Origin: Verrucomicrobiota bacterium
GTDB taxonomy: Bacteria; Verrucomicrobiota; Verrucomicrobiia; Verrucomicrobiales; DEV007
NCBI GenBank assembly: GCA_018970725.1
Contig: JAGWVU010000015.1
Span: forward strand, 36,815-100,814
DNA length: 64,000 nt
Direction: 5' to 3'
Every line of letters begins with the position of its first letter. Position 1 is the first letter of the stretch. Below, one piece after another: positions 1 through 64,000 of this stretch. The translations under genes and the position numbers were made by a program. The notes below the pieces were generated by a model. It did no database searches. It was not told where the DNA came from and worked only from the letters and a program-made list of their open reading frames with translations.

Positions 1-2039
1 ATTTCTCTGGCCAGTGCGGGATCGATCCGTCCGTAGTGGACGCGGCGTCCCTCGATGAGGGTGAGTCCGAAGGCCATGACCCGTTCCTTGCCGTAAACCG
101 CTCCCTGCACGGGATCCCAATGGGCGTTCCCATGGGAATACCGGCAGAGGTGGGGGACGGCCTTCTCGAACCAGGTCGGGTCGAAGGCGGCGGCATTGCG
201 CGCGTAGAGTTTGGCGGTCTCGACCACTTCAAAGGCCATGACCCAAGCGGGGGCGGAGCCGAACACGCCGGAGCCGGGATGGAGGAAAAAGGTGCGGTCT
301 CCGGCGCCCTTGTAACCCAGTTTCTTCCCCCGGTGAAAACCGATTTGGGAAGGGATGGCGGTGAGGGCGGCGCGGTGGAGATTCTCGGAGAAGGAGTCGG
401 CCGGATCGGGCAGCGGCCGGTTCAATCCGGCGGGATCCCACTTGAGGTCGCGCAGGGTTTGGGTCAGTTCAGCGTGGAGGTTGCGCCATTCCTGGGTGCG
501 GCGGTAGTTGAGAAAGTTGCGCTCGCAGAATTTGCGGAGGGCGTTGTTGGAAGCCCCGGCTTCCTGAAGCCCGTGCCACCAGCGGAGCCATCCGGTGAGG
601 TCGGAACGCTTGTCGCGGAACCGGGCATGGGCTTGGTCCGCCTGTTCCTGTCGGTCGGGCGGGCGTTCCCGGGGATCTTGGACGGAGAGCGCGCTGGCCA
701 CGATCAGAGCTTCCCGGAGGCAACCTTCATCCCGGCCGCCGATGAGGAGCCGCCCGATCCGGGGATCGACCGGGATCCGCGCCAGGGTATGGCCGATCTC
801 GGTGAGTTTCCGTTTCCGCGTCAGGGCGCCGATTTCCTCGAGGGTCTTATAGGCTTGGGCGACCCGTTTCGGTTGGGGGGGATTGAGGAAGGGAAATTCG
901 AGGGGATCCCCGAGACCGAGAGCTTCCATCTGGAGGACAACCCCGGCGAGGTTGGTGCGGAGGATTTCCGGATCGGTGTAAGGTTTGCGGGCGGCGAGGT
1001 CCTCGTCGTCGTAGAGCCGGATGCAGATGCCCTCGCTGACGCGGCCACATCGTCCGCGCCGTTGCCGGGCGCTGGCTTGGGAGATCGGTTCGATCTGGAG
1101 CCGTTGGATCCCGCTGAGGGGATCGAACCGGTTGATCCGGGCCAAACCGGTGTCCACCACGGATCGGATGTCCGGAATGGTGAGGGAAGTTTCCGCGACG
1201 TTGGTGGCGAGGATGATGCGGCGGGTCCGCGGGGTGGGGTGGAAGACGGCTTGTTGCGCCTGACCCGCGAGTCGGGCGTAGAGCGGCAGGACGAGGGTGT
1301 CGCGATAGCGCCGTCCCTCAAGGAGTTCCGCGGTTTCCCGGATCTCACGCTCCCCTGGGAGAAAGACGAGGGTATCGCCAAGTGGATCGACCTCGCCCAG
1401 CCATTCGACGGCGCGCCGGATCTGGTCCGCCATCCGTTCGTGATCGTGCGCCGGAGGATGGAAATGATCTTCCACCGGGAACGTCCGCCCCTCGACCGAG
1501 ATGACCGGGGCGCCTCCGAAAAACTCCGCGAAGCGTTCCGCGTCGAGCGTGGCGGAGGAGATCACGACCTTGAGATCATCCCGTGTTCCGAGGAGCCGGT
1601 GCAGGTAGCCCAGAATGAAGTCGATGTTGAGCGACCGTTCATGGGCTTCATCGATGATCAGGGTGTCGTAGGGACGGAGATGGGGATCGCCCCGGGTTTC
1701 CGCGAGGAGGATCCCGTCGGTCATGAACTTGATCCGGGTGGTTTTTTGGGTGCGATCCTCGAAGCGGATCTGGAAACCGACTTCCCCGCCGAGCACGACG
1801 CCGAGTTCCTCAGCCACCCGTTTGGCGACCGAGGTCGCGGCGAGGCGGCGGGGTTGGGTGCAGCCGATCCGTCTGCCCTCGGAGCCCCGGCCCAGTTCCA
1901 ACGCGATCTTTGGCAATTGCGTGGTTTTGCCCGATCCGGTGTCACCGCACACAATGACCACCGGATGGCGGCGCATCGCTTCCCTGATTTCCTCCCGGCA
2001 GCGCGAGACGGGCAACTCTTCTGGATAGCGGATCTTCAG
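1..2039 (-). CDS. hrpA: ATP-dependent RNA helicase HrpA, C-terminus beyond the window
   Basis: DEAH-box helicase of the HrpA group, which remodels RNA and ribosomes. About 679 codons are visible and the rest lies off the left edge; E. coli HrpA has about 1,300 residues. Seen: the HrpA lead-in YPEELPVS, Walker A GDTGSGKTT (about residues 32-40), TQPRR, the DEAH box (about 130-133), SAT, then the NVAETSLTIPDI and QRRGRCGR helicase motifs. The lead-in and the motif III region match HrpA better than HrpB. The start is uncertain. No ATG precedes the lead-in, and the frame is closed by a stop at 2070-2072. I take CTG at 2039; TTG at 2015 or ATG at 1976 are alternatives, and the last would remove the lead-in. 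It is divergent from engB, about 85 bp away. Confidence 0.9.
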   Translation of the reverse strand, partial: MKIRYPEELPVSRCREEIREAMRRHPVVIVCGDTGSGKTTQLPKIALELGRGSEGRRIGCTQPRRLAATSVAKRVAEELGVVLGGEVGFQIRFEDRTQKTTRIKFMTDGILLAETRGDPHLRPYDTLIIDEAHERSLNIDFILGYLHRLLGTRDDLKVVISSATLDAERFAEFFGGAPVISVEGRTFPVEDHFHPPAHDHERMADQIRRAVEWLGEVDPLGDTLVFLPGEREIRETAELLEGRRYRDTLVLPLYARLAGQAQQAVFHPTPRTRRIILATNVAETSLTIPDIRSVVDTGLARINRFDPLSGIQRLQIEPISQASARQRRGRCGRVSEGICIRLYDDEDLAARKPYTDPEILRTNLAGVVLQMEALGLGDPLEFPFLNPPQPKRVAQAYKTLEEIGALTRKRKLTEIGHTLARIPVDPRIGRLLIGGRDEGCLREALIVASALSVQDPRERPPDRQEQADQAHARFRDKRSDLTGWLRWWHGLQEAGASNNALRKFCERNFLNYRRTQEWRNLHAELTQTLRDLKWDPAGLNRPLPDPADSFSENLHRAALTAIPSQIGFHRGKKLGYKGAGDRTFFLHPGSGVFGSAPAWVMAFEVVETAKLYARNAAAFDPTWFEKAVPHLCRYSHGNAHWDPVQGAVYGKERVMAFGLTLIEGRRVHYGRIDPALARE

Positions 2040-2123
2040 GCGGCAAGTTGGCGCAGGGCGGGGCGGAACTCAAGCGGGAGCGGACTTGCGCCCGGCTGCG
2101 ATGCCCCGATGGTGGGTGGAGAT

Positions 2124-2723
2124 ATGCGCATCAAGTCCGCCGGTTTTGTGAAGAGTGCCCGGAGTCTGGAGGATTGTCCGGAGTGGGACGCCGCCGAGTT
2201 CTGTTTCATCGGCCGGTCGAACGTGGGGAAATCCTCGTTGGTGAACCTTTTGTGCAACCGCGATTCCCTGGCGGCGGTTTCGGGGACGCCGGGCAAGACG
2301 CGGCAGCTGAATTTCTTTTTGGTGAACGAGGAATGGAGCCTCGTCGATCTCCCGGGCTACGGTTATGCCAAGACCGCCCGGACGGAGAAGTATGATTTCA
2401 ACGAGTTAGCGGCGGATTACATCGAACAGCGGCGCAATCTCCGCCAAGTGTTCGTGCTAATCGACTCCCGCTTGGAACCACAGCGGATCGATCTCGATTT
2501 CCTGACTTGGCTGGGTGGAACGCAGCTTCCCTACATGCTGATTTTCACCAAGGCGGACAAGCAGTCGCCGAGCCGGACGAGGGCGAATGCGGCGGTGTTC
2601 CTGGAAGCCCTGGCGCCGCGGGTCCCCGCCCTGCCGGAAATTCTCTTCAGTTCGGCCAAGGACCGCTCCGGACGCGAGGAAATCCTCGGGGCCATCGGAC
2701 GCTATCTGGAGCCGGCGGGCTGA
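2124..2723 (+). CDS. engB: Ribosome biogenesis GTP-binding protein EngB (YsxC/YihA)
   Basis: Small TrmE-Era-EngA-EngB-type GTPase of 199 residues needed for large ribosomal subunit assembly. All G motifs are present: G1 GRSNVGKS (30-37), the G2-region threonine in SGTPGKT, G3 DLPG (75-78) followed by YGYAK, G4 TKAD (142-145) and G5 SSAK (176-179). Length matches the family. I chose ATG 2124, which gives the typical N-terminus MRIKSAGFVKSA. An in-frame ATG at 2109 would add five residues. The upstream GGAG sits only 2 nt from the chosen start, so neither start has a well-spaced Shine-Dalgarno site. An open frame continues far upstream through the antisense of hrpA, but this is a GC-composition artefact. 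Confidence 0.95.
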   Translation: MRIKSAGFVKSARSLEDCPEWDAAEFCFIGRSNVGKSSLVNLLCNRDSLAAVSGTPGKTRQLNFFLVNEEWSLVDLPGYGYAKTARTEKYDFNELAADYIEQRRNLRQVFVLIDSRLEPQRIDLDFLTWLGGTQLPYMLIFTKADKQSPSRTRANAAVFLEALAPRVPALPEILFSSAKDRSGREEILGAIGRYLEPAG

Positions 2724-2771
2724 GAGCCTCACGATGCTTCCGAAGGCCCGGCCCGCGCGGGGGAATCCAGG

Positions 2772-5700
2772 CTACTTCTTGAAGCGGCGGTCGGCCGGGT
2801 TGCCGGCGGACATGAGGTAGGCCGTGAGGTCGCGCAGTTCTTCGGGGTTAAGGACGTTGAGCAGACCGGGAGGCATCTGGGAGATGGGCGATAGCTCGAT
2901 TGATTTCACCTCCTGCTGACCGAGAACGCGCGGCGCGGCCTTCGGGTCGGGGGGGTAAACTTCCAATTTCTCCCCTTTTTCCACGGCCAGACCCATGAGC
3001 TGGGAGCCGTCGGTGAGGGTGACGATGGAGCTGTTGTATTGATCCGAAATCACTTTGCTCGGGTCGATGATCGATTCGAGGAGATACCGCTCGTCGAACT
3101 TGTTGGGGATGCTGGTCAGGTCCGGCCCCACGCCGCCGCCCATGCCGCCGAGGCGGTGGCAGGCGCCGCAACCGGTGGAAAAGAAGAGGCTGCGGCCGTT
3201 TTCGAAATCGGCTTTGCCGCGCTGGGCGAGGGAGAGCGCCTCATCGAGGGTCCAGGGGCGGCCCGGACCTTTCGGCGGATGAATCGGGAAATCCGGCACC
3301 GGATTGAAGTTTTCTCCGGTGAGATCGGCGAGGGCGGTCCGCTCCACATCGGAACAATTCGCGAGCGCCTCGTTCCGGATGTTCTCGAGGAAGCCGGGGA
3401 AACTGGCTCCGCCGGATCCCTTGGCCGCCTGATTGAGGAATTGGAAATAGGAGCGGCGCTGCTCCAGGGTCCAGCCGGACTTGAGGTCCCGCAGCAGCAT
3501 GGCGAATCCGATTTCCCGGGATGGCGGGTAGTTCTCGATCATCGCCAGGATCCCGCGTCCGTAGCCGGGATTGCGGGCGGCCAGTTCCGACCAGTCCGGC
3601 ACTTCGGGGGCGCCACGGCTCTCGATCAGCGCGAGGGTTTTCGCCACGACACCGGGGGCGCGGAGATGAGCCAGCACGCGGATCAGTTCCGTGTTCAAAT
3701 CCCCGTTGCGATGGGGCAGGTGGGGATCGAGTTCCGCGATGACCCGCTCGCGCAGCGCCTTGTCCGGGTTGCCGAGGCGGAGGAACGCCAGTTGATAGGC
3801 GCGGAGGAGACCGAGGAATTGGCTCTCCGCGAGTTCCGCGGGGTTGAGTTCGATGAGGCGGTTGACGAGTGGCGCGAGATGGGCGGGCTTGCCCTGACGG
3901 GCGAGGGCGACCGAGCCGGTGATGACCGCCTGGGTGCTTTTCTCTCCGAGAACCCGGTCCGCCCAAGTGTCCACCGGTTGCGATTCGAGGGCCACGCGGG
4001 CGGCGTTGCGGAGGAAGCGGTCGGAACTGGAGAGATGGGGCCAGGCGGCGTCCAGGGCCGCCGGATCTTTCTTGCCATGGAAGGCCTCCAGTTGGCGGCG
4101 CAGGGCACGGGCGGCGACGGTTTCCGGGGTATCGCCGCCTTGGTCGGGAGCGGTCGATTCATTCCCCACGTAGCGGACACGGAACATGGCGGATTGGGTG
4201 CCGCGCCCGCCGACGAGGAAATAGAAATGGCCGTCCAGGCCGATCCCGGCGTCGGTCACCGGGAGCGGGGAGCCGTAGACGAAGGGCTCCTTGGTGCCCC
4301 GGTAGCTGGAACCTTCGGGGGTGAGGTGGATGGCGTAGATGGTGCCGAAGGTCCAGTCGAGGCCGTAAACGGCGTTCTGGTAGCGGGCCGGGAAGGCGGT
4401 TCCCTTGCCGGTCACGACACCGGTGGGGGAACCGGGGCCGATATCGACCACGGGGGGCAGGCTGTCTTCGAAGTAGGCGGGCCATTTCCCGGAACCGCTG
4501 CGCCAGCCAAAATCCCCGCCGCTGACCACGTGGCAGATGCGGGTGGGGCGATACCACGGAGCGCCCATGTCCCACTCCATGTCGGCGTCGTAGGTGAAGA
4601 GATCCCCCTTGGCGTTGAGGGCGGCATCGTATTGGTTGCGGAAGCCGATGCAGAAGACCTGCTGCTCCTTGGTCAGGGGATCGAAGCGGTTTACGAAACC
4701 TCCCGGAGCCATCCGACCGCGGGCGTGGCCCTTGGCGTCCCACATCCGGGAGAAGAGATGGTCCTCCTGCCAACCTTGGACCCGGCTGGATTGGGGCGGC
4801 ACCATGTCCGTGTGGTTGCCGGAGACGAGGTAGAGTGCCTTGCCGTCTTCCGTGGGCAGGACCGCGTGGTTCCCGTGTTCCCCGCCGCCGGTGGAGGTGG
4901 GTTGGGCCTCCGCGATGTCGGGCCGGTCGTCCCCGTCCCTGTCGGAGAGCCGGTAGAGCGGACCGCCGTTGCGGTGGAACCAGAGACTGCCGAAAGCCCA
5001 GGTGAGGCCTTGGGCTCCGGAGAGCGGCACGGGCGGCTCCGCTCCGGGGGTGTTCACGGGGATTGGCTCGATCAACGGAGGCTCTTCCCCGCGGAGGGTG
5101 ACGCGGAACAATCCTTTGTCGCCCTGGTCACAGACGTAGAACCGACCTTTCGGATCCATCGCGAGGGAAACCCAAGACCCCTGCTCATCCTTGGGGACGA
5201 GGTGCAGGCGATCGACCACGAAACCCGGGGCGGTGAGGATGTTGAGGGGATCGAGCGGATCGCGTCCGCCGCCACCCGCCCGGGCCGGGGTGCGGCCGGG
5301 GAAGCCCCACGGAGCGACGCCGAGGGTTCCGGCGACGCGGATCTGGTCACCGGTGGACCAAGCGGAGTCGTCGAAGCCCACGGTCTGCCAACCGGGCGTG
5401 AAGGTGGATTGAAACTTCCAAGCCGCATCGCTCAGGATGACGGTTTTCGCACCGCCCTCGCTTTCGGCCTCGAGCTTGAACACAAATGCGGCGGCGCCTC
5501 CGGCGTTTTCCGCCTCGGCCGCGATCACGTTTTTCCCGGGCTGCAGGAGCACGGTGACGTCACGGCTGACCGGCAGGGGCCAGTCGGGGCTGTCTCCGGC
5601 GGGTTTTCCGTTGAGGTGAAGTTTCAGCCGGTTGTCGCAAGTGGCGTAGACCCGGACGCTCTTGGGAAGCGGGGCGCTGAGTTCGAAGGTGCGGCGGAAG

Positions 5701-6518
5701 AAGAGCTTCTGGTTGCCAGTGACTTCCCGGGACCAAATCCACGACGGGAGCGGGGCTTCGAGGATCCCGGTAACGGGGGCCGGTTTGGATTTGGCGGCGG
5801 CTCCGTCCGCCGGGGGGGCGTCCTTGATTTCGGGCAGGGTCTCGAGAGAGCGGAGGCGGAGGTTGCGGAATTCCACCCGCATCGGCGGCCCGGCGTGGAG
5901 TTGGAGGGCGAGGATTCCCTTTTTCAGTGCCTCCGGGTGGTCATCGGTGATGTCCGCCGTGGTGATGCCGTTGATCTGGTGGATCAGGCGGTTGCCCACG
6001 GCGACGATCCGCAGTTCGTTCCATTCCCAATCGACGAAGGGTGTCTCGTTGCCGACCGAGCCGGTTTCGCTCTTTTCGCCGGTGCCATTGACCACCACCT
6101 TCTTGCCGCGAGGGGCGATAATGCCGCGCTTGCCGAGCCGCTCTCCGTAAAGCATGCCGAAGTTGGCCTGGGCGGAGTGAAGATCCGCCTGATACCCGCC
6201 GACGGCGAAATTCGCGGGATCGACGAGGGTGCTGCGATACTGGACGCCGGAATTGTTCCCTTGGAACCGCACCTGGCAGCGAAATTCGAAGTTCTCCACC
6301 TCGCCGCCCTGCCAAACGAGGAAGGTGTTGCCCTTGGTCGGTTTTTCCGGGGTGGTCTCGCCCACGATGGACCCGGATTGAACGGACCAGAAACCCTCCG
6401 CCCCCTTCCAGCCGGTCAGGTCTTTCCCGTTGAAGAGGATGTCGTAACCGGGGGCGGCCAGGGCGGCGGAGGCCCAGACGAACCAAAGGGCGACCGCTGG
6501 AGGAATGGAGGTTTTCAT
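2772..6518 (-). CDS. Secreted DUF1080 / PVC-type dehydrogenase / cytochrome c fusion protein
   Basis: Multidomain exported protein of about 1,248 residues. Order of parts: signal peptide ending near ASAALA; 3-keto-disaccharide hydrolase (DUF1080) domain with FNGKDLTGWKG (about 23-225); a jelly-roll-like beta domain with CDNRLKLHLNGK (about 255-395); a six-bladed propeller like PVC membrane-bound dehydrogenases (about 425-790); a helical, HEAT-like stretch; and a C-terminal cytochrome c domain with one haem motif CGACH (about 1117-1121) and a possible distal Met in ISQMPPG. Such proteins are typical of Verrucomicrobiota and Planctomycetota and are thought to act in periplasmic sugar oxidation or cleavage; the substrate is unknown. 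I chose ATG 6518 because it starts directly at the signal peptide; ATG 6539 adds seven residues. Neither start has a clear Shine-Dalgarno site. Confidence 0.88.
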   Translation of the reverse strand: MKTSIPPAVALWFVWASAALAAPGYDILFNGKDLTGWKGAEGFWSVQSGSIVGETTPEKPTKGNTFLVWQGGEVENFEFRCQVRFQGNNSGVQYRSTLVDPANFAVGGYQADLHSAQANFGMLYGERLGKRGIIAPRGKKVVVNGTGEKSETGSVGNETPFVDWEWNELRIVAVGNRLIHQINGITTADITDDHPEALKKGILALQLHAGPPMRVEFRNLRLRSLETLPEIKDAPPADGAAAKSKPAPVTGILEAPLPSWIWSREVTGNQKLFFRRTFELSAPLPKSVRVYATCDNRLKLHLNGKPAGDSPDWPLPVSRDVTVLLQPGKNVIAAEAENAGGAAAFVFKLEAESEGGAKTVILSDAAWKFQSTFTPGWQTVGFDDSAWSTGDQIRVAGTLGVAPWGFPGRTPARAGGGGRDPLDPLNILTAPGFVVDRLHLVPKDEQGSWVSLAMDPKGRFYVCDQGDKGLFRVTLRGEEPPLIEPIPVNTPGAEPPVPLSGAQGLTWAFGSLWFHRNGGPLYRLSDRDGDDRPDIAEAQPTSTGGGEHGNHAVLPTEDGKALYLVSGNHTDMVPPQSSRVQGWQEDHLFSRMWDAKGHARGRMAPGGFVNRFDPLTKEQQVFCIGFRNQYDAALNAKGDLFTYDADMEWDMGAPWYRPTRICHVVSGGDFGWRSGSGKWPAYFEDSLPPVVDIGPGSPTGVVTGKGTAFPARYQNAVYGLDWTFGTIYAIHLTPEGSSYRGTKEPFVYGSPLPVTDAGIGLDGHFYFLVGGRGTQSAMFRVRYVGNESTAPDQGGDTPETVAARALRRQLEAFHGKKDPAALDAAWPHLSSSDRFLRNAARVALESQPVDTWADRVLGEKSTQAVITGSVALARQGKPAHLAPLVNRLIELNPAELAESQFLGLLRAYQLAFLRLGNPDKALRERVIAELDPHLPHRNGDLNTELIRVLAHLRAPGVVAKTLALIESRGAPEVPDWSELAARNPGYGRGILAMIENYPPSREIGFAMLLRDLKSGWTLEQRRSYFQFLNQAAKGSGGASFPGFLENIRNEALANCSDVERTALADLTGENFNPVPDFPIHPPKGPGRPWTLDEALSLAQRGKADFENGRSLFFSTGCGACHRLGGMGGGVGPDLTSIPNKFDERYLLESIIDPSKVISDQYNSSIVTLTDGSQLMGLAVEKGEKLEVYPPDPKAAPRVLGQQEVKSIELSPISQMPPGLLNVLNPEELRDLTAYLMSAGNPADRRFKK

Positions 6519-6646
6519 GAATCCGTGAAGGGGAGACAAAGATGAAGGCTGGGGGAACTTTGTCCACCCCCAACACGGTGGGCCGGGAGGTTTCTTGCAG
6601 CGGGTTCGGTGCGGCTGAAAAACGGAGGCAGCGTCCCGGGCGCGTG

Positions 6647-7249
6647 TCAGCGGAGGGGGATGGCCCGGAATCCGCCGACTGGCACGAGGATCATGGGTGG
6701 TTCCAAGCCGGTGGCGCTCCAGTTCGGGTCCCGGGCATCCAAACCGACGGGTTGGAAGTCGCCGAAGGGGCGGTCCGAACCCAGGCTGACGTCCCAGGAT
6801 TCCAGGCTCCGTTCCATGCGCAGGATCAGGGAATCGATCCGGGCGAGGAGGTTGAACGGCTTATCGAGGCAGTAGGCCCGGCGCCGGCCATGGCCGATCC
6901 CATGGAGAAGGGATTCAAGGTGATGGACTCCGTGGTGGAGGTTGGCGAGGGTGCGCTCGAAACAACGGCAATCGGTTTCCCCGTCCTCCGCCATCTCCTC
7001 GATCTCGTGGGCCAGATCCTCGAGTTTCTCCGCATCGTGGAGCACGTGGTGCTGCAGCGAGGAATCTCCCAGCTCGTCGTTGAGGTCATCGGCGAGGTCA
7101 TCGGCGAGGTTTTGCAGTTCGCGCGACATCCGGACGAGGTTGCGGTGGCAGGAATCGGCCGTGGCGCGGTCCGCCCAGACGAGGTTGGTGAGGAGGAACA
7201 AACCGGCCCACAAGGCGGGTTTCGAGAAGGCGTGCAGGGTGGAAATCAT
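6647..7249 (-). CDS. Secreted histidine-rich helical protein of unknown function
   Basis: Not recognised. It encodes 200 residues: a signal peptide (hydrophobic ALWAGLFLLTNLVWA), then a predicted helical body rich in His, Glu and Leu, and a Pro/Gly-rich tail. The body holds clusters LQHHVLHDAEKLEDLAHEIEE and LHHGVHHLESLLHGIGHG and the cysteines of SCH, DCRC and YCLD. This composition suggests a helical bundle that binds metal or haem, but no known motif is decisive. I chose ATG 7249 because it begins at the signal peptide; an upstream start at 7303 would add 18 residues of unlikely sequence. It is divergent from the ceramidase-like gene, about 129 bp away. Confidence 0.6.
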   Translation of the reverse strand: MISTLHAFSKPALWAGLFLLTNLVWADRATADSCHRNLVRMSRELQNLADDLADDLNDELGDSSLQHHVLHDAEKLEDLAHEIEEMAEDGETDCRCFERTLANLHHGVHHLESLLHGIGHGRRRAYCLDKPFNLLARIDSLILRMERSLESWDVSLGSDRPFGDFQPVGLDARDPNWSATGLEPPMILVPVGGFRAIPLR

Positions 7250-7341
7250 GGTGTTGCCCGCGACAGACGCGCCCCGGCCTGGCATTTGCACGAAAAAATT
7301 CACCGGAGACGGCGAAGCCTTCGCGGCATCCTTGCAATTTC

Positions 7342-7370
7342 TTGCGCCGGGGAACGCCGGTGGCTAGGCT
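7342..7370 (+). promoter_or_regulatory. Candidate promoter of the ceramidase-like gene
   Basis: TTGCGC (7342-7347) and TAGGCT (7365-7370) are separated by 17 bp. The ATG at 7379 lies only 8 nt after the -10-like box, and no Shine-Dalgarno sequence precedes it. If used, the message would be leaderless or nearly so. Both boxes are weak matches. Confidence 0.3.
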
Positions 7371-7378
7371 GCGCGGCC

Positions 7379-8893
7379 ATGGCTCTCCATCGCTGGATCG
7401 TTGCGCTCCCTTTCCTCCTGCTTCCGGGTGGGCCGGGCCTGGCCGCCGCCGCGCCCGCTCTGCGCGCCGGAGTGGCCCGGGTCGACATCACGGATCATGC
7501 CGTCGGGCCGGTCAATGATCCCTGCTTTGCCAAGGCGCTGGTCCTTGAGCGGGAAGGCGTCCGGATGGCGCTGGTCTCGGTGGACGCGGTGTCGATCGGA
7601 GAGATCGGCCGGATTGGGAACGACTTTTTGGGTGAGGTCCGGGCTGCGTTGCAGGAGAACCCGGGGATTGCGCCGGAGGCGGTGCTGGTCAACGCCAGTC
7701 ATTGCCATGGCACGGTGCGCGCGGATACGGCGGAGCTGGTGATCCAAGCGGTCCGGCAGGCGGTTGCCGGTCTGGAACCGGTTCGGGCCGGGGCCGGATC
7801 AGGGACGGAGAACCGGATCAGTGAGAACCGTCGCCTCAAACTCAAGGACGGGACGGAGGCGGACATGCGGCGGGCTTACGCCATGCCGCCGGACCGTGAG
7901 ATCGCCGGGGTGGGCCCGATCGATCCCGGCATCGGGCTGCTCCGGTTGGACCGGGTCTCGGACGGCCGCCCCATCGCCTTGCTCTACAATTTCGCCTGCC
8001 ACCCCATCATGAATCCGCCGGGCAAGGGCAGCTCCGCCGATTACCCCGCTTACGCTTCCCGGTTGATCGAGGAAGCGCTCGGCCCGGGAGCCCTGGCTTT
8101 TTTTGTGCAAGGCTGCGGCGGAGATATCAACCCGGTCCGATACAAGGAGGTCCGGACTCCCCCGGACGCCGAGCCGTTGGGCAACCTGCTTGGCCTGAGC
8201 ATTTTGCAGGCGGCTCGGGAGATCGTCACCCGGGAGGGCGCGGAACTGCGGGTGCGCCGGGAAGTCATCGATCTTCCCCGGGCCCGGGACTACGAAAAGC
8301 GCATGGCGGCCATCGAAACGCGTCGCGACGGGTTGGTGACTTCCCTGAAGCCCACGAACATCGACTTCAAATCCTTCCTTCCCCTGCTGATCGAGGAGAA
8401 ACTCTTCCCGGACCATCCGTCCCATCACGCGCAGAGTTATCTGCATGACCGGCGGATGGATCGTGATGTTCTGGCGCGGTTCGACGCGGAACAGCGGGGG
8501 CAGGTGGAGCGCTATCTTGAAAACATCGAGGTCATGGAAGAATTGACCCGGCTCAACACCAATCTCGCCCTTTTGCGCCGGCACCGGGAACAGACGGAAG
8601 CGGCGGGGTCGGCGGTCCTGCCCGTGGAAATCACCGGGGTGCGGATCGGTGATTTCCGGTTGGTGACATTTCCCGGGGAGGCGACGGTGCAGGTGGGGTT
8701 GAACATCAAAAAAGGGGCGGGACTTCCGCACGCCTTTGTGGCGGCCTACACGAACGGCTACATCTATTATGCGCCCACCGCGGAGCAGCGCCGCAACGCC
8801 GGCTATGCCCAGGAAGATTGTGACACCCTCGTCGCTCCGGAGTGGCAGGAGCTTTACGAAGCCAAAGCCATCGAGATCCTGCGCGGACTCTGA
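7379..8893 (+). CDS. Neutral/alkaline ceramidase-like (N-terminal domain) secreted protein
   Basis: Exported protein of 504 residues with a signal peptide (LPFLLLPGGPGLAAAAP) and the fold of the neutral/alkaline non-lysosomal ceramidase N-terminal domain. Seen: the opening GVARVDITD, the metal-site segment NASHCHGT, FACHPI, and QGCGGDINP. Full ceramidases are near 700 residues and have a C-terminal immunoglobulin-like domain, which is absent here. Short proteins of this kind are common in PVC bacteria beside sugar and sulfatase genes, and the true substrate is unknown. The start ATG 7379 is set by the signal peptide. Its stop forms a hairpin with the stop of the convergent neighbour. Confidence 0.85.
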   Translation: MALHRWIVALPFLLLPGGPGLAAAAPALRAGVARVDITDHAVGPVNDPCFAKALVLEREGVRMALVSVDAVSIGEIGRIGNDFLGEVRAALQENPGIAPEAVLVNASHCHGTVRADTAELVIQAVRQAVAGLEPVRAGAGSGTENRISENRRLKLKDGTEADMRRAYAMPPDREIAGVGPIDPGIGLLRLDRVSDGRPIALLYNFACHPIMNPPGKGSSADYPAYASRLIEEALGPGALAFFVQGCGGDINPVRYKEVRTPPDAEPLGNLLGLSILQAAREIVTREGAELRVRREVIDLPRARDYEKRMAAIETRRDGLVTSLKPTNIDFKSFLPLLIEEKLFPDHPSHHAQSYLHDRRMDRDVLARFDAEQRGQVERYLENIEVMEELTRLNTNLALLRRHREQTEAAGSAVLPVEITGVRIGDFRLVTFPGEATVQVGLNIKKGAGLPHAFVAAYTNGYIYYAPTAEQRRNAGYAQEDCDTLVAPEWQELYEAKAIEILRGL

Positions 8894-8916
8894 CCCTGCG
8901 CCCGGGGGCAGGTCAG
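8890..8916. terminator. Hairpin spanning the two convergent stop codons
   Basis: CTGACC (8890-8895) pairs with GGTCAG (8911-8916), and the stem continues into TGC/GCA with one bulged C around a GC-rich loop. The left arm contains the TGA of the plus-strand gene and the right arm the TGA of the minus-strand gene. There is no U-run, so intrinsic termination is only a possibility; it may instead protect mRNA ends. Confidence 0.4.
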
Positions 8917-9644
8917 GTTCGGGGCGAAGCGTCCGCGATTTTCGGTTCTGTCTCTTCGGCCGGCTCAGCCCGCAGTTGCGCCAGCAGTGCGTTGACCGCC
9001 CCTGTGATCTCCGGGTCCTGGTTGTCCCGCCAGATTCCCTGCACCACCGTGGCGGAGCTGACGGCGTGCAGTTTGCGGTTGTAACGGTTCTTGAGCGCTT
9101 GGTAACGGTGGGTCACCGCCTGCTCGATTTGCCGCATCAGCGCGGTTTGTTCGTTCTCCCAGGCGGCCTCGCTTTGAGCGGTCCGGGCGGGCAGCAGGGC
9201 GATCAGGTTTGCCTCCAATTCGTTGGCTTTGGCCGCGGCGGCGCGCGCCACCTCGATGTGCCACATTTCGTGCCGGGTGGCGTCGCTTTGGGATTCCGCG
9301 GTGATGGCGCCGCTCTGCGAGGTTTTTCCGAGACCCGCGGTATGGGATTCCGTGATGGCGGCCACATAGACGTAGGCGATCTTCAACTGGCGGCGGGGAA
9401 CGGGCCGGGCTCGTTGGCCGGGCGGGGTCGCCCCGGCGGGGGGCGAGGGGAGTTCCTGGACGGACTGGAGCCACCGGGTCATCCCGAGTCCCGATTCACT
9501 GAGGATCTGATGCGCCGGCAGGTGCTGGATGGTGGGATAGAGTTGGACCACGATTTCCGCCGGGGCCGGTGAAGTTCCGAGGAATGCCAGAAGGATTGCG
9601 CTGGAAACGAAGGTGGTGGTGGCGTTTCGAGTGGGGTTTTTCAC
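8913..9644 (-). CDS. Secreted HExxH protein, DUF922-like candidate metalloprotease
   Basis: Protein of 243 residues with an N-terminal signal peptide (FVSSAILLAFLGTSPAPA) and a GTG start at 9644. It carries RHEMWHIEVAR, which fits the HExxH zinc-protease signature, followed by a helix rich in Ala and Glu (KANELEANLIALLP). The arrangement (a beta-rich first half, then HExxH, then a long helical region ending RYQALKNRYNRKLH) resembles DUF922-type predicted secreted zinc proteases. The similarity is by eye and weak. AAG directly abuts the start codon, so no normal Shine-Dalgarno spacing exists. A palindrome at 9662-9679 lies just upstream and could be an operator. Confidence 0.6.
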   Translation of the reverse strand: MKNPTRNATTTFVSSAILLAFLGTSPAPAEIVVQLYPTIQHLPAHQILSESGLGMTRWLQSVQELPSPPAGATPPGQRARPVPRRQLKIAYVYVAAITESHTAGLGKTSQSGAITAESQSDATRHEMWHIEVARAAAAKANELEANLIALLPARTAQSEAAWENEQTALMRQIEQAVTHRYQALKNRYNRKLHAVSSATVVQGIWRDNQDPEITGAVNALLAQLRAEPAEETEPKIADASPRT

Positions 9645-9661
9645 CTTGGCAAAAAAAGTTG

Positions 9662-9679
9662 TGTGACGAATTTGTCACA
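9662..9679. promoter_or_regulatory. 18-bp palindrome, candidate operator
   Basis: TGTGAC-GAATTT-GTCACA is an inverted repeat with perfect 6-bp arms and one mismatched pair in the centre. It lies 17 bp upstream of the HExxH gene start and about 200 bp from the FG-GAP gene. It resembles a Crp/Fnr-type site but has 8 bp between TGTGA and TCACA instead of 6, so the cognate regulator is unknown. Confidence 0.4.
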
Positions 9680-9831
9680 TAGCAGAAACCGGACCTTTCC
9701 GGCAATCTTTTCCTGTGGTTCCGGGCTCTTTCCGGGGACGGGCGTGGTGGCCGCGGCATGGGGCGGCCGAGTGGGGCGCCTCGCTTCGTTTCGCGAACGC
9801 ATCTTCGAAATGAAGATGGCGCCTGTATTCC

Positions 9832-9860
9832 TTGACTTGATCTCGCGCAACCGATCAAAT
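9832..9860 (+). promoter_or_regulatory. Sigma70-type promoter of the FG-GAP gene
   Basis: TTGACT (9832-9837, 5 of 6 to consensus) and TCAAAT (9855-9860, 4 of 6) are 17 bp apart. Transcription would begin near 9867, about 10 nt before the ATG at 9877, giving a very short leader without a Shine-Dalgarno sequence. Confidence 0.5.
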
Positions 9861-9876
9861 AGGGGCTTCACACGAA

Positions 9877-12800
9877 ATGAAGACCATCGCGTCCCCCCTG
9901 TTCGTCTTTTGCGCGCTCGCCTGGTTGTCTGGTGTCGCCCCCTCCCTGCAAGCCGGTGGAAAGCCGGCGGCGGTGGGTGAGGGCCGGGACACGTTGCGGG
10001 GCGCTTGGCTGGCTGCCCGGCATGCCTTCGGCGGCGGAGAGGACGGGGTTTACGAGGCGAGAAACCTCACGCAGCGTTGGTCGACCCGGTTCGATGGCCA
10101 GGGGTTCACGGCCACGCCGGACGAGGGCGGATGGCGTTGGGGGTTGGAATTGCGGAGTTACGGGTTCGCGGGGCGGGAATCGGCGGTCGTTTCCGGGGCC
10201 GGGCGGGCCGGGGACGGGCGCTTGACCTATCAACGGGGTGGGAGCCTTGAGGAATGGTTTGTGAACGATGAGCGGGGTTTGGAGCAGGGATGGACCCTGC
10301 AGCGGCGGCCCGGGGGAGGGGAGGCGTCCGGTCCCTTGCGGCTGGAACTCGCCGTGCGCGGCGGGTTGGCAGCGCGGGTTGCGGACGATGCCGTGGAATT
10401 TGCCGATGGGCAGGGGGTGGCGCGGGTGACTTATTCCGGCTTGCGGGCGTGGGATGCGGAGGGACGCCGTTTGGAAGCGCGGTTTGCGCCTTCCGGCCAG
10501 GGATTCGCGGTGGAGATCGACGAGCGCACGGCGCGCTATCCGGTGACGATTGATCCAATTGCCCAGCAAGCCTACCTCAAGGCCTCGAACACGGGTTCTC
10601 TTGATGAGTTTGGCAAGGCCGTCGCGCTGGACGGAAACGTGGCGGTGATCGGTGCGCCCGGTGAGGACAGCGTGGCCAAAGGGGTGAACGGGAATGGCAA
10701 TGACGACACGGCCGCGAATTCAGGGGCCGCTTACGTTTTCGTGCGCTCGGGCAAGCTCTGGGTGCAGCAGGCCTACTTGAAGGCGTCGAACGGCGTCACG
10801 GGGGATTTGTTTGGCACCTCGGTGGCGGTCTCGGGGAGCACGGTGGTGATCGGCGCGCCGCAACAGGATGGGGCGACCGGAGCAGCCTACGTCTTTGTCC
10901 GCAACGGTTGGGTTTGGTCGCAGCAGGCGATTCTGAAGGCATCCAACGCCCAGTTGGGCGATCAGTTCGGGGCCTCGGTGGCGATCTCCGGCACGAGCAT
11001 CCTGGTGGGGGCGCCGGAGGAGGACAGCGTGGCCACTTTGGTGGGGGGAAACGCGGGGGATAACACCGTATCGAATTCAGGTGCGGCCTATGTGTTCACG
11101 CGTTCGGGGACGGCTTGGACCCAGCAAGCGTATGTGAAAGCGAGCAACACCGGGGCTGGCGACCGGTTCGGCAAAGCGGTCGCCTTGTCCGGGGATCGGG
11201 CCTTGATCGGAGCCGCCGCGGAAGCGAGTGCGGCGGCTTCGGTGGACGGGAACGAGTCGGATAACTCCAAGGTCAACTCCGGGGCCGCCTACGTTTACCG
11301 GCGGGAGGGATCCGTTTGGACCAAGGAAAGTTACTTCAAAGCCTCCAACAGCGACGGCGGAGACGGGTTCGGTGGGGCGGTGTCGATTTCCGGGGATCTC
11401 GCGGTGGTTGGCGCCGCCTCCGAGGCCTCGGCCGGTTCGGATCCGACGGACAATACCGCGGCTGGGGCGGGAGCGGTCTATGTCTTTGCCCGGAAGGGAA
11501 CGCAGTGGGTCCAGGATGCCTATCTGAAGGCTCCCACGCCGGCGGCTGATGCCCACTTCGGGGCTTCTGTTTCCGTTTCCGGGAGCACGGTGGCGATCGG
11601 ATGCCGCCCGTCGGTCGCCCCGGATGTACCCGTCTACGTCTTCAACCGGCCCGGATCCTCGTGGACGGCGGAGACAGGACTCTTTCCGGGGACTGTCTCG
11701 GGCCTGATCCAATTTGGATACGCGGTGGCTGTTTCAGGGGACGCGGTGATCGCCGGGGCTCCGTCCGAAGACAGTTCATCCACGGGCATCAACGGGAATC
11801 CATCGCCCGCCACCCCGTTGAACGATTCAGGAGCGGGCTACGTGTTTTCCGGCGACTGGCCGTTTTACACATCGCTCGCCAAAGGGATGCAATCGGCTCC
11901 GGGAGCGGGGGATCTCGCCTTTTCGCGTCCTTCCTCTGCGGCAGTGAGTGACGCGGCCACCGTGCTCTACGGGTTTTCGTTGACCGGGGCCGGGGCCAGC
12001 TCGGGGCGCGGTTCCGCCATGTTCTCGACCCTGGCGGGGGCGGGGTTGACGGATCTTTTGGTCCAGGCGGGCGATGATTTGGCCGGCTTCGGCGACGGGT
12101 TCTCCGTCGGGAGCCGGGTGGTCTCGCTCTCCGAGCCGATCGTGCACCAGAACGTCCAGGGGGGGATCTTCCAAGCGGTGGTCTCCGGGCCAGGCATCAC
12201 CTCGTCCAACAACCGGGCGATTCTCAAGGACGACGGCAGTTACCTGCGCCTGCTGCGCCGGACCGGGCGACCGATCGCGGAGTTGGGCAATGCCAGTGCC
12301 GGTTCGTTCGTGGGCGTGTTGCAAAGCCTGGATTCGGACTTGATCACGGTCTCCCACAAATTGCTGACGAGTTCGGTGACCCCGGTGGTTTCTGCGACGA
12401 ACGACAGCGGGATTCTGCCCCTGAACGCGAGTGGCGGGGTGGTGGCGGCGGTGCCCCCGCGGGAGGGCGATGCAGCGTATGGGGGCGGCGGGAACTTCGG
12501 GCAGTTCAGCGGGTTGGCCTCGGCGGCGCTGGGCGGGGTGATCCGTTTCACGGCGGCCCTGCTTCCGACAGGGGGTGCTGCGGCCAAGCAGGCGGTGTTT
12601 TCCACCAACTCCGCGGCCACGACCACGAGCCGGGTTGTGTTGCAGGATGAGAACGCCTGGGAGGCGGCTCCCGCGAAGTTCGGGGTATTTCCGGCGGTGG
12701 GAGAGGCGGGGACCGGGACGGTCTTCCGGGCGACCCTGACCGGGGTGGCGTCCTCGATCAACGAGGGGGTGTGGAACTCCAACGGGAGCAAAAAACTGCT

Positions 12801-13377
12801 GCAGAAGGGCGTGGCGAAGGATGGATTCACGGTGACCCGGTTCATCCGCGTGTGGCCGGTGGGGAACGACCAGGCGGTGTTTCACGTGATGCTGGGGGGA
12901 ACCGGGGTGACCACGACGAACAATGTCGCGATCCTGCTTCTGCAGGCGAACGGCACGATCCTGCCCCTGTTGCGAACCAACGACGTGGCTCCCGGTGTCG
13001 GACTGACCGCCGCCAAGGTGGCCTCCATCCTGTCGGTCGATGTCAACCCGGTGAACGGTCACTACGTGATTCTGGGCAGTTTGCGAGGGGTCTCGTCGGC
13101 AACCAACCAGGCGCTCTGGGCGGGACAGACCACGCTGGGCAATGACACGACCAACCGCGTGCAGCGCCTGCCCTCCTTGCGGTTGCGCAAGGGAGACCTC
13201 TACCGGACTTCGCGCACCCCGAAGGATTTGATCCGCTCGATCACGCTGCGGACCGCGCCGGAGAGCAGCGGGATCGGGGCCAGAGGACTTGGTCAGGCGA
13301 TCGGCATCCAAGGCAATATCGTGGTCGGCGTGACGGCCGACCGCGGGATTGAGGAACTGATTTTGGTCGCTCCCTAA
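9877..13377 (+). CDS. Large secreted FG-GAP repeat protein
   Basis: Exported protein of 1,166 residues with a signal peptide (FVFCALAWLSGVAPSLQA). An N-terminal beta-rich part (about 30-225) ends ARYPVTIDPI. Seven FG-GAP-like repeats follow (about 228-670). Each opens like AYLKASNTG, continues DxFGxxVAxSG and IGAPxED, and several carry Asp/Asn-rich loops such as GNGNDD before SGAAYVF. These resemble the blades of integrin-type propellers that bind calcium. The C-terminal 480 residues are a separate repeated beta domain (units with ATNxxxLW or SSNNRAILK) seen in choice-of-anchor style surface proteins. No catalytic motif or anchor was found. It is probably a cell-surface or extracellular protein. 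A 95-bp palindromic element starts at the base right after its stop codon. Confidence 0.82.
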   Translation: MKTIASPLFVFCALAWLSGVAPSLQAGGKPAAVGEGRDTLRGAWLAARHAFGGGEDGVYEARNLTQRWSTRFDGQGFTATPDEGGWRWGLELRSYGFAGRESAVVSGAGRAGDGRLTYQRGGSLEEWFVNDERGLEQGWTLQRRPGGGEASGPLRLELAVRGGLAARVADDAVEFADGQGVARVTYSGLRAWDAEGRRLEARFAPSGQGFAVEIDERTARYPVTIDPIAQQAYLKASNTGSLDEFGKAVALDGNVAVIGAPGEDSVAKGVNGNGNDDTAANSGAAYVFVRSGKLWVQQAYLKASNGVTGDLFGTSVAVSGSTVVIGAPQQDGATGAAYVFVRNGWVWSQQAILKASNAQLGDQFGASVAISGTSILVGAPEEDSVATLVGGNAGDNTVSNSGAAYVFTRSGTAWTQQAYVKASNTGAGDRFGKAVALSGDRALIGAAAEASAAASVDGNESDNSKVNSGAAYVYRREGSVWTKESYFKASNSDGGDGFGGAVSISGDLAVVGAASEASAGSDPTDNTAAGAGAVYVFARKGTQWVQDAYLKAPTPAADAHFGASVSVSGSTVAIGCRPSVAPDVPVYVFNRPGSSWTAETGLFPGTVSGLIQFGYAVAVSGDAVIAGAPSEDSSSTGINGNPSPATPLNDSGAGYVFSGDWPFYTSLAKGMQSAPGAGDLAFSRPSSAAVSDAATVLYGFSLTGAGASSGRGSAMFSTLAGAGLTDLLVQAGDDLAGFGDGFSVGSRVVSLSEPIVHQNVQGGIFQAVVSGPGITSSNNRAILKDDGSYLRLLRRTGRPIAELGNASAGSFVGVLQSLDSDLITVSHKLLTSSVTPVVSATNDSGILPLNASGGVVAAVPPREGDAAYGGGGNFGQFSGLASAALGGVIRFTAALLPTGGAAAKQAVFSTNSAATTTSRVVLQDENAWEAAPAKFGVFPAVGEAGTGTVFRATLTGVASSINEGVWNSNGSKKLLQKGVAKDGFTVTRFIRVWPVGNDQAVFHVMLGGTGVTTTNNVAILLLQANGTILPLLRTNDVAPGVGLTAAKVASILSVDVNPVNGHYVILGSLRGVSSATNQALWAGQTTLGNDTTNRVQRLPSLRLRKGDLYRTSRTPKDLIRSITLRTAPESSGIGARGLGQAIGIQGNIVVGVTADRGIEELILVAP

Positions 13378-13472
13378 CCCGCAGCTCTCAAGCTCTCGCT
13401 GCTGCGATCCGCTCGAATTCCAGGCAATGCCATTTGGCGGCGTCCTGCGGCGTGATCCTTGAGAGGTGCGGG
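13378..13472. repeat. 95-bp palindromic intergenic element, copy A
   Basis: The left arm (13378-13392, CCCGCAGCTCTCAAG) pairs with the right arm (13458-13472) at 14 of 15 positions. The inside contains TCCGCTCGAATTCCAG. Copy B at 54234-54328 has the same length and matches at about 77 of 95 positions. The element begins at the base after the preceding stop codon and sits between convergent genes. It could be a small non-autonomous mobile element or an extragenic palindrome acting in termination. Confidence 0.75.
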
Positions 13473-13479
13473 CCGTGCG

Positions 13480-14376
13480 TCAGGCCAAGCCGAGGACCCG
13501 GTTGATCCCCCCGGCCACCTTCTTGAGTTGCTCCAGGTTCCCGCCGCTCACCTCGGCGGCGCACCAACCGTGGTAGTTGATCTCCAACAGGGCGGCCCTG
13601 ACATCCGCCCAAGGAAGATCATCCGGTTCCTCCCCGATGGGCGCAAACTTGTCCACGGCCCGGGAAAAGCCCTTGATGTCGAGCTTGATGATCCGTTTGC
13701 CCAAGGCGCGGATCCATTCCCCCGGTTGCCCGAATTTCCAGTGGTTTCCGATGTCGAACTGCATGCCGACCCAGGGCGAGGCAAATTCGTCCACGTAACG
13801 CACGAACTTTTCGACGCTCTGTTCGGGACCGCCTTTGTGGTCGTAGAGGAAGTGGTTCCAGACGTTCTCAATGGCAATGGACACGCCGAGTTCGGCGGCC
13901 AGTGGAACGGCTTGGGCGATGTTGTCGATGGAGCGGCGCCAGATTTCCTCTTCCGGGCCATCCTCACCGTGACCGACCACGAGCAGAACGGTGTGACCGC
14001 CGATCGCCTTGGTTTCGCGGAGTGCGGTTTTGAGATGTTCGAGGGCCTTGGCCCGCATGGCGGGATCGGGGCTGGTGTGGCGGATTTGCCAGTGCGAATT
14101 GCAGACCGTGCCATCCACCGGAAGACCCGAGGATTCGATCGCGGCGAGGGTTTGGGCGATGTCGAGCCCGGGAGGATCGAGTTCGATACCCTGGAAACCG
14201 GCTTCCCTGGCGATGCGGAATTTGTCGGTGAGAGTGGCTCCTTCCTTGACCATCCCGATTTTGAGGGTGCGGTAGACCCGGCCTTGGAGGCTGGAGGCGG
14301 CCGGTGGGGCGGCGGTGAGGGGAGCCGCGAGGAGCGGCGTGGCAGCGAGGAGAAAACGGCGGCGGCTGGGGGTCAT
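13480..14376 (-). CDS. Sugar phosphate isomerase/epimerase-like TIM-barrel protein with Tat signal
   Basis: Protein of 298 residues. It starts with a twin-arginine signal (SRRRFLLAATPLLAAPLTA) followed by an AP-endonuclease-2/xylose-isomerase-like TIM barrel. Barrel residues that would hold a divalent metal are visible in GIELDPPG, AIENVW, QFDIGNHW and CAAEVSGG. Such proteins are abundant in PVC bacteria, where they serve in inositol or keto-sugar metabolism; the substrate here is unknown. I chose ATG 14376 because the Tat motif starts there and a good promoter ends 6 nt upstream. A longer open frame to 14517 has no signal peptide and overlaps that promoter. Confidence 0.85.
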   Translation of the reverse strand: MTPSRRRFLLAATPLLAAPLTAAPPAASSLQGRVYRTLKIGMVKEGATLTDKFRIAREAGFQGIELDPPGLDIAQTLAAIESSGLPVDGTVCNSHWQIRHTSPDPAMRAKALEHLKTALRETKAIGGHTVLLVVGHGEDGPEEEIWRRSIDNIAQAVPLAAELGVSIAIENVWNHFLYDHKGGPEQSVEKFVRYVDEFASPWVGMQFDIGNHWKFGQPGEWIRALGKRIIKLDIKGFSRAVDKFAPIGEEPDDLPWADVRAALLEINYHGWCAAEVSGGNLEQLKKVAGGINRVLGLA

Positions 14377-14382
14377 GAGGGG

Positions 14383-14412
14383 ATTGTAAACGCAGATTCC
14401 GACTCCCCTCAA
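14383..14412 (-). promoter_or_regulatory. Sigma70-type promoter giving a leaderless mRNA
   Basis: On the minus strand TTGAGG (14412-14407) and TACAAT (14388-14383, 5 of 6 to consensus) are 18 bp apart. Only 6 nt separate the -10 box from the ATG at 14376, so transcription should start at or beside the start codon. There is no Shine-Dalgarno sequence. Confidence 0.5.
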
Positions 14413-14470
14413 GACAAAGAACGGGAGGTTCGTGAATGACACATCCGGGTGGGGCGTGCATCGTGGGGGG

Positions 14471-15148
14471 ATGTTGTTGAAGCTGGGCCTGCTGCTGATC
14501 GTGCTATCGGTGGTCATCGGGGAGGTGTTCCGCCAGGTGCGCGTCCGCCGGGATGTGGTGCTTCGGCAGGTGCCTTTCTCCCCGGGCTTGAGCGGGGCGG
14601 AGTTTGCGCGGCTCTTGTTGCGGCTGGCGGATTGTCAGGAAGTCAAGGTGATCGAAAGCCGGCACCTGGTGACGGACCACTATGTTCCCGGGGCGAAAAT
14701 CCTCCGGCTGGCCCCGCAGAATTATCACGGAGTGAATCTTGCGGCGGTCGGCCTGGCTGCGCACGAGGTCGGGCATGCCCTGCAGGAGGCGGCGGCCTAT
14801 CACCCGCTTCCGTGGCGGCAAACGGTCATCGGCCTGGCCTATTATGGCAGCTTCGGCTCGTTTCTGGTGGCCGTGCTTCCCATTCTCGTGGCCCGTCCGC
14901 TGGGCCTTTTGATTCTCGGCGCGTGCTGGTTTTTCATCCGCGCCAACAGCCTCCTCACCCTGCCGGTCGAGCGGGACGCGTCTTCCCGGGTCGTCGCCTT
15001 GATCCGCAAGTTCCGGGCCCTGCCGCCGGGCCGCGAACTCGCCCAATTCGAGCAAATGCTCCGGGTCGCCGAGTTCGACAAACTCAGCGGTTTTCTCAAG
15101 ACTTTCCATTTTCTCGCCTCGCACCTCGTGTTCTGGAAGCCCCGTTGA
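14471..15148 (+). CDS. Membrane zinc metallopeptidase, YugP-like
   Basis: Membrane protein of 225 residues from the neutral zinc metallopeptidase family (Zn_peptidase_2; Bacillus YugP). Seen: an N-terminal transmembrane helix (LGLLLIVLSVVIGEVF), the conserved TDHYVPGAKILRL segment, the catalytic AAHEVGHALQ, and a later hydrophobic pair (about 125-165). The family's physiological substrate is unknown. ATG 14471 starts at the first membrane helix and is preceded directly by a G-run. GTG 14432 adds 13 residues and has GGGAGG 3 nt upstream, so it remains possible. The next gene, recJ, follows 55 bp later on the same strand. Confidence 0.85.
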   Translation: MLLKLGLLLIVLSVVIGEVFRQVRVRRDVVLRQVPFSPGLSGAEFARLLLRLADCQEVKVIESRHLVTDHYVPGAKILRLAPQNYHGVNLAAVGLAAHEVGHALQEAAAYHPLPWRQTVIGLAYYGSFGSFLVAVLPILVARPLGLLILGACWFFIRANSLLTLPVERDASSRVVALIRKFRALPPGRELAQFEQMLRVAEFDKLSGFLKTFHFLASHLVFWKPR

Positions 15149-15203
15149 GGGGACCGGATCCCGCGATCGGCACGGCAAAGAATCATCGAACACCAAACCA
15201 TTC

Positions 15204-16898
15204 ATGTTGGAAGCAAATTGGACTGTCCGGGAAAGCCCTTGCCCGGGCCAGGTGGAGGCCATCGTTCAGGAATTCGGGATCCGGAAACTGGTCGCGGAAC
15301 TGCTTTTGCAACGGGGGTTCTCCGGGGCCGCGGAGATCGGCCGATATCTCAATCCGCGGCTCCAGGATTTGAGCGATCCCTTCCTGCTGCCGAACATGGC
15401 GGCCGCCGTGGACCGGATTTTCGAAGCGGTGGACCGGAACGAAACGGTGGTCTTGTATGGGGATTATGACGTGGACGGGGTCACTTCCCTGACGCTCCTC
15501 CACGCGTTCCTGCGCGCTTACGGACTCGAGGCGCGGACCTTCCTGCCTCATCGCATGGAAGATGGTTATGGCCTCAGCGACCACGGCCTCGAGCGTTGTC
15601 TGGCCGAGGAGGCTCCGAGCCTGATCATCGCGGTGGATTGCGGGACCTCCTCGATCCAGCAGGTAGGGAATCTCCGGGAGCAGGGGATCGATGTGATCAT
15701 CGTGGATCACCATGAAAGCAACACGGGGCAGCTGCCGCCGGCGGTGGCGGTGGTGAATCCCAAGCTGGGCGACGCCTTTCATTACTTTTGCACCGCCGGC
15801 CTAATCTTCAAACTGGGGCACGCCCTGCAGAAGCGGCGGAGGAATGACCGGCTCGATCTCAAGGAGTGGCTCGACGTGGTGGCTCTCGGGACGGTGGCGG
15901 ATCTGGTCCCCTTGGTGGATGAGAACCGTTTGCTGGTGCGCAAGGGCCTGCAGCAGTTGGCGCGGACGCGGCATGCCGGGCTTGTGGCGTTGAAAAAGGT
16001 GGCCGGCGTCGGCGGGGAGCTGGAGTCGAACGATATCGGCTTCAAACTCGGGCCCCGGCTCAACGCCGCCGGACGGCTCGATACCGCATCCGTCGCCCTC
16101 GATCTGTTGCGGTGCGCGAACCCGGCCGAAGCGGATCGTCTGGCGGCGGATCTGGACGGGCAGAACCGCGACCGCCAGAATCTGGAACAACGGATCCGGG
16201 ATCAGGCGGTGGAAATGTTGCGGCGGCAAGGGGATCAGCTCGGCCGGGGAATCGTCCTGGCCAGTGAGGAATGGCACGCCGGCGTGGTCGGCATCGTGGC
16301 TTCCCGGGTGGTCAAGGAGTTTTACCGGCCCAGCTTCATCATCGCGTTCGACGAGGAGGGAATCGGCAAAGGGAGCGGGCGGAGTATCGCGGGGATCTCC
16401 CTGGTGGACGCATTGAAGGCTTGCGATGATCTGCTGGTCTCCGGGGGAGGTCACCAGATGGCGGCCGGGTTGACGTTGCGACGGGAAAATCTGGAGGCCT
16501 TCCGCGAGCGGTTTGCCGCCTATCTCGAAGCCAACGCCCCTGCAGAACTCTTCACCCCGCGGCTGGAGATTGATCTGGTGGCGACCCTGGCGGAGATCAA
16601 TCTGGACCTGTTGGAGAGTTACGACTTGGTGCATCCCATGGGCATGGGAAATCCGGCTCCGCTCTTCATGAGCCGCGGGGTGCGGTTGGCGGAGGAGCCG
16701 AGGGTGTTGAAGGAGAAGCATCTCCGCCTCCCCCTCCAACAGAACGGAGCGCGGGTGGAGGCGATGTGGTTCAACGCAGCCCACCTGGAACTCCCCCCGG
16801 GGCCTTGGGACATGGCCTACCGGATCAGCCGGAACGTTTACAAGGGCCGGTCCAGCGTCTCGCTCACCATCGAAGCCCTGCGGACCGCACGGTCATAG
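15204..16898 (+). CDS. recJ: Single-stranded-DNA-specific exonuclease RecJ
   Basis: 5'-3' exonuclease of recombination and mismatch repair, 564 residues (typical length). DHH-family motifs are complete: DYDVDG (87-92), AVDCGTS (about 143-149), VDHH (167-170), and the DHHA1-domain GGGHQMAAG (414-422). A C-terminal OB-like domain follows. ATG 15204 is the natural start. A half copy of the palindromic element seen at 13378 and 54234 begins at the base after its stop codon. Confidence 0.96.
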   Translation: MLEANWTVRESPCPGQVEAIVQEFGIRKLVAELLLQRGFSGAAEIGRYLNPRLQDLSDPFLLPNMAAAVDRIFEAVDRNETVVLYGDYDVDGVTSLTLLHAFLRAYGLEARTFLPHRMEDGYGLSDHGLERCLAEEAPSLIIAVDCGTSSIQQVGNLREQGIDVIIVDHHESNTGQLPPAVAVVNPKLGDAFHYFCTAGLIFKLGHALQKRRRNDRLDLKEWLDVVALGTVADLVPLVDENRLLVRKGLQQLARTRHAGLVALKKVAGVGGELESNDIGFKLGPRLNAAGRLDTASVALDLLRCANPAEADRLAADLDGQNRDRQNLEQRIRDQAVEMLRRQGDQLGRGIVLASEEWHAGVVGIVASRVVKEFYRPSFIIAFDEEGIGKGSGRSIAGISLVDALKACDDLLVSGGGHQMAAGLTLRRENLEAFRERFAAYLEANAPAELFTPRLEIDLVATLAEINLDLLESYDLVHPMGMGNPAPLFMSRGVRLAEEPRVLKEKHLRLPLQQNGARVEAMWFNAAHLELPPGPWDMAYRISRNVYKGRSSVSLTIEALRTARS

Positions 16899-16913
16899 CC
16901 CGCATTTCTCAAG
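16899..16913. repeat. Half copy of the palindromic element (copy C)
   Basis: CCCGCATTTCTCAAG starts at the base after the recJ stop. It matches the arm of the elements at 13378 and 54234 (14 of 15 to the complement of copy B's right arm). No right arm is visible in the following 200 bp, which otherwise hold no gene or clear signal up to 17115. Confidence 0.45.
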
Positions 16914-17115
16914 GATCGCGTCGCAAGGCGCCGCCAAATTCGGATGCACCCTGGTGGTTTGCGTCTGTGTATTCGAAAGTCTGACTGATCTCGATGCGAG
17001 CTGCAGCATTCGCAGGCCCGTCACAACGCGCCAAATGGCCGCTTGGCGAAAGATTGGTCTCAGGGCTGACGAATGGGCAAGTGCCTTTCCTGCCACCGTC
17101 TTGGTCGTTTCCGCG

Positions 17116-17586
17116 TTAGGGGCTTGGTTCGGAGGACGTTGGGCTTGTGGTGCTTCCGGTGCCGGTCTTTCCGGAAGCCGGCCAGGAGAGGTAACCCCGG
17201 TGCAGGTGTTGGATGTTGGTGAACCCGAGTTCCTTGAGCCGGGTCACCGCCTTGCGGCTGCGGTAGCCTCCCGCGCAGTAGACGAGAACCGGTTTCCCGC
17301 GGTCGAGCGCGCCGGCCAACTGGTCGAAGGCCGGGTCTCCGGACGGGAGGTGGTGGGCGCCGGGCAAGGCTCCGCCGGCGAATTCCCGGGCGGAACGGAC
17401 ATCGAGCACCTGGGTTTCCGGATGCGTCGAGAGCCAGACCCGGGCCTGGCGGGCGTTGAGGTTGGCACAGACACGGCCGGGACCGGGTTGGAACAGGATC
17501 CAGTCCCAGACGGCTTCCGCGCCAAGCCCGAGGAGCACGAAGGCCCCGGTGAGGGCAAGCAACCAGAGGAATTGATGGAGGTGCAT
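17116..17586 (-). CDS. Membrane-anchored rhodanese-domain protein
   Basis: Protein of 156 residues with an N-terminal transmembrane helix ([21 protein letters not shown]) and a single rhodanese domain. The substrate loop [13 protein letters not shown] is followed by the active-site loop [10 protein letters not shown], so the catalytic cysteine is present (CxxGxR form). The role is sulfur transfer or redox signalling at the membrane, with the domain side not determined. ATG 17586 begins at the membrane helix. It lies 40 bp downstream of the nuclease gene on the same strand, probably in one operon. Confidence 0.85.
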
Positions 17587-17626
17587 GGCGGGGGCGGAGG
17601 CGCCGTTTCCCCGTGGGGGCGGGCGG

Positions 17627-18073
17627 TCAATCCTTCTTCGGCTGCGCCTTGGCGAGACCTTGCGCAACCATTTCCTGGTTGATGCAGACTCCGTCCGCGA
17701 AGAGGACGCCGAACCAGCGCCCCCACGTCCCGTTGAGGTCGCGGGTATCGTCCCCTTTGACGGTCCGGATGCGCAGATCCCCGGCCTCGGAGGCTTCCTC
17801 CAAGCGCGTCTTAAGCCAATCGATGGCCGCCTTGCCCGCCGGCGTCGTGGGATCGGGAGCCTCGATCCCCGCGAGCCGCACGGTGGTCTTGCGGTGCCAA
17901 GTGAAGAAACCGAGGTCGACGTCCAGCATCACGCTGTGACCGTCCACGATCCGCACGAGATCGGCGCGGTAGAAGTAGAGCGACTCATCGCCCGGGAATT
18001 TCATGGGGTCGGTTTCGGCGGCCAGGGAGGTGATGGCGGTGAGGAGGAGAAGGAGCGGGGGCCGGAGTTTCAT
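17627..18073 (-). CDS. Secreted thermonuclease-like (SNase) protein
   Basis: Protein of 148 residues with a signal peptide ([18 protein letters not shown]) and one staphylococcal-nuclease OB-fold domain. Seen: [22 protein letters not shown], and [13 protein letters not shown] followed by [12 protein letters not shown]. Arginines matching the catalytic Arg35 and Arg87 are present. The general base Glu43 of the family appears as Asp in APD, so activity may be altered. A perfect-arm palindrome lies 1 nt upstream of the ATG (18075-18092). It is followed by the rhodanese gene 40 bp away. Confidence 0.85.
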
Positions 18074-18074
18074 G

Positions 18075-18092
18075 CCTTGCAAGCTAGCAAGG
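18075..18092. promoter_or_regulatory. 18-bp palindrome overlapping the nuclease gene start region
   Basis: CCTTGC-AAGCTA-GCAAGG has perfect 6-bp arms around a near-palindromic centre. It ends 1 nt before the start codon of the SNase-like gene. On the minus strand its centre reads TAGCTT, 7 nt ahead of the ATG, the same position as -10-like boxes at other genes here. It could be an operator covering a promoter, or an mRNA hairpin at the start codon. Confidence 0.35.
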
Positions 18093-18172
18093 TCCGGGCC
18101 CGGGATCAACCCGGCTCTTCTTCCTGCAAAATCCGCTTTTGCACGGGACCGCCTTCTCGTAGTATCGCGACC

Positions 18173-19156
18173 ATGAAATCGTTTTGCCGCCGGACGTCGG
18201 TTCCGCTTCTCGCGTTGGCGCTCGCCTTGGGCGCGCTCCTGCCCGGACGAGCTGGAGAGAAGTTGAAGGTCCTCTTGATTGACGGGCAAAACAATCATGC
18301 CTGGACGGAGACGAGCCCGTTGTTGGTGGCCATTCTGGAGGACTCCGGGAGATTTGCGGTCACGGTTTCCACCGCTCCGGGGGCGGCTCCGAAGGCACCG
18401 AGGGCTCCCCAGCCCAACGCCGATGAGGCGGCCCGGGCCAAATTTGCCGCCGCGTTGCGGGATTGGGAGGCGGGGGTCGCCGCCCACAAGAAGGAGAGCG
18501 CGGCGGCCTGGAGCGCCTGGAAACCGGATTTCGCCGCCTACGACGTGGTGGTTTCCAACTACAACGGCGAACTTTGGCCTGAAGCGGTGCGCACCGCCTT
18601 TGAAACCTATGTCGGCAACGGGGGCGGGTTCGTCTCCGTGCATGCCGCAAACAACGCATTTCCCGAGTGGCCCGCCTACAACGAGATGATCGGAGTTGGC
18701 GGTTGGGGCGGACGCAGCGAGCTTTCCGGTCCCTATCTCCGGCTCCGGGAGGGCAAGTGGACTCTGGATCCGACCCCGGGGCGGGGCGGTTCCCATGGCA
18801 AACAGCACGAGTTCACGGTGGAAACCCAGGCCGCCGCCCATCCCATCATGAAAGGCCTGCCGACCCGCTGGAAACATGCCCAGGACGAGCTTTACGACCG
18901 CCTTCGCGGGCCGGCCAAGGGGGTCACGGTGCTGGGCGCGGCGCTCTCCGAGACTGGGACGGGCGGTTCCGGCGAGTGGGAACCGCTTTTGATGGCGATT
19001 CCGTTCGGCAAGGGCCGGGTGTTCCATACCGCCCTCGGTCACAGCGCGATTTCCATGGGCGGTCCCGGTTTCAAGGAGACCCTGAAGAGGGGAACGGAAT
19101 GGGCGGCCACGGGGGCCGTGACCTTTGCCGCGCCCGCCAGCTTGGGAGAACTTTGA
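18173..19156 (+). CDS. Secreted ThuA-like domain protein
   Basis: Exported protein of 327 residues with a signal peptide ([18 protein letters not shown]) and a ThuA-like class I glutaminase-amidotransferase fold. Seen: [23 protein letters not shown], a lid segment [34 protein letters not shown], and [12 protein letters not shown]. ThuA proteins relate to trehalose and other disaccharide use and in PVC bacteria accompany DUF1080 and 3-keto-glycoside genes. ATG 18173 is preceded at 7 nt by the -10-like TAGTAT and has no Shine-Dalgarno sequence. The acid phosphatase gene follows after 4 bp, so the two form an operon. Confidence 0.88.
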
Positions 19157-19160
19157 CGGG

Positions 19161-20156
19161 ATGAACCGGCGGAGATTTCTCACCGAGTCTTTTTGCTTCA
19201 GCGCGGCCGCGCTCGGGCCCGGGTTTGCCTCTTCCGCCTTTTCCAAGGAGACCCCGGGAAGGTATTTTCTGGCCCTCGGTGATTTCGGTTCCGACGACGG
19301 GAACCAGCAGGCCGTGGCCCGGGCCATGAAGCGTTTCGTGGACGACGTGGGAGCGCCCCCGGAAGGACTCTGGCTGTTGGGCGACAACTTTTACTCGGAG
19401 ATGAAGGGCGGCCTGCGCTCGGAGCGATGGCAGACTGGTTTCGAGGAGATGTATCCGTCCAGCCATTTCCCCGGCCCCTGCCGCGTCGTCCTGGGGAACC
19501 ATGACTATCACGACAACCGCGGAGGCGATCTCGTGCAACTCGGCTACGCGGAGTCGCGACCGGGAACCAGATGGACCCTGCCGGCCAAGTGGTATCGGGT
19601 GGACCACCCTTCACCGGAAGCGCCACTGGTCACCTTCCTCTGCCTCGACAGCAACCTGAGGTCGGTCTCGGGGCATCGGGACTTGGGCACGGGGATCGCC
19701 AGGGCTTCCCTGACCGGGAAGGAAGAGGCGGCGCAGATGGCTTGGCTCAAGGCGGAACTCGCCAAACCGCGCAAGGCGCCGTATATCGCGGTGGTGGCCC
19801 ATCATCCGGTCTTCTCGAACGGGACCCACGGGGATTCGGCAGGAATCGTCAAGGATTGGGAACCGCTGCTCCGTGAACACGGCGTCCACTTCTACTTCTG
19901 CGGTCACGACCACGACCTCCAGCACCTCGAGTTCGGGGGGCATCCCACCAGCTTTGTCATTTCCGGAGCGGGCGGGGCCCAAGCCCGCAAGCTGAAACGG
20001 ACCGGCAGGGGACCCTTCGGCCGCGGCGAGGTTTACGGTTTTTCAGAGTGGCGGATCGAACCGGACCGCTTCGTGGTGCGCCATTACGACGTCGAACGGA
20101 AGTTGCTCCACTCCTTCAGCAAATCCCCGGACGGCACCCTCACGCTCGGAGCGTAA
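19161..20156 (+). CDS. Secreted purple-acid-phosphatase-like metallophosphoesterase (TRAP type)
   Basis: Protein of 331 residues with a twin-arginine-like signal (NRRRFLTESFCFSAAALG) and a dinuclear metallophosphatase domain. All motifs are present in order: ALGDFG, LGDNFYSE, LGNHDYHD, VAHHPVFS and CGHDHDLQ. The layout, including the Tyr after GDNF and the ISGAGG segment, matches tartrate-resistant acid phosphatase type 5 more than other calcineurin-like enzymes. It probably hydrolyses phosphomonoesters in the periplasm. ATG 19161 lies 4 bp after ThuA. The gene converges on miaA, with stops 6 bp apart. Confidence 0.88.
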   Translation: MNRRRFLTESFCFSAAALGPGFASSAFSKETPGRYFLALGDFGSDDGNQQAVARAMKRFVDDVGAPPEGLWLLGDNFYSEMKGGLRSERWQTGFEEMYPSSHFPGPCRVVLGNHDYHDNRGGDLVQLGYAESRPGTRWTLPAKWYRVDHPSPEAPLVTFLCLDSNLRSVSGHRDLGTGIARASLTGKEEAAQMAWLKAELAKPRKAPYIAVVAHHPVFSNGTHGDSAGIVKDWEPLLREHGVHFYFCGHDHDLQHLEFGGHPTSFVISGAGGAQARKLKRTGRGPFGRGEVYGFSEWRIEPDRFVVRHYDVERKLLHSFSKSPDGTLTLGA

Positions 20157-20161
20157 CCGGC

Positions 20162-21049
20162 TCAGAGGAGGCCGGCGTTCCTGGCGACGGCGAGCGCGCT
20201 GCTTCCGGCATCGATCGGCGTGAGCCAGCGCTCCCGGCGGAACCAGGTGATTTGCCGCTTCGCGTAGCGCCGGGTGGCGGTTTCGATGGCCGCGATGCAG
20301 GCCTCCCTGGAAAGAGTGCCCTGGAGGAATTCCTGGATCTCGGCCACGCCGATGGCCTTGGAACTCGTGGTCGACCACTCGCCGACGGCCCGGACTTCCT
20401 CGAGTGCGCCGCTCTGCCACATGGCGCGGACCCGATGATGAATCCGCAGGTGCAACTCCGCGCGGGGACGGACGAGGCAGACGCCGCGCAGTCCGGGGGG
20501 ATCGTTCGCCCAAGCCTGGCGCAGGGAGGAGGCGGGTTGCCGCGCGATCAGGCAAACTTCGACGGCCCGCTGGACGTAGCGCCGGTTTTCCGGGGTGATG
20601 GAGGCGGCGGACACTGGGTCCAAACGGCGCAGCAAGCCCTGCAATTCGCCGGGAGTGAGCTGATCGAGCTGCCGCCGCAAGGCAGGGTCCGAGCCCGGGG
20701 CCTCGTTCAATCCGTGGGTCAGCGCCTTGACGTAAAGCCCGCTTCCGCCGGTGACAATCGGTAATTTCCCCCGGGAGACGATCCCGGCGAGAACGGGGCG
20801 GGCGAGATCGAGATACCGTCCGGCGTCGCAAATCCGCTCCGGTGGGACCACCTCGTAGAGATGATGCCGCACGGCGGCCCGGGATGCGGCGCCCGGGCAG
20901 GCAGTCAAGACCGGCAAGCCCCGGTAGATTTGGTAGGCGTCGGCGTTGACGATCTCTCCGCCGGTGATCTGGGCCAGGGCTTCCGCAAAATCACTTTTCC
21001 CACTCCCGGTGGGGCCCACGACGTAAAAGGGAGGGATGTCGGTCGTCAC
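20162..21049 (-). CDS. miaA: tRNA dimethylallyltransferase MiaA
   Basis: Transfers the dimethylallyl group of DMAPP to A37 of tRNAs that read UNN codons. It has 295 residues and starts with GTG at 21049. Seen: P-loop GPTGSGKS (12-19), the DAYQIYRGLP substrate motif, TGGSGLYVKAL, RRYVQRAVEV, and TRRYAKRQITWFRRE near the C-terminus. Length is close to the family norm of about 300. Convergent with the acid phosphatase and divergent from the DUF1080 gene; 21050-21272 shows no further gene. Confidence 0.95.
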   Translation of the reverse strand: MTTDIPPFYVVGPTGSGKSDFAEALAQITGGEIVNADAYQIYRGLPVLTACPGAASRAAVRHHLYEVVPPERICDAGRYLDLARPVLAGIVSRGKLPIVTGGSGLYVKALTHGLNEAPGSDPALRRQLDQLTPGELQGLLRRLDPVSAASITPENRRYVQRAVEVCLIARQPASSLRQAWANDPPGLRGVCLVRPRAELHLRIHHRVRAMWQSGALEEVRAVGEWSTTSSKAIGVAEIQEFLQGTLSREACIAAIETATRRYAKRQITWFRRERWLTPIDAGSSALAVARNAGLL

Positions 21050-21272
21050 AGTGCCTCTTCGCTTTGCCGAGCCCCTCCAAAGTCCGCCCCGTCCTTCTTC
21101 GGGTTGCGTGGCTCATCCCGGAGAGAGGCGCCAGGGATGCACTAGACCGTTGCCTCCATGATTTCAAGAGTTTGTCTCCCGGCTCCGGGAAGGTCCCTGA
21201 AAATCGGTCGCAAGCGCAGGGATTTTTCCGTGGGGATGGACAGAAAGGGGAGTTTTTGGGAGTGAAAGGGAC

Positions 21273-22250
21273 ATGCGTAGTTTGTTCGTGCTCTTTCACT
21301 TGATGTCGTTGGCGGTGATGGCGGCTGCGGAGCCGGGTCCGACTTGGACCGATCCCGGGAAAGCCGCGGCGGAGGACCCGGACTTTGTGCTTCAGGGTGA
21401 GTATGGGAGCGCGGAGCCTGGCGGACAGTGGGGCGTGCAGGTGGTGGCCTTGGGCGGCGGGGCGTTCGACGCGTATCTGCTGGAGGGCGGTCTCCCGGGG
21501 GTTGGATGGACGCGGGGGCGGCTCCGGGTCAAGCTGAGCGGGAACCGGGAGGCGGACGGCACGGTGCCGCTGGTCTCCGGGGACGGGATTTGCAAGGGAA
21601 CGATCCGGGGAGGCAAGGTGACCGTGTCCCGGGAAGGGAAGGAATTGGGGACATGGCCGAAGGTGGAACGGATGAGCCCGACCCTGGGGGCGAAACCGCC
21701 GGAAGGAGCGGTGGTGCTTTTTGACGGGAGTGGCGTGGAAGAATGGGAGCAAGGGGTGATGAAGAACGGATTGTTGGAGAACAGCGATCCCCACACGAAG
21801 CGGACGTTTGGCAGTTACCGGCTGCACGTGGAGTTTCGCACGCCATACAAGCCGTTCGCGCGGGGGCAGCAGCGGGGGAACAGCGGGGTGTATCACCAGT
21901 GGCGTTATGAGACCCAGGTGCTCGATTCCTTTGGATTGGAGGGGGAGGACAACGAGACCGGGGGAGTTTACAAGATTTCCAAGAGCTTGTTGAACATGTG
22001 CTATCCGCCGTTGGCTTGGCAGACTTATGATTTCGATTTCACGACGGCGAAGTTCGATGGTGCGGGCCAATTGACGGCGAAGGCGCGGATCACGGTGCGG
22101 TTGAACGGCGTTTTGGTCCAGGATGACCTGGAGTTGCCGACGACCACGGGCGGAGCGAAGCTGAAGCTGACGCCGGAGCCGGGCCCGATTTACCTCCAGA
22201 GCCATGGCAACCCGGTTTTTTACCGGAACCTTTGGATCGTGCCGCGTTGA
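21273..22250 (+). CDS. Secreted 3-keto-disaccharide hydrolase (DUF1080) domain protein
   Basis: Exported protein of 325 residues: a short signal peptide (FVLFHLMSLAVMAAAE), an extra beta-rich N-terminal part of about 110 residues, then a DUF1080 concanavalin-like domain. The domain shows VVLFDGSGVEEWEQ, GSYRLHVEFRTPY, NSGVYHQWRYETQVLDSFG and YLQSHGNPVFYRNLWIV. Members cleave 3-keto-glucosides after a dehydrogenase has oxidised the sugar, which fits the other sugar-related genes nearby. ATG 21273 follows an AAAGGGA run. The next gene begins 48 bp later on the same strand. Confidence 0.88.
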   Translation: MRSLFVLFHLMSLAVMAAAEPGPTWTDPGKAAAEDPDFVLQGEYGSAEPGGQWGVQVVALGGGAFDAYLLEGGLPGVGWTRGRLRVKLSGNREADGTVPLVSGDGICKGTIRGGKVTVSREGKELGTWPKVERMSPTLGAKPPEGAVVLFDGSGVEEWEQGVMKNGLLENSDPHTKRTFGSYRLHVEFRTPYKPFARGQQRGNSGVYHQWRYETQVLDSFGLEGEDNETGGVYKISKSLLNMCYPPLAWQTYDFDFTTAKFDGAGQLTAKARITVRLNGVLVQDDLELPTTTGGAKLKLTPEPGPIYLQSHGNPVFYRNLWIVPR

Positions 22251-22298
22251 AATGACGAAATCAGGTTCCGGAACGGCGGCTCCGGGTTATGGTGACCC

Positions 22299-24353
22299 AT
22301 GGAACTGCGCGAGTTCGCGGAACGCGTCATCTTCGCCACCTCTCTGGCGGAAAAGCTGGCGGGACCGGAAACGGCCGTGACCGATGTGGCGCCCGGGCGG
22401 GCGATCGCGGTGCCGGGGCAACCCGGGCGGCCGGAGGAGTTGCGCTTCTGCGCCGGGGAAGGAGGGCCTCCGATTCCGCGCGGGGCGGAACTGGGGGATG
22501 AGCGGCAGCGGTCGGTGCTCCTGCATTTCTTTGCGAACCACGAGTTGCTGGCCATGGAGTTGATGGCGTTGATCCTGCTGCGTTTCCCGGAGGCGCCGGC
22601 GGAATTCCGGCGGGGGCTTTACGGGACGCTGCGGGAGGAGCAACGACACACCGCGTGGTATGTCCGGCGTTTGGAGGAGTGCGGGTTGCGGTTCGGGGCG
22701 TTACCGGTGAACCGTTACTTTTGGGATGCGGTGGCGGCGGTGGAATCCCCGTTGGATTACGTGTCGAGGTTGAGCCTGACCTTCGAACAGGCGAACCTCG
22801 ACTATTCGCGGCATTACGCCGGGGTCTTCGCGCGGTCCGGGGACGAAAAATCGGCCCGGATCCTGCAAGCTGTCTGCCGGGATGAGATCAGTCACGTCCG
22901 TTACGGATTGCAATGGTTCCGGAAATGGCGGGACCCGGAGATGTCGGATTGGGAGGCGTTCCGGAAGGGGCTGCCCTTCCCCTTGAGTCCGAGCCGGGCC
23001 AAGGGGAACGGGGAAGCGGCGTTCAACCGTGAGGACAGGCTGGCGGCCGGATTGGAGCCGGATTTTGTGCGGCGTCTGGAGCTTTTCGAGCGTTCCAAGG
23101 GGCGGACCCCGAGGGTTTTCTGGTTTTGTCCCGGCGCGGAAGAGTCCGTGCGCGGGGAGGCGGGGGCGGGAGAAGACGAGGTGGCCCGGGCCTTGGCGGA
23201 GGGACTGGAACCGCTGATGATGTTTGCCTGCCGACGGGACGACGTGTTGTTGCTGCGCCGCTTGCCGGAGGTGGAGAGGCAGGAGCAGTGGGTTCGGGCG
23301 GGATTCATTCTCCCGGAGTTGGAAGAGTTGGGGGAGGACGGAAGGCTCCGCCCGGAGAGTGTGTTGCGGGGGCGGAAACTGGCTGGTTTGCGGCCGTGGG
23401 GTTGGTGCCCGGCGGCGGTGGAATTGTTCGGGCCGTTGGAGGCCGGCTTGCCGCCCGGAGCCCCGGGTTTGGAGCGGAGTTGGAACGACCGGGTCCGGGA
23501 GTTGTATGCCAAGACGGCGGACCAAGAATTCCTGCGTGGGTTTCTCGAGGAAGGCCCGGTGGCGGGCGTGGAGCCCGATGTGGTGGGTCGGACGGTCCGG
23601 GACGGCGGGGAGCTTTTGGAGGTGGTCGAGGAATTCCGGAGGAGGGGGTATGAGGATCTTGTCTTCAAGGCCCCGTTTGCAGCGGCGGCCCGCGGTAACC
23701 GGAAGTTCCGCGGGACCGGGGATCTGGTCTGGGCGGAACGGGTCCTGGCGCGGCAGGGAGCTCTGGTGGTGGAGCCTTGGCTCGAGCGGGTCTGGGACTT
23801 TTCGGTGCAGTTTGAAATGGAGCGGGATGGTTTGCGGCGACTCGACTGGATCGAGCTGGAGAACAACCCGAGGGGGCAGTTCCAAGCGGTCAGTTCCGGG
23901 CCGCGGCTGACCCGGGGGTTGGATTCCTGCCTGGCGCGCTTCCTTCATGAACGGGTGTTCCCGATTTACGAGGGCGGGCTGGCCGAACGGTTGGCGCGTC
24001 GGCTGGAACAAGCGGGGTTTTTGGGCGCGGTCGGGTTGGATGCGTTTGTTTACCGTGATCGTCAGGGGGAATTGCGTTGCAAGCCGGTCGTGGAAATCAA
24101 TCCACGCCACACCATGGGCCGCATCGCTTTTGAGATCCGGCGTCAGGTGGCGCCGGGCTGTTCGGTCCGGTTGTCCCTGGTGCGCGAGCCCGGGAGCCCG
24201 GACGGGATTCGTTTGGATCCGGAGAGCGGGCGGATGGAGGCGGGGCGTCTGGTGCTGACACGGCCGGTGGGACCGGGGGGCGTGGTGGCGGTGTTGGAGG
24301 TCGGCCGGTGCGAGGCGGGATTTTCGTGGCGATCGAAAATCAACAATTATTGA
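22299..24353 (+). CDS. DUF455 ferritin-like di-iron domain fused to an ATP-grasp domain
   Basis: Cytosolic protein of 684 residues with two recognisable halves. The first (about 1-210) is a DUF455 ferritin-like helical domain. Its putative metal ligands form the classic di-iron pattern: Glu82 or Glu87, ExxH at 114-117, Glu163, and ExxH at 196-199. The second (about 265-650) looks like a pre-ATP-grasp region plus ATP-grasp: LVFKAPFAAAARGNRKF, VVEPWLERVWDFSVQFE and the Mg-binding VVEINPRHTMG. ATP-grasp enzymes join carboxylates to amines or thiols; DUF455 has no firm function. The fusion suggests a redox-coupled ligation or modification. No Shine-Dalgarno is seen, and TATGGT ends 5 nt before the ATG. 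It ends 52 bp before the giant-protein operon. Confidence 0.85.
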   Translation: MELREFAERVIFATSLAEKLAGPETAVTDVAPGRAIAVPGQPGRPEELRFCAGEGGPPIPRGAELGDERQRSVLLHFFANHELLAMELMALILLRFPEAPAEFRRGLYGTLREEQRHTAWYVRRLEECGLRFGALPVNRYFWDAVAAVESPLDYVSRLSLTFEQANLDYSRHYAGVFARSGDEKSARILQAVCRDEISHVRYGLQWFRKWRDPEMSDWEAFRKGLPFPLSPSRAKGNGEAAFNREDRLAAGLEPDFVRRLELFERSKGRTPRVFWFCPGAEESVRGEAGAGEDEVARALAEGLEPLMMFACRRDDVLLLRRLPEVERQEQWVRAGFILPELEELGEDGRLRPESVLRGRKLAGLRPWGWCPAAVELFGPLEAGLPPGAPGLERSWNDRVRELYAKTADQEFLRGFLEEGPVAGVEPDVVGRTVRDGGELLEVVEEFRRRGYEDLVFKAPFAAAARGNRKFRGTGDLVWAERVLARQGALVVEPWLERVWDFSVQFEMERDGLRRLDWIELENNPRGQFQAVSSGPRLTRGLDSCLARFLHERVFPIYEGGLAERLARRLEQAGFLGAVGLDAFVYRDRQGELRCKPVVEINPRHTMGRIAFEIRRQVAPGCSVRLSLVREPGSPDGIRLDPESGRMEAGRLVLTRPVGPGGVVAVLEVGRCEAGFSWRSKINNY

Positions 24354-24393
24354 TAATATGTCTTGATTTGGTAATTAAAGAAATTACAGATTC
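24350..24393 (+). promoter_or_regulatory. AT-rich promoter region ahead of the giant-protein operon
   Basis: A strikingly AT-rich island in a GC-rich region. TTGATA (24350-24355) and TTGATT (24363-24368) are candidate -35 boxes. TACAGA (24385-24390), 16 bp after the second, is a candidate -10. The exact boxes are uncertain, but an independent promoter for the three-gene operon is likely. Confidence 0.4.
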
Positions 24394-24405
24394 TTGAACG
24401 GACGT

Positions 24406-27400
24406 GTGACGACTCTCCCCTCCATTTCCCGGTTGTGCCACGGACTCCGTGGAGTCCTCTGTTTGCTGGCGGGCGTGATGCCCGTTGGGGCGCAATTGCC
24501 GGTGGAGACTGAGGTGCCGCCGGTTGTCCGTCCCGCCGCACCGGCCGGTGGCGCCGTTACCTCCCCCGGCGCGCCGGTTGGTGCGCTCTCCGGTGAGGTG
24601 TTGGAGCGGCAGGTGTATGTGCCGTATCAGGATTTGGAGGCGCTCTTTGAGAAGGAAGGGCGGGGGATCATGGTGCCCTATCGTGATTTCCTGCAGATGT
24701 GGACCGAGTTGCAGGCGCGGCGGACGGAAGCGGTGGAAGAGGAACCGCCGTTGGGAGGAGTGGTCAAGTCCGCCGTTTACACGGCCGCGCTGAGAGGGGA
24801 GGGTGACGCCGCGAGCCTGGTGATCGAAGGGAAGATCGAGGTGGAATCGTTCCGCAAAGGCTGGGCGGAGATCGGGTTGGGGCGTGGGCCGTTGAACGTG
24901 GTGGAGGCAAAGACCGGGGAGGCGAGCCTGAGTTTGGGTGAGAATGGATATACTTTGTTGGTGCCGCGCAAGGGCGTCCACCACATCGAGCTGACCTTGC
25001 TGGCGCCGGTGAGGCGTGAGGCGGAGGGTTATGTCGCGAGACCCTCGCTGCCGCGGTCTCCGGTATCGCGCCTGGTCGCGGTGATCCCCGGGGCGGACTG
25101 GCGGTTTGCTTTGGAGGACAACCTGCCGTTTACGACGGGGCCGGATGGCAAGGAGAGCCGGATCGAGTTTTCCTTTGGGGAGAAGCAGGAGGTGGGGCTG
25201 CATTGGAGCCGGGAAAGTGCGGACAACCGGTTCACCCCGCTGTTGTTTGCGGACACGCGGTTGCAGTGCCGGATGGTGACGGGTGCGCTGCAGACGACGG
25301 TGGATGTGCACTATCGGATTTTGCGGGCCGGGGTGGATCAATTTGAGATCGAGGTGCCGTCCTCGCACGAGGTGTTGTTGGTGGAGGGGACGAACCTGAA
25401 AGAGTGGTCTCTTTCGGGCTCGGGCAGAATGCGGCGGATCCAGGTGCGTCTGCACGCGGAAGTCCGGGACACCTACGATCTGCAGGTGGTGTTGGAGAAG
25501 AGCGTGGGGGCCTTGCCGGCCGGGGTGGACGTGCCGGTGGTGCTGCTGCCGGATGTGGCGCGGCAGAGCGGGGTGGTCGAGCTTTCCGCGGAGAGCGATT
25601 TGGCGGCGGCGGTCGAGGATGTCGAGGGCTTGACGAGGCAGGCGGTGGCGTCCGGGGTGGAGAGCGGGGAGTTCAGTGCGCGCTATCGTTTTCTCAAGGC
25701 TCCGTATGCGGCGACGATGCGGATTGAACGGGCCAAGCCGGAGGTGCACGCGGACTTGATCATGGCGGTTCGGGTGCAACCGGAGAGATTGGAATGGCAG
25801 GCGGTCGTTGCGCTGGAGGTGAGCCGGGCACCGGTTTTTGAAGCGGAGATCCAGTTGCCCCCGGGGTTTGCGGATTGCCGGGTATCTGGCGATGACGTGG
25901 AGGGTTTCTCAGTGAGCGGAGACCGGGTGTCGATCCGGTTGGCCCGGCAGACGGGAAGGAGCACCCTTCGGCTGGAGGGCTCCCGGAGGCGCGAGACGGA
26001 GGAGGAGGCATTGACGACTCCGTTGTTGCAGGTGAGCGGGGCGACGAGTCAGGTGGCGCGGCTGGTGATGGAAGTGGATCCGAGCTTGGACCCGCTGACC
26101 GAGCAGCCTGGCGATCTTCTGGTGGTCGACCCGGTTGTCCTGCAGGAGGAACTGTCGGCAGCGGGGCTCTCCTGCCGGGCCGGGCTCGGGTTTCGCTACG
26201 CGGTGGGAGCGAAGCCGGCCAAGCTGGTCCTGAAGGCCCGGAGACCGCAGGTCACGGCAACGGTTTCCCAGTTGGTCCGGGTGGAAGAGGAGCGGAGCCT
26301 GCACCGGTGGTGGATCGATTATGACATCCTCTTCGCGGGGACCAACCGGTTGATCCTCCGGGTGCCCGCATCGATCGCCGGGCAGCTTCAGGTGGGAGGG
26401 GCCGGGGTGCCGGAGGTGAACCGGAATTACCGCCATCAGGTGGAGGGAAAGCCGGTGGACGGGGGCAAGGACGTTTTCTGGGCGATCACCTTCGCGGAAC
26501 GGCAGCAGGGGAAATATCGTTTGGAGCTTGCCTTGGACGAGGCGCATCCGGCGATCGGCTACGAAGAGGCGGCCCGGATCACGGTGCCGGTGGTCGGCCT
26601 GGTGGACGTGTTCCGGGAGAGCGGCCAGTTGGCGGTGGCCACGGCGGCCAACCTGAATCTGGGCACGGTGGAGGCGGAGGGCTGGGAGGCGATCGATTCC
26701 CGGGAATTGAACCCGCCGTTGGGTGGGGAGGGGTTGGTGGGGGCGTTCCGTCATGGTTCCCGGCCCGGGGATTTGACCTTGCCCATCACGAAGAACCGTT
26801 ACCTGGAGATTCCGCGGGCGTTGATCACCCATGCGGATGTGAACGCCGTGCTTTCCGGGGATGGGGCGTTGACGACCGAGGCGATTTACTGGTTGCGGAA
26901 CGCGGCGGAGAGTTCCCTCAAAGTCAAGCTGCCACCAGGGGCCCGGATGGTTTCGGACATTGTGGTCAAGGACACGGCACAACAGCCCGTGAGCCAGGCT
27001 GGAAGCAATGGGGAGGAAGTGGTGATCCGCCTTCCGCCGGGCGCGGAGACTCCGGAAGCGCCTTACCCGGTGCGTTTTGTCTATGAATTGGCCAGCCCCG
27101 ACGCCGGACAGAGCCTTCCGCCGCGGGGCGCCGTCTTGATTCCGGCCCCGGAAGTGCGTGGGTTGCAGGTTTTGGAAACCCGGAACCATCTCTATCTGCC
27201 CGGGGAATATCGGTATCTGGGATTTGGCGGGCCCTATGAACTGGCCGGGAAAGTGGCGGGATGGAGGGAGGCGAGGAAGCAGCTCGACTTCCTAATCCCG
27301 GCCTTGGGCGTGACCCATCCGGAAGGGATCGCCGTGCCCCGGAGCCAGCCACCGGTTTTCGACCCCGCGGGCACGACGGGTCTGAATGCGCCGGTCATCA

Positions 27401-27867
27401 AGCAGGGGCAATCCTTTGAGTTGTATCGGCTGGGGGCGCCCGCTCCGGTGACGGTCTCGTTTCTGTCCCAGGCACTCTCGACGGCACTGGAAGCGGTGTT
27501 GTGCCTCATCGCCCTGGCGGTGGGGATGTCGATGTCGCGTGCTTCGATGGAGTCGCGGTTCCTCTTCCTCATTTTCGCGGGATTGCTCCCCCTGGCCTTG
27601 GCTGGGATGGTGGCTCCGCAGATGGCGGATCTTTACCGGGCGGTTTTCCTTGGGGCCGCGGCCTCGGTGGGAGGTTGGGTTTTGGCAGCCGTTTGGTGGT
27701 TAATCCTGCCGAGGGCGGCGGCCGAGGCGGCCCCGGTTCCCGTGGTGCCGGCACTCCCGGCCCTGGGCTTCCGCGAGGAAGAAGAAGAGGAAGAGCCGGC
27801 AGAGGAGGTCCCGGCGGGAGAGCCGGAGGTGAAGGAGGAAGCCAAGGAAGAAAAGCCGGCGGAATGA
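24406..27867 (+). CDS. Giant secreted membrane-anchored protein 1 of 3, unknown function
   Basis: Not recognised. It has 1,153 residues from GTG 24406 (TTG 24394 is possible). The N-terminal signal segment is HGLRGVLCLLAGVMPVGA. Then comes a short helical signature, VYVPYQDLEALFEKEGRG followed by PYRDFLQMW, which recurs in altered form in the next two proteins. About 900 residues of predicted beta-sandwich repeats follow, with segments such as KGVHHIELTLLAPV, RWWIDYDILFAGTNRLILRV and NRYLEIPRALITHADV. The C-terminus has three to four transmembrane helices (about 1025-1115) and a strongly acidic tail (EEEEEE). The bulk is therefore probably periplasmic. Its stop overlaps the next start (ATGA), implying translational coupling. 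I recall similar large uncharacterised proteins from Planctomycetota and Verrucomicrobiota, but cannot verify this here. Confidence 0.8.
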   Translation: MTTLPSISRLCHGLRGVLCLLAGVMPVGAQLPVETEVPPVVRPAAPAGGAVTSPGAPVGALSGEVLERQVYVPYQDLEALFEKEGRGIMVPYRDFLQMWTELQARRTEAVEEEPPLGGVVKSAVYTAALRGEGDAASLVIEGKIEVESFRKGWAEIGLGRGPLNVVEAKTGEASLSLGENGYTLLVPRKGVHHIELTLLAPVRREAEGYVARPSLPRSPVSRLVAVIPGADWRFALEDNLPFTTGPDGKESRIEFSFGEKQEVGLHWSRESADNRFTPLLFADTRLQCRMVTGALQTTVDVHYRILRAGVDQFEIEVPSSHEVLLVEGTNLKEWSLSGSGRMRRIQVRLHAEVRDTYDLQVVLEKSVGALPAGVDVPVVLLPDVARQSGVVELSAESDLAAAVEDVEGLTRQAVASGVESGEFSARYRFLKAPYAATMRIERAKPEVHADLIMAVRVQPERLEWQAVVALEVSRAPVFEAEIQLPPGFADCRVSGDDVEGFSVSGDRVSIRLARQTGRSTLRLEGSRRRETEEEALTTPLLQVSGATSQVARLVMEVDPSLDPLTEQPGDLLVVDPVVLQEELSAAGLSCRAGLGFRYAVGAKPAKLVLKARRPQVTATVSQLVRVEEERSLHRWWIDYDILFAGTNRLILRVPASIAGQLQVGGAGVPEVNRNYRHQVEGKPVDGGKDVFWAITFAERQQGKYRLELALDEAHPAIGYEEAARITVPVVGLVDVFRESGQLAVATAANLNLGTVEAEGWEAIDSRELNPPLGGEGLVGAFRHGSRPGDLTLPITKNRYLEIPRALITHADVNAVLSGDGALTTEAIYWLRNAAESSLKVKLPPGARMVSDIVVKDTAQQPVSQAGSNGEEVVIRLPPGAETPEAPYPVRFVYELASPDAGQSLPPRGAVLIPAPEVRGLQVLETRNHLYLPGEYRYLGFGGPYELAGKVAGWREARKQLDFLIPALGVTHPEGIAVPRSQPPVFDPAGTTGLNAPVIKQGQSFELYRLGAPAPVTVSFLSQALSTALEAVLCLIALAVGMSMSRASMESRFLFLIFAGLLPLALAGMVAPQMADLYRAVFLGAAASVGGWVLAAVWWLILPRAAAEAAPVPVVPALPALGFREEEEEEEPAEEVPAGEPEVKEEAKEEKPAE

Positions 27868-30800
27868 AGCGTTTGGGGATCATGGCCGGCCGATGGTTGA
27901 TGGTGGCCATGACGGCCGTCGGCACGGGGATGGCGCCGGCCGCCGGGCCGGTGTGGCATCGCCAGATCTGGGTTCCCGCCGCGGAGTTGGAGACGGTGCT
28001 CGGCAAACTTTCCCACCCGGTTTCGCTCACGCCCGGGGAATATGAAAGTTTGGTGGGCGAGGCGGTCCGGCGTGAATCGGAGAACGGGCCGGACGTTCCC
28101 CGGGGAGCGGTGCTGCGCCGGTTGTCCATGACCGGGGAGCTTCGTGACGGGGTGCTGGTGGTGGAAGCGGGGTATGAGTGGGAAAATCCGGGGGGGGGAA
28201 CGGTGGCGACGCCTCTGCCGGCGCCGCATCGGGATCTGGGGGCTCTCCCGGCCGGGGAAAACGCCTTGGAAGTCCGGGCGGCTCCGGAGGGCGGAGGCGG
28301 GGCGCGGGTGATTCTGCGGGGCAAGGGACCGCATCGGTTGACGGCGCGTTTCCAGCTCCCGGTGACGCGGTCCGATGAAGGGTTTGAGGTGCGGATGGAG
28401 CCGTTGCGGGTGGCTGCGGCGAGTTTGCGGATTGGCTTCGAGCGGGGACTGGAGGTCTCGGCGAACGGGCCGGTGTTCGCGGAGAGCGGGGGGCTGCATT
28501 GCTTCGGGATGCCGGGGCCCGACGAAGGATTGGTGATTCGTTGGCACCGCACGGAAAACGACGCGGCGGTGCCGGTGTCGGTTCGCCAGACGAGCCGGAA
28601 TCTCTATTTTCTCGATGAATCGGGGTTGCAGGCCGACCTTGGGATGCGGTTGACGTCCGAGCTGAGCGGGTTCCCGGGAACCGTAGGGTTCGTCCTGCCG
28701 GCCGGGACCCAGGTGGTGGACGTCTCGGGTTCAGCCGTGACCGATTGGCAGGCGGAGGGGGGGGACCTCAAGATCGCACTGGCTCCGGAAACGGTTTCTC
28801 CGGTGGATCTACGGGTGCTTTTGGAGCGTGCGGTGGAGGAGGAGGGGAAGGAGGCGGTGACGGTGGAACTGCCGGTGCTCCGCGCCGGGATCGCGACGCG
28901 CGTTGAGGGCCGGATGAGTCTGTTCGGCGGACCGGGGGTTCGGGTGGAGGGGATGAAACTCCCGGTTTGGTTTTTTCCGGCGTCGGCTGGTCCCGGGGTG
29001 GCGGTGGAGGGGGATCCGGCTTGCCTGGCGGTGGTGGAATTTCCGGTTTGGAGCGGGCGCGCCCCGGAAATCCGGGTGCGGCGGATTGAGCCGAGGATAC
29101 AGGCCGCTCTGGAGAGCCTGGTGACGGTATCGGCGGACGCGGTGAGGATGCGTCATGACGTGGTGTTGGAGGTATCGGAAGGGGAGGTGTTCACCAGCCG
29201 GATGCATCTGGGAGCCGGAGAAGTGCTGGAAGGGGTGGAGTTCGCCGGGGGAGAATCGGGCGGCTGGCGGGAAGTCGGCAACGAGGTTCGCCTCCAGTGG
29301 GGCCGGGGGCTGACGCCGGGGCGACCGGGCCGGGTGCGCTTGTGGACGCGGTTGCATGGGGACCTCTGGAGTGCGGCCAAGGAATCCGCGCGGGTTTTGA
29401 TGACCGGCGTGATGGTTGAAGGGGCTTCCCAAAGCGGGAATCTCGTGGTGGAAGCCACGCCGGACTGCCGCCTCGCGGTGGTTCGGGAAGAGGGCCTTCG
29501 GGGGCAGGATCCACGCCGGACGACGATGGCTGGTCGTTTGGCCTGGCAAGGTTTCGCCAAAAGTCTGCTCGAGCTGGAAATCTCCCGTTTGCGACCGGCT
29601 TACGACATGCATCTGACGGCCTTCGTGGTGCCGGATGCGAAGAACCTGGAAATCGAGGGGCAGATTGATCTGGCGATCCGTCGTTCCGCCCTGCGCGAGG
29701 TGGAATTCTCCTTCCCGCCGGAGGCCGCGGCGTCCGTGCGCTTTTCTTCCCCGGTCATTGCGGGCCAATGGCCGGACCTGGGCAAAGGACTGGTCAGGGT
29801 GCGCTTTCATCAGGACCTGACCGGTTTCCATCAGTTGCGCTGGAGAATGACGTTGCCGGTGGAGTCGCGACAGGAAGGGAACGAGATCCGGTTTTCGGTG
29901 CCGTTGCCGGAGGTTGGCGCGCCCGGGGCTACGCGGGTGACGGGGCAGTGGATGATCGAATCCCGGAACGACACCACCCTGAGCGTGAAGGCGGAGCAAG
30001 CCAAGGAATTCGACACGCTGAGGGTGCCCGCGATTGCGGGATATGTGCCGTCCTTCCGGGTGGTGGCGGCCCTTGAGCAGCGGGGGCCGGAGCACGGGAT
30101 CATGGTGCATGGGTTGCAGCACGTGAACCGGCCGGTGTCCGGGGTCACGGTGGAGCGAATGGAGATCGACACCTACCTTTCCGCGGAAGGCCGGGAAGTG
30201 CACGAGTTGGAATTGCGGCTGGACAACCGCGCTGCCGGGGAGATCCGGGTGGGCCTTCCGGGCTATGCGGAGATGGTGTCGCTCGAGGTGGATGGGGTGG
30301 CGCGGCGGCCGGTGCTGGTGGAGAGCGGGGATGCGGGGGCCGGGCGGACGCTGCGGATTGTCCTGGAACGCGGAGGCGGGATCGGTTTGCGGTTGTCCTA
30401 CCTGCACGGGGGCCAGCCTTGGGGAGGTTCGGGGGATTTGGTGGTGGCGCCGCCGCGGCTGGAGGTTGGGCTGCCGGTGAAGGAGGCGGAGTGGCGGCTT
30501 CATTTGCCGGAGGGGTACCGGTATGATCGATTCAGCGGAGGGCTGCCGGCGCGGTTTTCCGAAGAGCCGGGGGTCTTGCTGCCGCTGCTTTGGTCGCGCC
30601 TCGCCCCGCGTCTCGAAGCCATCTTCGGATGGAGCGCGGGGACGAACCGTGGCGTGGAGGCGGGGCCGGTGGCGGGAGTGAGCCACCGCACGGTCGGGGC
30701 CATGTTTTCGTTTGGTGGGCCGCGGAGGCCGGATGATCTGACGTTTCATTACCTTGGTTCCGCGGCCGCGATGCGCGCCGCCTGGTGGTGGATCCTGGGG

Positions 30801-31025
30801 GGAATGGCTTCGTTCTGGCTGCTCGGCGCCTTCCGACCGGTGGTGATCGGCCTGACCGGCGTGGCGCTGCTGACCTTCCTGCCGCTCTCCGGGTTGACGG
30901 ATTTGGTCGCGGTGGCGAACGCCCTGTTGTCGGGCTGGCTCCTCTTCTTCGCCGCCAGCCAGATCTGGCGGGTCTTGTCCGCTTGGACCCGGACCATGGG
31001 AACCCGTGAACTGCCTGCCCGATGA
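27864..31025 (+). CDS. Giant secreted membrane-anchored protein 2 of 3, unknown function
   Basis: Not recognised. It has 1,053 residues and starts inside the stop of the previous gene (ATGA). Signal segment: AGRWLMVAMTAVGTGMAPAAG. The signature is IWVPAAELETVLGKLSHP with PGEYESLVGEA after it, parallel to protein 1. Beta-rich body segments align by eye with protein 1: KGPHRLTARFQLPV, LAIRRSALREVEFSFPPEA, and HELELRLDNRAAGEIRVGLPG. Near the C-terminus two or three hydrophobic helices appear (WWWILGGMASFWLLGAF, VVIGLTGVALLTFLPL, LLSGWLLFFAA). The frame extends far upstream in antisense-free overlap with gene 1, but the coupled ATG is the natural start. Probably periplasmic and membrane-bound, in complex with its neighbours. 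Confidence 0.8.
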   Translation: MKRLGIMAGRWLMVAMTAVGTGMAPAAGPVWHRQIWVPAAELETVLGKLSHPVSLTPGEYESLVGEAVRRESENGPDVPRGAVLRRLSMTGELRDGVLVVEAGYEWENPGGGTVATPLPAPHRDLGALPAGENALEVRAAPEGGGGARVILRGKGPHRLTARFQLPVTRSDEGFEVRMEPLRVAAASLRIGFERGLEVSANGPVFAESGGLHCFGMPGPDEGLVIRWHRTENDAAVPVSVRQTSRNLYFLDESGLQADLGMRLTSELSGFPGTVGFVLPAGTQVVDVSGSAVTDWQAEGGDLKIALAPETVSPVDLRVLLERAVEEEGKEAVTVELPVLRAGIATRVEGRMSLFGGPGVRVEGMKLPVWFFPASAGPGVAVEGDPACLAVVEFPVWSGRAPEIRVRRIEPRIQAALESLVTVSADAVRMRHDVVLEVSEGEVFTSRMHLGAGEVLEGVEFAGGESGGWREVGNEVRLQWGRGLTPGRPGRVRLWTRLHGDLWSAAKESARVLMTGVMVEGASQSGNLVVEATPDCRLAVVREEGLRGQDPRRTTMAGRLAWQGFAKSLLELEISRLRPAYDMHLTAFVVPDAKNLEIEGQIDLAIRRSALREVEFSFPPEAAASVRFSSPVIAGQWPDLGKGLVRVRFHQDLTGFHQLRWRMTLPVESRQEGNEIRFSVPLPEVGAPGATRVTGQWMIESRNDTTLSVKAEQAKEFDTLRVPAIAGYVPSFRVVAALEQRGPEHGIMVHGLQHVNRPVSGVTVERMEIDTYLSAEGREVHELELRLDNRAAGEIRVGLPGYAEMVSLEVDGVARRPVLVESGDAGAGRTLRIVLERGGGIGLRLSYLHGGQPWGGSGDLVVAPPRLEVGLPVKEAEWRLHLPEGYRYDRFSGGLPARFSEEPGVLLPLLWSRLAPRLEAIFGWSAGTNRGVEAGPVAGVSHRTVGAMFSFGGPRRPDDLTFHYLGSAAAMRAAWWWILGGMASFWLLGAFRPVVIGLTGVALLTFLPLSGLTDLVAVANALLSGWLLFFAASQIWRVLSAWTRTMGTRELPAR

Positions 31026-34000
31026 CTTGCCCGCGGTCCTTTTTCCCCAGTCTGCTGGCGGGTGTCCTTATTCCCTGGGGAGCCTGGGCCGACGTGGATT
31101 CTGTGGTGATTCCCTACGACCCCTCGTTGCCGTTGTCCGGGCAGACGCCGCAGAGCTATTTCCTCGATGCCGGGGCCTTTGCGCGGCTTTGGGAGCGGGC
31201 GGGACGGGAGCCGGACGGGGGCTTGCCGGGCGGGAGCGCTCCGGGAGCGGGCTACACCATGGTGGAGGGGTTGCATGACGTGGAATGGCGTGAGGAGGGA
31301 ATCCACGTGCAATCCCGGTATCGCGTCTGGGTCGCCCGATCCGGCTGGGTACGCATCCCGTTTGTCTTCACCGGAGCGGTGATCCAGCGGACCATGGTGG
31401 ATGGGGCTCCGGGGGCGTATGACCGTGGGGATTTGCTGGTGCAAGAGCCCGGTTGGCACCTGATCGAGTCGGGGTATCAGGTCTCCAAGGCGGAGAATGG
31501 AAGGGAAGCGCAGTGGCGGCTTCCGGCGGCCACGGCGGGGTTGTTGCGGGTGAGCGGCCTCCGGCAACCCGCGGTGATCAATGGCGGGCTTCCGGTCACG
31601 GTGGAGCGTCAAGGCGAGGGGATTTCCCTCGGCGCGGCATTGGGCAACCGGGAATCGGTCCACGTGGCCCTCGAGGGAACGGCCCGGGCGCCAGCCATGG
31701 AACGTCCGCCCTTGGCCCGGGTGGAGTCCTTGCTCACGGTCAGTCCCGGGTTGCGGAGCTTGCGGAGCGAGGTTTCATGGGAATTTCCCGGAAGCGGGTT
31801 GCGGCAGTTCGCCCTGGTTCTTGATCCCGCTTACTCTCTGGTCCGGCTTGAGATCCCGAATCTGGAGAGCTGGAAGTTGGTGCGGGAGGGGAAATCCGCG
31901 AGCCGCCTGGAGTTCGTCCTCCAGGCGGCGGTGACCGGTTCGCTATCGATCGCGCTGGATGCGGAGTCGGTCGGCGGCGGGGAAGACAAGGGGGAACTCT
32001 TCCCCCGGGTGGGGGCGGAGGCGTCCCGGCTGGAAGAGACCTTGGTGCTGGCCGGGCGCGGGGCGGTGCGGGTGGCGACTCCGGCGGGGGCGGGGGCCAA
32101 GAGGGTGGCGGTGCCGGAGCGTTTCCGGGAACGGGTGAATGAGGGGCGCTTGGTGGCGGCCTTCCGGGGAAACGGCGGGGATGAATCGCCGGGCTTCTCC
32201 GTGCGGCCGGTCGTGTCGGGGGATGTGGTGCGGGCGGATTGTGTTTACCAGTTGGAGGACGAATGGGTCGACCTCTTCGTGCGGGCCGCGCTGAAACCGG
32301 CGCAAGCGCCCGGGTTGCTGGCGATCGGCCTGCCCTCCGGTGCCGGGATTCGGGACTTCGTGGCGGAGTCCGGGGTGGCGCGGTGGTGGCGGGGCGGGGA
32401 TGTTCTTTGGGTGCAGACCGCCGCGGTGGGGGAAGGGCGTCCGATCGATTGCCTGATCAACCTGCGCTTGCCGCTTCCCGGGCAGCCCGGGGAAAAGCGC
32501 AAGTTGCCGGAATTGATCTGGCCGGAGGGGACGGAGGTAAGCGGGGACTGTCTGGTCCTGACGCACGCGGGGATGGACTCGAAGCTGGGCTTCGCGCAAG
32601 CGGAGAGGATCGGGCCGATGGCGGCGGAATCGGCCTTGGAGGGATTCGTGGTGATGCCGCCTTACGAGCGGCGGCATGCCTTTTCCTACGGTGGCGTCGG
32701 GTTCGGGGCGGAGGTGGAGCTGCAGGGGGTGAAGCCGGAGTTCGAGGTGGGCTGGGTGCTTTCGGCGGTGGTCAACGAGACGTGGATCCAGCTGGCTTGG
32801 CACCTTGATCTGGAGGTCAAACGTTCGGCCTTGCGTCAAGTCGAGGTCCGGGTGGTATCGGGGTTGCCTGAGTTGCGTTGGGAAGGAGTGGGGCTGCGGG
32901 AGGTGCGGTCGGTGGCGGAGGGCAATCACCGGGTCTACACGATCGTCTTCCAGGAGGAGATCACGGATTTCACGACGCTCACGGCGGCGACCGAGATTCC
33001 GTTGGTGCAGGGAGGGGCGCGGCTGCCTCACTTGGAGGTTCCGGGGTGTTTGCGGCAGAACCAGTTCGCGGTGTTGGAGAACCGGACCCGGGGAGGGCTG
33101 GAGACCAATCTGGCCAAGGTGGCGGAGGTTCCCGGGCCGGGCGTTCCCTATCTGCCGGGGAGGATGAACAACCCGAAGTTTTATCGCTTGAGCGGGCCGG
33201 ACTGGTTCTTGGGAGTGGGGTTGACGACATTGGAACGGGTCGGGGGGATGGAAATGGTGATTTTGCATTCCGAAATCGTGAGCGCGATCCGGGACAACGG
33301 GGAGGAATGGCATCATGTGGCTTACCGGATGCGCAATCAATCACTCCAGTTTTTGCCGGTCAGGTTGCGTCGGGAGATGGAGTTGATCGAGGTGAAGGTC
33401 GCCGCCCGGGAGGTGCAACCGAAGCGGGGCAGGGAAGACCACAAGACGGAGACGGTGCTCATCCCCTTGGACCCGACCCGGAACGCGGACCTGCCGTTTC
33501 TCGTCGAGTTGATTTACCGGCGGCCGGTGGAGCCGGGCACCCTGCCGGGCCCGGGATTCCGGCATGCCCTGGAAGCGCCACAACTCGATCTGGAGGGCCG
33601 GACCGAGGCGCAGACCTTCTGGCAGGTCTTCCTTCCGGCGGGGTATTCCGCCCACAAGGTGGCCGGGGTGGTCAATCAGATTCCCCAACGGCAGCGGTTG
33701 CTGGCGCTCGCGGAAGCGAATCTCCTCGAGATGGAGAGGCTCGGCCGGGCGGCGCGGTCCACGGATCAGGCGGGCATCGCCTGGAGAAACGTGCTGGGAT
33801 TGTCTCAGTTGACGCGGGAATGCATCTTCCCCGGCCTGGGCGCCGAACCGCCGGCGGCGGAGTTCACCGCCAAGTTGACCGCGTTGGAGGAGGAGGCGAG
33901 GGCCTTCCGGCCGGGAACGGATTTTTCCCTGGCCGCGGCTTCCCCGCTTCCGGAGCCGTTCCCGTCCGGATTTGCCGAGAACAGCGCGGTGGTGGTGGAA

Positions 34001-34582
34001 CGTCACCGGAAGCGTCTCGAGACCCTCCGGCAACGCGCCGCGCAGGTGCGGGATTGCCTCAAGCTCAACGATTTCGTGGCCTTGTCGTGGAAACCGGCCG
34101 GGGTGGAGACGGGGTCGGCGCCCTCCCAAAGCGTGCCCCGGGATGCGTTTCCCTTTGCCGCGGCGCAGGATGAGACGGCCCTGCGGTTCCTCGAGAGTTG
34201 GCGTTCCCCGATGATGACCGGCGGAGCGAAGGCTCCCGGTCAGGCCCCACGGTTCGGTCTGGACCCGGTGGCCCCGGCCGTCGCGGTGCCGCCGGGCGGG
34301 CAATGGATCGAGTCGATCGAACAACCCCGGGCGGCGCTGGAACTCGACCCGGCAGCGCTGCGGGCGCGGCTGTGGCCGGAGCCGGGATTCCCGGTGGAGG
34401 GTGAGCCGCTGGTGTTTTCCAAACTCAAGGGTGACGCGCGCTTGGAACTGGCCGGAGAACGGGTGGCCCGACGGGATTCGTTGCCGGTCTGGGGGTGGTT
34501 TCTGGGCGGGTTGGCCGCGATCCAGATTCTGGCCCGGATGACCGGTCGGAAACGCCCGATCCCGTCGGAAGCGCGGGGTTGA
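31022..34582 (+). CDS. Giant secreted membrane-anchored protein 3 of 3, unknown function
   Basis: Not recognised. It has 1,186 residues and again overlaps the preceding stop as ATGA. Signal segment: SFFPSLLAGVLIPWGAWAD. The signature is a diverged VVIPYDPSLPLSG with DAGAFARLWERAGR. Body segments echo proteins 1 and 2: EVKRSALRQVEVRV (compare IRRSALREVE in protein 2) and HVAYRMRNQSLQFLPVRL. A helical stretch (about 910-1020) rich in Leu, Glu and Arg may be a coiled coil. The C-terminus has one transmembrane helix (LPVWGWFLGGLAAIQIL) and a short basic tail. The three genes form a tightly coupled operon of about 10.2 kb; a sugar ABC importer starts 50 bp later and may have its own promoter. Confidence 0.8.
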   Translation: MTCPRSFFPSLLAGVLIPWGAWADVDSVVIPYDPSLPLSGQTPQSYFLDAGAFARLWERAGREPDGGLPGGSAPGAGYTMVEGLHDVEWREEGIHVQSRYRVWVARSGWVRIPFVFTGAVIQRTMVDGAPGAYDRGDLLVQEPGWHLIESGYQVSKAENGREAQWRLPAATAGLLRVSGLRQPAVINGGLPVTVERQGEGISLGAALGNRESVHVALEGTARAPAMERPPLARVESLLTVSPGLRSLRSEVSWEFPGSGLRQFALVLDPAYSLVRLEIPNLESWKLVREGKSASRLEFVLQAAVTGSLSIALDAESVGGGEDKGELFPRVGAEASRLEETLVLAGRGAVRVATPAGAGAKRVAVPERFRERVNEGRLVAAFRGNGGDESPGFSVRPVVSGDVVRADCVYQLEDEWVDLFVRAALKPAQAPGLLAIGLPSGAGIRDFVAESGVARWWRGGDVLWVQTAAVGEGRPIDCLINLRLPLPGQPGEKRKLPELIWPEGTEVSGDCLVLTHAGMDSKLGFAQAERIGPMAAESALEGFVVMPPYERRHAFSYGGVGFGAEVELQGVKPEFEVGWVLSAVVNETWIQLAWHLDLEVKRSALRQVEVRVVSGLPELRWEGVGLREVRSVAEGNHRVYTIVFQEEITDFTTLTAATEIPLVQGGARLPHLEVPGCLRQNQFAVLENRTRGGLETNLAKVAEVPGPGVPYLPGRMNNPKFYRLSGPDWFLGVGLTTLERVGGMEMVILHSEIVSAIRDNGEEWHHVAYRMRNQSLQFLPVRLRREMELIEVKVAAREVQPKRGREDHKTETVLIPLDPTRNADLPFLVELIYRRPVEPGTLPGPGFRHALEAPQLDLEGRTEAQTFWQVFLPAGYSAHKVAGVVNQIPQRQRLLALAEANLLEMERLGRAARSTDQAGIAWRNVLGLSQLTRECIFPGLGAEPPAAEFTAKLTALEEEARAFRPGTDFSLAAASPLPEPFPSGFAENSAVVVERHRKRLETLRQRAAQVRDCLKLNDFVALSWKPAGVETGSAPSQSVPRDAFPFAAAQDETALRFLESWRSPMMTGGAKAPGQAPRFGLDPVAPAVAVPPGGQWIESIEQPRAALELDPAALRARLWPEPGFPVEGEPLVFSKLKGDARLELAGERVARRDSLPVWGWFLGGLAAIQILARMTGRKRPIPSEARG

Positions 34583-34632
34583 ATGCAATTTTCTTCTCGA
34601 ATTTCCGGGAATTGGTCTAGGATGCCGCCGTC

Positions 34633-35646
34633 ATGACCCTCCACCGCTTCTTTTCCATCGCCCTCCGCCTCTTGCTGCCCGCCTGTCTCGCGGTCCTGAC
34701 CGCCTGCCAGAAGAGTGGCGGCGGGGCGCGGCAATTCGCGTTTGTGACCAACGGAGTGGATCCCTTCTGGACGCTGGCTGAGCAGGGAGTGAAGGCGGCC
34801 GCGGCGGAAAACCAAATGGATGTGAAGGTCCTCATGCCGGCCGGCGGCGCGGTGGAGCAGAAGAGCATGTTGGAAGATCTCCTGACCCGGGGCACGACGG
34901 GGATTGCGGTGAGTCCGATCGACGCCGCCAATCAGGTGGACCTGCTGAACGAGGTGGCGGGGCGGTCCATCCTCATCACTCATGATTCTGACGCCCCGGC
35001 CTCCAACCGGGAGGTTTTCATCGGTGTGAACAACTATGATGCCGGACGGATGTGCGGGCAGCTGGTCAAGGAAGCGTTGCCCCAGGGGGGAGCCGTCATG
35101 ATCTTCATCGGGCGTCTGGAGCAGGACAACTCCCGTCTGCGCCGCCAGGGAGTGATCGACGAATTGTTGGACCGCTCCCATGACCCGTCCCGGTTCGATC
35201 CTCCGGGAGGCGAGATCAAAGGGGAACGCTACACCGTGCTGGGAACCTTGACCGACAATTTCGATCGTGCCCTGGCCAAGGCCAATGTGGAAGACACGCT
35301 CTCCCGTTTTCCGGACGTGGGTTGTCTCATCGGTCTCTTCGCCTACAATCCGCCGGCCATCCTCGAGGCCCTCGAACAGGCCGGGAAAATGGGCAAGGTG
35401 AAGGTCGCGGCGTTCGACGAGGCGGAGCGTACCTTGCAGGGGATCCGGGATGGGCAGGTCCAAGGCACCGTGGTGCAGAATCCCTACATGTATGGGTTTC
35501 GCTCCGTGGAAGTGCTCAAGGCCTTGGCCGCCGGAGACCGGACCGTCGTGCCGGCGGACAAATTCATCAATGTTCCGGCCCGGCAGATCCGCAAGGACAC
35601 GGTCGATGAGTTCTGGAAGGATCTGAACGCCAAACTGGGCAAGTGA
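34633..35646 (+). CDS. Sugar ABC transporter substrate-binding lipoprotein (ribose type)
   Basis: Periplasmic-binding-protein-like protein of 337 residues, with a lipoprotein signal whose lipobox is LTAC near residue 25. Seen: the family opening FAFVTNGVDPFWTLAEQGVK, TTGIAVSPID, ITHDSD, FIGVNNYDAG, GLFAYNPPAILEA and AAFDEAE. These match the ribose/xylose/allose-binding group. It would capture a sugar and hand it to the permease. The ATP-binding gene overlaps its stop and the permease follows, so all three parts of one importer are encoded here. TAGGAT ends 9 nt before the ATG, a possible -10 box. The sugar cannot be told from the sequence. Confidence 0.92.
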   Translation: MTLHRFFSIALRLLLPACLAVLTACQKSGGGARQFAFVTNGVDPFWTLAEQGVKAAAAENQMDVKVLMPAGGAVEQKSMLEDLLTRGTTGIAVSPIDAANQVDLLNEVAGRSILITHDSDAPASNREVFIGVNNYDAGRMCGQLVKEALPQGGAVMIFIGRLEQDNSRLRRQGVIDELLDRSHDPSRFDPPGGEIKGERYTVLGTLTDNFDRALAKANVEDTLSRFPDVGCLIGLFAYNPPAILEALEQAGKMGKVKVAAFDEAERTLQGIRDGQVQGTVVQNPYMYGFRSVEVLKALAAGDRTVVPADKFINVPARQIRKDTVDEFWKDLNAKLGK

Positions 35647-37181
35647 TGAACGACCGCGCCGCGGGTCAGTCCCCGCCCCGATTGGTGGCGAGCGGGATTT
35701 GCAAATCGTTCCCCGGGGTGCGGGCGCTGCACGACGTGCATCTCCGGGTCCATCCAGGGGAGGTTCTGGCGCTTCTCGGGGAGAACGGGGCCGGCAAAAG
35801 CACGCTCATGAAGATCCTCGCCGGCGTGCAAAAGCCCGACGCCGGGACCTTGGAGGCGGACGGCGTGCCCATCCCGCCCGGTTCGGTGCAGGAAGCGCTG
35901 CGGCAAGGCATCGCCCTGATCCATCAAGAGCTGAATCTGGCCACCAACCTCACGGTGGGGGCCAATATTTTCCTCGGCCGGGAGCCGAACCGGCATGGGT
36001 GGATCGACGAGAAAGCGATTGCCGCCGAGGCGCGCCGGGTCCTCGATCTGGTGGGGCTGGACCTTGATCCTTCGCGGGAGGTGGGGGATCTCACCTTGGG
36101 CCAGATGCAATTGGTGGAGATTGCCAAGGCCCTGAGCGTCAACGCCCGGGTCTTGATTTTGGATGAACCGACATCGAGCCTCTCCGCCCGGGAAACGGAG
36201 CGGCTCTTCGCGGTGATGAACGAGCTGCGGGACCGGGGCGTGAGCCTCATCTACATCTCGCACCGGCTCGCGGAGATCCACCGAATGGCGGACCGGGTCA
36301 CAGTGTTGCGGGATGGCGTGAACGCCGGGGAACTGGCCCGGGCGGAAATTTCCCATGACGCGATGGTGCGCCTGATGGTAGGGCGGGATGTGTCCCGGGT
36401 TTACCAACGAACCTCCGGGACGCCGGGAGCGGTGGTTTTGGAAGTGAACGAGGTGCGCACCGCGGCCAATCCCGGTCATGGCGTGAGTTTGCAGGTGCGC
36501 GCCGGGGAGATCGTGGGGTTGGCGGGGTTGATCGGGGCGGGGCGGACGGAATTGTTGGAAGCCCTGTTCGGAGTGAACCCGCCTTTGTCCGGGGAGATCC
36601 GGGTCGAGGGGCGGATCCTGCGGGCGCAACATCCGCGCGATGCGGTTCTGGGCGGTCTGGCGCTGGTGCCCGAGGACCGGAAGAAACAGGGGGTGGTGCT
36701 GGCGGAGAGCGTGCGGCGGAACCTGAGCCTCGCCAGCCTGGAACGGGATCGGGTCCGGGGATTCCTCCTCAACGAGGCGGCGGAATCCGGAATCACGGAA
36801 CGGATGATCCGGGAATTGCGGATCAAAACGCCCGGGGAAGAGCAACCGGTGCGGTTTCTGTCGGGCGGAAACCAGCAGAAAGTGGTCATTGGAAAATGGC
36901 TGGCCATGAGTCCGAGGGTCTTTCTTCTGGATGAACCGACGCGGGGGATCGACGTGGGAGCGAAGCAGGAGATCTACCAGTTGATGGAAAAGCTGGCCGC
37001 CTCCGGAGCGGGAATCCTCTTCGTTTCGAGTGAGCTCGAGGAGATCCTGGGATTGGCGGACCGGGTGCTGGTGATGCACGAGGGGAAGCTGGCGGGGGAC
37101 TTGAGGCGGGACGAGTTGACCGAGGAACGCATCATGACGCTGGCCACCGGTGGCCAGGCCCGCGACCGATCGACTCACTGA
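35646..37181 (+). CDS. Sugar ABC transporter ATP-binding protein (RbsA type)
   Basis: Duplicated ABC ATPase of 511 residues that energises sugar import. First half: Walker A GENGAGKST, a signature segment DLTLGQMQLVEIAKAL and Walker B VLILDEPTSSL. Second half: a degenerate Walker A region (GLIGAGRTELLEALFG), signature LSGGNQQKVVIGKWL and VFLLDEPTRGIDVG. This asymmetry is normal for RbsA, XylG and MglA importers (the galactose MglA, unrelated to the GTPase further along). ATG 35646 shares its A with the stop of the binding-protein gene; a GTG 3 nt upstream is an alternative. The permease gene follows after 10 bp. Confidence 0.93.
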   Translation: MNDRAAGQSPPRLVASGICKSFPGVRALHDVHLRVHPGEVLALLGENGAGKSTLMKILAGVQKPDAGTLEADGVPIPPGSVQEALRQGIALIHQELNLATNLTVGANIFLGREPNRHGWIDEKAIAAEARRVLDLVGLDLDPSREVGDLTLGQMQLVEIAKALSVNARVLILDEPTSSLSARETERLFAVMNELRDRGVSLIYISHRLAEIHRMADRVTVLRDGVNAGELARAEISHDAMVRLMVGRDVSRVYQRTSGTPGAVVLEVNEVRTAANPGHGVSLQVRAGEIVGLAGLIGAGRTELLEALFGVNPPLSGEIRVEGRILRAQHPRDAVLGGLALVPEDRKKQGVVLAESVRRNLSLASLERDRVRGFLLNEAAESGITERMIRELRIKTPGEEQPVRFLSGGNQQKVVIGKWLAMSPRVFLLDEPTRGIDVGAKQEIYQLMEKLAASGAGILFVSSELEEILGLADRVLVMHEGKLAGDLRRDELTEERIMTLATGGQARDRSTH

Positions 37182-37191
37182 AAGACAAGAC

Positions 37192-38178
37192 ATGAAACGG
37201 ATCATTGGCATCGCCGTCCTTTTGCTGGTTGTTTATCTGGCCACTTGGATCATGGCGGACGCGTTTTCGGGGCGGGCGGTCTTCATGTCCGGCTACAACC
37301 AAGAGAACTTGCTCCGGCGCATCGCCCTGTATGGGATTCTCGGGATCGGCGTTTCCTTGGTGATCATCACCGGGGGAATCGATCTTTCGCTCGGGTCGGT
37401 GGTTTGCCTGGTGGGAGTCGGGGTTCCGTGGCTCGCCGTGGGGCATGGCTGGCCGATGCCGGTGGTGCTCCTGCTGGCCGTGGTCCTCCCGCTGGCGATC
37501 GGGCTGGGCCACGGTCTTCTCGTGACGCGGTTGCGGCTCCAGCCGTTCATTGTGACGCTTTGCGGGCTCCTCATTTACCGGGGGGCGACCCGGGGTTTCA
37601 CCCAGGACCAGACCGCCGGTTTTGGCAACGGATTCAAGGGCTTGCGCTGGTTGGCCAACGGCGAGATCCCGCTCTTCGCCGGGTTTGGCATTCCCGTGCC
37701 GTTGCTCATTCTCGGTCTGGTGGCCGGGGTGGTGGCGGTGTTTCTCAACAAGACCATCTACGGCCGCTATCTGCTGGCCCTGGGCAATAGCGAGGAAGCC
37801 GCGCGTTTCAGCGGGATCCGGACCGACCGCATGGTCATCGTCGCTTATGTCATCTGTTCCTTTCTCGCCGGCCTGGCCGGGCTCCTCTTCGTGCTCGATG
37901 TGAATCTGGCCCAGCCGGTGGATTTCGGGAACTTCTATGAATTGTTCGCCATCGCGGCCGCGGTGTTGGGAGGTTGCAGCCTGCGCGGCGGCACGGGCAC
38001 GGTGGTGGGCGTACTCGCCGGGACCGCCCTGATCCAGGTGTTGCGGAACATGATCAATCTGGTTTTCCCGTCCTATCAGAACATGGAATATGCGGTGATC
38101 GGTTTGGTCATTCTCGCCGGAGTCGTGGCGGATGAACTGGCCAAGCGGGCGGTGGCCCGGCAGAAGGCCGCGTCATAA
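37192..38178 (+). CDS. Sugar ABC transporter permease (RbsC type)
   Basis: Inner-membrane permease of 328 residues with about nine or ten hydrophobic segments. Family segments are visible: LGIGVSLVIITGGIDLSLGS, LQPFIVTLCGLLIYRGATRG, YLLALGNSEEAARFSGI (the contact region for the ATPase) and LGGCSLRGGTGTVVGVLAG. It completes the importer begun at 34633. ATG 37192 sits 10 bp after the ATPase stop; an upstream in-frame start at 37150 overlaps that gene and lacks a membrane helix. The 3' end overlaps by 6 bp the convergent AI-2E-family gene. Confidence 0.93.
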   Translation: MKRIIGIAVLLLVVYLATWIMADAFSGRAVFMSGYNQENLLRRIALYGILGIGVSLVIITGGIDLSLGSVVCLVGVGVPWLAVGHGWPMPVVLLLAVVLPLAIGLGHGLLVTRLRLQPFIVTLCGLLIYRGATRGFTQDQTAGFGNGFKGLRWLANGEIPLFAGFGIPVPLLILGLVAGVVAVFLNKTIYGRYLLALGNSEEAARFSGIRTDRMVIVAYVICSFLAGLAGLLFVLDVNLAQPVDFGNFYELFAIAAAVLGGCSLRGGTGTVVGVLAGTALIQVLRNMINLVFPSYQNMEYAVIGLVILAGVVADELAKRAVARQKAAS

Positions 38179-39393
38179 TTCCTGGTCGATCGCGTTCAAC
38201 GGATCCGGGTCGGGATCCGGTCGCGGCACCGGAACGTGGGATCGGGGCCGGGTGAGGATCTCGTATTCCTGATCGGGGTTTTTGCTCATGGCGATGCCGA
38301 CCCACCGGAAGTCGTCGCTGCCGTCCACCATGACCTTGAACATCATGGTGAGGGGAATGGCGAGGAACATGCCGGCGGCGCCCCAGAGCCAGCCCCAGAA
38401 GACCACGGAGAGGATGACGACCGTGGTGGAGATGCCGAATCCGCGTCCCATCACGGCGGGTTCGATGAAGTTGCCGACGGCGGTGTGGATGGTGAGGAAA
38501 GCGAGGGCGAGACCCACCGCCGGCCAGGCGCCGAATTTGACGAGGGCGAGGATGATGGGAGGGATGGCGGAGACGAGGGCGCCGATGGTGGGCACGTAGT
38601 TGAAAAGGAAGACCATGAGGCCCCAGACGACCGCGAATTCGAGGCCGCAGAGGGCGCAGACGCCGCCGGCGACGACTCCCTTGACGACGCTGGCCAGCGT
38701 CTTGATGACGAGGTAACGCTGCATCTGTTGGGTCGTGTCCCGGAAAAGGCGGAAGTTCGGTCCGCGGAGCGCGGCCATGTGCTCGGCCTTGGCGCTGAAT
38801 TTATCGGCCTCCGCGAGGATGAAGACCATGAGAACGAAGGCAAAGAACGACTTCGTCATCCAGGAGACGAGGACATTGAGGATGCTGGTGTTCCAATTGA
38901 TGAGGGACATCAGGGAGCTGACGCTCAGCATCTGTTCCGCGGCCCTGCGGAGATCGAAGATGGGGGCGGGCGGGTCGGTCTCCGCGGGATCACCGAAGTT
39001 CTGGTTGAACCAGGTTTGCAGCGGGCCGGCGGTATCGGTCAAGGTCTGCTGGAGAAGCGTGACCTTGACCATGAGGAAGCGGCGGAACTCGATGTCGTAT
39101 TTGCCGATGCTGGCCTGGAAGTCCGGCATGATGGTGACGATGAGGAAGACGAGAGCACCGAGGACGAGGAGATCGACCACCACGGTGGCTAGAACGGCTA
39201 TGGAGAGGGGCACCCGGCGGGATTGGAGCCAGTGCGAGATGGGGAGGCTGAGGACGGCGAGGAAGAGCCCCAGGAGAATCGGGATGATGAATCCGGCGGC
39301 CAGTTTCAGGCCTCCGATCACCACCACGAGGCATGCGGCCACGAGGAGGGCCTTGAATCCGGCGTTGCGGCGGTTTTGGGGGATGGGGGTCAT
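38173..39393 (-). CDS. AI-2E family transporter-like membrane protein
   Basis: Polytopic inner-membrane protein of 406 residues from the AI-2E/PerM family, whose members export autoinducer 2 or exchange Na+ and H+; the substrate here is unknown. Seen: paired N-terminal helices (ALLVAACLVVVIGGLKLAAGF, PILLGLFLAVLSLPI), a soluble mid-region, and the conserved C-terminal helices with NYVPTIGALVSAIPPII, NFIEPAVMGRGFGIS and SVVFWGWLWGAAGMFLAIPL. ATG 39393 gives a short cytosolic N-terminus; an upstream start at 39474 adds 27 polar residues. It overlaps the sugar permease tail to tail, which is probably not functional. Confidence 0.9.
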   Translation of the reverse strand: MTPIPQNRRNAGFKALLVAACLVVVIGGLKLAAGFIIPILLGLFLAVLSLPISHWLQSRRVPLSIAVLATVVVDLLVLGALVFLIVTIMPDFQASIGKYDIEFRRFLMVKVTLLQQTLTDTAGPLQTWFNQNFGDPAETDPPAPIFDLRRAAEQMLSVSSLMSLINWNTSILNVLVSWMTKSFFAFVLMVFILAEADKFSAKAEHMAALRGPNFRLFRDTTQQMQRYLVIKTLASVVKGVVAGGVCALCGLEFAVVWGLMVFLFNYVPTIGALVSAIPPIILALVKFGAWPAVGLALAFLTIHTAVGNFIEPAVMGRGFGISTTVVILSVVFWGWLWGAAGMFLAIPLTMMFKVMVDGSDDFRWVGIAMSKNPDQEYEILTRPRSHVPVPRPDPDPDPLNAIDQEL

Positions 39394-39571
39394 CGAGGGT
39401 TTGGACGTTGCCACGGAGAGTTTTCGGTTGGAAACGAGGTGGCCACAAGCACATTCGCGGACGCGATTCCGCACTTCAGAAGTTGAAAAAACCGCATGGA
39501 GGGCGAGCGTCCGCGTCTAAACAGCGGAGTTCCTTCCGCTGACTTTTCTTTCCGGGGTGGACCCTTACTCT

Positions 39572-39976
39572 ATGCAAACGATGCTTTTGATGCAACGGGC
39601 CGTGACCATTCTGGCCGCTCTTCCGCTCCTTCTGGGCAACACCGGTTGTGAGACCAACGCGGCCACCGGCGCGGCGGTGGGGGCGGCCGTGGGGGCCGGG
39701 ATCGGCGCTCTGACGGGGGACGAGGCTCTCGGCGGAGCCCTCATCGGCGCCGCGGCCGGAGCCGTGGTCGGTCATGTCATCAAGGCCAAGCGTTACCGCG
39801 AGGGCGCGGGGCGTCCGGGTCCCGGCGGTGCGGCCTATCCCACGGGAACGCCCACCTCCAATCCGGGATACGTGAAGAGCCCCTACGCCCCTTACAACGT
39901 GATCGACGTGAATGGATTCCGTTCCGGTGAACTTGCGATCGATCCGACGACCGATCAGGTTTTCCGGGTTCCCTGA
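39572..39976 (+). CDS. Small glycine-zipper lipoprotein
   Basis: Exported protein of 134 residues. The signal (VTILAALPLLLGNTGC) ends in a cysteine, so it is probably lipidated. A glycine-zipper segment follows with repeating GAAVGAAVGAGIGAL and GALIGAAAGAVVGHV, then a Pro/Tyr/Asn-rich C-terminus. Such proteins insert in or associate with the outer membrane, and the precise role is unknown. A second protein of this kind is at 52100. Starts at 39557 (GTG), 39581 and 39590 are alternatives; I chose ATG 39572 as it follows GGGGTGG at a usable distance. The next gene begins 20 bp later. Confidence 0.7.
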   Translation: MQTMLLMQRAVTILAALPLLLGNTGCETNAATGAAVGAAVGAGIGALTGDEALGGALIGAAAGAVVGHVIKAKRYREGAGRPGPGGAAYPTGTPTSNPGYVKSPYAPYNVIDVNGFRSGELAIDPTTDQVFRVP

Positions 39977-39996
39977 GTCGTGGAAGACAAAGAGGC

Positions 39997-40602
39997 ATGT
40001 CCCGGATATTTCGTCGATTCCTCGTTTGCAGCCTGTCGGTCTGTTGGGCCGGCTGGGGCACGGTCCGGGGGCAGGATCCCGGTCCGATGGCCCCCGGCCC
40101 CTTCGTGCGCATGGTCCGCCACAATGACGGCAGCCGCACCGTCACGGCCAAAGACGCCGCCAAAGCGGAGCAGGAGGTCCTCACTTATGATGCCCAAGGG
40201 GATTTGAAGCTGCGGCGGGTCTACCAGTTGGACCGATACGGAAAAGCGGTCAGCTTCGTGATCCAGGAGGGGTCCGGGAAACCGTTGATCCGGGGCGAGT
40301 TCACCTACGACGTGCGGGACCGCATGACCGAGGAACGGCTCTATTCCATTCCCGGAGACCAGTTGATGCGCCGTCTCGTGCAGGAATATGATCCCAGGAC
40401 GGGGAAGAAACTGATGCCGCGGGTCCAGAACCACATCGCCCTGCCATCCGAACTGCTCTACTGGATGGACCCGGATTCCGCCGGCAGCGAGGGAGCGCGG
40501 GTCAAGGCAGCGGCTGCGGCGGCGGCCAATGGACCCAAGACCGCTCCGACCGGCAAACCGGGCATCTTCCGGGGGTTGTTCAAGAAGGACAAGGGCGACT
40601 GA
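39997..40602 (+). CDS. Secreted protein of unknown function
   Basis: Not recognised. It has 201 residues with a signal peptide (FLVCSLSVCWAGWGTVRGQ). The body has repeated strand-like phrases of the RHS/MORN-like type: LTYDAQGDLKLRRVYQLDRYG, GEFTYDVRDRMTEERLYS and LVQEYDPRTGKKL. These resemble the antitoxin-like beta-repeats that print text such as YDxxGxLxxxxxYxYD. The C-terminus is Ala/Lys-rich (AAAAAAA, GLFKKDKGD). It lies 25 bp before the ABC-2 ATPase gene and may belong to that operon. Confidence 0.6.
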   Translation: MSRIFRRFLVCSLSVCWAGWGTVRGQDPGPMAPGPFVRMVRHNDGSRTVTAKDAAKAEQEVLTYDAQGDLKLRRVYQLDRYGKAVSFVIQEGSGKPLIRGEFTYDVRDRMTEERLYSIPGDQLMRRLVQEYDPRTGKKLMPRVQNHIALPSELLYWMDPDSAGSEGARVKAAAAAAANGPKTAPTGKPGIFRGLFKKDKGD

Positions 40603-40627
40603 ATCCCCTCTGGCGGGCCGCGCAACC

Positions 40628-41539
40628 ATGGAAGTCCGGAACCCTCCCGATCCCTCCCCCCAAGCCGGGTCTCCCGCGGTTCTGGTGGAGCACTTGACCA
40701 AGGTTTTTCAAACTTCCCTCACCCGGGCCAAGGTCCCGGCGGTCGCCGATCTCAGTTTCCGGGTCGGGCGCGGGGAGGTTTACGGGTTGATCGGGCCGAA
40801 CGGGTCGGGGAAGTCGACCACGATGAAGGTCATCCTCGGATTGGTGCGGGCCACTTCCGGCCGGACCGAGGTCTTCGGGATCGACAGCGGTCAGGTGGGG
40901 AGCCGGCGGGACGTGGGTTTTCTGCCGGAGAATCCGTATTTCTACAAGCACATGTCGGGCCGGGAAACGCTCGAGTTTTACGGTCGGTTGTGCGGTCTCC
41001 GGGGGGCGGAGTTGCGGGCCCGGGTTCCGGAATTGTTGGTCACGGTGGGGTTGGAGTCCGCCGCCGGGCGCCCGATCGCGGGTTACTCCAAGGGAATGTT
41101 GCAGCGACTCGGGTTGGCCCAGGCGATCGTGCACCGGCCCCGGTTGGTGGTGTTGGACGAACCCACCGCCGGGGTGGATCCCCGCGGGTCCCGGGAGATC
41201 CGGGATCTCATTCTACGGATGAAGGGGGACGGGACCTCGGTGATCCTCTGTTCCCACCTGCTGGAGCAGGTTCAGGAAGTGTGTGACCGGGTGGGCATCG
41301 TTTCCAAGGGCCGGATGGTGCGGGAAGGGCGCTTGGAAGACCTTACCCGGCTGGATCAGCAGATGGAATACGTGGTCGAGGGGGGAGGGCCCGGTCTGGC
41401 CGGGGAAATCCGGGCGCTGGTGGAACGTTCCGGGGGCAAGCTGGTCCATTCCGGGCATCCGCGGACCACGTTGGAGCGGTTGTTCCTGGAATCGACCGGC
41501 GACCACGAACCTGTTTCCGGAGGAACGCGGCATGACTGA
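40628..41539 (+). CDS. ABC-2 type transporter ATP-binding protein
   Basis: ABC ATPase of 303 residues for an ABC-2 type exporter. Seen: Walker A GPNGSGKSTT, Q-loop region VGFLPENPYFYKHMSG, signature YSKGMLQRLGLAQAI, Walker B LVVLDEPTAGVDP and the switch His in ILCSHLLEQ. The C-terminal region (about 230-300) is the regulatory domain usual in NatA/CcmA-like ATPases. ATG 40628 is the natural start; the frame runs open further upstream into the preceding gene. It overlaps the permease gene by 8 bp, so the two are translationally coupled. Confidence 0.93.
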   Translation: MEVRNPPDPSPQAGSPAVLVEHLTKVFQTSLTRAKVPAVADLSFRVGRGEVYGLIGPNGSGKSTTMKVILGLVRATSGRTEVFGIDSGQVGSRRDVGFLPENPYFYKHMSGRETLEFYGRLCGLRGAELRARVPELLVTVGLESAAGRPIAGYSKGMLQRLGLAQAIVHRPRLVVLDEPTAGVDPRGSREIRDLILRMKGDGTSVILCSHLLEQVQEVCDRVGIVSKGRMVREGRLEDLTRLDQQMEYVVEGGGPGLAGEIRALVERSGGKLVHSGHPRTTLERLFLESTGDHEPVSGGTRHD

Positions 41540-42464
41540 GCGGGAAAGCGACGCGCTGCCGGAGCATGTGGTGCCGGTTTGGGAGATTTCTCCGGTCCGC
41601 CTTTGGGTTCTGGCCCGGGCTACCTTCGTACAGTTGGTGCGGATGAAGGTCTTTTACTTTCTCCTCATCTTCGTGGCCTTGGTGCTGGTGGTGGCCGGCG
41701 CGGGTCTTTTCTGGCTGCCGACGGAACATCTCATCGCGATCAAGCGCTGGAGTTTCGGCGCGATGTATTTGTTCACCATGGTTTACTCCATCTCCGCCAC
41801 GGCACTCCTGCTCCCCCGGGATCTGGAGGACCGGACGCTCTACACGATCCTGTCCAAGCCGGTGCCGAGGATCGAGTATCTCCTCGGCCGGCTCTTTGGC
41901 GTTCTCCTCCTCAATGCTCTGGCGTTGGGCGTGATGTTCCTTGCGATGTGCTTGCTGGTGGCGTGGAAAATGCCCTCCGTGGAGAAACAACTCGTCCAGG
42001 AACTGTTGCAGGGCGCCGGCGGAGAGGCGGTGTCGCTCGCCGAGGTGAACCAAGCCAAGGCGGATGCGGCGCGCCACGGTTTGAGCCCGAGTCTCCTCTG
42101 GGCGGTCTGGGCGCTCTACCTCAAGGCCAGTGTCGTCTCCGCGGTGACCCTGTTCATTTCCACCATCGCCTCGAGTTCGTTGTTCACCATCGTGAGCTCG
42201 GCGATGGTCGTTTTCATCGGTCATTTTCACCAGCTGATCCTCGATTTCTGGAAGGTGAACGAGACCGGATGGTTCGGGGGGTTGATCGGCCGGTTGCTGG
42301 TGATCGTCTTTCCCAATCTGGGGTTGTTCGATGTCGTGGACGAAGTGATCACCGGGACGCCGTTGCCTTGGGGGACGGGCTTGCAACTGACCGGCATGGG
42401 GCTGTTTTACGTTGGGTTCTTCGTCCTCCTGGCCCAGCTGGTTTTCGTGGACAAGGAACTATGA
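41532..42464 (+). CDS. ABC-2 type transporter permease
   Basis: Inner-membrane protein of 310 residues with about six transmembrane helices: FYFLLIFVALVLVVAGAGLF, AMYLFTMVYSISATALLL, LFGVLLLNALALGVMFLAM, SVVSAVTLFISTIASSSLF, FTIVSSAMVVFIGHF, and the last LFYVGFFVLLAQLVF. The phrase LLPRDLEDRTLYTILSKPVPR is typical of the NosY/ABC-2 permease family. A periplasmic or cytosolic loop of about 60 residues (AWKMPSVEKQLVQELL) separates helices three and four. Partner of the ATPase at 40628; substrate unknown. The next start overlaps its stop as ATGA. Confidence 0.9.
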   Translation: MTERESDALPEHVVPVWEISPVRLWVLARATFVQLVRMKVFYFLLIFVALVLVVAGAGLFWLPTEHLIAIKRWSFGAMYLFTMVYSISATALLLPRDLEDRTLYTILSKPVPRIEYLLGRLFGVLLLNALALGVMFLAMCLLVAWKMPSVEKQLVQELLQGAGGEAVSLAEVNQAKADAARHGLSPSLLWAVWALYLKASVVSAVTLFISTIASSSLFTIVSSAMVVFIGHFHQLILDFWKVNETGWFGGLIGRLLVIVFPNLGLFDVVDEVITGTPLPWGTGLQLTGMGLFYVGFFVLLAQLVFVDKEL

Positions 42465-43423
42465 GGTGGTCCTGGCGGCGGTTGACGCGGGGACCCGCGC
42501 TGGTGGTTCTGGTGCTGTTGGGCGGCGGGCTCTTGCGCGCCCCGTTGGAGTCCGGGATCTTGCGGGACCTGCGCCGGGCCGGGTTCCATCCTCCCCTGCG
42601 CGGTTCCTCGGCCCTGCAGGAGGTGGGGGTGCAGGGCATGATGGGGGCGCTCGGGGGTCTCCGTTACATGGTCTCCACCTTCCTGACCTTGCGGGCCAAC
42701 TTTCACTGGGAATTCCAGGATTGGGAGAACGTCCTGCAAAACTACCGGCTCGTGCAATTGCTCGAACCGCGCAATCCGGACGCATGGATCACCGGGGCGT
42801 GGCACTGCCATTCCAACGCGTGGGCCTGGTATTTGCACGATGACCGCTCGCACTCCGAAGTGACCCGGCGCCTCCTCGCCCGGGAATGGTTGGAGCGGGG
42901 CAAGGAGATGCTCCGCCAAGGCATCGAATGGAATCCGGACAACCCTTGGATTTACCGGGACCTGGCCAATCTTTACCGGGAACGGGACGGCGACCTCTGC
43001 CAGGCGGCGGAGTATTACCGCCTCGCCAGCCTCACGCCCGGGGCACCCGATTTCCTGCACCGTATCCATGGCTATCTGCTGGCCCAATGCGGAGAGCACG
43101 ACGTGGAGGCCATGGAGGTCTTGCGCGGGATCTACGATCAAGGAATGGAGGTGCTGCGCCGCCACAAGGTGCTCATTTGGAAACCATCCCTCATCGTGGA
43201 GATGCGCAAGCTGGAGGTCCGCTTGGGGATTCCGCCGGACCGACGCATTCCGGAGCGGTTCGATCCGGAGACACTCGCCATCGCCACCCCGCTGTTGCCG
43301 GTGGAATCCCTTCCGATTTACGAGAGGATCCTCGCCAGGAGTCCCGCCGGGACGGACCCGGAGCTGGAGGCCATCGTGGCCCGCTTGCGCGCACGGATTG
43401 GCGAGAAATCCGCGGATTCATAG
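42461..43423 (+). CDS. TPR-like protein coupled to the ABC-2 transporter
   Basis: Protein of 320 residues with an N-terminal hydrophobic segment (GPALVVLVLLGGGLLRAPL) followed by helical repeats. Seen: TPR-like phrases WENVLQNYRLVQLLEPRNPDAW, EWLERGKEMLRQGIEWNPDNPW and CQAAEYYRLASLTPGAP. The rest is Arg/Glu-rich and ends EAIVARLRARIG. It probably faces the periplasm from the inner membrane as an accessory factor for the transporter, judging by the coupled start. It is not a known subunit of ABC-2 systems. Confidence 0.75.
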   Translation: MRWSWRRLTRGPALVVLVLLGGGLLRAPLESGILRDLRRAGFHPPLRGSSALQEVGVQGMMGALGGLRYMVSTFLTLRANFHWEFQDWENVLQNYRLVQLLEPRNPDAWITGAWHCHSNAWAWYLHDDRSHSEVTRRLLAREWLERGKEMLRQGIEWNPDNPWIYRDLANLYRERDGDLCQAAEYYRLASLTPGAPDFLHRIHGYLLAQCGEHDVEAMEVLRGIYDQGMEVLRRHKVLIWKPSLIVEMRKLEVRLGIPPDRRIPERFDPETLAIATPLLPVESLPIYERILARSPAGTDPELEAIVARLRARIGEKSADS

Positions 43424-43512
43424 TTCCCCTTGAAAAGTTGCCCGCCTGAATGGAGTGATTGCGGTCTGGCCGGTTGCAGCGATGGTAACCGACCGTTCCT
43501 GGGGGCTTCCTC

Positions 43513-44235
43513 ATGAAATACGCAATCTTCGGAGACATTCACGCCAACCTCGAAGCCCTCCACACCGTTCTGGAGGACGCCGCTACCCGGGGGTGTGACC
43601 AGTATGTCTGCTTGGGGGACGTGGTCGGTTACAATGCCAACCCGCGGGAATGCCTCGAGATCGTCCGTGGCCTCGACTGTCCGGTGGTCAAGGGGAATCA
43701 CGACGAGGAGGCGTGTTTGAACACTTCGCTCGAATGCCTCAACCCGTTGGCGGCCCATGCCCTGAAATGGACCAGGGACGCCTTGGAACAGAGCGACCGG
43801 GACTGGCTCTCCGCCCTCAAGCTGGTGCGTCAGGTCCGTGACTTCACCATCGTTCACGCAACGCTCGATACTCCGGGCGGCTGGGGCTACGTGACGAACA
43901 AGTTCGATGCCATGGCGAGCTTCAGTTACCAGTTCACCTCGCTCTGTTTCCACGGGCATACCCACACCCCGCGCTTCTACGTCAAGCATGGCTCGGTCGA
44001 GGCGCTCGCCGTCGATGAAATCCATCTGGAGACGGGCAAAAAGTATTTCATCAATGCCGGGAGCGTGGGGCAGCCCCGGGACGGTGACTGGCGGGCCTCT
44101 TACGCCGTTTATGATGTCGACAACCAGAGCGTGGCGATCCACCGCTTGGAATACGACATCGAGACCACCCAACAAAAAATCCGGGACGCGGGCCTTCCGG
44201 AGATGTTGGCCACCCGGCTGGCGGCTGGAAAGTGA
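43513..44235 (+). CDS. Metallophosphoesterase, YfcE/diadenosine-tetraphosphatase-like
   Basis: Cytosolic phosphodiesterase-like protein of 240 residues. Motifs: IFGDIHANLEAL (D-x-H), CLGDVVGYNA (GD), VKGNHDEEA (GNHD), FTIVHATLD (His), CFHGHTHTPRF (GHTH), followed by INAGSVGQPRDGD. The arrangement is that of the bacterial YfcE / calcineurin-like superfamily domain 2; substrates vary and none can be assigned. The preceding 89 bp holds no gene. The glycosyltransferase starts inside its stop (GTGA), so the two are coupled. Confidence 0.92.
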   Translation: MKYAIFGDIHANLEALHTVLEDAATRGCDQYVCLGDVVGYNANPRECLEIVRGLDCPVVKGNHDEEACLNTSLECLNPLAAHALKWTRDALEQSDRDWLSALKLVRQVRDFTIVHATLDTPGGWGYVTNKFDAMASFSYQFTSLCFHGHTHTPRFYVKHGSVEALAVDEIHLETGKKYFINAGSVGQPRDGDWRASYAVYDVDNQSVAIHRLEYDIETTQQKIRDAGLPEMLATRLAAGK

Positions 44236-45248
44236 GCGCCCCTGATTTCGCCGCGGCCCGGAGGATCCTCATCGTCAAGCCCAGTTCGCTGGGGGACATC
44301 GTCCACACCCTGCCACTGGCCGCCCTGATCCGGCGGGAAGCTCCGCAGGCCAATCTGCGCTGGTTGGTCAACGAGGCCTGGGCTCCGTTGTTGCACGGGC
44401 ACCCGTTGTTGGATGGGGTGATCGAGTTTCCCCGGCAGGCTCTGCGCGGATGGCGGGCCCCGTTCGGTTTTCTCGACTGGGTCCGGCGACAATCGGATTG
44501 GCGGCCGGACCTGGCCATCGACGTGCAGGGCCTGCTGCGCAGCCTTCTCCTCGCCCGGGCCTTCCGCCCCGGGCACCTCATCGGTTATTCGGATGCCCGG
44601 GAGGGGGCCCGGTTCGGGTTCGACAGCGTTGTCGGTGTCTCTCAGGCGGCATCGGCCCATGCGGTCGACCGCTACCTCTCCCTGGCTCGCGGGGCGGGAT
44701 GGGAAATCCCCGGTGCCCTTCCCTTTCCGCTTCCCCCGGGCACGCCTCCGGCTGGTGCGGAGACCTTGCCCGCGGACTTTGTCCTGTTGCATCCCTTCTC
44801 CCGCGGCCGGGGAAAATCCTTGGAGTTGCGGCAGGTGGCGGAGCTCTGTCGCCGGTTGCGGGGTGTGCCGGTGGTTTTGGCCGGCCGGGCCGGGGTGACC
44901 GGGCTGGACGATCTGCCAGTGGACAACCGGGTCAACCGGACGTCCCTCCCTGAACTGATCTGGCTCTTGCGGCGCGCCTCGTTCACCGTCAGCGTGGACA
45001 GCGGTCCGATGCACCTCGCCGCCGCCCTTTCGCCCCGGGTCCTCTCCCTTCATACTTGGTCGGATCCCGTCAAGGTCGGGCCTTACCCGGACGAGGCGTT
45101 CGTCTGGAAAGGGGGCGTCATAAGCCCGATGCGGGAATGGAGGGCGCGGGGCGTCGGGACGGAAGAGACCCGCGGGCAGGGGGGATTTCCGGATGAAGCC
45201 ATGGCCGACATCGCGGATTTTGTGCGGAATTCGATGACAAAGCTGTAA
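44232..45248 (+). CDS. Glycosyltransferase family 9, heptosyltransferase I-like
   Basis: Protein of 338 residues, GTG start at 44232 overlapping the previous stop. Family segments of ADP-heptose:LPS heptosyltransferases are visible: ILIVKPSSLGDIVHTLPLA at the N-terminus, DLAIDVQGLLRS, GYSDAREGARFGF, FVLLHPFSRGRGKSLEL and VSVDSGPMHLAAAL. The layout is closest to heptosyltransferase I (WaaC type), which adds the first heptose to lipid A-Kdo in the LPS core. A specific sugar cannot be assigned from sequence alone. It indicates an LPS-bearing outer membrane. Confidence 0.88.
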   Translation: MSAPDFAAARRILIVKPSSLGDIVHTLPLAALIRREAPQANLRWLVNEAWAPLLHGHPLLDGVIEFPRQALRGWRAPFGFLDWVRRQSDWRPDLAIDVQGLLRSLLLARAFRPGHLIGYSDAREGARFGFDSVVGVSQAASAHAVDRYLSLARGAGWEIPGALPFPLPPGTPPAGAETLPADFVLLHPFSRGRGKSLELRQVAELCRRLRGVPVVLAGRAGVTGLDDLPVDNRVNRTSLPELIWLLRRASFTVSVDSGPMHLAAALSPRVLSLHTWSDPVKVGPYPDEAFVWKGGVISPMREWRARGVGTEETRGQGGFPDEAMADIADFVRNSMTKL

Positions 45249-45340
45249 TTTTTCCGGTGGATCCCGCAAAAATTGGACTTTTTGGCAGGATTTTCGCCTT
45301 CCGTGCTTGCGTATCCGGGCAACAAATCGGAAGAAGGGGG

Positions 45341-45805
45341 ATGAGCCAGAGTGAGCCACCCGATCTCCCGGCGCTCGGGTTCGCCCGGGAGTTGAGCGAG
45401 GAAGAGCGTCGCCAATTGAGCACCTACGGGGAGTTCATCGCGGCGGAAGACGGTCAGGCGATCATTGAGGAGGGGCTGCCGCAGGATTCCCTCTCCATGG
45501 TGGTTTCCGGGACGGTGCATGTGCAGACGGAGGCGGGAGGACGCCACGTGCTGTTGTCGAGCCTGCGGGCCGGGGACGTGATCGGGGAGGTCAACATCTT
45601 CGATCCGGCGGAAGCGAGCGCCACGGTGGTGGCGAACGGCTTTGCGGTGTTGTGGAGCATCTCGCGCGCCAAACTGGATGCCTTCATGCACCATCACCCC
45701 GCGGCATCGAGCAAGGTATTGCTGAGCATTGCGACCACCCTGAGCCGGAAGCTGCGCCGGACGAACGAAAAGGCGGCGCTGCAGCAGCAACTGGCCCAGC
45801 CGTAG
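45341..45805 (+). CDS. Stand-alone cyclic-nucleotide-binding domain protein
   Basis: Protein of 154 residues made of one Crp-like cyclic-nucleotide-binding domain: YGEFIAAEDGQAIIEEGLPQ, SGTVHVQTEAGG, LRAGDVIGEVNIFDPAEASA (the phosphate-binding cassette, with Glu and an Ala-Ser in place of the usual Arg) and a C-terminal helix that ends LQQQLAQP. There is no helix-turn-helix, so it is not a transcription factor by itself. It may be a sensor that acts on a partner protein. The start ATG 45341 directly follows AAGGGGG. Confidence 0.85.
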   Translation: MSQSEPPDLPALGFARELSEEERRQLSTYGEFIAAEDGQAIIEEGLPQDSLSMVVSGTVHVQTEAGGRHVLLSSLRAGDVIGEVNIFDPAEASATVVANGFAVLWSISRAKLDAFMHHHPAASSKVLLSIATTLSRKLRRTNEKAALQQQLAQP

Positions 45806-45826
45806 GGCGGTGCTCGTGGGGCGACC

Positions 45827-46228
45827 ATGCAGGCTTTGCAATCAGTTTTGCCTTCGTTGACGGACCCGGGCCGTCTCTTCTTCGCTTTGCTCATCGGCCA
45901 CATGCTGGCGGATTATCCGTTGCAGACGGAGTTCATGGCGGTGGGCAAAAACCACCGCAAACCGCGCCCCCTGCCCGGAGGGTTGGCTCAGACCCGGGGC
46001 GTTTGGGTGCACTGCCTGACCGCCCATGCCCTTGTTCACGCCGGCGTGGTTTGGGTCATCACCGGCTCGGTGACGCTGGCGTTGCTCGAGACCGTGCTCC
46101 ATTGGATCATCGACTTCGTGAAATCGGAGGGCTGGACCAATCTGCACGTGGATCAAATTTTGCATCTTTTGTGCAAGGCGGCCTATGTGGGGGCGATTCA
46201 TCTTGGATGGGTCGTGGCCACCGGTTGA
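45827..46228 (+). CDS. DUF3307 membrane protein
   Basis: Small inner-membrane protein of 133 residues from the DUF3307 family, with about three or four hydrophobic helices. The family phrase LLIGHMLADYPLQTEFMAVGKN is present, followed by VHCLTAHALVHAGVVWVI and LETVLHWIIDFVKSEG. The function of the family is not known. It lies 21 bp after the cyclic-nucleotide-binding gene on the same strand and may be its partner. Confidence 0.8.
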   Translation: MQALQSVLPSLTDPGRLFFALLIGHMLADYPLQTEFMAVGKNHRKPRPLPGGLAQTRGVWVHCLTAHALVHAGVVWVITGSVTLALLETVLHWIIDFVKSEGWTNLHVDQILHLLCKAAYVGAIHLGWVVATG

Positions 46229-46287
46229 CTCGGAGCGAAAGCTCGGCATTTTGGCTTCCGTTTGGAAGATCTACTCCTAAGCAAATC

Positions 46288-46317
46288 TTGACATTTCTTA
46301 CTGAACCGCTTTCAAGT
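46288..46317 (+). promoter_or_regulatory. Candidate promoter of the MGDG-synthase-like gene
   Basis: The 182-bp gap 46229-46410 is AT-richer than its surroundings and contains a perfect TTGACA (46288-46293). TCAAGT (46312-46317) lies 18 bp further, a poor -10. No other gene or repeat is seen in this gap. Confidence 0.3.
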
Positions 46318-46410
46318 GATTCAGCTAACAATACCACTCCACGGAATTTGGAACGCCGGTCCTTCCGGGTCCCAATCCCTTGGCAGACCTGACTCAGTTT
46401 TTGGGAAGCG

Positions 46411-47601
46411 ATGATTTACTTTGATTCAAATCTGGTATCAGACACGGGCGGAAACGGGCCGGGTTGGCGCGGGGCAAGAAGGGTCAACCTCTTGATTTCC
46501 GATACGGGCGGCGGACATCGGGCTTGCGCCAATGCGCTCCGCGCGGCCATGATTGAGCAGGAACCCGGCGTGGAAGTCGAGATCGTCGATGGGCTCCGGG
46601 AAACGGGCCGGTTTCCGATCGACCGGATGCCGGAACTTTACACCCGGTGGTCGGAGCGGAGGAACCTGTGGCGGACGACGTTCTACCTGACGAACGGGCG
46701 CCGTTGGTCCAAGATGTTGTTCTATCCGTGGCATCAGCTGACCAAGACGGAACTCTCCGCAGCGATTTTGCGGGGTCGGCCGGACGTGGTGGTGACCATG
46801 CACCCGTGCCTGACGGCGGCGGCGGAGTATGCGGTGCGCAAAACCTATTACCAGCCTTACCTGGCCACCGTCGTGACCGATCTGTTTTATGGGCACGCCA
46901 GTTGGTTCACTCATGGAGCGGATGCCTACTTCGTGCCCACCGACCTCATGAAGGAACGCGCCTTGCGGCAGCGCGTCCGCGGGGATTTGATTCATGTGAG
47001 CGGGCTTCCGTTGAATTCCCGTCTCTCCGCGCTCCGCGGCCAGCGCGCCCAGTTGCGGCGTCGCCTCGGGTTCACCAAACCCACCGTGGTGTGTGTGGGA
47101 GGAGCCGATGGCATGGGCATCCAGCGCCTCTTCCCGGCCCTGGCGGATCTTCCGGAAGGGATCGACGTTCACATCGTTTGCGGCAAGAACGAAGAATTGC
47201 GGCAGCGGCTGGAACGGAGCCGACCCCCGGCGAACATCCACCTCCACGGATTCACCGCAGAACTTCCCGAAATGCTGGCCGCGGCCGATCTCGCCCTCAT
47301 CAAGGCGAGCCCCACCGTGCTGATGGAAGCCCTCACGGTCGGCGCCTATGTCTTGATTTACGATTTCGTGCCCGGTCAGGAATTCGCCAATGTCCGCTTC
47401 GTGCAGGAGAATGGGTTGGGTGACTACTCCCGGTCCCCCGAACGGATCGCGCGCAAGATCCGTGAATATTGTGGTAGGGAAGCTGCCATGCCAGTGGTGG
47501 AACGGGCCATCGATTTCGTGCCCCGTGATGGCGCGTCGAAGATCGCCAGCCAGATCCTCCAGAAAAGCGGACCGCGTCAGGGTCAGTTGACGTTTTCCTG
47601 A
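46411..47601 (+). CDS. MGDG-synthase/MurG-like glycosyltransferase (GT28 family)
   Basis: Protein of 396 residues with the GT-B fold of diacylglycerol glycosyltransferases. The MGDG synthase N-terminal motif is seen as LLISDTGGGHRACANALRAA, followed by RPDVVVTMHPCLTAAAEYA and the C-terminal nucleotide-sugar part VVCVGGADGMGIQRL, IHLHGFTAELPEMLAAADLA, KASPTVLMEALTVGAYVLIYDFVPGQE. Relatives glycosylate diacylglycerol (MGDG, UgtP) or other lipid acceptors. It probably makes a membrane glycolipid. ATG 46411 is preceded by GGGAAG at 3 nt. Its stop pairs with the stop of the convergent dehydrogenase in a hairpin. Confidence 0.85.
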   Translation: MIYFDSNLVSDTGGNGPGWRGARRVNLLISDTGGGHRACANALRAAMIEQEPGVEVEIVDGLRETGRFPIDRMPELYTRWSERRNLWRTTFYLTNGRRWSKMLFYPWHQLTKTELSAAILRGRPDVVVTMHPCLTAAAEYAVRKTYYQPYLATVVTDLFYGHASWFTHGADAYFVPTDLMKERALRQRVRGDLIHVSGLPLNSRLSALRGQRAQLRRRLGFTKPTVVCVGGADGMGIQRLFPALADLPEGIDVHIVCGKNEELRQRLERSRPPANIHLHGFTAELPEMLAAADLALIKASPTVLMEALTVGAYVLIYDFVPGQEFANVRFVQENGLGDYSRSPERIARKIREYCGREAAMPVVERAIDFVPRDGASKIASQILQKSGPRQGQLTFS

Positions 47602-47616
47602 CCCCGTCCCGGGTCA
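47599..47616. terminator. Hairpin built from two convergent stop codons
   Basis: TGACCC (47599-47604) and GGGTCA (47611-47616) form a perfect GC-rich stem with a 6-nt loop. The left arm includes the stop of the glycosyltransferase and the right arm that of the convergent dehydrogenase. There is no U-run on either side. It mirrors the hairpin at 8890-8916. Confidence 0.4.
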
Positions 47617-50600
47617 CTTCGCTTGGAGAGTGCTCAGGTAGGCAACGAGGTCGCGCACTTCTCGCTTCGCCAGAATCAATCCCATCGGAGGCATCAGAGA
47701 GACCACCGGACTGCGTTCGGCAATCTGGTTGAGCGGGAGTTTCCGGCTCGTAGCTTGCGTCGGATCGCGGACTTCCAGTCCCCCGGCCGATTCTCCCCGG
47801 AGCTGACCGCTCACCACCGTGCCATCCTTCAAGGTGACGGTGATCACTCCGTAACCTGTGGCAATGGCGGCTTGGGGCAGGGCCAGGGCTTCGAGCAGGT
47901 AACGGCGGTCCCGCTGCCCGACCGACTTGAGATTGGGGCCGATCACGCTGCCGCCCTTACTGTCGTCGGCTTTGTGGCAGGCCACGCATTGGGCGCCGAG
48001 GTGGTTGAGAAAGAGATCCCTGCCGCGCGCGGGATCCCCGCCTTCAAGGCACTCGATCCATGGGCCCAAAGGATCGTTGGCGGGGCGGGGGAGGGCATCC
48101 GGAAACCCGCCGATTTTGGCGGCTGCTTCCGCCACGTCCAACTGGAGTCCGGCCGGGAGATCGCCGGCCGCGAGGCGTTCGACCCAAGGTTTGATCAAGG
48201 CGCCCGCCTTCAGGTCGCCGAGCAGCACGAAGGCGTTTTGTCGTTCAGGCAGGGAGGCGGATTCGGTGAGAACCTTGGCAAGGTGGTCGCGGGCGGCGGC
48301 GGGATCCAGCGCGGCCAGCAGGCCCGCTCCCCGGATGCGGAGCGCTTCCCCGGAAGTCGCGATCGCATAGCGGGCCGCTTCCGGCGTTTTCAGGTTTTCC
48401 AGAGCGGCCACCCGGACCCCGGCCGGAGCCTTTTCGTTGTGCAACAAGGCGGTGAGGCGCGGCGCATCGAGCGGAATTTTCAGCGTGGAGGCCAGCTGCA
48501 CCGCTTTCTCCAGCACTTGGCTGTCCGAGGATTCGAGCAATCGGTTGACGTCCGGGCCCAAGGCGTTGGCCAGGGCCGGGGCATCCCGCCCGGTCAGAGG
48601 ACGCCGCCAACCGTCCACCCGGTCGAGCGGCGGCGGTTGGACCCAGGCGAGCAGGGCGTCGAGAGCCTCTAACCGCAGGGCCGGGGGGGAATCGGCGCGC
48701 AGGGCGTAACGGGAGACGCGGGCCGCTTCCCCGGGGGTTCCGAGGCGGAGGTTGGCATTGATGGCGCGCCGGATGAAGCTCTCCGCATGGTCCGCCGGGT
48801 GGTCGAGGCTCCCGGCAAGGGCGGGCAGCGCGCCGGGAATGGAATCGCCGTCGTGGATGGCGTGGGCAGCCTCGGAACGAATGTCGGAAACCGGGTCCCG
48901 GAGAAATGCGGACACCTCCGGGGATTGGAGGAGGCGCAAGGCCAGGACCGCCGCCATCCGTCGCGCTGCCGAGGTTTCACGCTGCAAGGCCACGATCTCC
49001 GTCACCGGGGCCACGGCGGCCAGCGCGCGCGACTGGGCGAGGCGGAAGTAGGGATGATCCGGTTGGGAATCGATGAAGGTGAGCAGGGAACGAAGCACGC
49101 CCGGGTCCGGCTTCCCGTTGGTCCCCAACGCTTGGGCGGCTTGGAATTGGACTTGCGGGTCGGAATCCGCGAGCAGGGGTGCCAGCCGGGTCCGATCAAA
49201 CGGGTCGGAGGCGGGAAGCTGACCCAGCGTTTTGGCCGCTTGGGCGCGGATCACGGGATCGGCATCGCCGAGCAGACCGAGGAGCGGCCCGGCGCTCTGC
49301 AATTGTCCGAGACCCCAGATCGCGTGGACCCGGGCCAGGCGGAGCGGGTGGGACAAGGCTTCCTGCAACGGGCCGGCTTCGTTCCGGGCTACCAGTTCGA
49401 ACTGAGCCTTGAGCCGGACCCGTTGGTCGGCATGGGCCAGCTTTTGCGCCACCGCGGCGGCGGAAAGTTTTCCGAAATCCATGGCGAGGGCCTCCCGGGT
49501 CTCCCGACGCTCCGGCGCCATCTTGTTTTCGGGGACATCGAAGCGCCAGATCCCGCCCGTTTGGTCGAGCGAATAGGCGGTGGACCCCCAGTCGGCTCCG
49601 TAAAGGGCTCCGTCCGGACCGAATTTCCAACCGATGATGGCGAGACCGTTGCCGATCTGGCGGGAGTTGACCATCCGGAAGGCCGGGCCATCCGGTTCCA
49701 CCTGAAAGGCCCATTGCTTGCCGCCCGGAGCTTCCGTCAGGAAAAACGTGCGTTGCCAGGAGGCGTCGAGCGCCGTGCCCGGGTTGTAGGCGAATCCACA
49801 GGGGCCGCCCACGTAGTTGCTCAGGGGCGGGATGAAATAGGCTGGTTGTCCCTTTTGACGGGGTTCCCAGAGTTTCTCGGCGGTCCAGGGATTATAACCG
49901 TTGCCCCGGTATTGGTAGGCGCAACGCCAGCCGGCATCCATGCCTTGCACGATGCAGACAAAGCGCTCCTTCTCCCCGGGCATGTCGGCGTCGTTGTCCA
50001 CCCCGAAGAGGTTCCCGAATTCGTCAAAGGCGAGTTCCTGAACGTTGCGGAGGCCATGGGCGAAGACTTCGAATCCCGAACCGTCCGGGTTGGCCCGGAG
50101 GACACCACCCTCGTTCGGGTAGGAGAATTCCCGGCCGTCGGGCGTGGTCACGGCAATGCCTTTGTCCCCGATCGTCCAGTAGATTTTCCCGTCGGGCCCG
50201 ACCGTGAGCCCGTGCATGTCATGCCCCGCATAAGCGATGTGATGGCCGAAGCCGTGGGCGAAGACAGTGCGCTCGTCGGAGATCCCGTCGTCATTCTGAT
50301 CCCGGAGTTTCCAGACATCGGGCGCGATCGTCGCGTAAACGGCTCCCTGATGCCAAAGGATGCCCGCGGCGATCCCGGTGACCTCCGTTTGGAAGCCATC
50401 CGCGAAGAGTTGGATGGCGTCGGCCTCGCCATCGCCGTCCTTGTCCTCGACCCGGTGGATCCGTTCACTGATCACGGTCAGGTCCCGGTAGTCGTGGGAG
50501 CCGTCGCCGTTCAAATCCTGGACGCGCGCCACGTTCTCCGCGGAACGCTCCGGGGAAAGCCGTTCCCGATACAAAGCCAACTTGTCCTCGATCCGACGGA

Positions 50601-51471
50601 GACCGACATCATCCGGGATCCAGTCCAGATTCTTGCGGATATCGAGGTCCTGGATCTGGCGCCGTTGGGTTTGGGTCACGTAGGCCCGGCCCCGGTCATC
50701 CAACGTGATGGCCACCGGATCCGGGACGTTCAATTTGCCGGACCACTTGCGGAACGAGAGCGGGGTGGACGCCGCCGGTGCGCGGCTGGGAAACAAGACG
50801 GGGACCCGGCCTTCGACCCGCGTTCCCTCGATCCGCACCTCATCCCATTCCCCCATGTCGTCGAAGGAGCCGAGACCGATCACGCCCCAGAGGAAGGTGG
50901 TGTCCCGGGCCACCTTGCAGGGGGTTTCCATGTCGTCGAAATAGACCGCGATCTCTCCCGTGGCGGTCTGGCGAACGATCTTGACCGCGTGCCAGGCATC
51001 GTCCCGCCACGGGATGCCCCGGTCGGGCGAGGTCGTGATCTTGGTGCGGGGTGCTTCGTTGACCACAAAAATCTGGCTCGAGTGCGGGTCCGGCTGTTCA
51101 CCGAGATGCACGTAGTAAAAGCGGGCCGGATCCTGAAACCCGAAGAAGAGGCACATGTCCCGGTGCCCCCGGGTCGTTTGCAAGGTTTTCACCCTGGCGG
51201 TCAGGGTGAAATCCCCCCACACATGATCCCGCAGCAGGGCGATGCTGTGCGGACTGCGGTGAGGCGGTTGGTAGTCGCTTTTGCCGAGGAGGTGGAACAC
51301 CTTCCCCCCGGGCCTGTCCGCGATCTCCCATTTCGACGGATCGCTCGGCAACCAAGCTCCAGCGCCCTTCTCAAAACCGTCGGAGAAGGTAAACAACGGT
51401 TCGGCGGCGGCAGCCGATGCCGGGATGATGAGGAGGAGGGAGACGCGGAGGAGTCGGAACATGCGGGGCAT
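47614..51471 (-). CDS. PVC-type secreted dehydrogenase with HEAT repeats and cytochrome c domain
   Basis: Exported protein of 1,285 residues: signal peptide (LRVSLLLIIPASAAAAEP); an N-terminal lectin-like beta domain (about 28-230, with FSDGFEKGAGAW and FFGFQDPARFYYVHLGEQ); a propeller of the PVC membrane-bound dehydrogenase type (about 240-640, with DLNGDGSHDYRDL and HGLTVGPDGKIYW); a long HEAT-repeat region (about 660-1130); and a cytochrome c domain with CVACH (1162-1166) and a possible Met ligand in SLMPPMG. It is the same family as the DUF1080 fusion at 2772 but has a different N-terminal domain. It probably oxidises a sugar and passes electrons to the haem. ATG 51471 or 51462; neither has a Shine-Dalgarno site. 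Divergent from the RDD gene, 50 bp away. Confidence 0.87.
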   Translation of the reverse strand: MPRMFRLLRVSLLLIIPASAAAAEPLFTFSDGFEKGAGAWLPSDPSKWEIADRPGGKVFHLLGKSDYQPPHRSPHSIALLRDHVWGDFTLTARVKTLQTTRGHRDMCLFFGFQDPARFYYVHLGEQPDPHSSQIFVVNEAPRTKITTSPDRGIPWRDDAWHAVKIVRQTATGEIAVYFDDMETPCKVARDTTFLWGVIGLGSFDDMGEWDEVRIEGTRVEGRVPVLFPSRAPAASTPLSFRKWSGKLNVPDPVAITLDDRGRAYVTQTQRRQIQDLDIRKNLDWIPDDVGLRRIEDKLALYRERLSPERSAENVARVQDLNGDGSHDYRDLTVISERIHRVEDKDGDGEADAIQLFADGFQTEVTGIAAGILWHQGAVYATIAPDVWKLRDQNDDGISDERTVFAHGFGHHIAYAGHDMHGLTVGPDGKIYWTIGDKGIAVTTPDGREFSYPNEGGVLRANPDGSGFEVFAHGLRNVQELAFDEFGNLFGVDNDADMPGEKERFVCIVQGMDAGWRCAYQYRGNGYNPWTAEKLWEPRQKGQPAYFIPPLSNYVGGPCGFAYNPGTALDASWQRTFFLTEAPGGKQWAFQVEPDGPAFRMVNSRQIGNGLAIIGWKFGPDGALYGADWGSTAYSLDQTGGIWRFDVPENKMAPERRETREALAMDFGKLSAAAVAQKLAHADQRVRLKAQFELVARNEAGPLQEALSHPLRLARVHAIWGLGQLQSAGPLLGLLGDADPVIRAQAAKTLGQLPASDPFDRTRLAPLLADSDPQVQFQAAQALGTNGKPDPGVLRSLLTFIDSQPDHPYFRLAQSRALAAVAPVTEIVALQRETSAARRMAAVLALRLLQSPEVSAFLRDPVSDIRSEAAHAIHDGDSIPGALPALAGSLDHPADHAESFIRRAINANLRLGTPGEAARVSRYALRADSPPALRLEALDALLAWVQPPPLDRVDGWRRPLTGRDAPALANALGPDVNRLLESSDSQVLEKAVQLASTLKIPLDAPRLTALLHNEKAPAGVRVAALENLKTPEAARYAIATSGEALRIRGAGLLAALDPAAARDHLAKVLTESASLPERQNAFVLLGDLKAGALIKPWVERLAAGDLPAGLQLDVAEAAAKIGGFPDALPRPANDPLGPWIECLEGGDPARGRDLFLNHLGAQCVACHKADDSKGGSVIGPNLKSVGQRDRRYLLEALALPQAAIATGYGVITVTLKDGTVVSGQLRGESAGGLEVRDPTQATSRKLPLNQIAERSPVVSLMPPMGLILAKREVRDLVAYLSTLQAK

Positions 51472-51521
51472 TGGTGGGGATTTCCGGGTGCAAGTTTCAA
51501 GGGACTACACTAGCCTCCGGG

Positions 51522-52106
51522 ATGCGTGCAAAGGAAAATCCGGGAGTCGTGCGAGGGGCCTCTTTTTGGGTCCGCGCCCTCGCGCATCTCGTCGATTTGA
51601 CCCTGCTCACCTCCGGCTTGTGCGTGCTGAGCCTGCCCTTGGTGGTCAGGATGGCCATCGACGGAACGACCGAAATCCCGGTTTGGATGCGTTGGCTGGA
51701 GATCCCGTTCGATTTGTTTCTGCTCTTCGGAGTGGTGGTGTTGTGGCGCAAGACCCAAACCACGCCCGGTAAGAAGCTGTTCGGGTTGTCGATCGTGGAT
51801 TCCCGGACCGGCGGGATGCCGTCCTGGAAACAACTCTATCTCCGTTATGTCGGCTACCTGCTGGCGATCCTGCCGATTGTCCCCTTCCGGTTTCTCCTGC
51901 GGCTTTGGCCGGCCCCCGGGCCGCTGGCCCAAGCCACCCTCGGAAGATTCGAGGGATGGGAGGGGTGGTTGCTGGGGCTGCCACTCGGCTTTGGATTCCT
52001 CTGGATTCTGATCGACCGACGCCGTCGGGGATGGCACGACCTGATCAGCGGGACGGTGACCGTTTCCGGCGACGCGGCGTTGAGCCGATGTGCTGGAGAT
52101 CAGTAA
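51522..52106 (+). CDS. RDD family membrane protein
   Basis: Membrane protein of 194 residues of the RDD family, with the conserved N-terminal Arg-Asp phrase WVRALAHLVDLTLL and the motif KTQTTPGKKLFGLSIVD. Three or four hydrophobic helices are visible (about 24-40, 52-70, 105-125, 150-170), ending RRGWHDLISGT, the typical RDD C-terminus. Family roles include ion homeostasis, but none is assigned here. A TACACT box lies 10 nt before ATG 51522. Its end overlaps the convergent glycine-zipper gene by 7 bp. Confidence 0.85.
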   Translation: MRAKENPGVVRGASFWVRALAHLVDLTLLTSGLCVLSLPLVVRMAIDGTTEIPVWMRWLEIPFDLFLLFGVVVLWRKTQTTPGKKLFGLSIVDSRTGGMPSWKQLYLRYVGYLLAILPIVPFRFLLRLWPAPGPLAQATLGRFEGWEGWLLGLPLGFGFLWILIDRRRRGWHDLISGTVTVSGDAALSRCAGDQ

Positions 52107-52480
52107 GGCCAGTAACTGTTGTAACCGTAGGGATAGTAGTTCCGGTAGGGGCGGAACGGGGGCGGGTAGGAGTAAGCGGGGTGGAGATAGACCGGGCGGG
52201 TGTAGGGGCTGTAGTAGGTTCCGAAGGCCGGGTTGTAATACCGGCGGTGGTGATGCCCCCGGCGATGAGCGTGGACGCCGCCGACGATTCCGCCGGCCGC
52301 GGCTCCGATGAGGGCTCCTTTTCCGGCGTTGCCGCTGGCCGCGCCGATGAGGGCCCCCGCCCCGGCACCGATCAGGGCTCCCCGGGCGGCGGAGCGTTGC
52401 GGGTAGGTGGCACGGCAGGAGCAGAAGGTCAGGGCGATCAGAAGGCACGCCAGACCGCGGAGTTTTAGAGCATGGTTCAT
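52100..52480 (-). CDS. Glycine-zipper lipoprotein
   Basis: Exported protein of 126 residues: a signal peptide with lipobox FCSC near residue 22, a glycine zipper (GALIGAGAGALIGAASG and GALIGAAAGGIVGGV), then a His-rich run and a Tyr/Pro-rich tail with repeats such as YYNPAFGTYYSPY. It resembles YMGG-like outer-membrane glycine-zipper proteins and the lipoprotein at 39572, but the C-terminal composition differs. It may bind metal through the His/Tyr-rich tail. The upstream gap 52481-52690 contains no further gene. Confidence 0.72.
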   Translation of the reverse strand: MNHALKLRGLACLLIALTFCSCRATYPQRSAARGALIGAGAGALIGAASGNAGKGALIGAAAGGIVGGVHAHRRGHHHRRYYNPAFGTYYSPYTRPVYLHPAYSYPPPFRPYRNYYPYGYNSYWPY

Positions 52481-52690
52481 GGGTTCTCAGACAATCGCTC
52501 CCGGTGGAAAGTTCGAAAAACGTGGGGCGCATCGAAGAACCGGTGAGCCGCGCGCGACCAATCACGGGGAGGCGGGGCTGCGAAGACCTAACAGATCCAC
52601 ACTTGACTGATCGGAAGGTGTGCGCTAGGGGGCTGGTAGCTCGGCATCCAAACGCCACCTTTCCATTGCCCGGCTCCGGCCGCGCCCCGA

Positions 52691-54223
52691 ATGAACGCTC
52701 CAGCACCCATCACCTTTTTTTGTGTTCACTGCGGAACGAAACTGATCGTGCCCTTTGAGTTGGCGGGAGAAAGCGGTCCTTGCCCGCAGTGCGCCGAAAT
52801 CATCACCTCTCCGTTGGTCGCGAATCTCCCAAGGCCGATCGCTTCCGCCCCGGTTTCGCCGGTCCCGGCTCCTCCCGAAGACTGGCATCGGGACTTTGAT
52901 CTCCCCCCCATGTCCGGACTGCCCGGTGGAGTGGGTCCGCTCGAGCGGGGGACTCCGGGTCTTCCCGGAACAGTAGCTCCGGAAGCCTTGCCGCGGCATC
53001 GCCCGGCCGCGGCGGGCCGGCGGCGGTCGGCCACGGCGCGCGGTGATTTTCCGCTCGAAGTCAATCCTGCGCGCTTCGACGAACCGGCTCCGGCGCGCCC
53101 CTTCCCCGTGGCATTGGTTTCCCTCCTGCTTGTGGTGCTGGGTGGATCGGGGTATTTGAGCTGGCGGATGGGATGGTGGGGCCCGGCGGAAGCCGTGCCC
53201 TTGGCCGGAGCGGAGGAGGGGCGGGACGAGCCGATGCCGATGATCGCCAAAGTGGATCCCCTGCCCGTGTTGGAGGCGTCCGGGAATCCCGTGGCTTCCT
53301 CCGGGGCCGGTCCGGCCGGGGTGGAGGTGCCTCCGGCGTTCCGCGAAGCGGAGACCCCGAAACCGGGGCCGAAGGCGGTCGGGGGGATTTCCGAAAGCGT
53401 GCTTCCTCCGGAGCCTCGTCCCTTGGATTCGGTTTCGGCGGAGGCGCCCCCGCAAAGGGAGGAGGTCCAACCGGGGATCTCCGAACCGCGCCTGGCCGTG
53501 GCGCCTCCCGAACCCGTCAAGGCACCGCCCGGAGCCGCAAGCGGTGAGGGTGCAGCCTTGGAAAAAGCGAGGTCCGTGATCCGCGAGTTTCTCGAGGCGG
53601 AGTCTTGGAAGGGGCGGGTCGGATTGGTGGAAGTGGAAGGGGATCCGACCGAGGCCCTGTCCCGCTATTACCAGCGGAATCCGGACATCGCGGTGCGCAA
53701 CTACCGGCTCGACTTCTTTCACACGGAGGAGAGCGCCGCGGCGGGGGCGACCGCGCACATCTTCTTCCTGACCCTGGCCAACGAGACGGATGGGTTCCCC
53801 ATCATGGTGCTGGAACGAAACGGTCGTTTCCGGGTGGATTGGGGGTTGTATGTCGAGTTTCGGCAAAAGGCCTTCCGGAAGTTTGTCGAGGACATGCCCG
53901 CCGGTTCCGCACGGTTCCGGGTGGTCCTGCAACGGGTCACCTACTCGGAGGCGGATCGGGACGAGGTGCCGGGGCTCGATCAGATGCTCTGTTACAAGGT
54001 TGATCCTCCCTACCCAGGGATGACCCGGTTCGCGTTTGTGGACAAGGAAAAACCGATCGGCAAGCAGTTGGCTCGGGAGATTTCCTGGGAATCGGATCCT
54101 CTCGCGGCCGAGGTGGAGTTGAAGTGGGAAACCTTCCCGAGCGGAAAACGCTACCTCACCATCGCTCAATTGGTCTCCGCGAGTTGGGTCCGGACCGTCT
54201 CGCCGAAGGTGGCGCAGCCTTGA
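52691..54223 (+). CDS. Zinc-ribbon, single-span membrane protein, unknown C-terminal domain
   Basis: Protein of 510 residues. The N-terminus is a zinc ribbon with C11-x2-C14 and C31-x2-C34. A long Pro/Ala-rich linker follows, then one transmembrane helix (about 138-157, VALVSLLLVVLGGSGYLSW), another Pro/Glu-rich linker, and a folded C-terminal domain (about 300-510) with segments LEKARSVIREFLEAESW, YRLDFFHTEES and RFRVDWGLYVEF. The zinc ribbon would be cytosolic and the C-terminal domain periplasmic. It may be a scaffold. It is the first gene before the roadblock/GTPase cluster, 230 bp away, separated by palindrome copy B. Confidence 0.65.
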   Translation: MNAPAPITFFCVHCGTKLIVPFELAGESGPCPQCAEIITSPLVANLPRPIASAPVSPVPAPPEDWHRDFDLPPMSGLPGGVGPLERGTPGLPGTVAPEALPRHRPAAAGRRRSATARGDFPLEVNPARFDEPAPARPFPVALVSLLLVVLGGSGYLSWRMGWWGPAEAVPLAGAEEGRDEPMPMIAKVDPLPVLEASGNPVASSGAGPAGVEVPPAFREAETPKPGPKAVGGISESVLPPEPRPLDSVSAEAPPQREEVQPGISEPRLAVAPPEPVKAPPGAASGEGAALEKARSVIREFLEAESWKGRVGLVEVEGDPTEALSRYYQRNPDIAVRNYRLDFFHTEESAAAGATAHIFFLTLANETDGFPIMVLERNGRFRVDWGLYVEFRQKAFRKFVEDMPAGSARFRVVLQRVTYSEADRDEVPGLDQMLCYKVDPPYPGMTRFAFVDKEKPIGKQLAREISWESDPLAAEVELKWETFPSGKRYLTIAQLVSASWVRTVSPKVAQP

Positions 54224-54233
54224 ACTTTACGAA

Positions 54234-54328
54234 CCCGCACTTCTCAAGCTCCCGCTGCTGCGTTCCGCTCGAATTCCAGGGAACGCCATCTGGCGGTGCC
54301 GCGCGAAGTGGTGCTTGAGAAATGCAGG
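54234..54328. repeat. 95-bp palindromic intergenic element, copy B
   Basis: Left arm 54234-54248 (CCCGCACTTCTCAAG) pairs imperfectly with right arm 54314-54328. The core contains TTCCGCTCGAATTCCAG, shared with copy A at 13378. It starts 10 bp after the preceding stop. The rest of 54224-54453 is AT-rich and contains CTTGATTT (54353-54360), a possible -35 region for the next gene. Confidence 0.75.
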
Positions 54329-54453
54329 CTAAGAATTAAGCAAAGTTAAATACTTGATTTCTTCGGATGATGGAGCTTTGTGAATGAGTAAGTCTCCGTC
54401 GTGGGTCGGGCGGGGCTTGAGACGCGCAACTATCAATCACTCGGGAAAACGTC

Positions 54454-56343
54454 ATGGCATTGCCCTTTCGCAGTATTTTTGGTTTGGCTGATGAAGCCGG
54501 GAATCCAATCGATTCAGGTTTGGAGCGAGGTGCGCGCGGTGGGGCGATGCATCCGGATGGCATTTTCACGGTGGAAGCGGAGTCGCTTTCCGAGGCGATT
54601 CCCCACGAGTTGAAGTCCGGCGTGGCCACCCATGCCGACCGAGTGGCGCTGAAGCTTGAAGGAGCCCAGTGGAACCCCGGGGATGCGGAAGTGGAGACCC
54701 GGTTGATTCAAATTTACCGGGCCTGTCCCCAATTGTTCGCGGTGGCAATCGATGACGGGTTGGACGCGACCGTAAGGTTGCGTCTGGCGGGTGTGGTCGA
54801 GACCATGGCGCCCGAGACCGTTCCGGAGGCGAGTGGTGGCGACGGGCACCGGGATCTTCCCATGGCGTCGAACCCATTCCGGGCCGCCGGGGGCGGGAAT
54901 GGTTTGGCGGAACCGCCGCCGAATCCTTTTTCCAAGCCCTTGGTGCAGCCGATGAGTCTTCCTCCCGGGCCGCCCCCGCTTCCCGGTGGACAGCTTGAAA
55001 GTCCATTCAAAATCGCTCCCGCGCCGCCACTTCCCGAGTCTGCGGCGCCTCCAGTGTCGCCATTTCTGGCCGCGCTGACCGGGTCTCCGGCGGCGGAGAA
55101 GCCCAAGGCCGGGGCTCCGAAAGCTGAGGTCTCGGTGGCGCCCGAAATCCCACTTGAGGTGGAAGCCGCTCCCGCGAAGCCGGAGATCCGGCTGTCCTTT
55201 CCCTTTCACGCCCTGCTGGGGTCGTTGGATCCCGGGGTTGTTGGCATCAATGCCTCCGTTCTGCCCGTTGATTGGAAGACCCACCTGCCTTGGTCTTTGC
55301 TCAAGCCGCAGTTTGCCAGCGGTCGCGTGATGGTCACTCTTTCCCAAATGCTAGAGCATGCGGATGCTCCGGCCAGGGTGGGGCTTCAGGGAGTGAATGG
55401 TGGGATCGAGGTGGTGATCCCCCTTAAAGAGATTATCCGGCAGCTGCCCGCCAGTGAGTCTCTTTCCGATTCGGTTCCGGTCGCGGTGGAGGAGAAAGCG
55501 TCGGTCAGTCCCTTCGCGGTGCAGGCAAAAGAGGAGTCCCGGCGTGGCTTTGTGCCGTTGAAGGAAGCGCCTCCGGTCATGCTCGATCCGACCACTCCCC
55601 CGGTGAGCCCCTTCCGTGTCGCGACCGAAATGGTTCCGGCCAAGGCGTCAGCCCAACCGGCGGGTCTGACTCCGAAGAGCGGCGAATTGGATTCGTTGGA
55701 TGATCTCGATGAAGAGCCGCAGGCGCCCGCAATGCCGGAAGTCAGGTTCGTTGCGGCCCCGGTTGCCGAGCCGGTGCCTGCTCCGCCTCCGGTCTTCGCG
55801 ATGGCTGCGCCCGTCCCGGTGGCGCCAGTCGTCCCGGTGACCGCTCCCTCGGCGGCGCCCGCGATCTTCTCCAAGCCGGTGTCTCCGGCGGGTTCCGAGA
55901 AGGGATGGGTCCGGTTCGATGGGATCGGTTTCTCATCGCAACTTCGTGATTTGGAGCTTCGCGCGGTGTTCGGTCGTTCCGATTCTTTCACCCGTCAGTT
56001 GGCGGTGGACTTGACGGCGTCGTTGCCCGGGGTGCAGGGTTGTGTTTTGTTTGCGGATTCGGAAGGCGGCGGGGTGTTGGCCAAGTGCGTCGGGACGGCG
56101 CCGGAATCCGGGGCCATGCTGGAGAGGTTGCCGCGGATGTATCAGCGGATTCGCGGCTTGGCGGAGGATCTGGGACTCGAGAGCGGGGAGACGTCCACCG
56201 TGCGGACGAATCAAGGGATGGTCAGCTTCTTTGCGCAGGGTGGCATTTGCCTGGGCGTTTTGCAGGCTGGTGAGGGAGGCGATGCCGGATTTGTCGAGCG
56301 GTTGCTGCTGGTGGCTCGGGGAATTTCAGTGTTGCGTGAGTGA
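54454..56343 (+). CDS. Multidomain roadblock/LC7 protein with proline-rich linker
   Basis: Cytosolic protein of 629 residues. The N-terminal domain (about 1-110) has FTVEAESLSEAIPHELKSG and IYRACPQLFAVAIDDG. A Pro-rich linker (about 115-240, NPFSKPLVQPMSLPPGPPPLP) leads to a central beta module (about 245-345, FPFHALLGSLDPGVVGINAS). A second Pro/Ala-rich linker follows, then a C-terminal roadblock/LC7-like domain (about 490-629, with RQLAVDLTASLPGVQGCVLF and VRTNQGMVSFFAQGGICLGV). Roadblock proteins regulate small Ras-like GTPases, and such a GTPase is encoded 75 bp downstream. The start at ATG 54454 has only a weak GGGAAAA upstream. Exact fold assignments of the first two domains are unproven. 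Confidence 0.75.
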   Translation: MALPFRSIFGLADEAGNPIDSGLERGARGGAMHPDGIFTVEAESLSEAIPHELKSGVATHADRVALKLEGAQWNPGDAEVETRLIQIYRACPQLFAVAIDDGLDATVRLRLAGVVETMAPETVPEASGGDGHRDLPMASNPFRAAGGGNGLAEPPPNPFSKPLVQPMSLPPGPPPLPGGQLESPFKIAPAPPLPESAAPPVSPFLAALTGSPAAEKPKAGAPKAEVSVAPEIPLEVEAAPAKPEIRLSFPFHALLGSLDPGVVGINASVLPVDWKTHLPWSLLKPQFASGRVMVTLSQMLEHADAPARVGLQGVNGGIEVVIPLKEIIRQLPASESLSDSVPVAVEEKASVSPFAVQAKEESRRGFVPLKEAPPVMLDPTTPPVSPFRVATEMVPAKASAQPAGLTPKSGELDSLDDLDEEPQAPAMPEVRFVAAPVAEPVPAPPPVFAMAAPVPVAPVVPVTAPSAAPAIFSKPVSPAGSEKGWVRFDGIGFSSQLRDLELRAVFGRSDSFTRQLAVDLTASLPGVQGCVLFADSEGGGVLAKCVGTAPESGAMLERLPRMYQRIRGLAEDLGLESGETSTVRTNQGMVSFFAQGGICLGVLQAGEGGDAGFVERLLLVARGISVLRE

Positions 56344-56418
56344 ATCCGTGATTCCGGATTTGCAGGCGCCGGAAACAGTGTTAGCGGAAAGGGACATCGA
56401 ACAAGCCGGGAGGCAGGT

Positions 56419-57069
56419 ATGGCATTAGTCAATCACGATACCAGGGAAGTTCAGTTCAAGATCGTTTACTGCGGGCCAGCCTTCAGTGGAAAGACCACCA
56501 ATCTGCAGCATATCCACGGAAGAATTGATCAGGACCGGCGGGGTGATCTTCTTTCGATGGCGACGTCCACCGACCGCACGGTGTTTTTCGATTATCTGCC
56601 AATGGAGGCGGTCGTGGTCAAGGGCTACCACACCAAGTTCCAGCTCTACACGGTCCCCGGGCAGCTGGCTTACAATGCGACGCGGCAGTTGGTGTTGCGT
56701 GGGGCGGACGGGTTGGTGTTCGTGGCAGACTCCAGCCCGGAGAAGTTGGAGGAGAACGCCCAAGCGTTGCGGTCGACCCGGGAGAACCTCCACCAGAACG
56801 GCGTGGTGATGGAAGAGCTGCCGGTCGTGCTGCAGTATAACAAGCGGGATTGTCCCGGTGCAGTCGGGGTTGGGGTGATGAATCTTGTATTGAACGACCG
56901 GCCTCAGCCGCTGCCCGTGGTGGAGGCGGTGGCCTCCCAGGGATACAACGTGTTCGCGACCTTGAACGCCGTGGTCGAGGAGATCTTGCTGCGCTTTCAC
57001 GCCTCCCTGCCGGGCTCCGGAATCGAAGGATGGGGGGCGCGGTCCCCGAGGGGAGCCGCGGTGAGTTGA
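56419..57069 (+). CDS. MglA-like small Ras-family GTPase
   Basis: Ras-like GTPase of 216 residues that closely follows Myxococcus xanthus MglA in motif order and numbering: P-loop CGPAFSGKTT (18-27), STDRT (50-54, with Arg53), switch II TVPGQ (78-82, with Gln82) and NKRD (141-144). MglA sets cell polarity and controls gliding and pilus motors. Roadblock genes flank it on both sides, as MglB partners MglA. A good Shine-Dalgarno, GGGAGG (56408-56413), lies 5 nt from ATG 56419. The C-terminal tail of about 20 residues is Gly/Ser/Arg-rich and extra to the family. It is surely a GTPase of this group; motility control is inferred only. Confidence 0.9.
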   Translation: MALVNHDTREVQFKIVYCGPAFSGKTTNLQHIHGRIDQDRRGDLLSMATSTDRTVFFDYLPMEAVVVKGYHTKFQLYTVPGQLAYNATRQLVLRGADGLVFVADSSPEKLEENAQALRSTRENLHQNGVVMEELPVVLQYNKRDCPGAVGVGVMNLVLNDRPQPLPVVEAVASQGYNVFATLNAVVEEILLRFHASLPGSGIEGWGARSPRGAAVS

Positions 57070-57084
57070 AGTATCGTTTCCATT

Positions 57085-57612
57085 ATGACCGATCCTACCG
57101 CGGTCCCAGCTTCGTCCGGCGACTACCAGATCAATCTTACCTCGGATTCCGCCCGTCGGTTCCGGGAGGCGATGTGCCTGTTTCTGGACGAGACCGGTTG
57201 CAGCCTAGGGGCGGTCATCGAGCGGAGCGGGGCGGTAATTGTGACCGAGCAGCGGGCCCCGGGCAACGGAGTGAAGCTTCCCCGGGCGGACGCGATGGGG
57301 GCTTTGGCGGCTGGTCTCTTCGCCACGACGCAAATGCTTTCGCAGCAGATCGGCGAACCGGAGGCTCCCGAGGTGATCTGTCACGGGCGGGATTTGCATC
57401 TCTTCATGGCTCCCTTGAGCGCCGAGTTCGCGGTGCTGGCGGTCTTTCCGAACCGGGTCGCGGTCGGGTTGATCCGGTTGCAGGCGCGGAAACTGGCGGC
57501 CGGGATCGTGGCGGACCTCGGCCGGGTCATCCGGAACGTGACGGTGTTTGCCCCGGCGAGCGGAGCCCCGGCGGGGGAAGAGCGGGAGAACCTCTTTCTG
57601 AGATACAATTAG
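57085..57612 (+). CDS. Roadblock/LC7 domain protein, MglB-like candidate
   Basis: Protein of 175 residues with one roadblock/LC7-type domain (about 25-150). Seen: REAMCLFLDETGCSLGAVIER, GAVIVTEQRAPGNG, ADAMGALAAGLFATTQMLSQ, HGRDLHLFMAPLSAEFAVLAV and AVGLIRLQARKLAAGIV. It lies 15 bp after the GTPase gene and probably acts as its GAP or regulator, as MglB does for MglA. No catalytic signature distinguishes a GAP from a scaffold. No Shine-Dalgarno is visible before ATG 57085, so it may be translated by re-initiation after the GTPase. Confidence 0.82.
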   Translation: MTDPTAVPASSGDYQINLTSDSARRFREAMCLFLDETGCSLGAVIERSGAVIVTEQRAPGNGVKLPRADAMGALAAGLFATTQMLSQQIGEPEAPEVICHGRDLHLFMAPLSAEFAVLAVFPNRVAVGLIRLQARKLAAGIVADLGRVIRNVTVFAPASGAPAGEERENLFLRYN

Positions 57613-57673
57613 AGAAAGTTGGCAGAAAAGTTGCAGTGACGTGCTGGATCTTTTGCGAAAAACGTCGCTTTTC

Positions 57674-57716
57674 TTGACATAAGGCGTCCAAAATTGAAAA
57701 ACAGAGCCACAGGGAG
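57674..57716 (+). promoter_or_regulatory. Possible promoter and RBS of the ExbB/ExbD/TonB operon
   Basis: A perfect TTGACA occurs at 57674-57679 in the 110-bp AT-rich gap after the roadblock gene, but no convincing -10 box lies 16-18 bp away. A clear Shine-Dalgarno AGGGAG (57711-57716) stands 6 nt before ATG 57723, the best in this part of the window. Confidence 0.35.
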
Positions 57717-57722
57717 AACGAA

Positions 57723-58460
57723 ATGACGATCGGGAGTACATTGCTTGCGGAAAGCGGCCCGTTGATTTGGCAGGGCGGCCCTCTTACATGGTTGCTGTTG
57801 GGGTGCAGCATTTTTTCGATTGGGATCTTTCTGGAGCGTTATCTCGCCTTCCACCGGGCCCGGGTCAGCGTGAGCGACTTGATGATGGGGCTGGCGAACC
57901 TTATCCGGCGGAAGAATTTCCTCGAGGCCCTGCACGAGTGCGCCGGAACGCCGGGACCGGTGGCGCGGGTGGTTCATGCGGCCATTTTGCGGCACGATGC
58001 TCCGCGTGAGGAGTTGAAGGAGATCGTCCAGGAGGCCGGCCAGCTGGAGGTGCCGGGATTGGAGAAGAATCTCGCGGTGCTGCACAATCTGGCCTACGTC
58101 ACCCCGTTGATCGGTCTGCTGGGGACGTTGCTGGGATTGATGCGCACCTTCGTGCTGATCAGGCAGAACAGCGGATTCGCGACCTCCGAACAGGTCTCCG
58201 CTGGTCTTTACGAAGCCTTGATCACTTCGGCGTTGGGCATCGTCGTGGCCGTTCCCGCCTTCACCTTTTACTCCTACCTCACCTCCTTCGCGCGAACGTT
58301 GATGCATGACATGGAGCGGGCGGGGATCGAGATCGTCAACCTGATCCATGACAGCCGGGTCGACCGGAGCTTGATTCTGGAATTTCGTCAGGAGAGCGAG
58401 CTCTCCCAAGCCACGGCGCCGGGCGGGGCCCAAACTTCCAAAGGTGGGCTTTTGCGGTGA
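57723..58460 (+). CDS. MotA/TolQ/ExbB proton channel family protein
   Basis: Inner-membrane protein of 245 residues with three transmembrane helices in the family layout: WLLLGCSIFSIGIFLERYLA (near 18-38), LAYVTPLIGLLGTLLGLMRTF (near 118-138) and ALITSALGIVVAVPAFTFYSYL (near 165-187). The conserved TPLIGLLGTLLGL and TSALGIVVAVPA phrases form the proton path with ExbD/TolR. It harnesses the proton motive force for a partner. ExbD- and TonB-like genes follow directly. It could equally serve a Tol, TonB or Agl-like motor. Confidence 0.92.
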   Translation: MTIGSTLLAESGPLIWQGGPLTWLLLGCSIFSIGIFLERYLAFHRARVSVSDLMMGLANLIRRKNFLEALHECAGTPGPVARVVHAAILRHDAPREELKEIVQEAGQLEVPGLEKNLAVLHNLAYVTPLIGLLGTLLGLMRTFVLIRQNSGFATSEQVSAGLYEALITSALGIVVAVPAFTFYSYLTSFARTLMHDMERAGIEIVNLIHDSRVDRSLILEFRQESELSQATAPGGAQTSKGGLLR

Positions 58461-58525
58461 TCGGGGCGTGAAGCCCCGGAAAGTGGTTGTTTCCCGGGGC
58501 ATCGCCGCCATCTTGTGGCAGTCCC

Positions 58526-58927
58526 ATGAAGTTGGAGAGCACTTTGCGCCCGAATTCGGGCCTTCTTTTCGCCGCACCCATGTTGGACATGGTGCTGCTC
58601 CTCCTCGTTTTCTTCGTTTTGTCTTCGAACTTCGTGGTGAAGTCCGGGGTGCCCGTGGATCTGCCGGTCTCCTCCTCCATCCTGCCCCCGGCGAATGGAT
58701 CCCACGTGATCACGGTGTTGCCCGGGGCCTCCCCCCGCCTTTTTTTCAATGAACGCGAGATCGCCTTCGCAGATCTCGAGGCGGCGCTGGATGAAGCCAC
58801 GCCGGAACATCGTCACGTCGTGATCATGGCCGATCGGACCGCGGCCTTCGGCGTGGTCATGAAGATCTCGGAACTGGTGACCAGCCGGGGCTTTGAATTG
58901 GCTTACGCGACGATGCAATACCGGTGA
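58526..58927 (+). CDS. ExbD/TolR-like protein
   Basis: Protein of 133 residues with a single N-terminal transmembrane helix (MLDMVLLLLVFFVLSSNFVV) holding the conserved proton-carrying Asp (about residue 21), then a periplasmic domain with VPVDLPVSSS, HVVIMADRTAAFGVVMKI and GFELAYATM. It pairs with the ExbB/TolQ-like protein 65 bp upstream. ATG 58526 gives the expected short cytosolic start. The stop overlaps the GTG of an alternative TonB-like start. Confidence 0.9.
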   Translation: MKLESTLRPNSGLLFAAPMLDMVLLLLVFFVLSSNFVVKSGVPVDLPVSSSILPPANGSHVITVLPGASPRLFFNEREIAFADLEAALDEATPEHRHVVIMADRTAAFGVVMKISELVTSRGFELAYATMQYR

Positions 58928-58932
58928 CAGGG

Positions 58933-59685
58933 ATGGAGGAGCCCCGTTTCATCTTCAACTGGTCCTCCGGGACGGGGCGGGAGCGCGATTGGCGGCTGCT
59001 CTTTCTGATCTTTGTCTCGCTCGTCGGCCATGTCGTCGTGTTCTACCTGTTCCAGGTCTCCTATCCGCGGACGGAACGCTGGACCCCACGGACACGCGGC
59101 GTGATGTTGTTGAGTTCGGTGGATCCGATTTCTTCCCAGGTGTTGCGGGAACTCGATGACCGCACCTACCACCTTCAAGGGGTCGGCGGGAGTGAAGTGA
59201 CGGCTTACGCGTTGACAAGGATGGCGCCCAAATTCCGTCCCTCTTTTTTGGGGCATGAGGTCGGGTTGCGGGGGAAACAGGTGCCGGAGAGGGAGGATAC
59301 CGTGCCGTTGTTGCTGCCGGCCGGGGAGGCGGACTTCCCCGGACTCCCGGAGGAAACGCCGGTGGCGGGCAGCGGGGCGAAGGGAGGCGAGGCCGGAGCC
59401 GCGGCGGTGACCATTCGAGGGACGTTGGACGGAGAGCGGGAGACGGCGGCGTCATGGCCGCAAATCCTCCCCGCGTTGCTGCGGGAAATCGCCAGCGCCC
59501 CGGGCCCGTGGCGCAGCCTTCGGTTGCGCGTGGCGGTCGGGGCGGATGGTGGAATTGTCCACTTGTTGACCGAGTCCGTGGATGACGGAACGGTGACCGC
59601 GCGATGGCTGGAGAAAGTGCGTCAGGGAATCCGGTTCCAACCGGGGGACGACCGGCGGTGGGGTTGGTTGGAAGTGCGGCGTTAG
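58933..59685 (+). CDS. TonB-like single-span protein
   Basis: Protein of 250 residues with one N-terminal transmembrane helix (LLFLIFVSLVGHVVVFYLFQ), a long Gly/Pro/Glu-rich periplasmic linker (about 60-170) and a small C-terminal domain (about 175-250) with RLRVAVGADGGIVHLLTES and VRQGIRFQPGDD that resembles the TonB C-terminal fold. The linker lacks the long Pro-Lys and Pro-Glu runs of classic TonB. It probably transfers force from the ExbB/ExbD pair. GTG 58924 overlaps the ExbD stop (GTGA) and adds three residues; ATG 58933 is chosen. Confidence 0.75.
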   Translation: MEEPRFIFNWSSGTGRERDWRLLFLIFVSLVGHVVVFYLFQVSYPRTERWTPRTRGVMLLSSVDPISSQVLRELDDRTYHLQGVGGSEVTAYALTRMAPKFRPSFLGHEVGLRGKQVPEREDTVPLLLPAGEADFPGLPEETPVAGSGAKGGEAGAAAVTIRGTLDGERETAASWPQILPALLREIASAPGPWRSLRLRVAVGADGGIVHLLTESVDDGTVTARWLEKVRQGIRFQPGDDRRWGWLEVRR

Positions 59686-59698
59686 GCTGTGGAGCGAT

Positions 59699-59938
59699 AT
59701 GATCCATGTGACCCTGTCGGAATTGATGGTGATCTACCTGCTCCTCTTGTTGGGCAGTGTGGGGACGATGTGGGTGGTGCGCAAGATCGGCAGCGTGCAA
59801 AGCGCATGGCGGCTCCGCAAAACCTGGGTGATTTGTCAGGCTTGCGGCAACCAGTATCAGGACAAGACCTCCGCGGCGTTGCCGGTTTGTCCGATTTGTC
59901 AGAGGGCCAACGAGCGGCTGCCGATTCGCGAGATCTGA
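59699..59938 (+). CDS. Small membrane protein with a C-terminal zinc ribbon
   Basis: Protein of 79 residues: one transmembrane helix (about 8-28, ELMVIYLLLLLGSVGTMWV) and a cytosolic zinc ribbon with C46-x2-C49 and C64-x2-C67. No family is recognised. It lies 13 bp after the TonB-like gene, with GGAG 4 nt before the ATG, so it belongs to the same transcript. It may be an adaptor, like the larger zinc-ribbon membrane protein at 52691, which sits at the other end of the cluster. Confidence 0.75.
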   Translation: MIHVTLSELMVIYLLLLLGSVGTMWVVRKIGSVQSAWRLRKTWVICQACGNQYQDKTSAALPVCPICQRANERLPIREI

Positions 59939-60038
59939 TCCGGGCCCCGGTTCCGCCCGGCCGCACGCCGGGAAATGCGGGCCCGAGGAAATCCCCTTGC
60001 AAAGGCCACCCGGATGGGGGTTCTTCCTCGCCTCAAAC

Positions 60039-61286
60039 ATGGAACGCAGAGTCGTCATCACCGGGATGGGAGTCGTGTCGCCGATCGGCTGCGACCTCGA
60101 GACGTTTTGGAGCAACCTCCGGTCCGGGGTCAGTGGAGTCCGCCGGGTGGAAGCCTTCGATACCACGGAATACAAGTGCAAGATCGCCGGGGAGGTCCGG
60201 GACTTCAATCCGGAGCCCTTCTTCAACAATCCTAAGGATGCCCGGAGGGCGGATCGTTACACCCAGCTGGCGATGGCGGCGGCCAAGATGGCGGTGGCCC
60301 ATTCGGGGATCGATTTCCAAGTCGGCGACCCGTTCCGGGCCGGGGTTCTGGTGGGGAGCGGAATCGGTGGGCTTGAGACCCTGACGAATGAAAACGCGGT
60401 GCTCATCCAACGGAGCCCGTCCCGGGTCTCGCCCTTTGTGATTCCGATGATGATCACGAACATCGCCAGCGGCATGATCTCGATGGAATACGGGATTCAC
60501 GGTCCGAACATGTGCATTGTCACGGCGTGCACCACGGCGAACAACAGCATCGGCGAGGCGTGGCGCATCATCAAATTCGGGGACGCGGACGTGATCATTG
60601 CCGGCGGGGCCGAGGCCTCGATCCTCCCCATGGGCATGGCCGGCTTTGGCAACATGAGAGCATTGAGCTGCCGCAACGACGCACCCGAAAAAGCTTCACG
60701 CCCCTTCGACAAGGACCGGGACGGTTTCGTGATGGGCGAGGGCGCCGGCGTGGTGGTGATTGAAGAGTTGGAGCACGCCCGGAAGCGGGGGGCGAACATT
60801 CTCTGTGAACTGGCAGGGTATGGAGTGTCCGCCGATGCCTATCATTTGACCTCTCCGCATCCGGAGGGGATCGGCGCGAGCCGCTGCATGGAAAACGCCT
60901 TGCGGCATGCCAAGCTCAATCCGGATCAGGTGGACTATGTCAATGCCCACGGTACCTCGACGACCATGGGGGATGTTTGTGAGACCCGGGCCATCAAGCG
61001 AACATTCGGCAGTCATGCGAAGAATGGTTTGCTCGTCAGTTCCACCAAATCGATGACCGGGCACCTGCTGGGAGCGGCCGGCGGAGTGGAATTGGCCGCC
61101 ACGGTCTTTGCCATCCGTGAGGGACTGGTGCCGCCGACGATCAATCTGGATGAGCCGGACGCGGAATGTGATCTCGACTATGTGCCGCACCAACCCCGCG
61201 AGGCCAAATTGCGGGCCGCGGTGAGCAACTCCTTCGGCTTTGGCGGTCACAACGCCTCGTTGGTGGTCACGCCGTTCCAGGGCTGA
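60039..61286 (+). CDS. fabF: Beta-ketoacyl-ACP synthase II (FabF)
   Basis: Condensing enzyme of type II fatty acid synthesis, 415 residues. Seen: the N-terminal VVITGMGVVSPIG, the active-site Cys in VTACTTANNSIGEA, VNAHGTSTTMGD (first His), STKSMTGHLLGAAGG (Lys and second His) and SNSFGFGGHNASLV near the C-terminus. The Cys-His-His triad is complete. The residues after the Cys (TTAN) differ from the common ATGAH form. ATG 60039 gives the typical start MERRVVITG; the 100 bp before it holds no clear promoter. Convergent with the debranching-family gene, 8 bp apart. Confidence 0.94.
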   Translation: MERRVVITGMGVVSPIGCDLETFWSNLRSGVSGVRRVEAFDTTEYKCKIAGEVRDFNPEPFFNNPKDARRADRYTQLAMAAAKMAVAHSGIDFQVGDPFRAGVLVGSGIGGLETLTNENAVLIQRSPSRVSPFVIPMMITNIASGMISMEYGIHGPNMCIVTACTTANNSIGEAWRIIKFGDADVIIAGGAEASILPMGMAGFGNMRALSCRNDAPEKASRPFDKDRDGFVMGEGAGVVVIEELEHARKRGANILCELAGYGVSADAYHLTSPHPEGIGASRCMENALRHAKLNPDQVDYVNAHGTSTTMGDVCETRAIKRTFGSHAKNGLLVSSTKSMTGHLLGAAGGVELAATVFAIREGLVPPTINLDEPDAECDLDYVPHQPREAKLRAAVSNSFGFGGHNASLVVTPFQG

Positions 61287-61294
61287 GCACCCGG

Positions 61295-63211
61295 TCAACA
61301 CGGGGCCAACCGGTCGTCGAACGGATCCAGGTTGCGCCGCAGGTCGGGCAGGTGGAGAACCCTGAGTAGTTCCGCGGTTTCCGCCGCGCTGAAGAACGTC
61401 TGGCGAGCCTGATCCCGGTCCGGTGAACGGCTGGGGCCGACCGGTTTTTCCGGCAGATGGTCCAGTCCGCCGAACTCAAGATGATGGCGCCACGGGGCGA
61501 GGAAACGTCGTTTCACTTCCTCAAGGCTTTGCGGGTCGGCGTGATGGATGCGATACCAAGCCTCGATGAACGCCCCGAACAACCAGGAAAGGCTGGTGGC
61601 AGACTGGATCATTCCAGCTTGGGCGAAGGCATTTTCGAGGGCGTGGACGATCAGGCTGGCCTTGCCCTGATCCACGCAGACAATGGGGAGCCCGCCGACC
61701 GCGAGAACCTGATCGAGTCCCAAAGTGGAGACCCGTTCCACGGGATGGGACGGCGAGTGCAGGATGGCGTGGTCGAGGTGACCGAGTTCCTCGTTCCAGA
61801 AGGCGCGGTCGAACTCGCGGCGGGCGGTTTGATAGAGCGTCTCCCAACGGCCCTCGTTGAGTCGGTCGCCGATTCTCAGGGCGGCCAGCCAGAGGCTTTG
61901 GATGGTCACCCGTTTGATGGTGCGGGGCGGGGAGTCCGGGCCCGCGGGTTCAAGGGTTTCCGCCAGCAGGCTGTCCTCATCCATGAAGACGACCCGGTGA
62001 TTGCGCAGGGAGAGACCGGTCAGGATCTCTTCCACACTCCGCTCCAACTCGGCTCGTTCCCCGGCCGGGATGACCCGGGACTGACGGTGGGCGGCGCGCA
62101 GGTATTCGTAGACGGCCACCACATACCACAGTGAAGGCTCCGGCGAAGCGAAAGAGGAGGCCAGCCGATGCTCGGAGATTTCCGATGGCATCAAGCCGGA
62201 GGCCATCCGGTCCCGCCAAGTCCGCAGAACCTGGCTCGCGACATCGAGTCTTCCCGGGCTGAGGCAGATGCCGCGGATGGCGATCATGGCCCGCGCCCCC
62301 ATTTCCGTGCCGCGGGGGTAACCGGAAATCACGGTGCGGCCTTCCGGCCCGGTGACGATGTATTGATCCGCGGCCCGGTCGAGCTTGGAACGAAAGAGCT
62401 TACGCCGGGTCCGCTCCGCGTTGCGCAGTTTGCCGGCCAAATGGGCCACTTCGTTGGCGGTGCGGGGATCCTCGTTCATCTCGCTGGCCGTACCCGCAAT
62501 GAGATGAGCGTCCTGAAGCGGTTCCAACGTCCAGCGAAACTCACCGGGACAGGCCAGATCCTCGCTGGTGTCGTTGTCATAAGCAAAGCCGTGGATCCAT
62601 TCCGGCTGGCGGTGGAACTCGCCGTCGCTCAGGATGGAGAGGGCCGGGGCTCCGGGGCGGAGGGACCAGACGAACTGCCGGGGGGAGGGACACTCCGGCT
62701 CAAGGTTGATCCGGTGGGATTCGGCACGAGGTGAATGCATCGGCCTGCCCGAAAGCAGCGGGCGGACGCGGAGGGTGACCGGGCGGGAAGAGACTTCAAG
62801 ATGCCAGCGGAAGACGAACCGGTTGGTGCCCTGGCGACAGAAACATTCCGCCATCAGAAGGCGTCCCCCGCCGAGATCGAAGGTCCATCGGGGCCAAGGC
62901 TGGGACCGGAAGCGGAGGAGGTTCTTCCGCCCGTCCGGCTCTTGTCCGGGGTGAATCAAGCCACCGGCCCCGAGCGAAAGGCTGGCGTCTTCGGTATCCA
63001 CCCGGACCTCGAACCCATTGATGAGGACGTGGCGATCCATGGGAGGGTTTTTGGCGATCACCACCATGCCGTGGGACGGCCAGAGACGTGCACCGCCGAT
63101 CGTGGCGCAGGTGTAGCCACCGAGTCCGTTGGTCTCGAGAAATTGATCCCGCAGCCGCAGGGAGGCGCGGCCGGTGGAGGGGATCGGGCTGCGATTCTCC
63201 GGGGTGGACAT
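61295..63211 (-). CDS. Amylo-alpha-1,6-glucosidase-family protein lacking catalytic motifs
   Basis: Protein of 638 residues with the two-part layout of bacterial glycogen debranching enzymes (GDE). An N-terminal beta domain opens FLETNGLGGYTCATIGG, then an alpha/alpha barrel with HLIAGTASEM and LWYVVAVYEYLRA. The catalytic regions are changed. The consensus YPWFxDWGRDTMIALPGL reads GYPRGTEMGARAMIAIRG, so the conserved Asp of WGRD is missing. The second family motif (TWMDA) is also absent around DSLLAETLEPAGPDSPP. It may therefore be inactive or act on another substrate. It has no signal peptide. ATG 63211 lies 19 bp after apt on the same strand; the two are probably co-transcribed. Confidence 0.78.
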   Translation of the reverse strand: MSTPENRSPIPSTGRASLRLRDQFLETNGLGGYTCATIGGARLWPSHGMVVIAKNPPMDRHVLINGFEVRVDTEDASLSLGAGGLIHPGQEPDGRKNLLRFRSQPWPRWTFDLGGGRLLMAECFCRQGTNRFVFRWHLEVSSRPVTLRVRPLLSGRPMHSPRAESHRINLEPECPSPRQFVWSLRPGAPALSILSDGEFHRQPEWIHGFAYDNDTSEDLACPGEFRWTLEPLQDAHLIAGTASEMNEDPRTANEVAHLAGKLRNAERTRRKLFRSKLDRAADQYIVTGPEGRTVISGYPRGTEMGARAMIAIRGICLSPGRLDVASQVLRTWRDRMASGLMPSEISEHRLASSFASPEPSLWYVVAVYEYLRAAHRQSRVIPAGERAELERSVEEILTGLSLRNHRVVFMDEDSLLAETLEPAGPDSPPRTIKRVTIQSLWLAALRIGDRLNEGRWETLYQTARREFDRAFWNEELGHLDHAILHSPSHPVERVSTLGLDQVLAVGGLPIVCVDQGKASLIVHALENAFAQAGMIQSATSLSWLFGAFIEAWYRIHHADPQSLEEVKRRFLAPWRHHLEFGGLDHLPEKPVGPSRSPDRDQARQTFFSAAETAELLRVLHLPDLRRNLDPFDDRLAPC

Positions 63212-63230
63212 GGGTCGCGGCGCGGCCGAC

Positions 63231-63764
63231 TCAATAGACGAGCACCGAGTGCACCCGGGATTTTTGGCAAAGCCGGCTCCGGCCGCCCAGTGCCGCCAGT
63301 TCGATGAGAAAGGAAGTCGCGACCAATTCGCCACCCACCTCTTTGATGAGGGCTTGCGCAGCCCCTGCCGTGCCCCCCGTGGCGAGCAGATCATCCACCA
63401 GCCAAACGGATTCTCCGGGGGAGATGCCGTCCTCGTGAATCTCGACCTCAGCCTCACCATATTCCAAGGTGTAGGCCAGGCGCCGCGTATGCCAGGGGAG
63501 TTTGCCGCGCTTGCGGACCGGCACCAGACCGGCCCCGACCCGCAGGGCGACGGCCGAGGCGAAAATGAAGCCCCGGGCGTCGATCCCGACCACCTTGTCC
63601 ACCTTGGTGGAGCCGAGCGGCTCGATCAAGGCATCGATGGCCTGCGCGAACAGGGCGTGATCAGAGAGCACCGGAGTGATGTCCTTGAAGAGCACGCCGG
63701 GTTGCGGGAAGTCAGGGACATCCCGTATGGCCGCGAGCAGGCGGCGGGATCGTTCAGATTGCAC
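63231..63764 (-). CDS. apt: Adenine phosphoribosyltransferase
   Basis: Salvages adenine to AMP with PRPP, 177 residues (family length about 170-180). Seen: the N-terminal IRDVPDFPQPGVLFKDITP, GIDARGFIFASAVA, PVRKRGKLPW and the PRPP loop VWLVDDLLATGGTAGAA. It starts with GTG at 63764. AGGGGAAC directly precedes the start and may serve as Shine-Dalgarno; the overlapping TATAGG could instead be a -10 box. The debranching-family gene follows 19 bp later. Confidence 0.95.
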   Translation of the reverse strand: MQSERSRRLLAAIRDVPDFPQPGVLFKDITPVLSDHALFAQAIDALIEPLGSTKVDKVVGIDARGFIFASAVALRVGAGLVPVRKRGKLPWHTRRLAYTLEYGEAEVEIHEDGISPGESVWLVDDLLATGGTAGAAQALIKEVGGELVATSFLIELAALGGRSRLCQKSRVHSVLVY

Positions 63765-63860
63765 GTTCCCCTATACGCCAGAGCCCGGGCGGGGTCAACG
63801 CCGGGGCGCGGGATGGTGTCCGGCCCGGAACCGGCTCCTTCGATGCGTTGGGCCCAATGG

Positions 63861-63964
63861 GGAAATGGATGGAAATGGATGAAAATGGATGAAAATGGAT
63901 GGAAATGGATGGAAATGGATGGAAATGGATGGAAATGGATGGAAATGGATGGAAATGGATGGAA
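63861..63964. repeat. 10-bp minisatellite, ten units
   Basis: Ten head-to-tail copies of GGAAATGGAT run from 63861 to 63960; units 3 and 4 have GA in place of GG at their start. A final partial GGAA follows. The unit length is close to one helical turn, so its short A-runs lie on one face of the helix. It separates apt from a reading frame that begins at 63974. Confidence 0.95.
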
Positions 63965-63973
63965 CATCCTCCC

Positions 63974-64000
63974 ATGCGCCTGCCGCTCCCTCCCGTCCTT
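63974..64000 (+). CDS. Possible start of a truncated gene (9 codons visible)
   Basis: ATG 63974 opens MRLPLPPVL and runs off the window end. The start could be a signal peptide. No Shine-Dalgarno is present; the 10-bp repeat ends 9 bp upstream. It is reported only because a real gene here would lie directly under the minisatellite; nine codons cannot establish it. Confidence 0.2.

Follow-up and report, generated by a model that had tools for sequence, protein, structure and literature searches.

A conserved trio of overlapping genes for diverged paralogous envelope proteins, by prediction, in a Verrucomicrobiota bacterium

The window analysed here, a stretch of 64,000 nucleotides from a Verrucomicrobiota bacterium, contains three consecutive genes on the plus strand, P1, P2 and P3 (Table 1), whose lengths and positions had been given correctly in an earlier sequence-only reading of the same DNA. 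Reading of the junctions confirmed that the stop and start codons overlap as ATGA between P1 and P2 and between P2 and P3, and the coordinates in a sister genome (G001) likewise gave a 4-base overlap at both trio junctions. P1 starts with GTG, 12 bases downstream of an in-frame TTG.

Table 1. Position of the three genes and their parts within the window
Feature	Position	Strand	Basis or remark
P1 gene, 1,153 codons	24406..27867	+	signal segment, signature, body, C-terminal membrane helices, acidic tail
P1 N-terminal signature, residues 67-99	24604..24702	+	conserved alignment columns; two short helices in model
P1 body, residues 116-945	24751..27240	+	model; five domains, cut by analyst
P1 predicted membrane helices (three), residues 1022-1100	27469..27705	+	hydropathy and model
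P1-P2 stop/start overlap	27864..27867	+	ATGA
P2 gene, 1,053 codons	27864..31025	+	lacks secretin N-domain insert
P2 N-terminal signature, residues 34-65	27963..28058	+	family alignment
P2 body, residues 78-900	28095..30563	+	domains via homology to P1
P2 predicted membrane helices, about residues 972-1040	30777..30983	+	hydropathy; family alignment
P2-P3 stop/start overlap	31022..31025	+	ATGA
P3 gene, 1,186 codons	31022..34582	+
P3 N-terminal signature, residues 28-57	31103..31192	+
P3 body, residues 74-890	31241..33691	+	model, confident in parts only; five domains, cut by analyst
P3 helical linker, residues 889-1061	33686..34204	+	model; pLDDT <50 beyond residue 965
P3 single predicted C-terminal membrane helix, residues 1153-1174	34478..34543	+	low-confidence model; family alignment

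The sequence-only reading had also assigned to each protein a signal segment, a short N-terminal signature, a body with shared phrases and C-terminal membrane helices, and had called the proteins secreted. N-terminal hydrophobic segments, judged by eye, and the signatures were present in all three proteins. In an alignment of 19 P1-family proteins, the P1-type signature read ER-IY-PYEDLE-VFEK-GRGVFLPYREFL-LW, with several invariant columns. The phrases RSALREVE in P2 and RSALRQVE in P3 occupied homologous positions and were aligned to each other by BLASTP. The claim of C-terminal membrane helices held for P1 and P2, with about three each, and failed for P3, where no C-terminal helix rose above the hydropathy cut-off and the single predicted helix (residues 1153-1174) came from a low-confidence region of the model. 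Given the predicted C-terminal membrane helices, the proteins are better described as inner-membrane-anchored and, by prediction, periplasmic than as secreted; the signal segments and the membrane anchors of P1-P3 are themselves predicted.

The suggestion that the three proteins are diverged paralogues was borne out: in profile-profile comparison, P1, P2 and P3 were collinear over nearly their full lengths. BLASTP gave E-values of 9e-14 for P1-P2, 6e-8 for P2-P3 and a marginal 0.003 for P1-P3, and the profile comparisons of the three pairs gave 4.2e-44 over 925, 6.3e-35 over 843 and 1.9e-15 over 798 columns. Control profiles (one reversed and three column-shuffled per pair), which were made from the same alignments and preserved their composition, gave E-values of 0.016-0.81. 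Identity between the paralogues in the profile alignments was 18-21%. Each body was divided into five domains (a-e), guided by homology and by the models of P1 and P3. Domains at the same position matched across the paralogues with E-values of 2e-5 or lower, except P1c-P3c (2e-4), P2c-P3c (0.002) and P2b-P3b (0.016); the reversed controls gave 0.014-0.53 among the pairs listed. These results establish P1, P2 and P3 as diverged paralogues of common ancestry. Within P1, domains b, c and d also matched each other (E-values from 1.2e-12 to 2.5e-14), suggesting that the P1 body grew by internal duplication. Domains a and e had a weak sequence link to the other domains, leaving b-d as the only clear repeats, and in the domain profile comparison the internal repeats of P2 and P3 were weak or not seen.

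By prediction, each protein consists of five beta-rich domains in a chain, those of P2 being assigned by homology to P1. The predicted folds of P1 and P3, the two proteins modelled, agreed with each other, a shared fold being one of the checks that the sequence-only reading had proposed; both models had a pTM of 0.34, and outside its domains P3 was poorly modelled. Ribophorin I/Ost1 ranked first in Foldseek for both models, and in VIA-align the M1-aminopeptidase N-terminal domains ranked next after it. The ribophorin I/Ost1 matches had an rmsd of about 19 A over the whole two-domain span and Foldseek TM-scores of 0.1-0.3. In these predicted models, the fold of the M1 aminopeptidase N-terminal beta domain was matched by domain b of P1 and by one domain of P3. 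We describe the predicted fold as M1-aminopeptidase-N/ribophorin-I-like, directly matched at one domain each of P1 and P3. Integrin chains, which ranked second for both models, and alpha-2-macroglobulin chains were set aside as generic beta-sandwich matches, since their Foldseek TM-scores were near 0.1. In Pfam, the alpha-2-macroglobulin profile A2M_BRD matched P2 with an E-value of 0.025 and 15.4 bits, short of its cut-off of 22.7.

None of the three proteins had a Pfam or NCBIfam match above cut-off. The Ribophorin_I and M1 profiles of Pfam did not match P1-P3 at E-values up to 1, and the P1-family profile found no solved chain among the PDB sequences at an E-value of 1. The zinc-binding motif HEXXH was absent from all 47 protein records examined, P1-P3 included, and a peptidase identity for the trio was rejected on this ground. 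Among the open-access papers listed as matches, none was about these proteins by its title or the start of its abstract, an absence that carries little weight.

We surveyed 57 genomes, the window's own included. P1 had matches in 34 of them at an E-value of 0.001, many being weak matches to a sister form (type B, below), and matches of >200 bits in 15. P2 was found in 16 genomes, namely these 15 and one with a weak match (G017), and P3 in 13, with a fourteenth (G034) found by profile only. P1 and P2 were neighbours in 14 of the 15 genomes, the exception being split between contigs (G039), and P2 and P3 were adjacent or fused in 14, the exception having a run of N after the P2 start (G053). Conserved triplet synteny, the other proposed check, was thus observed: P2 was present in 15/15 P1 genomes, and P3 followed in all 14 whose assemblies allow it to be seen. 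Nine named loci were found independently, although five appear to be genomes already counted. P2 stood beside P1 in eight of the nine, the ninth ending inside P1, and P3 followed in all six that reach it. No P1 of the >200-bit kind lacked a partner among the genomes and loci surveyed. The closest named proteins and loci were from Verrucomicrobia/Verrucomicrobiales bins. The P1 search also returned proteins named Planctomycetes/Planctomycetota (P0024, P0026, P0029) at 24-27% identity. Among 240 genomes of the phylum, 37 matched the P1 profile at 1e-30, mostly through the sister form. Five of the 37 were P1-like genes from outside the class, and all five were adjoined by a second gene with two bodies.

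No flanking gene was common at a fixed place beyond the genus in 12 genomes, and gene context gave no function. DUF1501 genes lay near the trios of three genomes (G012, G020, G024), two of which also had PSCyt/PSD1 genes nearby; DUF7133 genes lay at varying distance from three trios. In G024 the P3 frame has a cytochrome-c-like stretch with a CXXCH motif, located after the signal-like segment and before the signature; the motif was absent from six other P3 frames checked. PSCyt/PSD1 genes were rejected as relatives of the trio, because their similarity was to this short stretch.

P2 and P3 formed one open frame in four of the 14 close genomes, namely G020, G054, G056 and G039, and the same was true of each of the five distant loci; the frame of G039 is truncated at both ends of its contig. 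At the eight joints inspected (G039 excluded), the membrane segments of P2 were followed by a further hydrophobic, signal-peptide-like stretch, which at several joints ended in a small-residue pattern resembling, by eye, a signal peptidase site. In the fused proteins, this retained segment might cross the membrane once more and so bring the P3 body back to the periplasmic side, or it might be cut to release P3. The gene order is fixed, the genes overlap and the P2-P3 fusion recurs.

The age of this arrangement was assessed from a midpoint-rooted tree of 69 bodies, made by a quick search without bootstrap from an alignment in which many rows differ in composition. P1 grouped with the distant X1 (SH-aLRT 96), P2 with X2 (93, below the tool's mark of 95) and P3 with X3 (98), where X2 and X3 are the halves of the distant second gene, and each of the three groups included rows from outside the class. 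Because the distant P1-like genes and the halves of their neighbours group with P1, P2 and P3, the tree suggests that the three separated before the outside-class lineages branched off.

Our preferred reading, which we hold tentatively and at slightly under an even chance, is that the trio forms a 1:1:1, non-enzymatic, inner-membrane-anchored periplasmic scaffold; its assembly, partners and function are what we infer. The three paralogues would assemble into one scaffold that is anchored in the inner membrane and reaches into the periplasm, and gene overlap and fusion would serve to provide equal subunit amounts at one place. The recurrence of the P2-P3 fusion lends indirect support to such a putative stable complex, as the sequence-only reading had suggested. 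Most speculatively, the non-enzymatic chains would act as a docking arm, comparable to the inner-membrane scaffold proteins by which other bacteria hold their secretins. In those lineages where P2 has N0/N1 and TPR modules of the secretin type, the arm might engage a secretin or another envelope partner.

These modules were detected by a scan with a profile built from nine Amuc_1098-family secretins. An insert between the body and the membrane helices, corresponding to the TPR and N0/N1 region of these secretins, was present in 8/12 P2s scanned, two of which (G056, G039) matched over short stretches only. The NCBIfam model NF042912 matched four P2s with E-values of 2e-124, 4.7e-77, 3.2e-66 and 8.6e-57, all below its 750-bit cut-off. 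In type B (below), the VWA partner carried the same modules in two of seven loci scanned and, by position, in two more. As described in PMC4960237, Amuc_1098 is the outer-membrane PilQ of Akkermansia and has TPRs and a secretin domain. The trio could accordingly be pictured as one half of a pilus or type II-like secretion machine, seated in the inner membrane and holding or gating an Amuc_1098-type secretin ring, with the N-domains of P2 stacked on those of the secretin. We regard this as unlikely, however, because the insert was absent from the window's P2 and the P2s of its genus and was not found in the remaining four of the 12 (G015, G054, G034 and the truncated G053), in any of the five distant loci or in L080. 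NF042912 did not match the P2 of G015 or the window's P1, P2 and P3. Secretin docking therefore cannot be the general function of the trio. Moreover, most secretin-bearing genomes lack the trio: an Amuc_1098-type secretin was over cut-off in 55/57 genomes, the trio in 15 only. Matches under cut-off were found in all 57 genomes and in 8 of 14 controls, none of the controls being over cut-off; since these genomes often contain partial copies, the module may have a general use.

A further reading comes from type B, in which one gene of about 2,100-2,464 codons encodes two bodies with membrane helices between them. Type B belongs to the same body family as the trio, but comprises one gene, not three, and has regulatory partners alongside. 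One upstream gene family was common to 14/15 type B loci and a second shared gene was present in 6/15. The upstream gene encoded VWA and YfbK_C domains in all five loci scanned, with a zf-HC2 zinc finger in two of those, and the second was an ECF sigma factor in 3/3 scanned. The type B operon may relay through the ECF sigma factor and the anti-sigma/VWA protein, and the trio itself might be an envelope-stress or surface sensor whose beta chains detect or bind something beyond the inner membrane and relay the signal. This appears improbable, because queries with three type B ECF and five VWA proteins against 172 ORFs near the trios of 12 genomes found no counterpart, and type B forms a separate branch in the 69-body tree. 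The sole matches of these queries near trios were to the TPR/secretin-type stretches of P2 and P3. There are also three solitary small relatives, one of 640 codons, one of 729 codons and one split in two; together with the double-body genes of type B they qualify the picture of a constant trio, and they count against the preferred scaffold reading.

The three proteins might also be made together yet function independently, for instance by binding different ligands, with gene order kept by co-regulation only. Their strong divergence and the long helical linker, which is confined to P3 among the three paralogues, fit such a division of labour, but the recurrent P2-P3 fusion and the 4-base overlaps at both junctions make it quite improbable. 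Finally, a ribophorin-like helper of a protein-glycosylating enzyme, as the top Foldseek rank might suggest, is highly improbable and was rejected, because only 4/57 genomes had STT3 over cut-off, none of them among the 15 with the trio (a match in G053 was below cut-off), and the sequence searches with Ribophorin_I and against the PDB were negative.

The periplasmic scaffold that we prefer can be extended to a bolder conjecture, whose chances we consider low. The trio would be part of an undescribed, phylum-wide envelope machine that spans the periplasm as a scaffold. Three giant, co-translated M1-N/ribophorin-like chains would make up its inner-membrane half, and the scaffold would capture rings of the secretin type or other partners in the outer membrane. 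The last two subunits would in several lineages be one polyprotein, cut by signal peptidase at an internal signal peptide, thereby fixing a 1:1 ratio, and type B would wire such chains to ECF sigma signalling.

The old split suggested by the tree and the constant gene order of this giant envelope trio are unlikely to be trivial; the libraries searched contain no named family for it and, by the P1 profile, no solved relative in sequence. We conclude that the trio is probably a new envelope complex, built on a predicted non-enzymatic M1-N-like fold that is also seen in ribophorin I. The fold is already known; the family and the system are new.

Among known systems, ribophorin I/Ost1 may resemble the P1 and P3 models in its beta-rich tandem domains on the extracytoplasmic side. 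However, according to PMC7226087, Ost1 has a pair of similar beta domains in its N-terminal luminal part and a single membrane helix, whereas the trio proteins have five predicted domains and lack a sequence match to it. M1 aminopeptidases share the N-domain fold with one domain each of the P1 and P3 models and differ in HEXXH and the Pfam M1 match, both of which the trio lacks. The Amuc_1098/PilQ-type secretin (NF042912) has its TPR and N0/N1 region in common with the P2s of many relatives, although these P2s carry only short scraps of the secretin barrel and never a complete one. The GspB/OutB scaffold, which anchors a secretin to the inner membrane according to PMC9239104, is likened to the trio only in the proposed working principle.

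Directly upstream of the trio of overlapping giant paralogue genes (P1, P2 and P3), the DUF455 domain was assigned by Pfam to residues 27-257 of a 684-codon gene, and the remainder of this gene had no Pfam match above the cut-off. A relative of the gene was also found upstream of P1 in one of the compared genomes (G001). On the downstream side, the substrate-binding protein of the ABC transporter set was identified as Peripla_BP_4 by Pfam, and an ATPase and a permease were taken as the other members by appearance only. Genes related to this set likewise lie downstream of the trio in a second genome, G002.

Features in the window and at the compared loci
Feature	Location	Description	Basis
DUF455 gene	window 22299-24353	684 codons, directly 5′ of the trio	Pfam
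Sugar-type ABC transporter set	window 34633-38178	downstream of the trio	Peripla_BP_4 match and appearance
Cytochrome-c-like stretch	L039, about 9084-9380; also in L072	in P3 reading frame, G024	
Type B operon	L108, L109, L113, L114, L090, L091 and others		
Solitary small relative in two frames	L119, 5377-7307	G029; 216 + 427 codons	

Elsewhere in the window, positions 9877-13377 encode a large protein in which seven stretches match FG-GAP repeats (E = 4e-64). The product of 47614-51471 is a DUF7133 protein that also contains HEAT repeats and matches cytochrome c weakly. One relative of the DUF7133 gene directly follows P3 in G015, and another lies ~6.6 kb before P1 in G030.

The P3 frame of G024 contains an additional cytochrome-c-like stretch with CTKCH, placed after the signal-like segment and before the signature, and a planctomycete-type cytochrome protein of G020 resembles this stretch. 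The two frames of the small solitary relative in G029 share a four-base overlap, and may represent a split gene or an assembly error. A metagenome bin labelled Akkermansia muciniphila (L079) contains a P1 relative, with 44% identity to protein P0012 in the best segment, and an adjoining P2 relative.

In type B, the sister form of the trio family, the gene order is ECF sigma factor, VWA/YfbK_C protein and giant double-body protein; at some loci, Amuc_1098-type modules or a zinc finger are present on the VWA/YfbK_C protein. Other large open frames in the genomes of the 57 relatives also contain parts of the Amuc_1098 secretin (TPR, N0/N1), as if these were a mobile periplasmic module.
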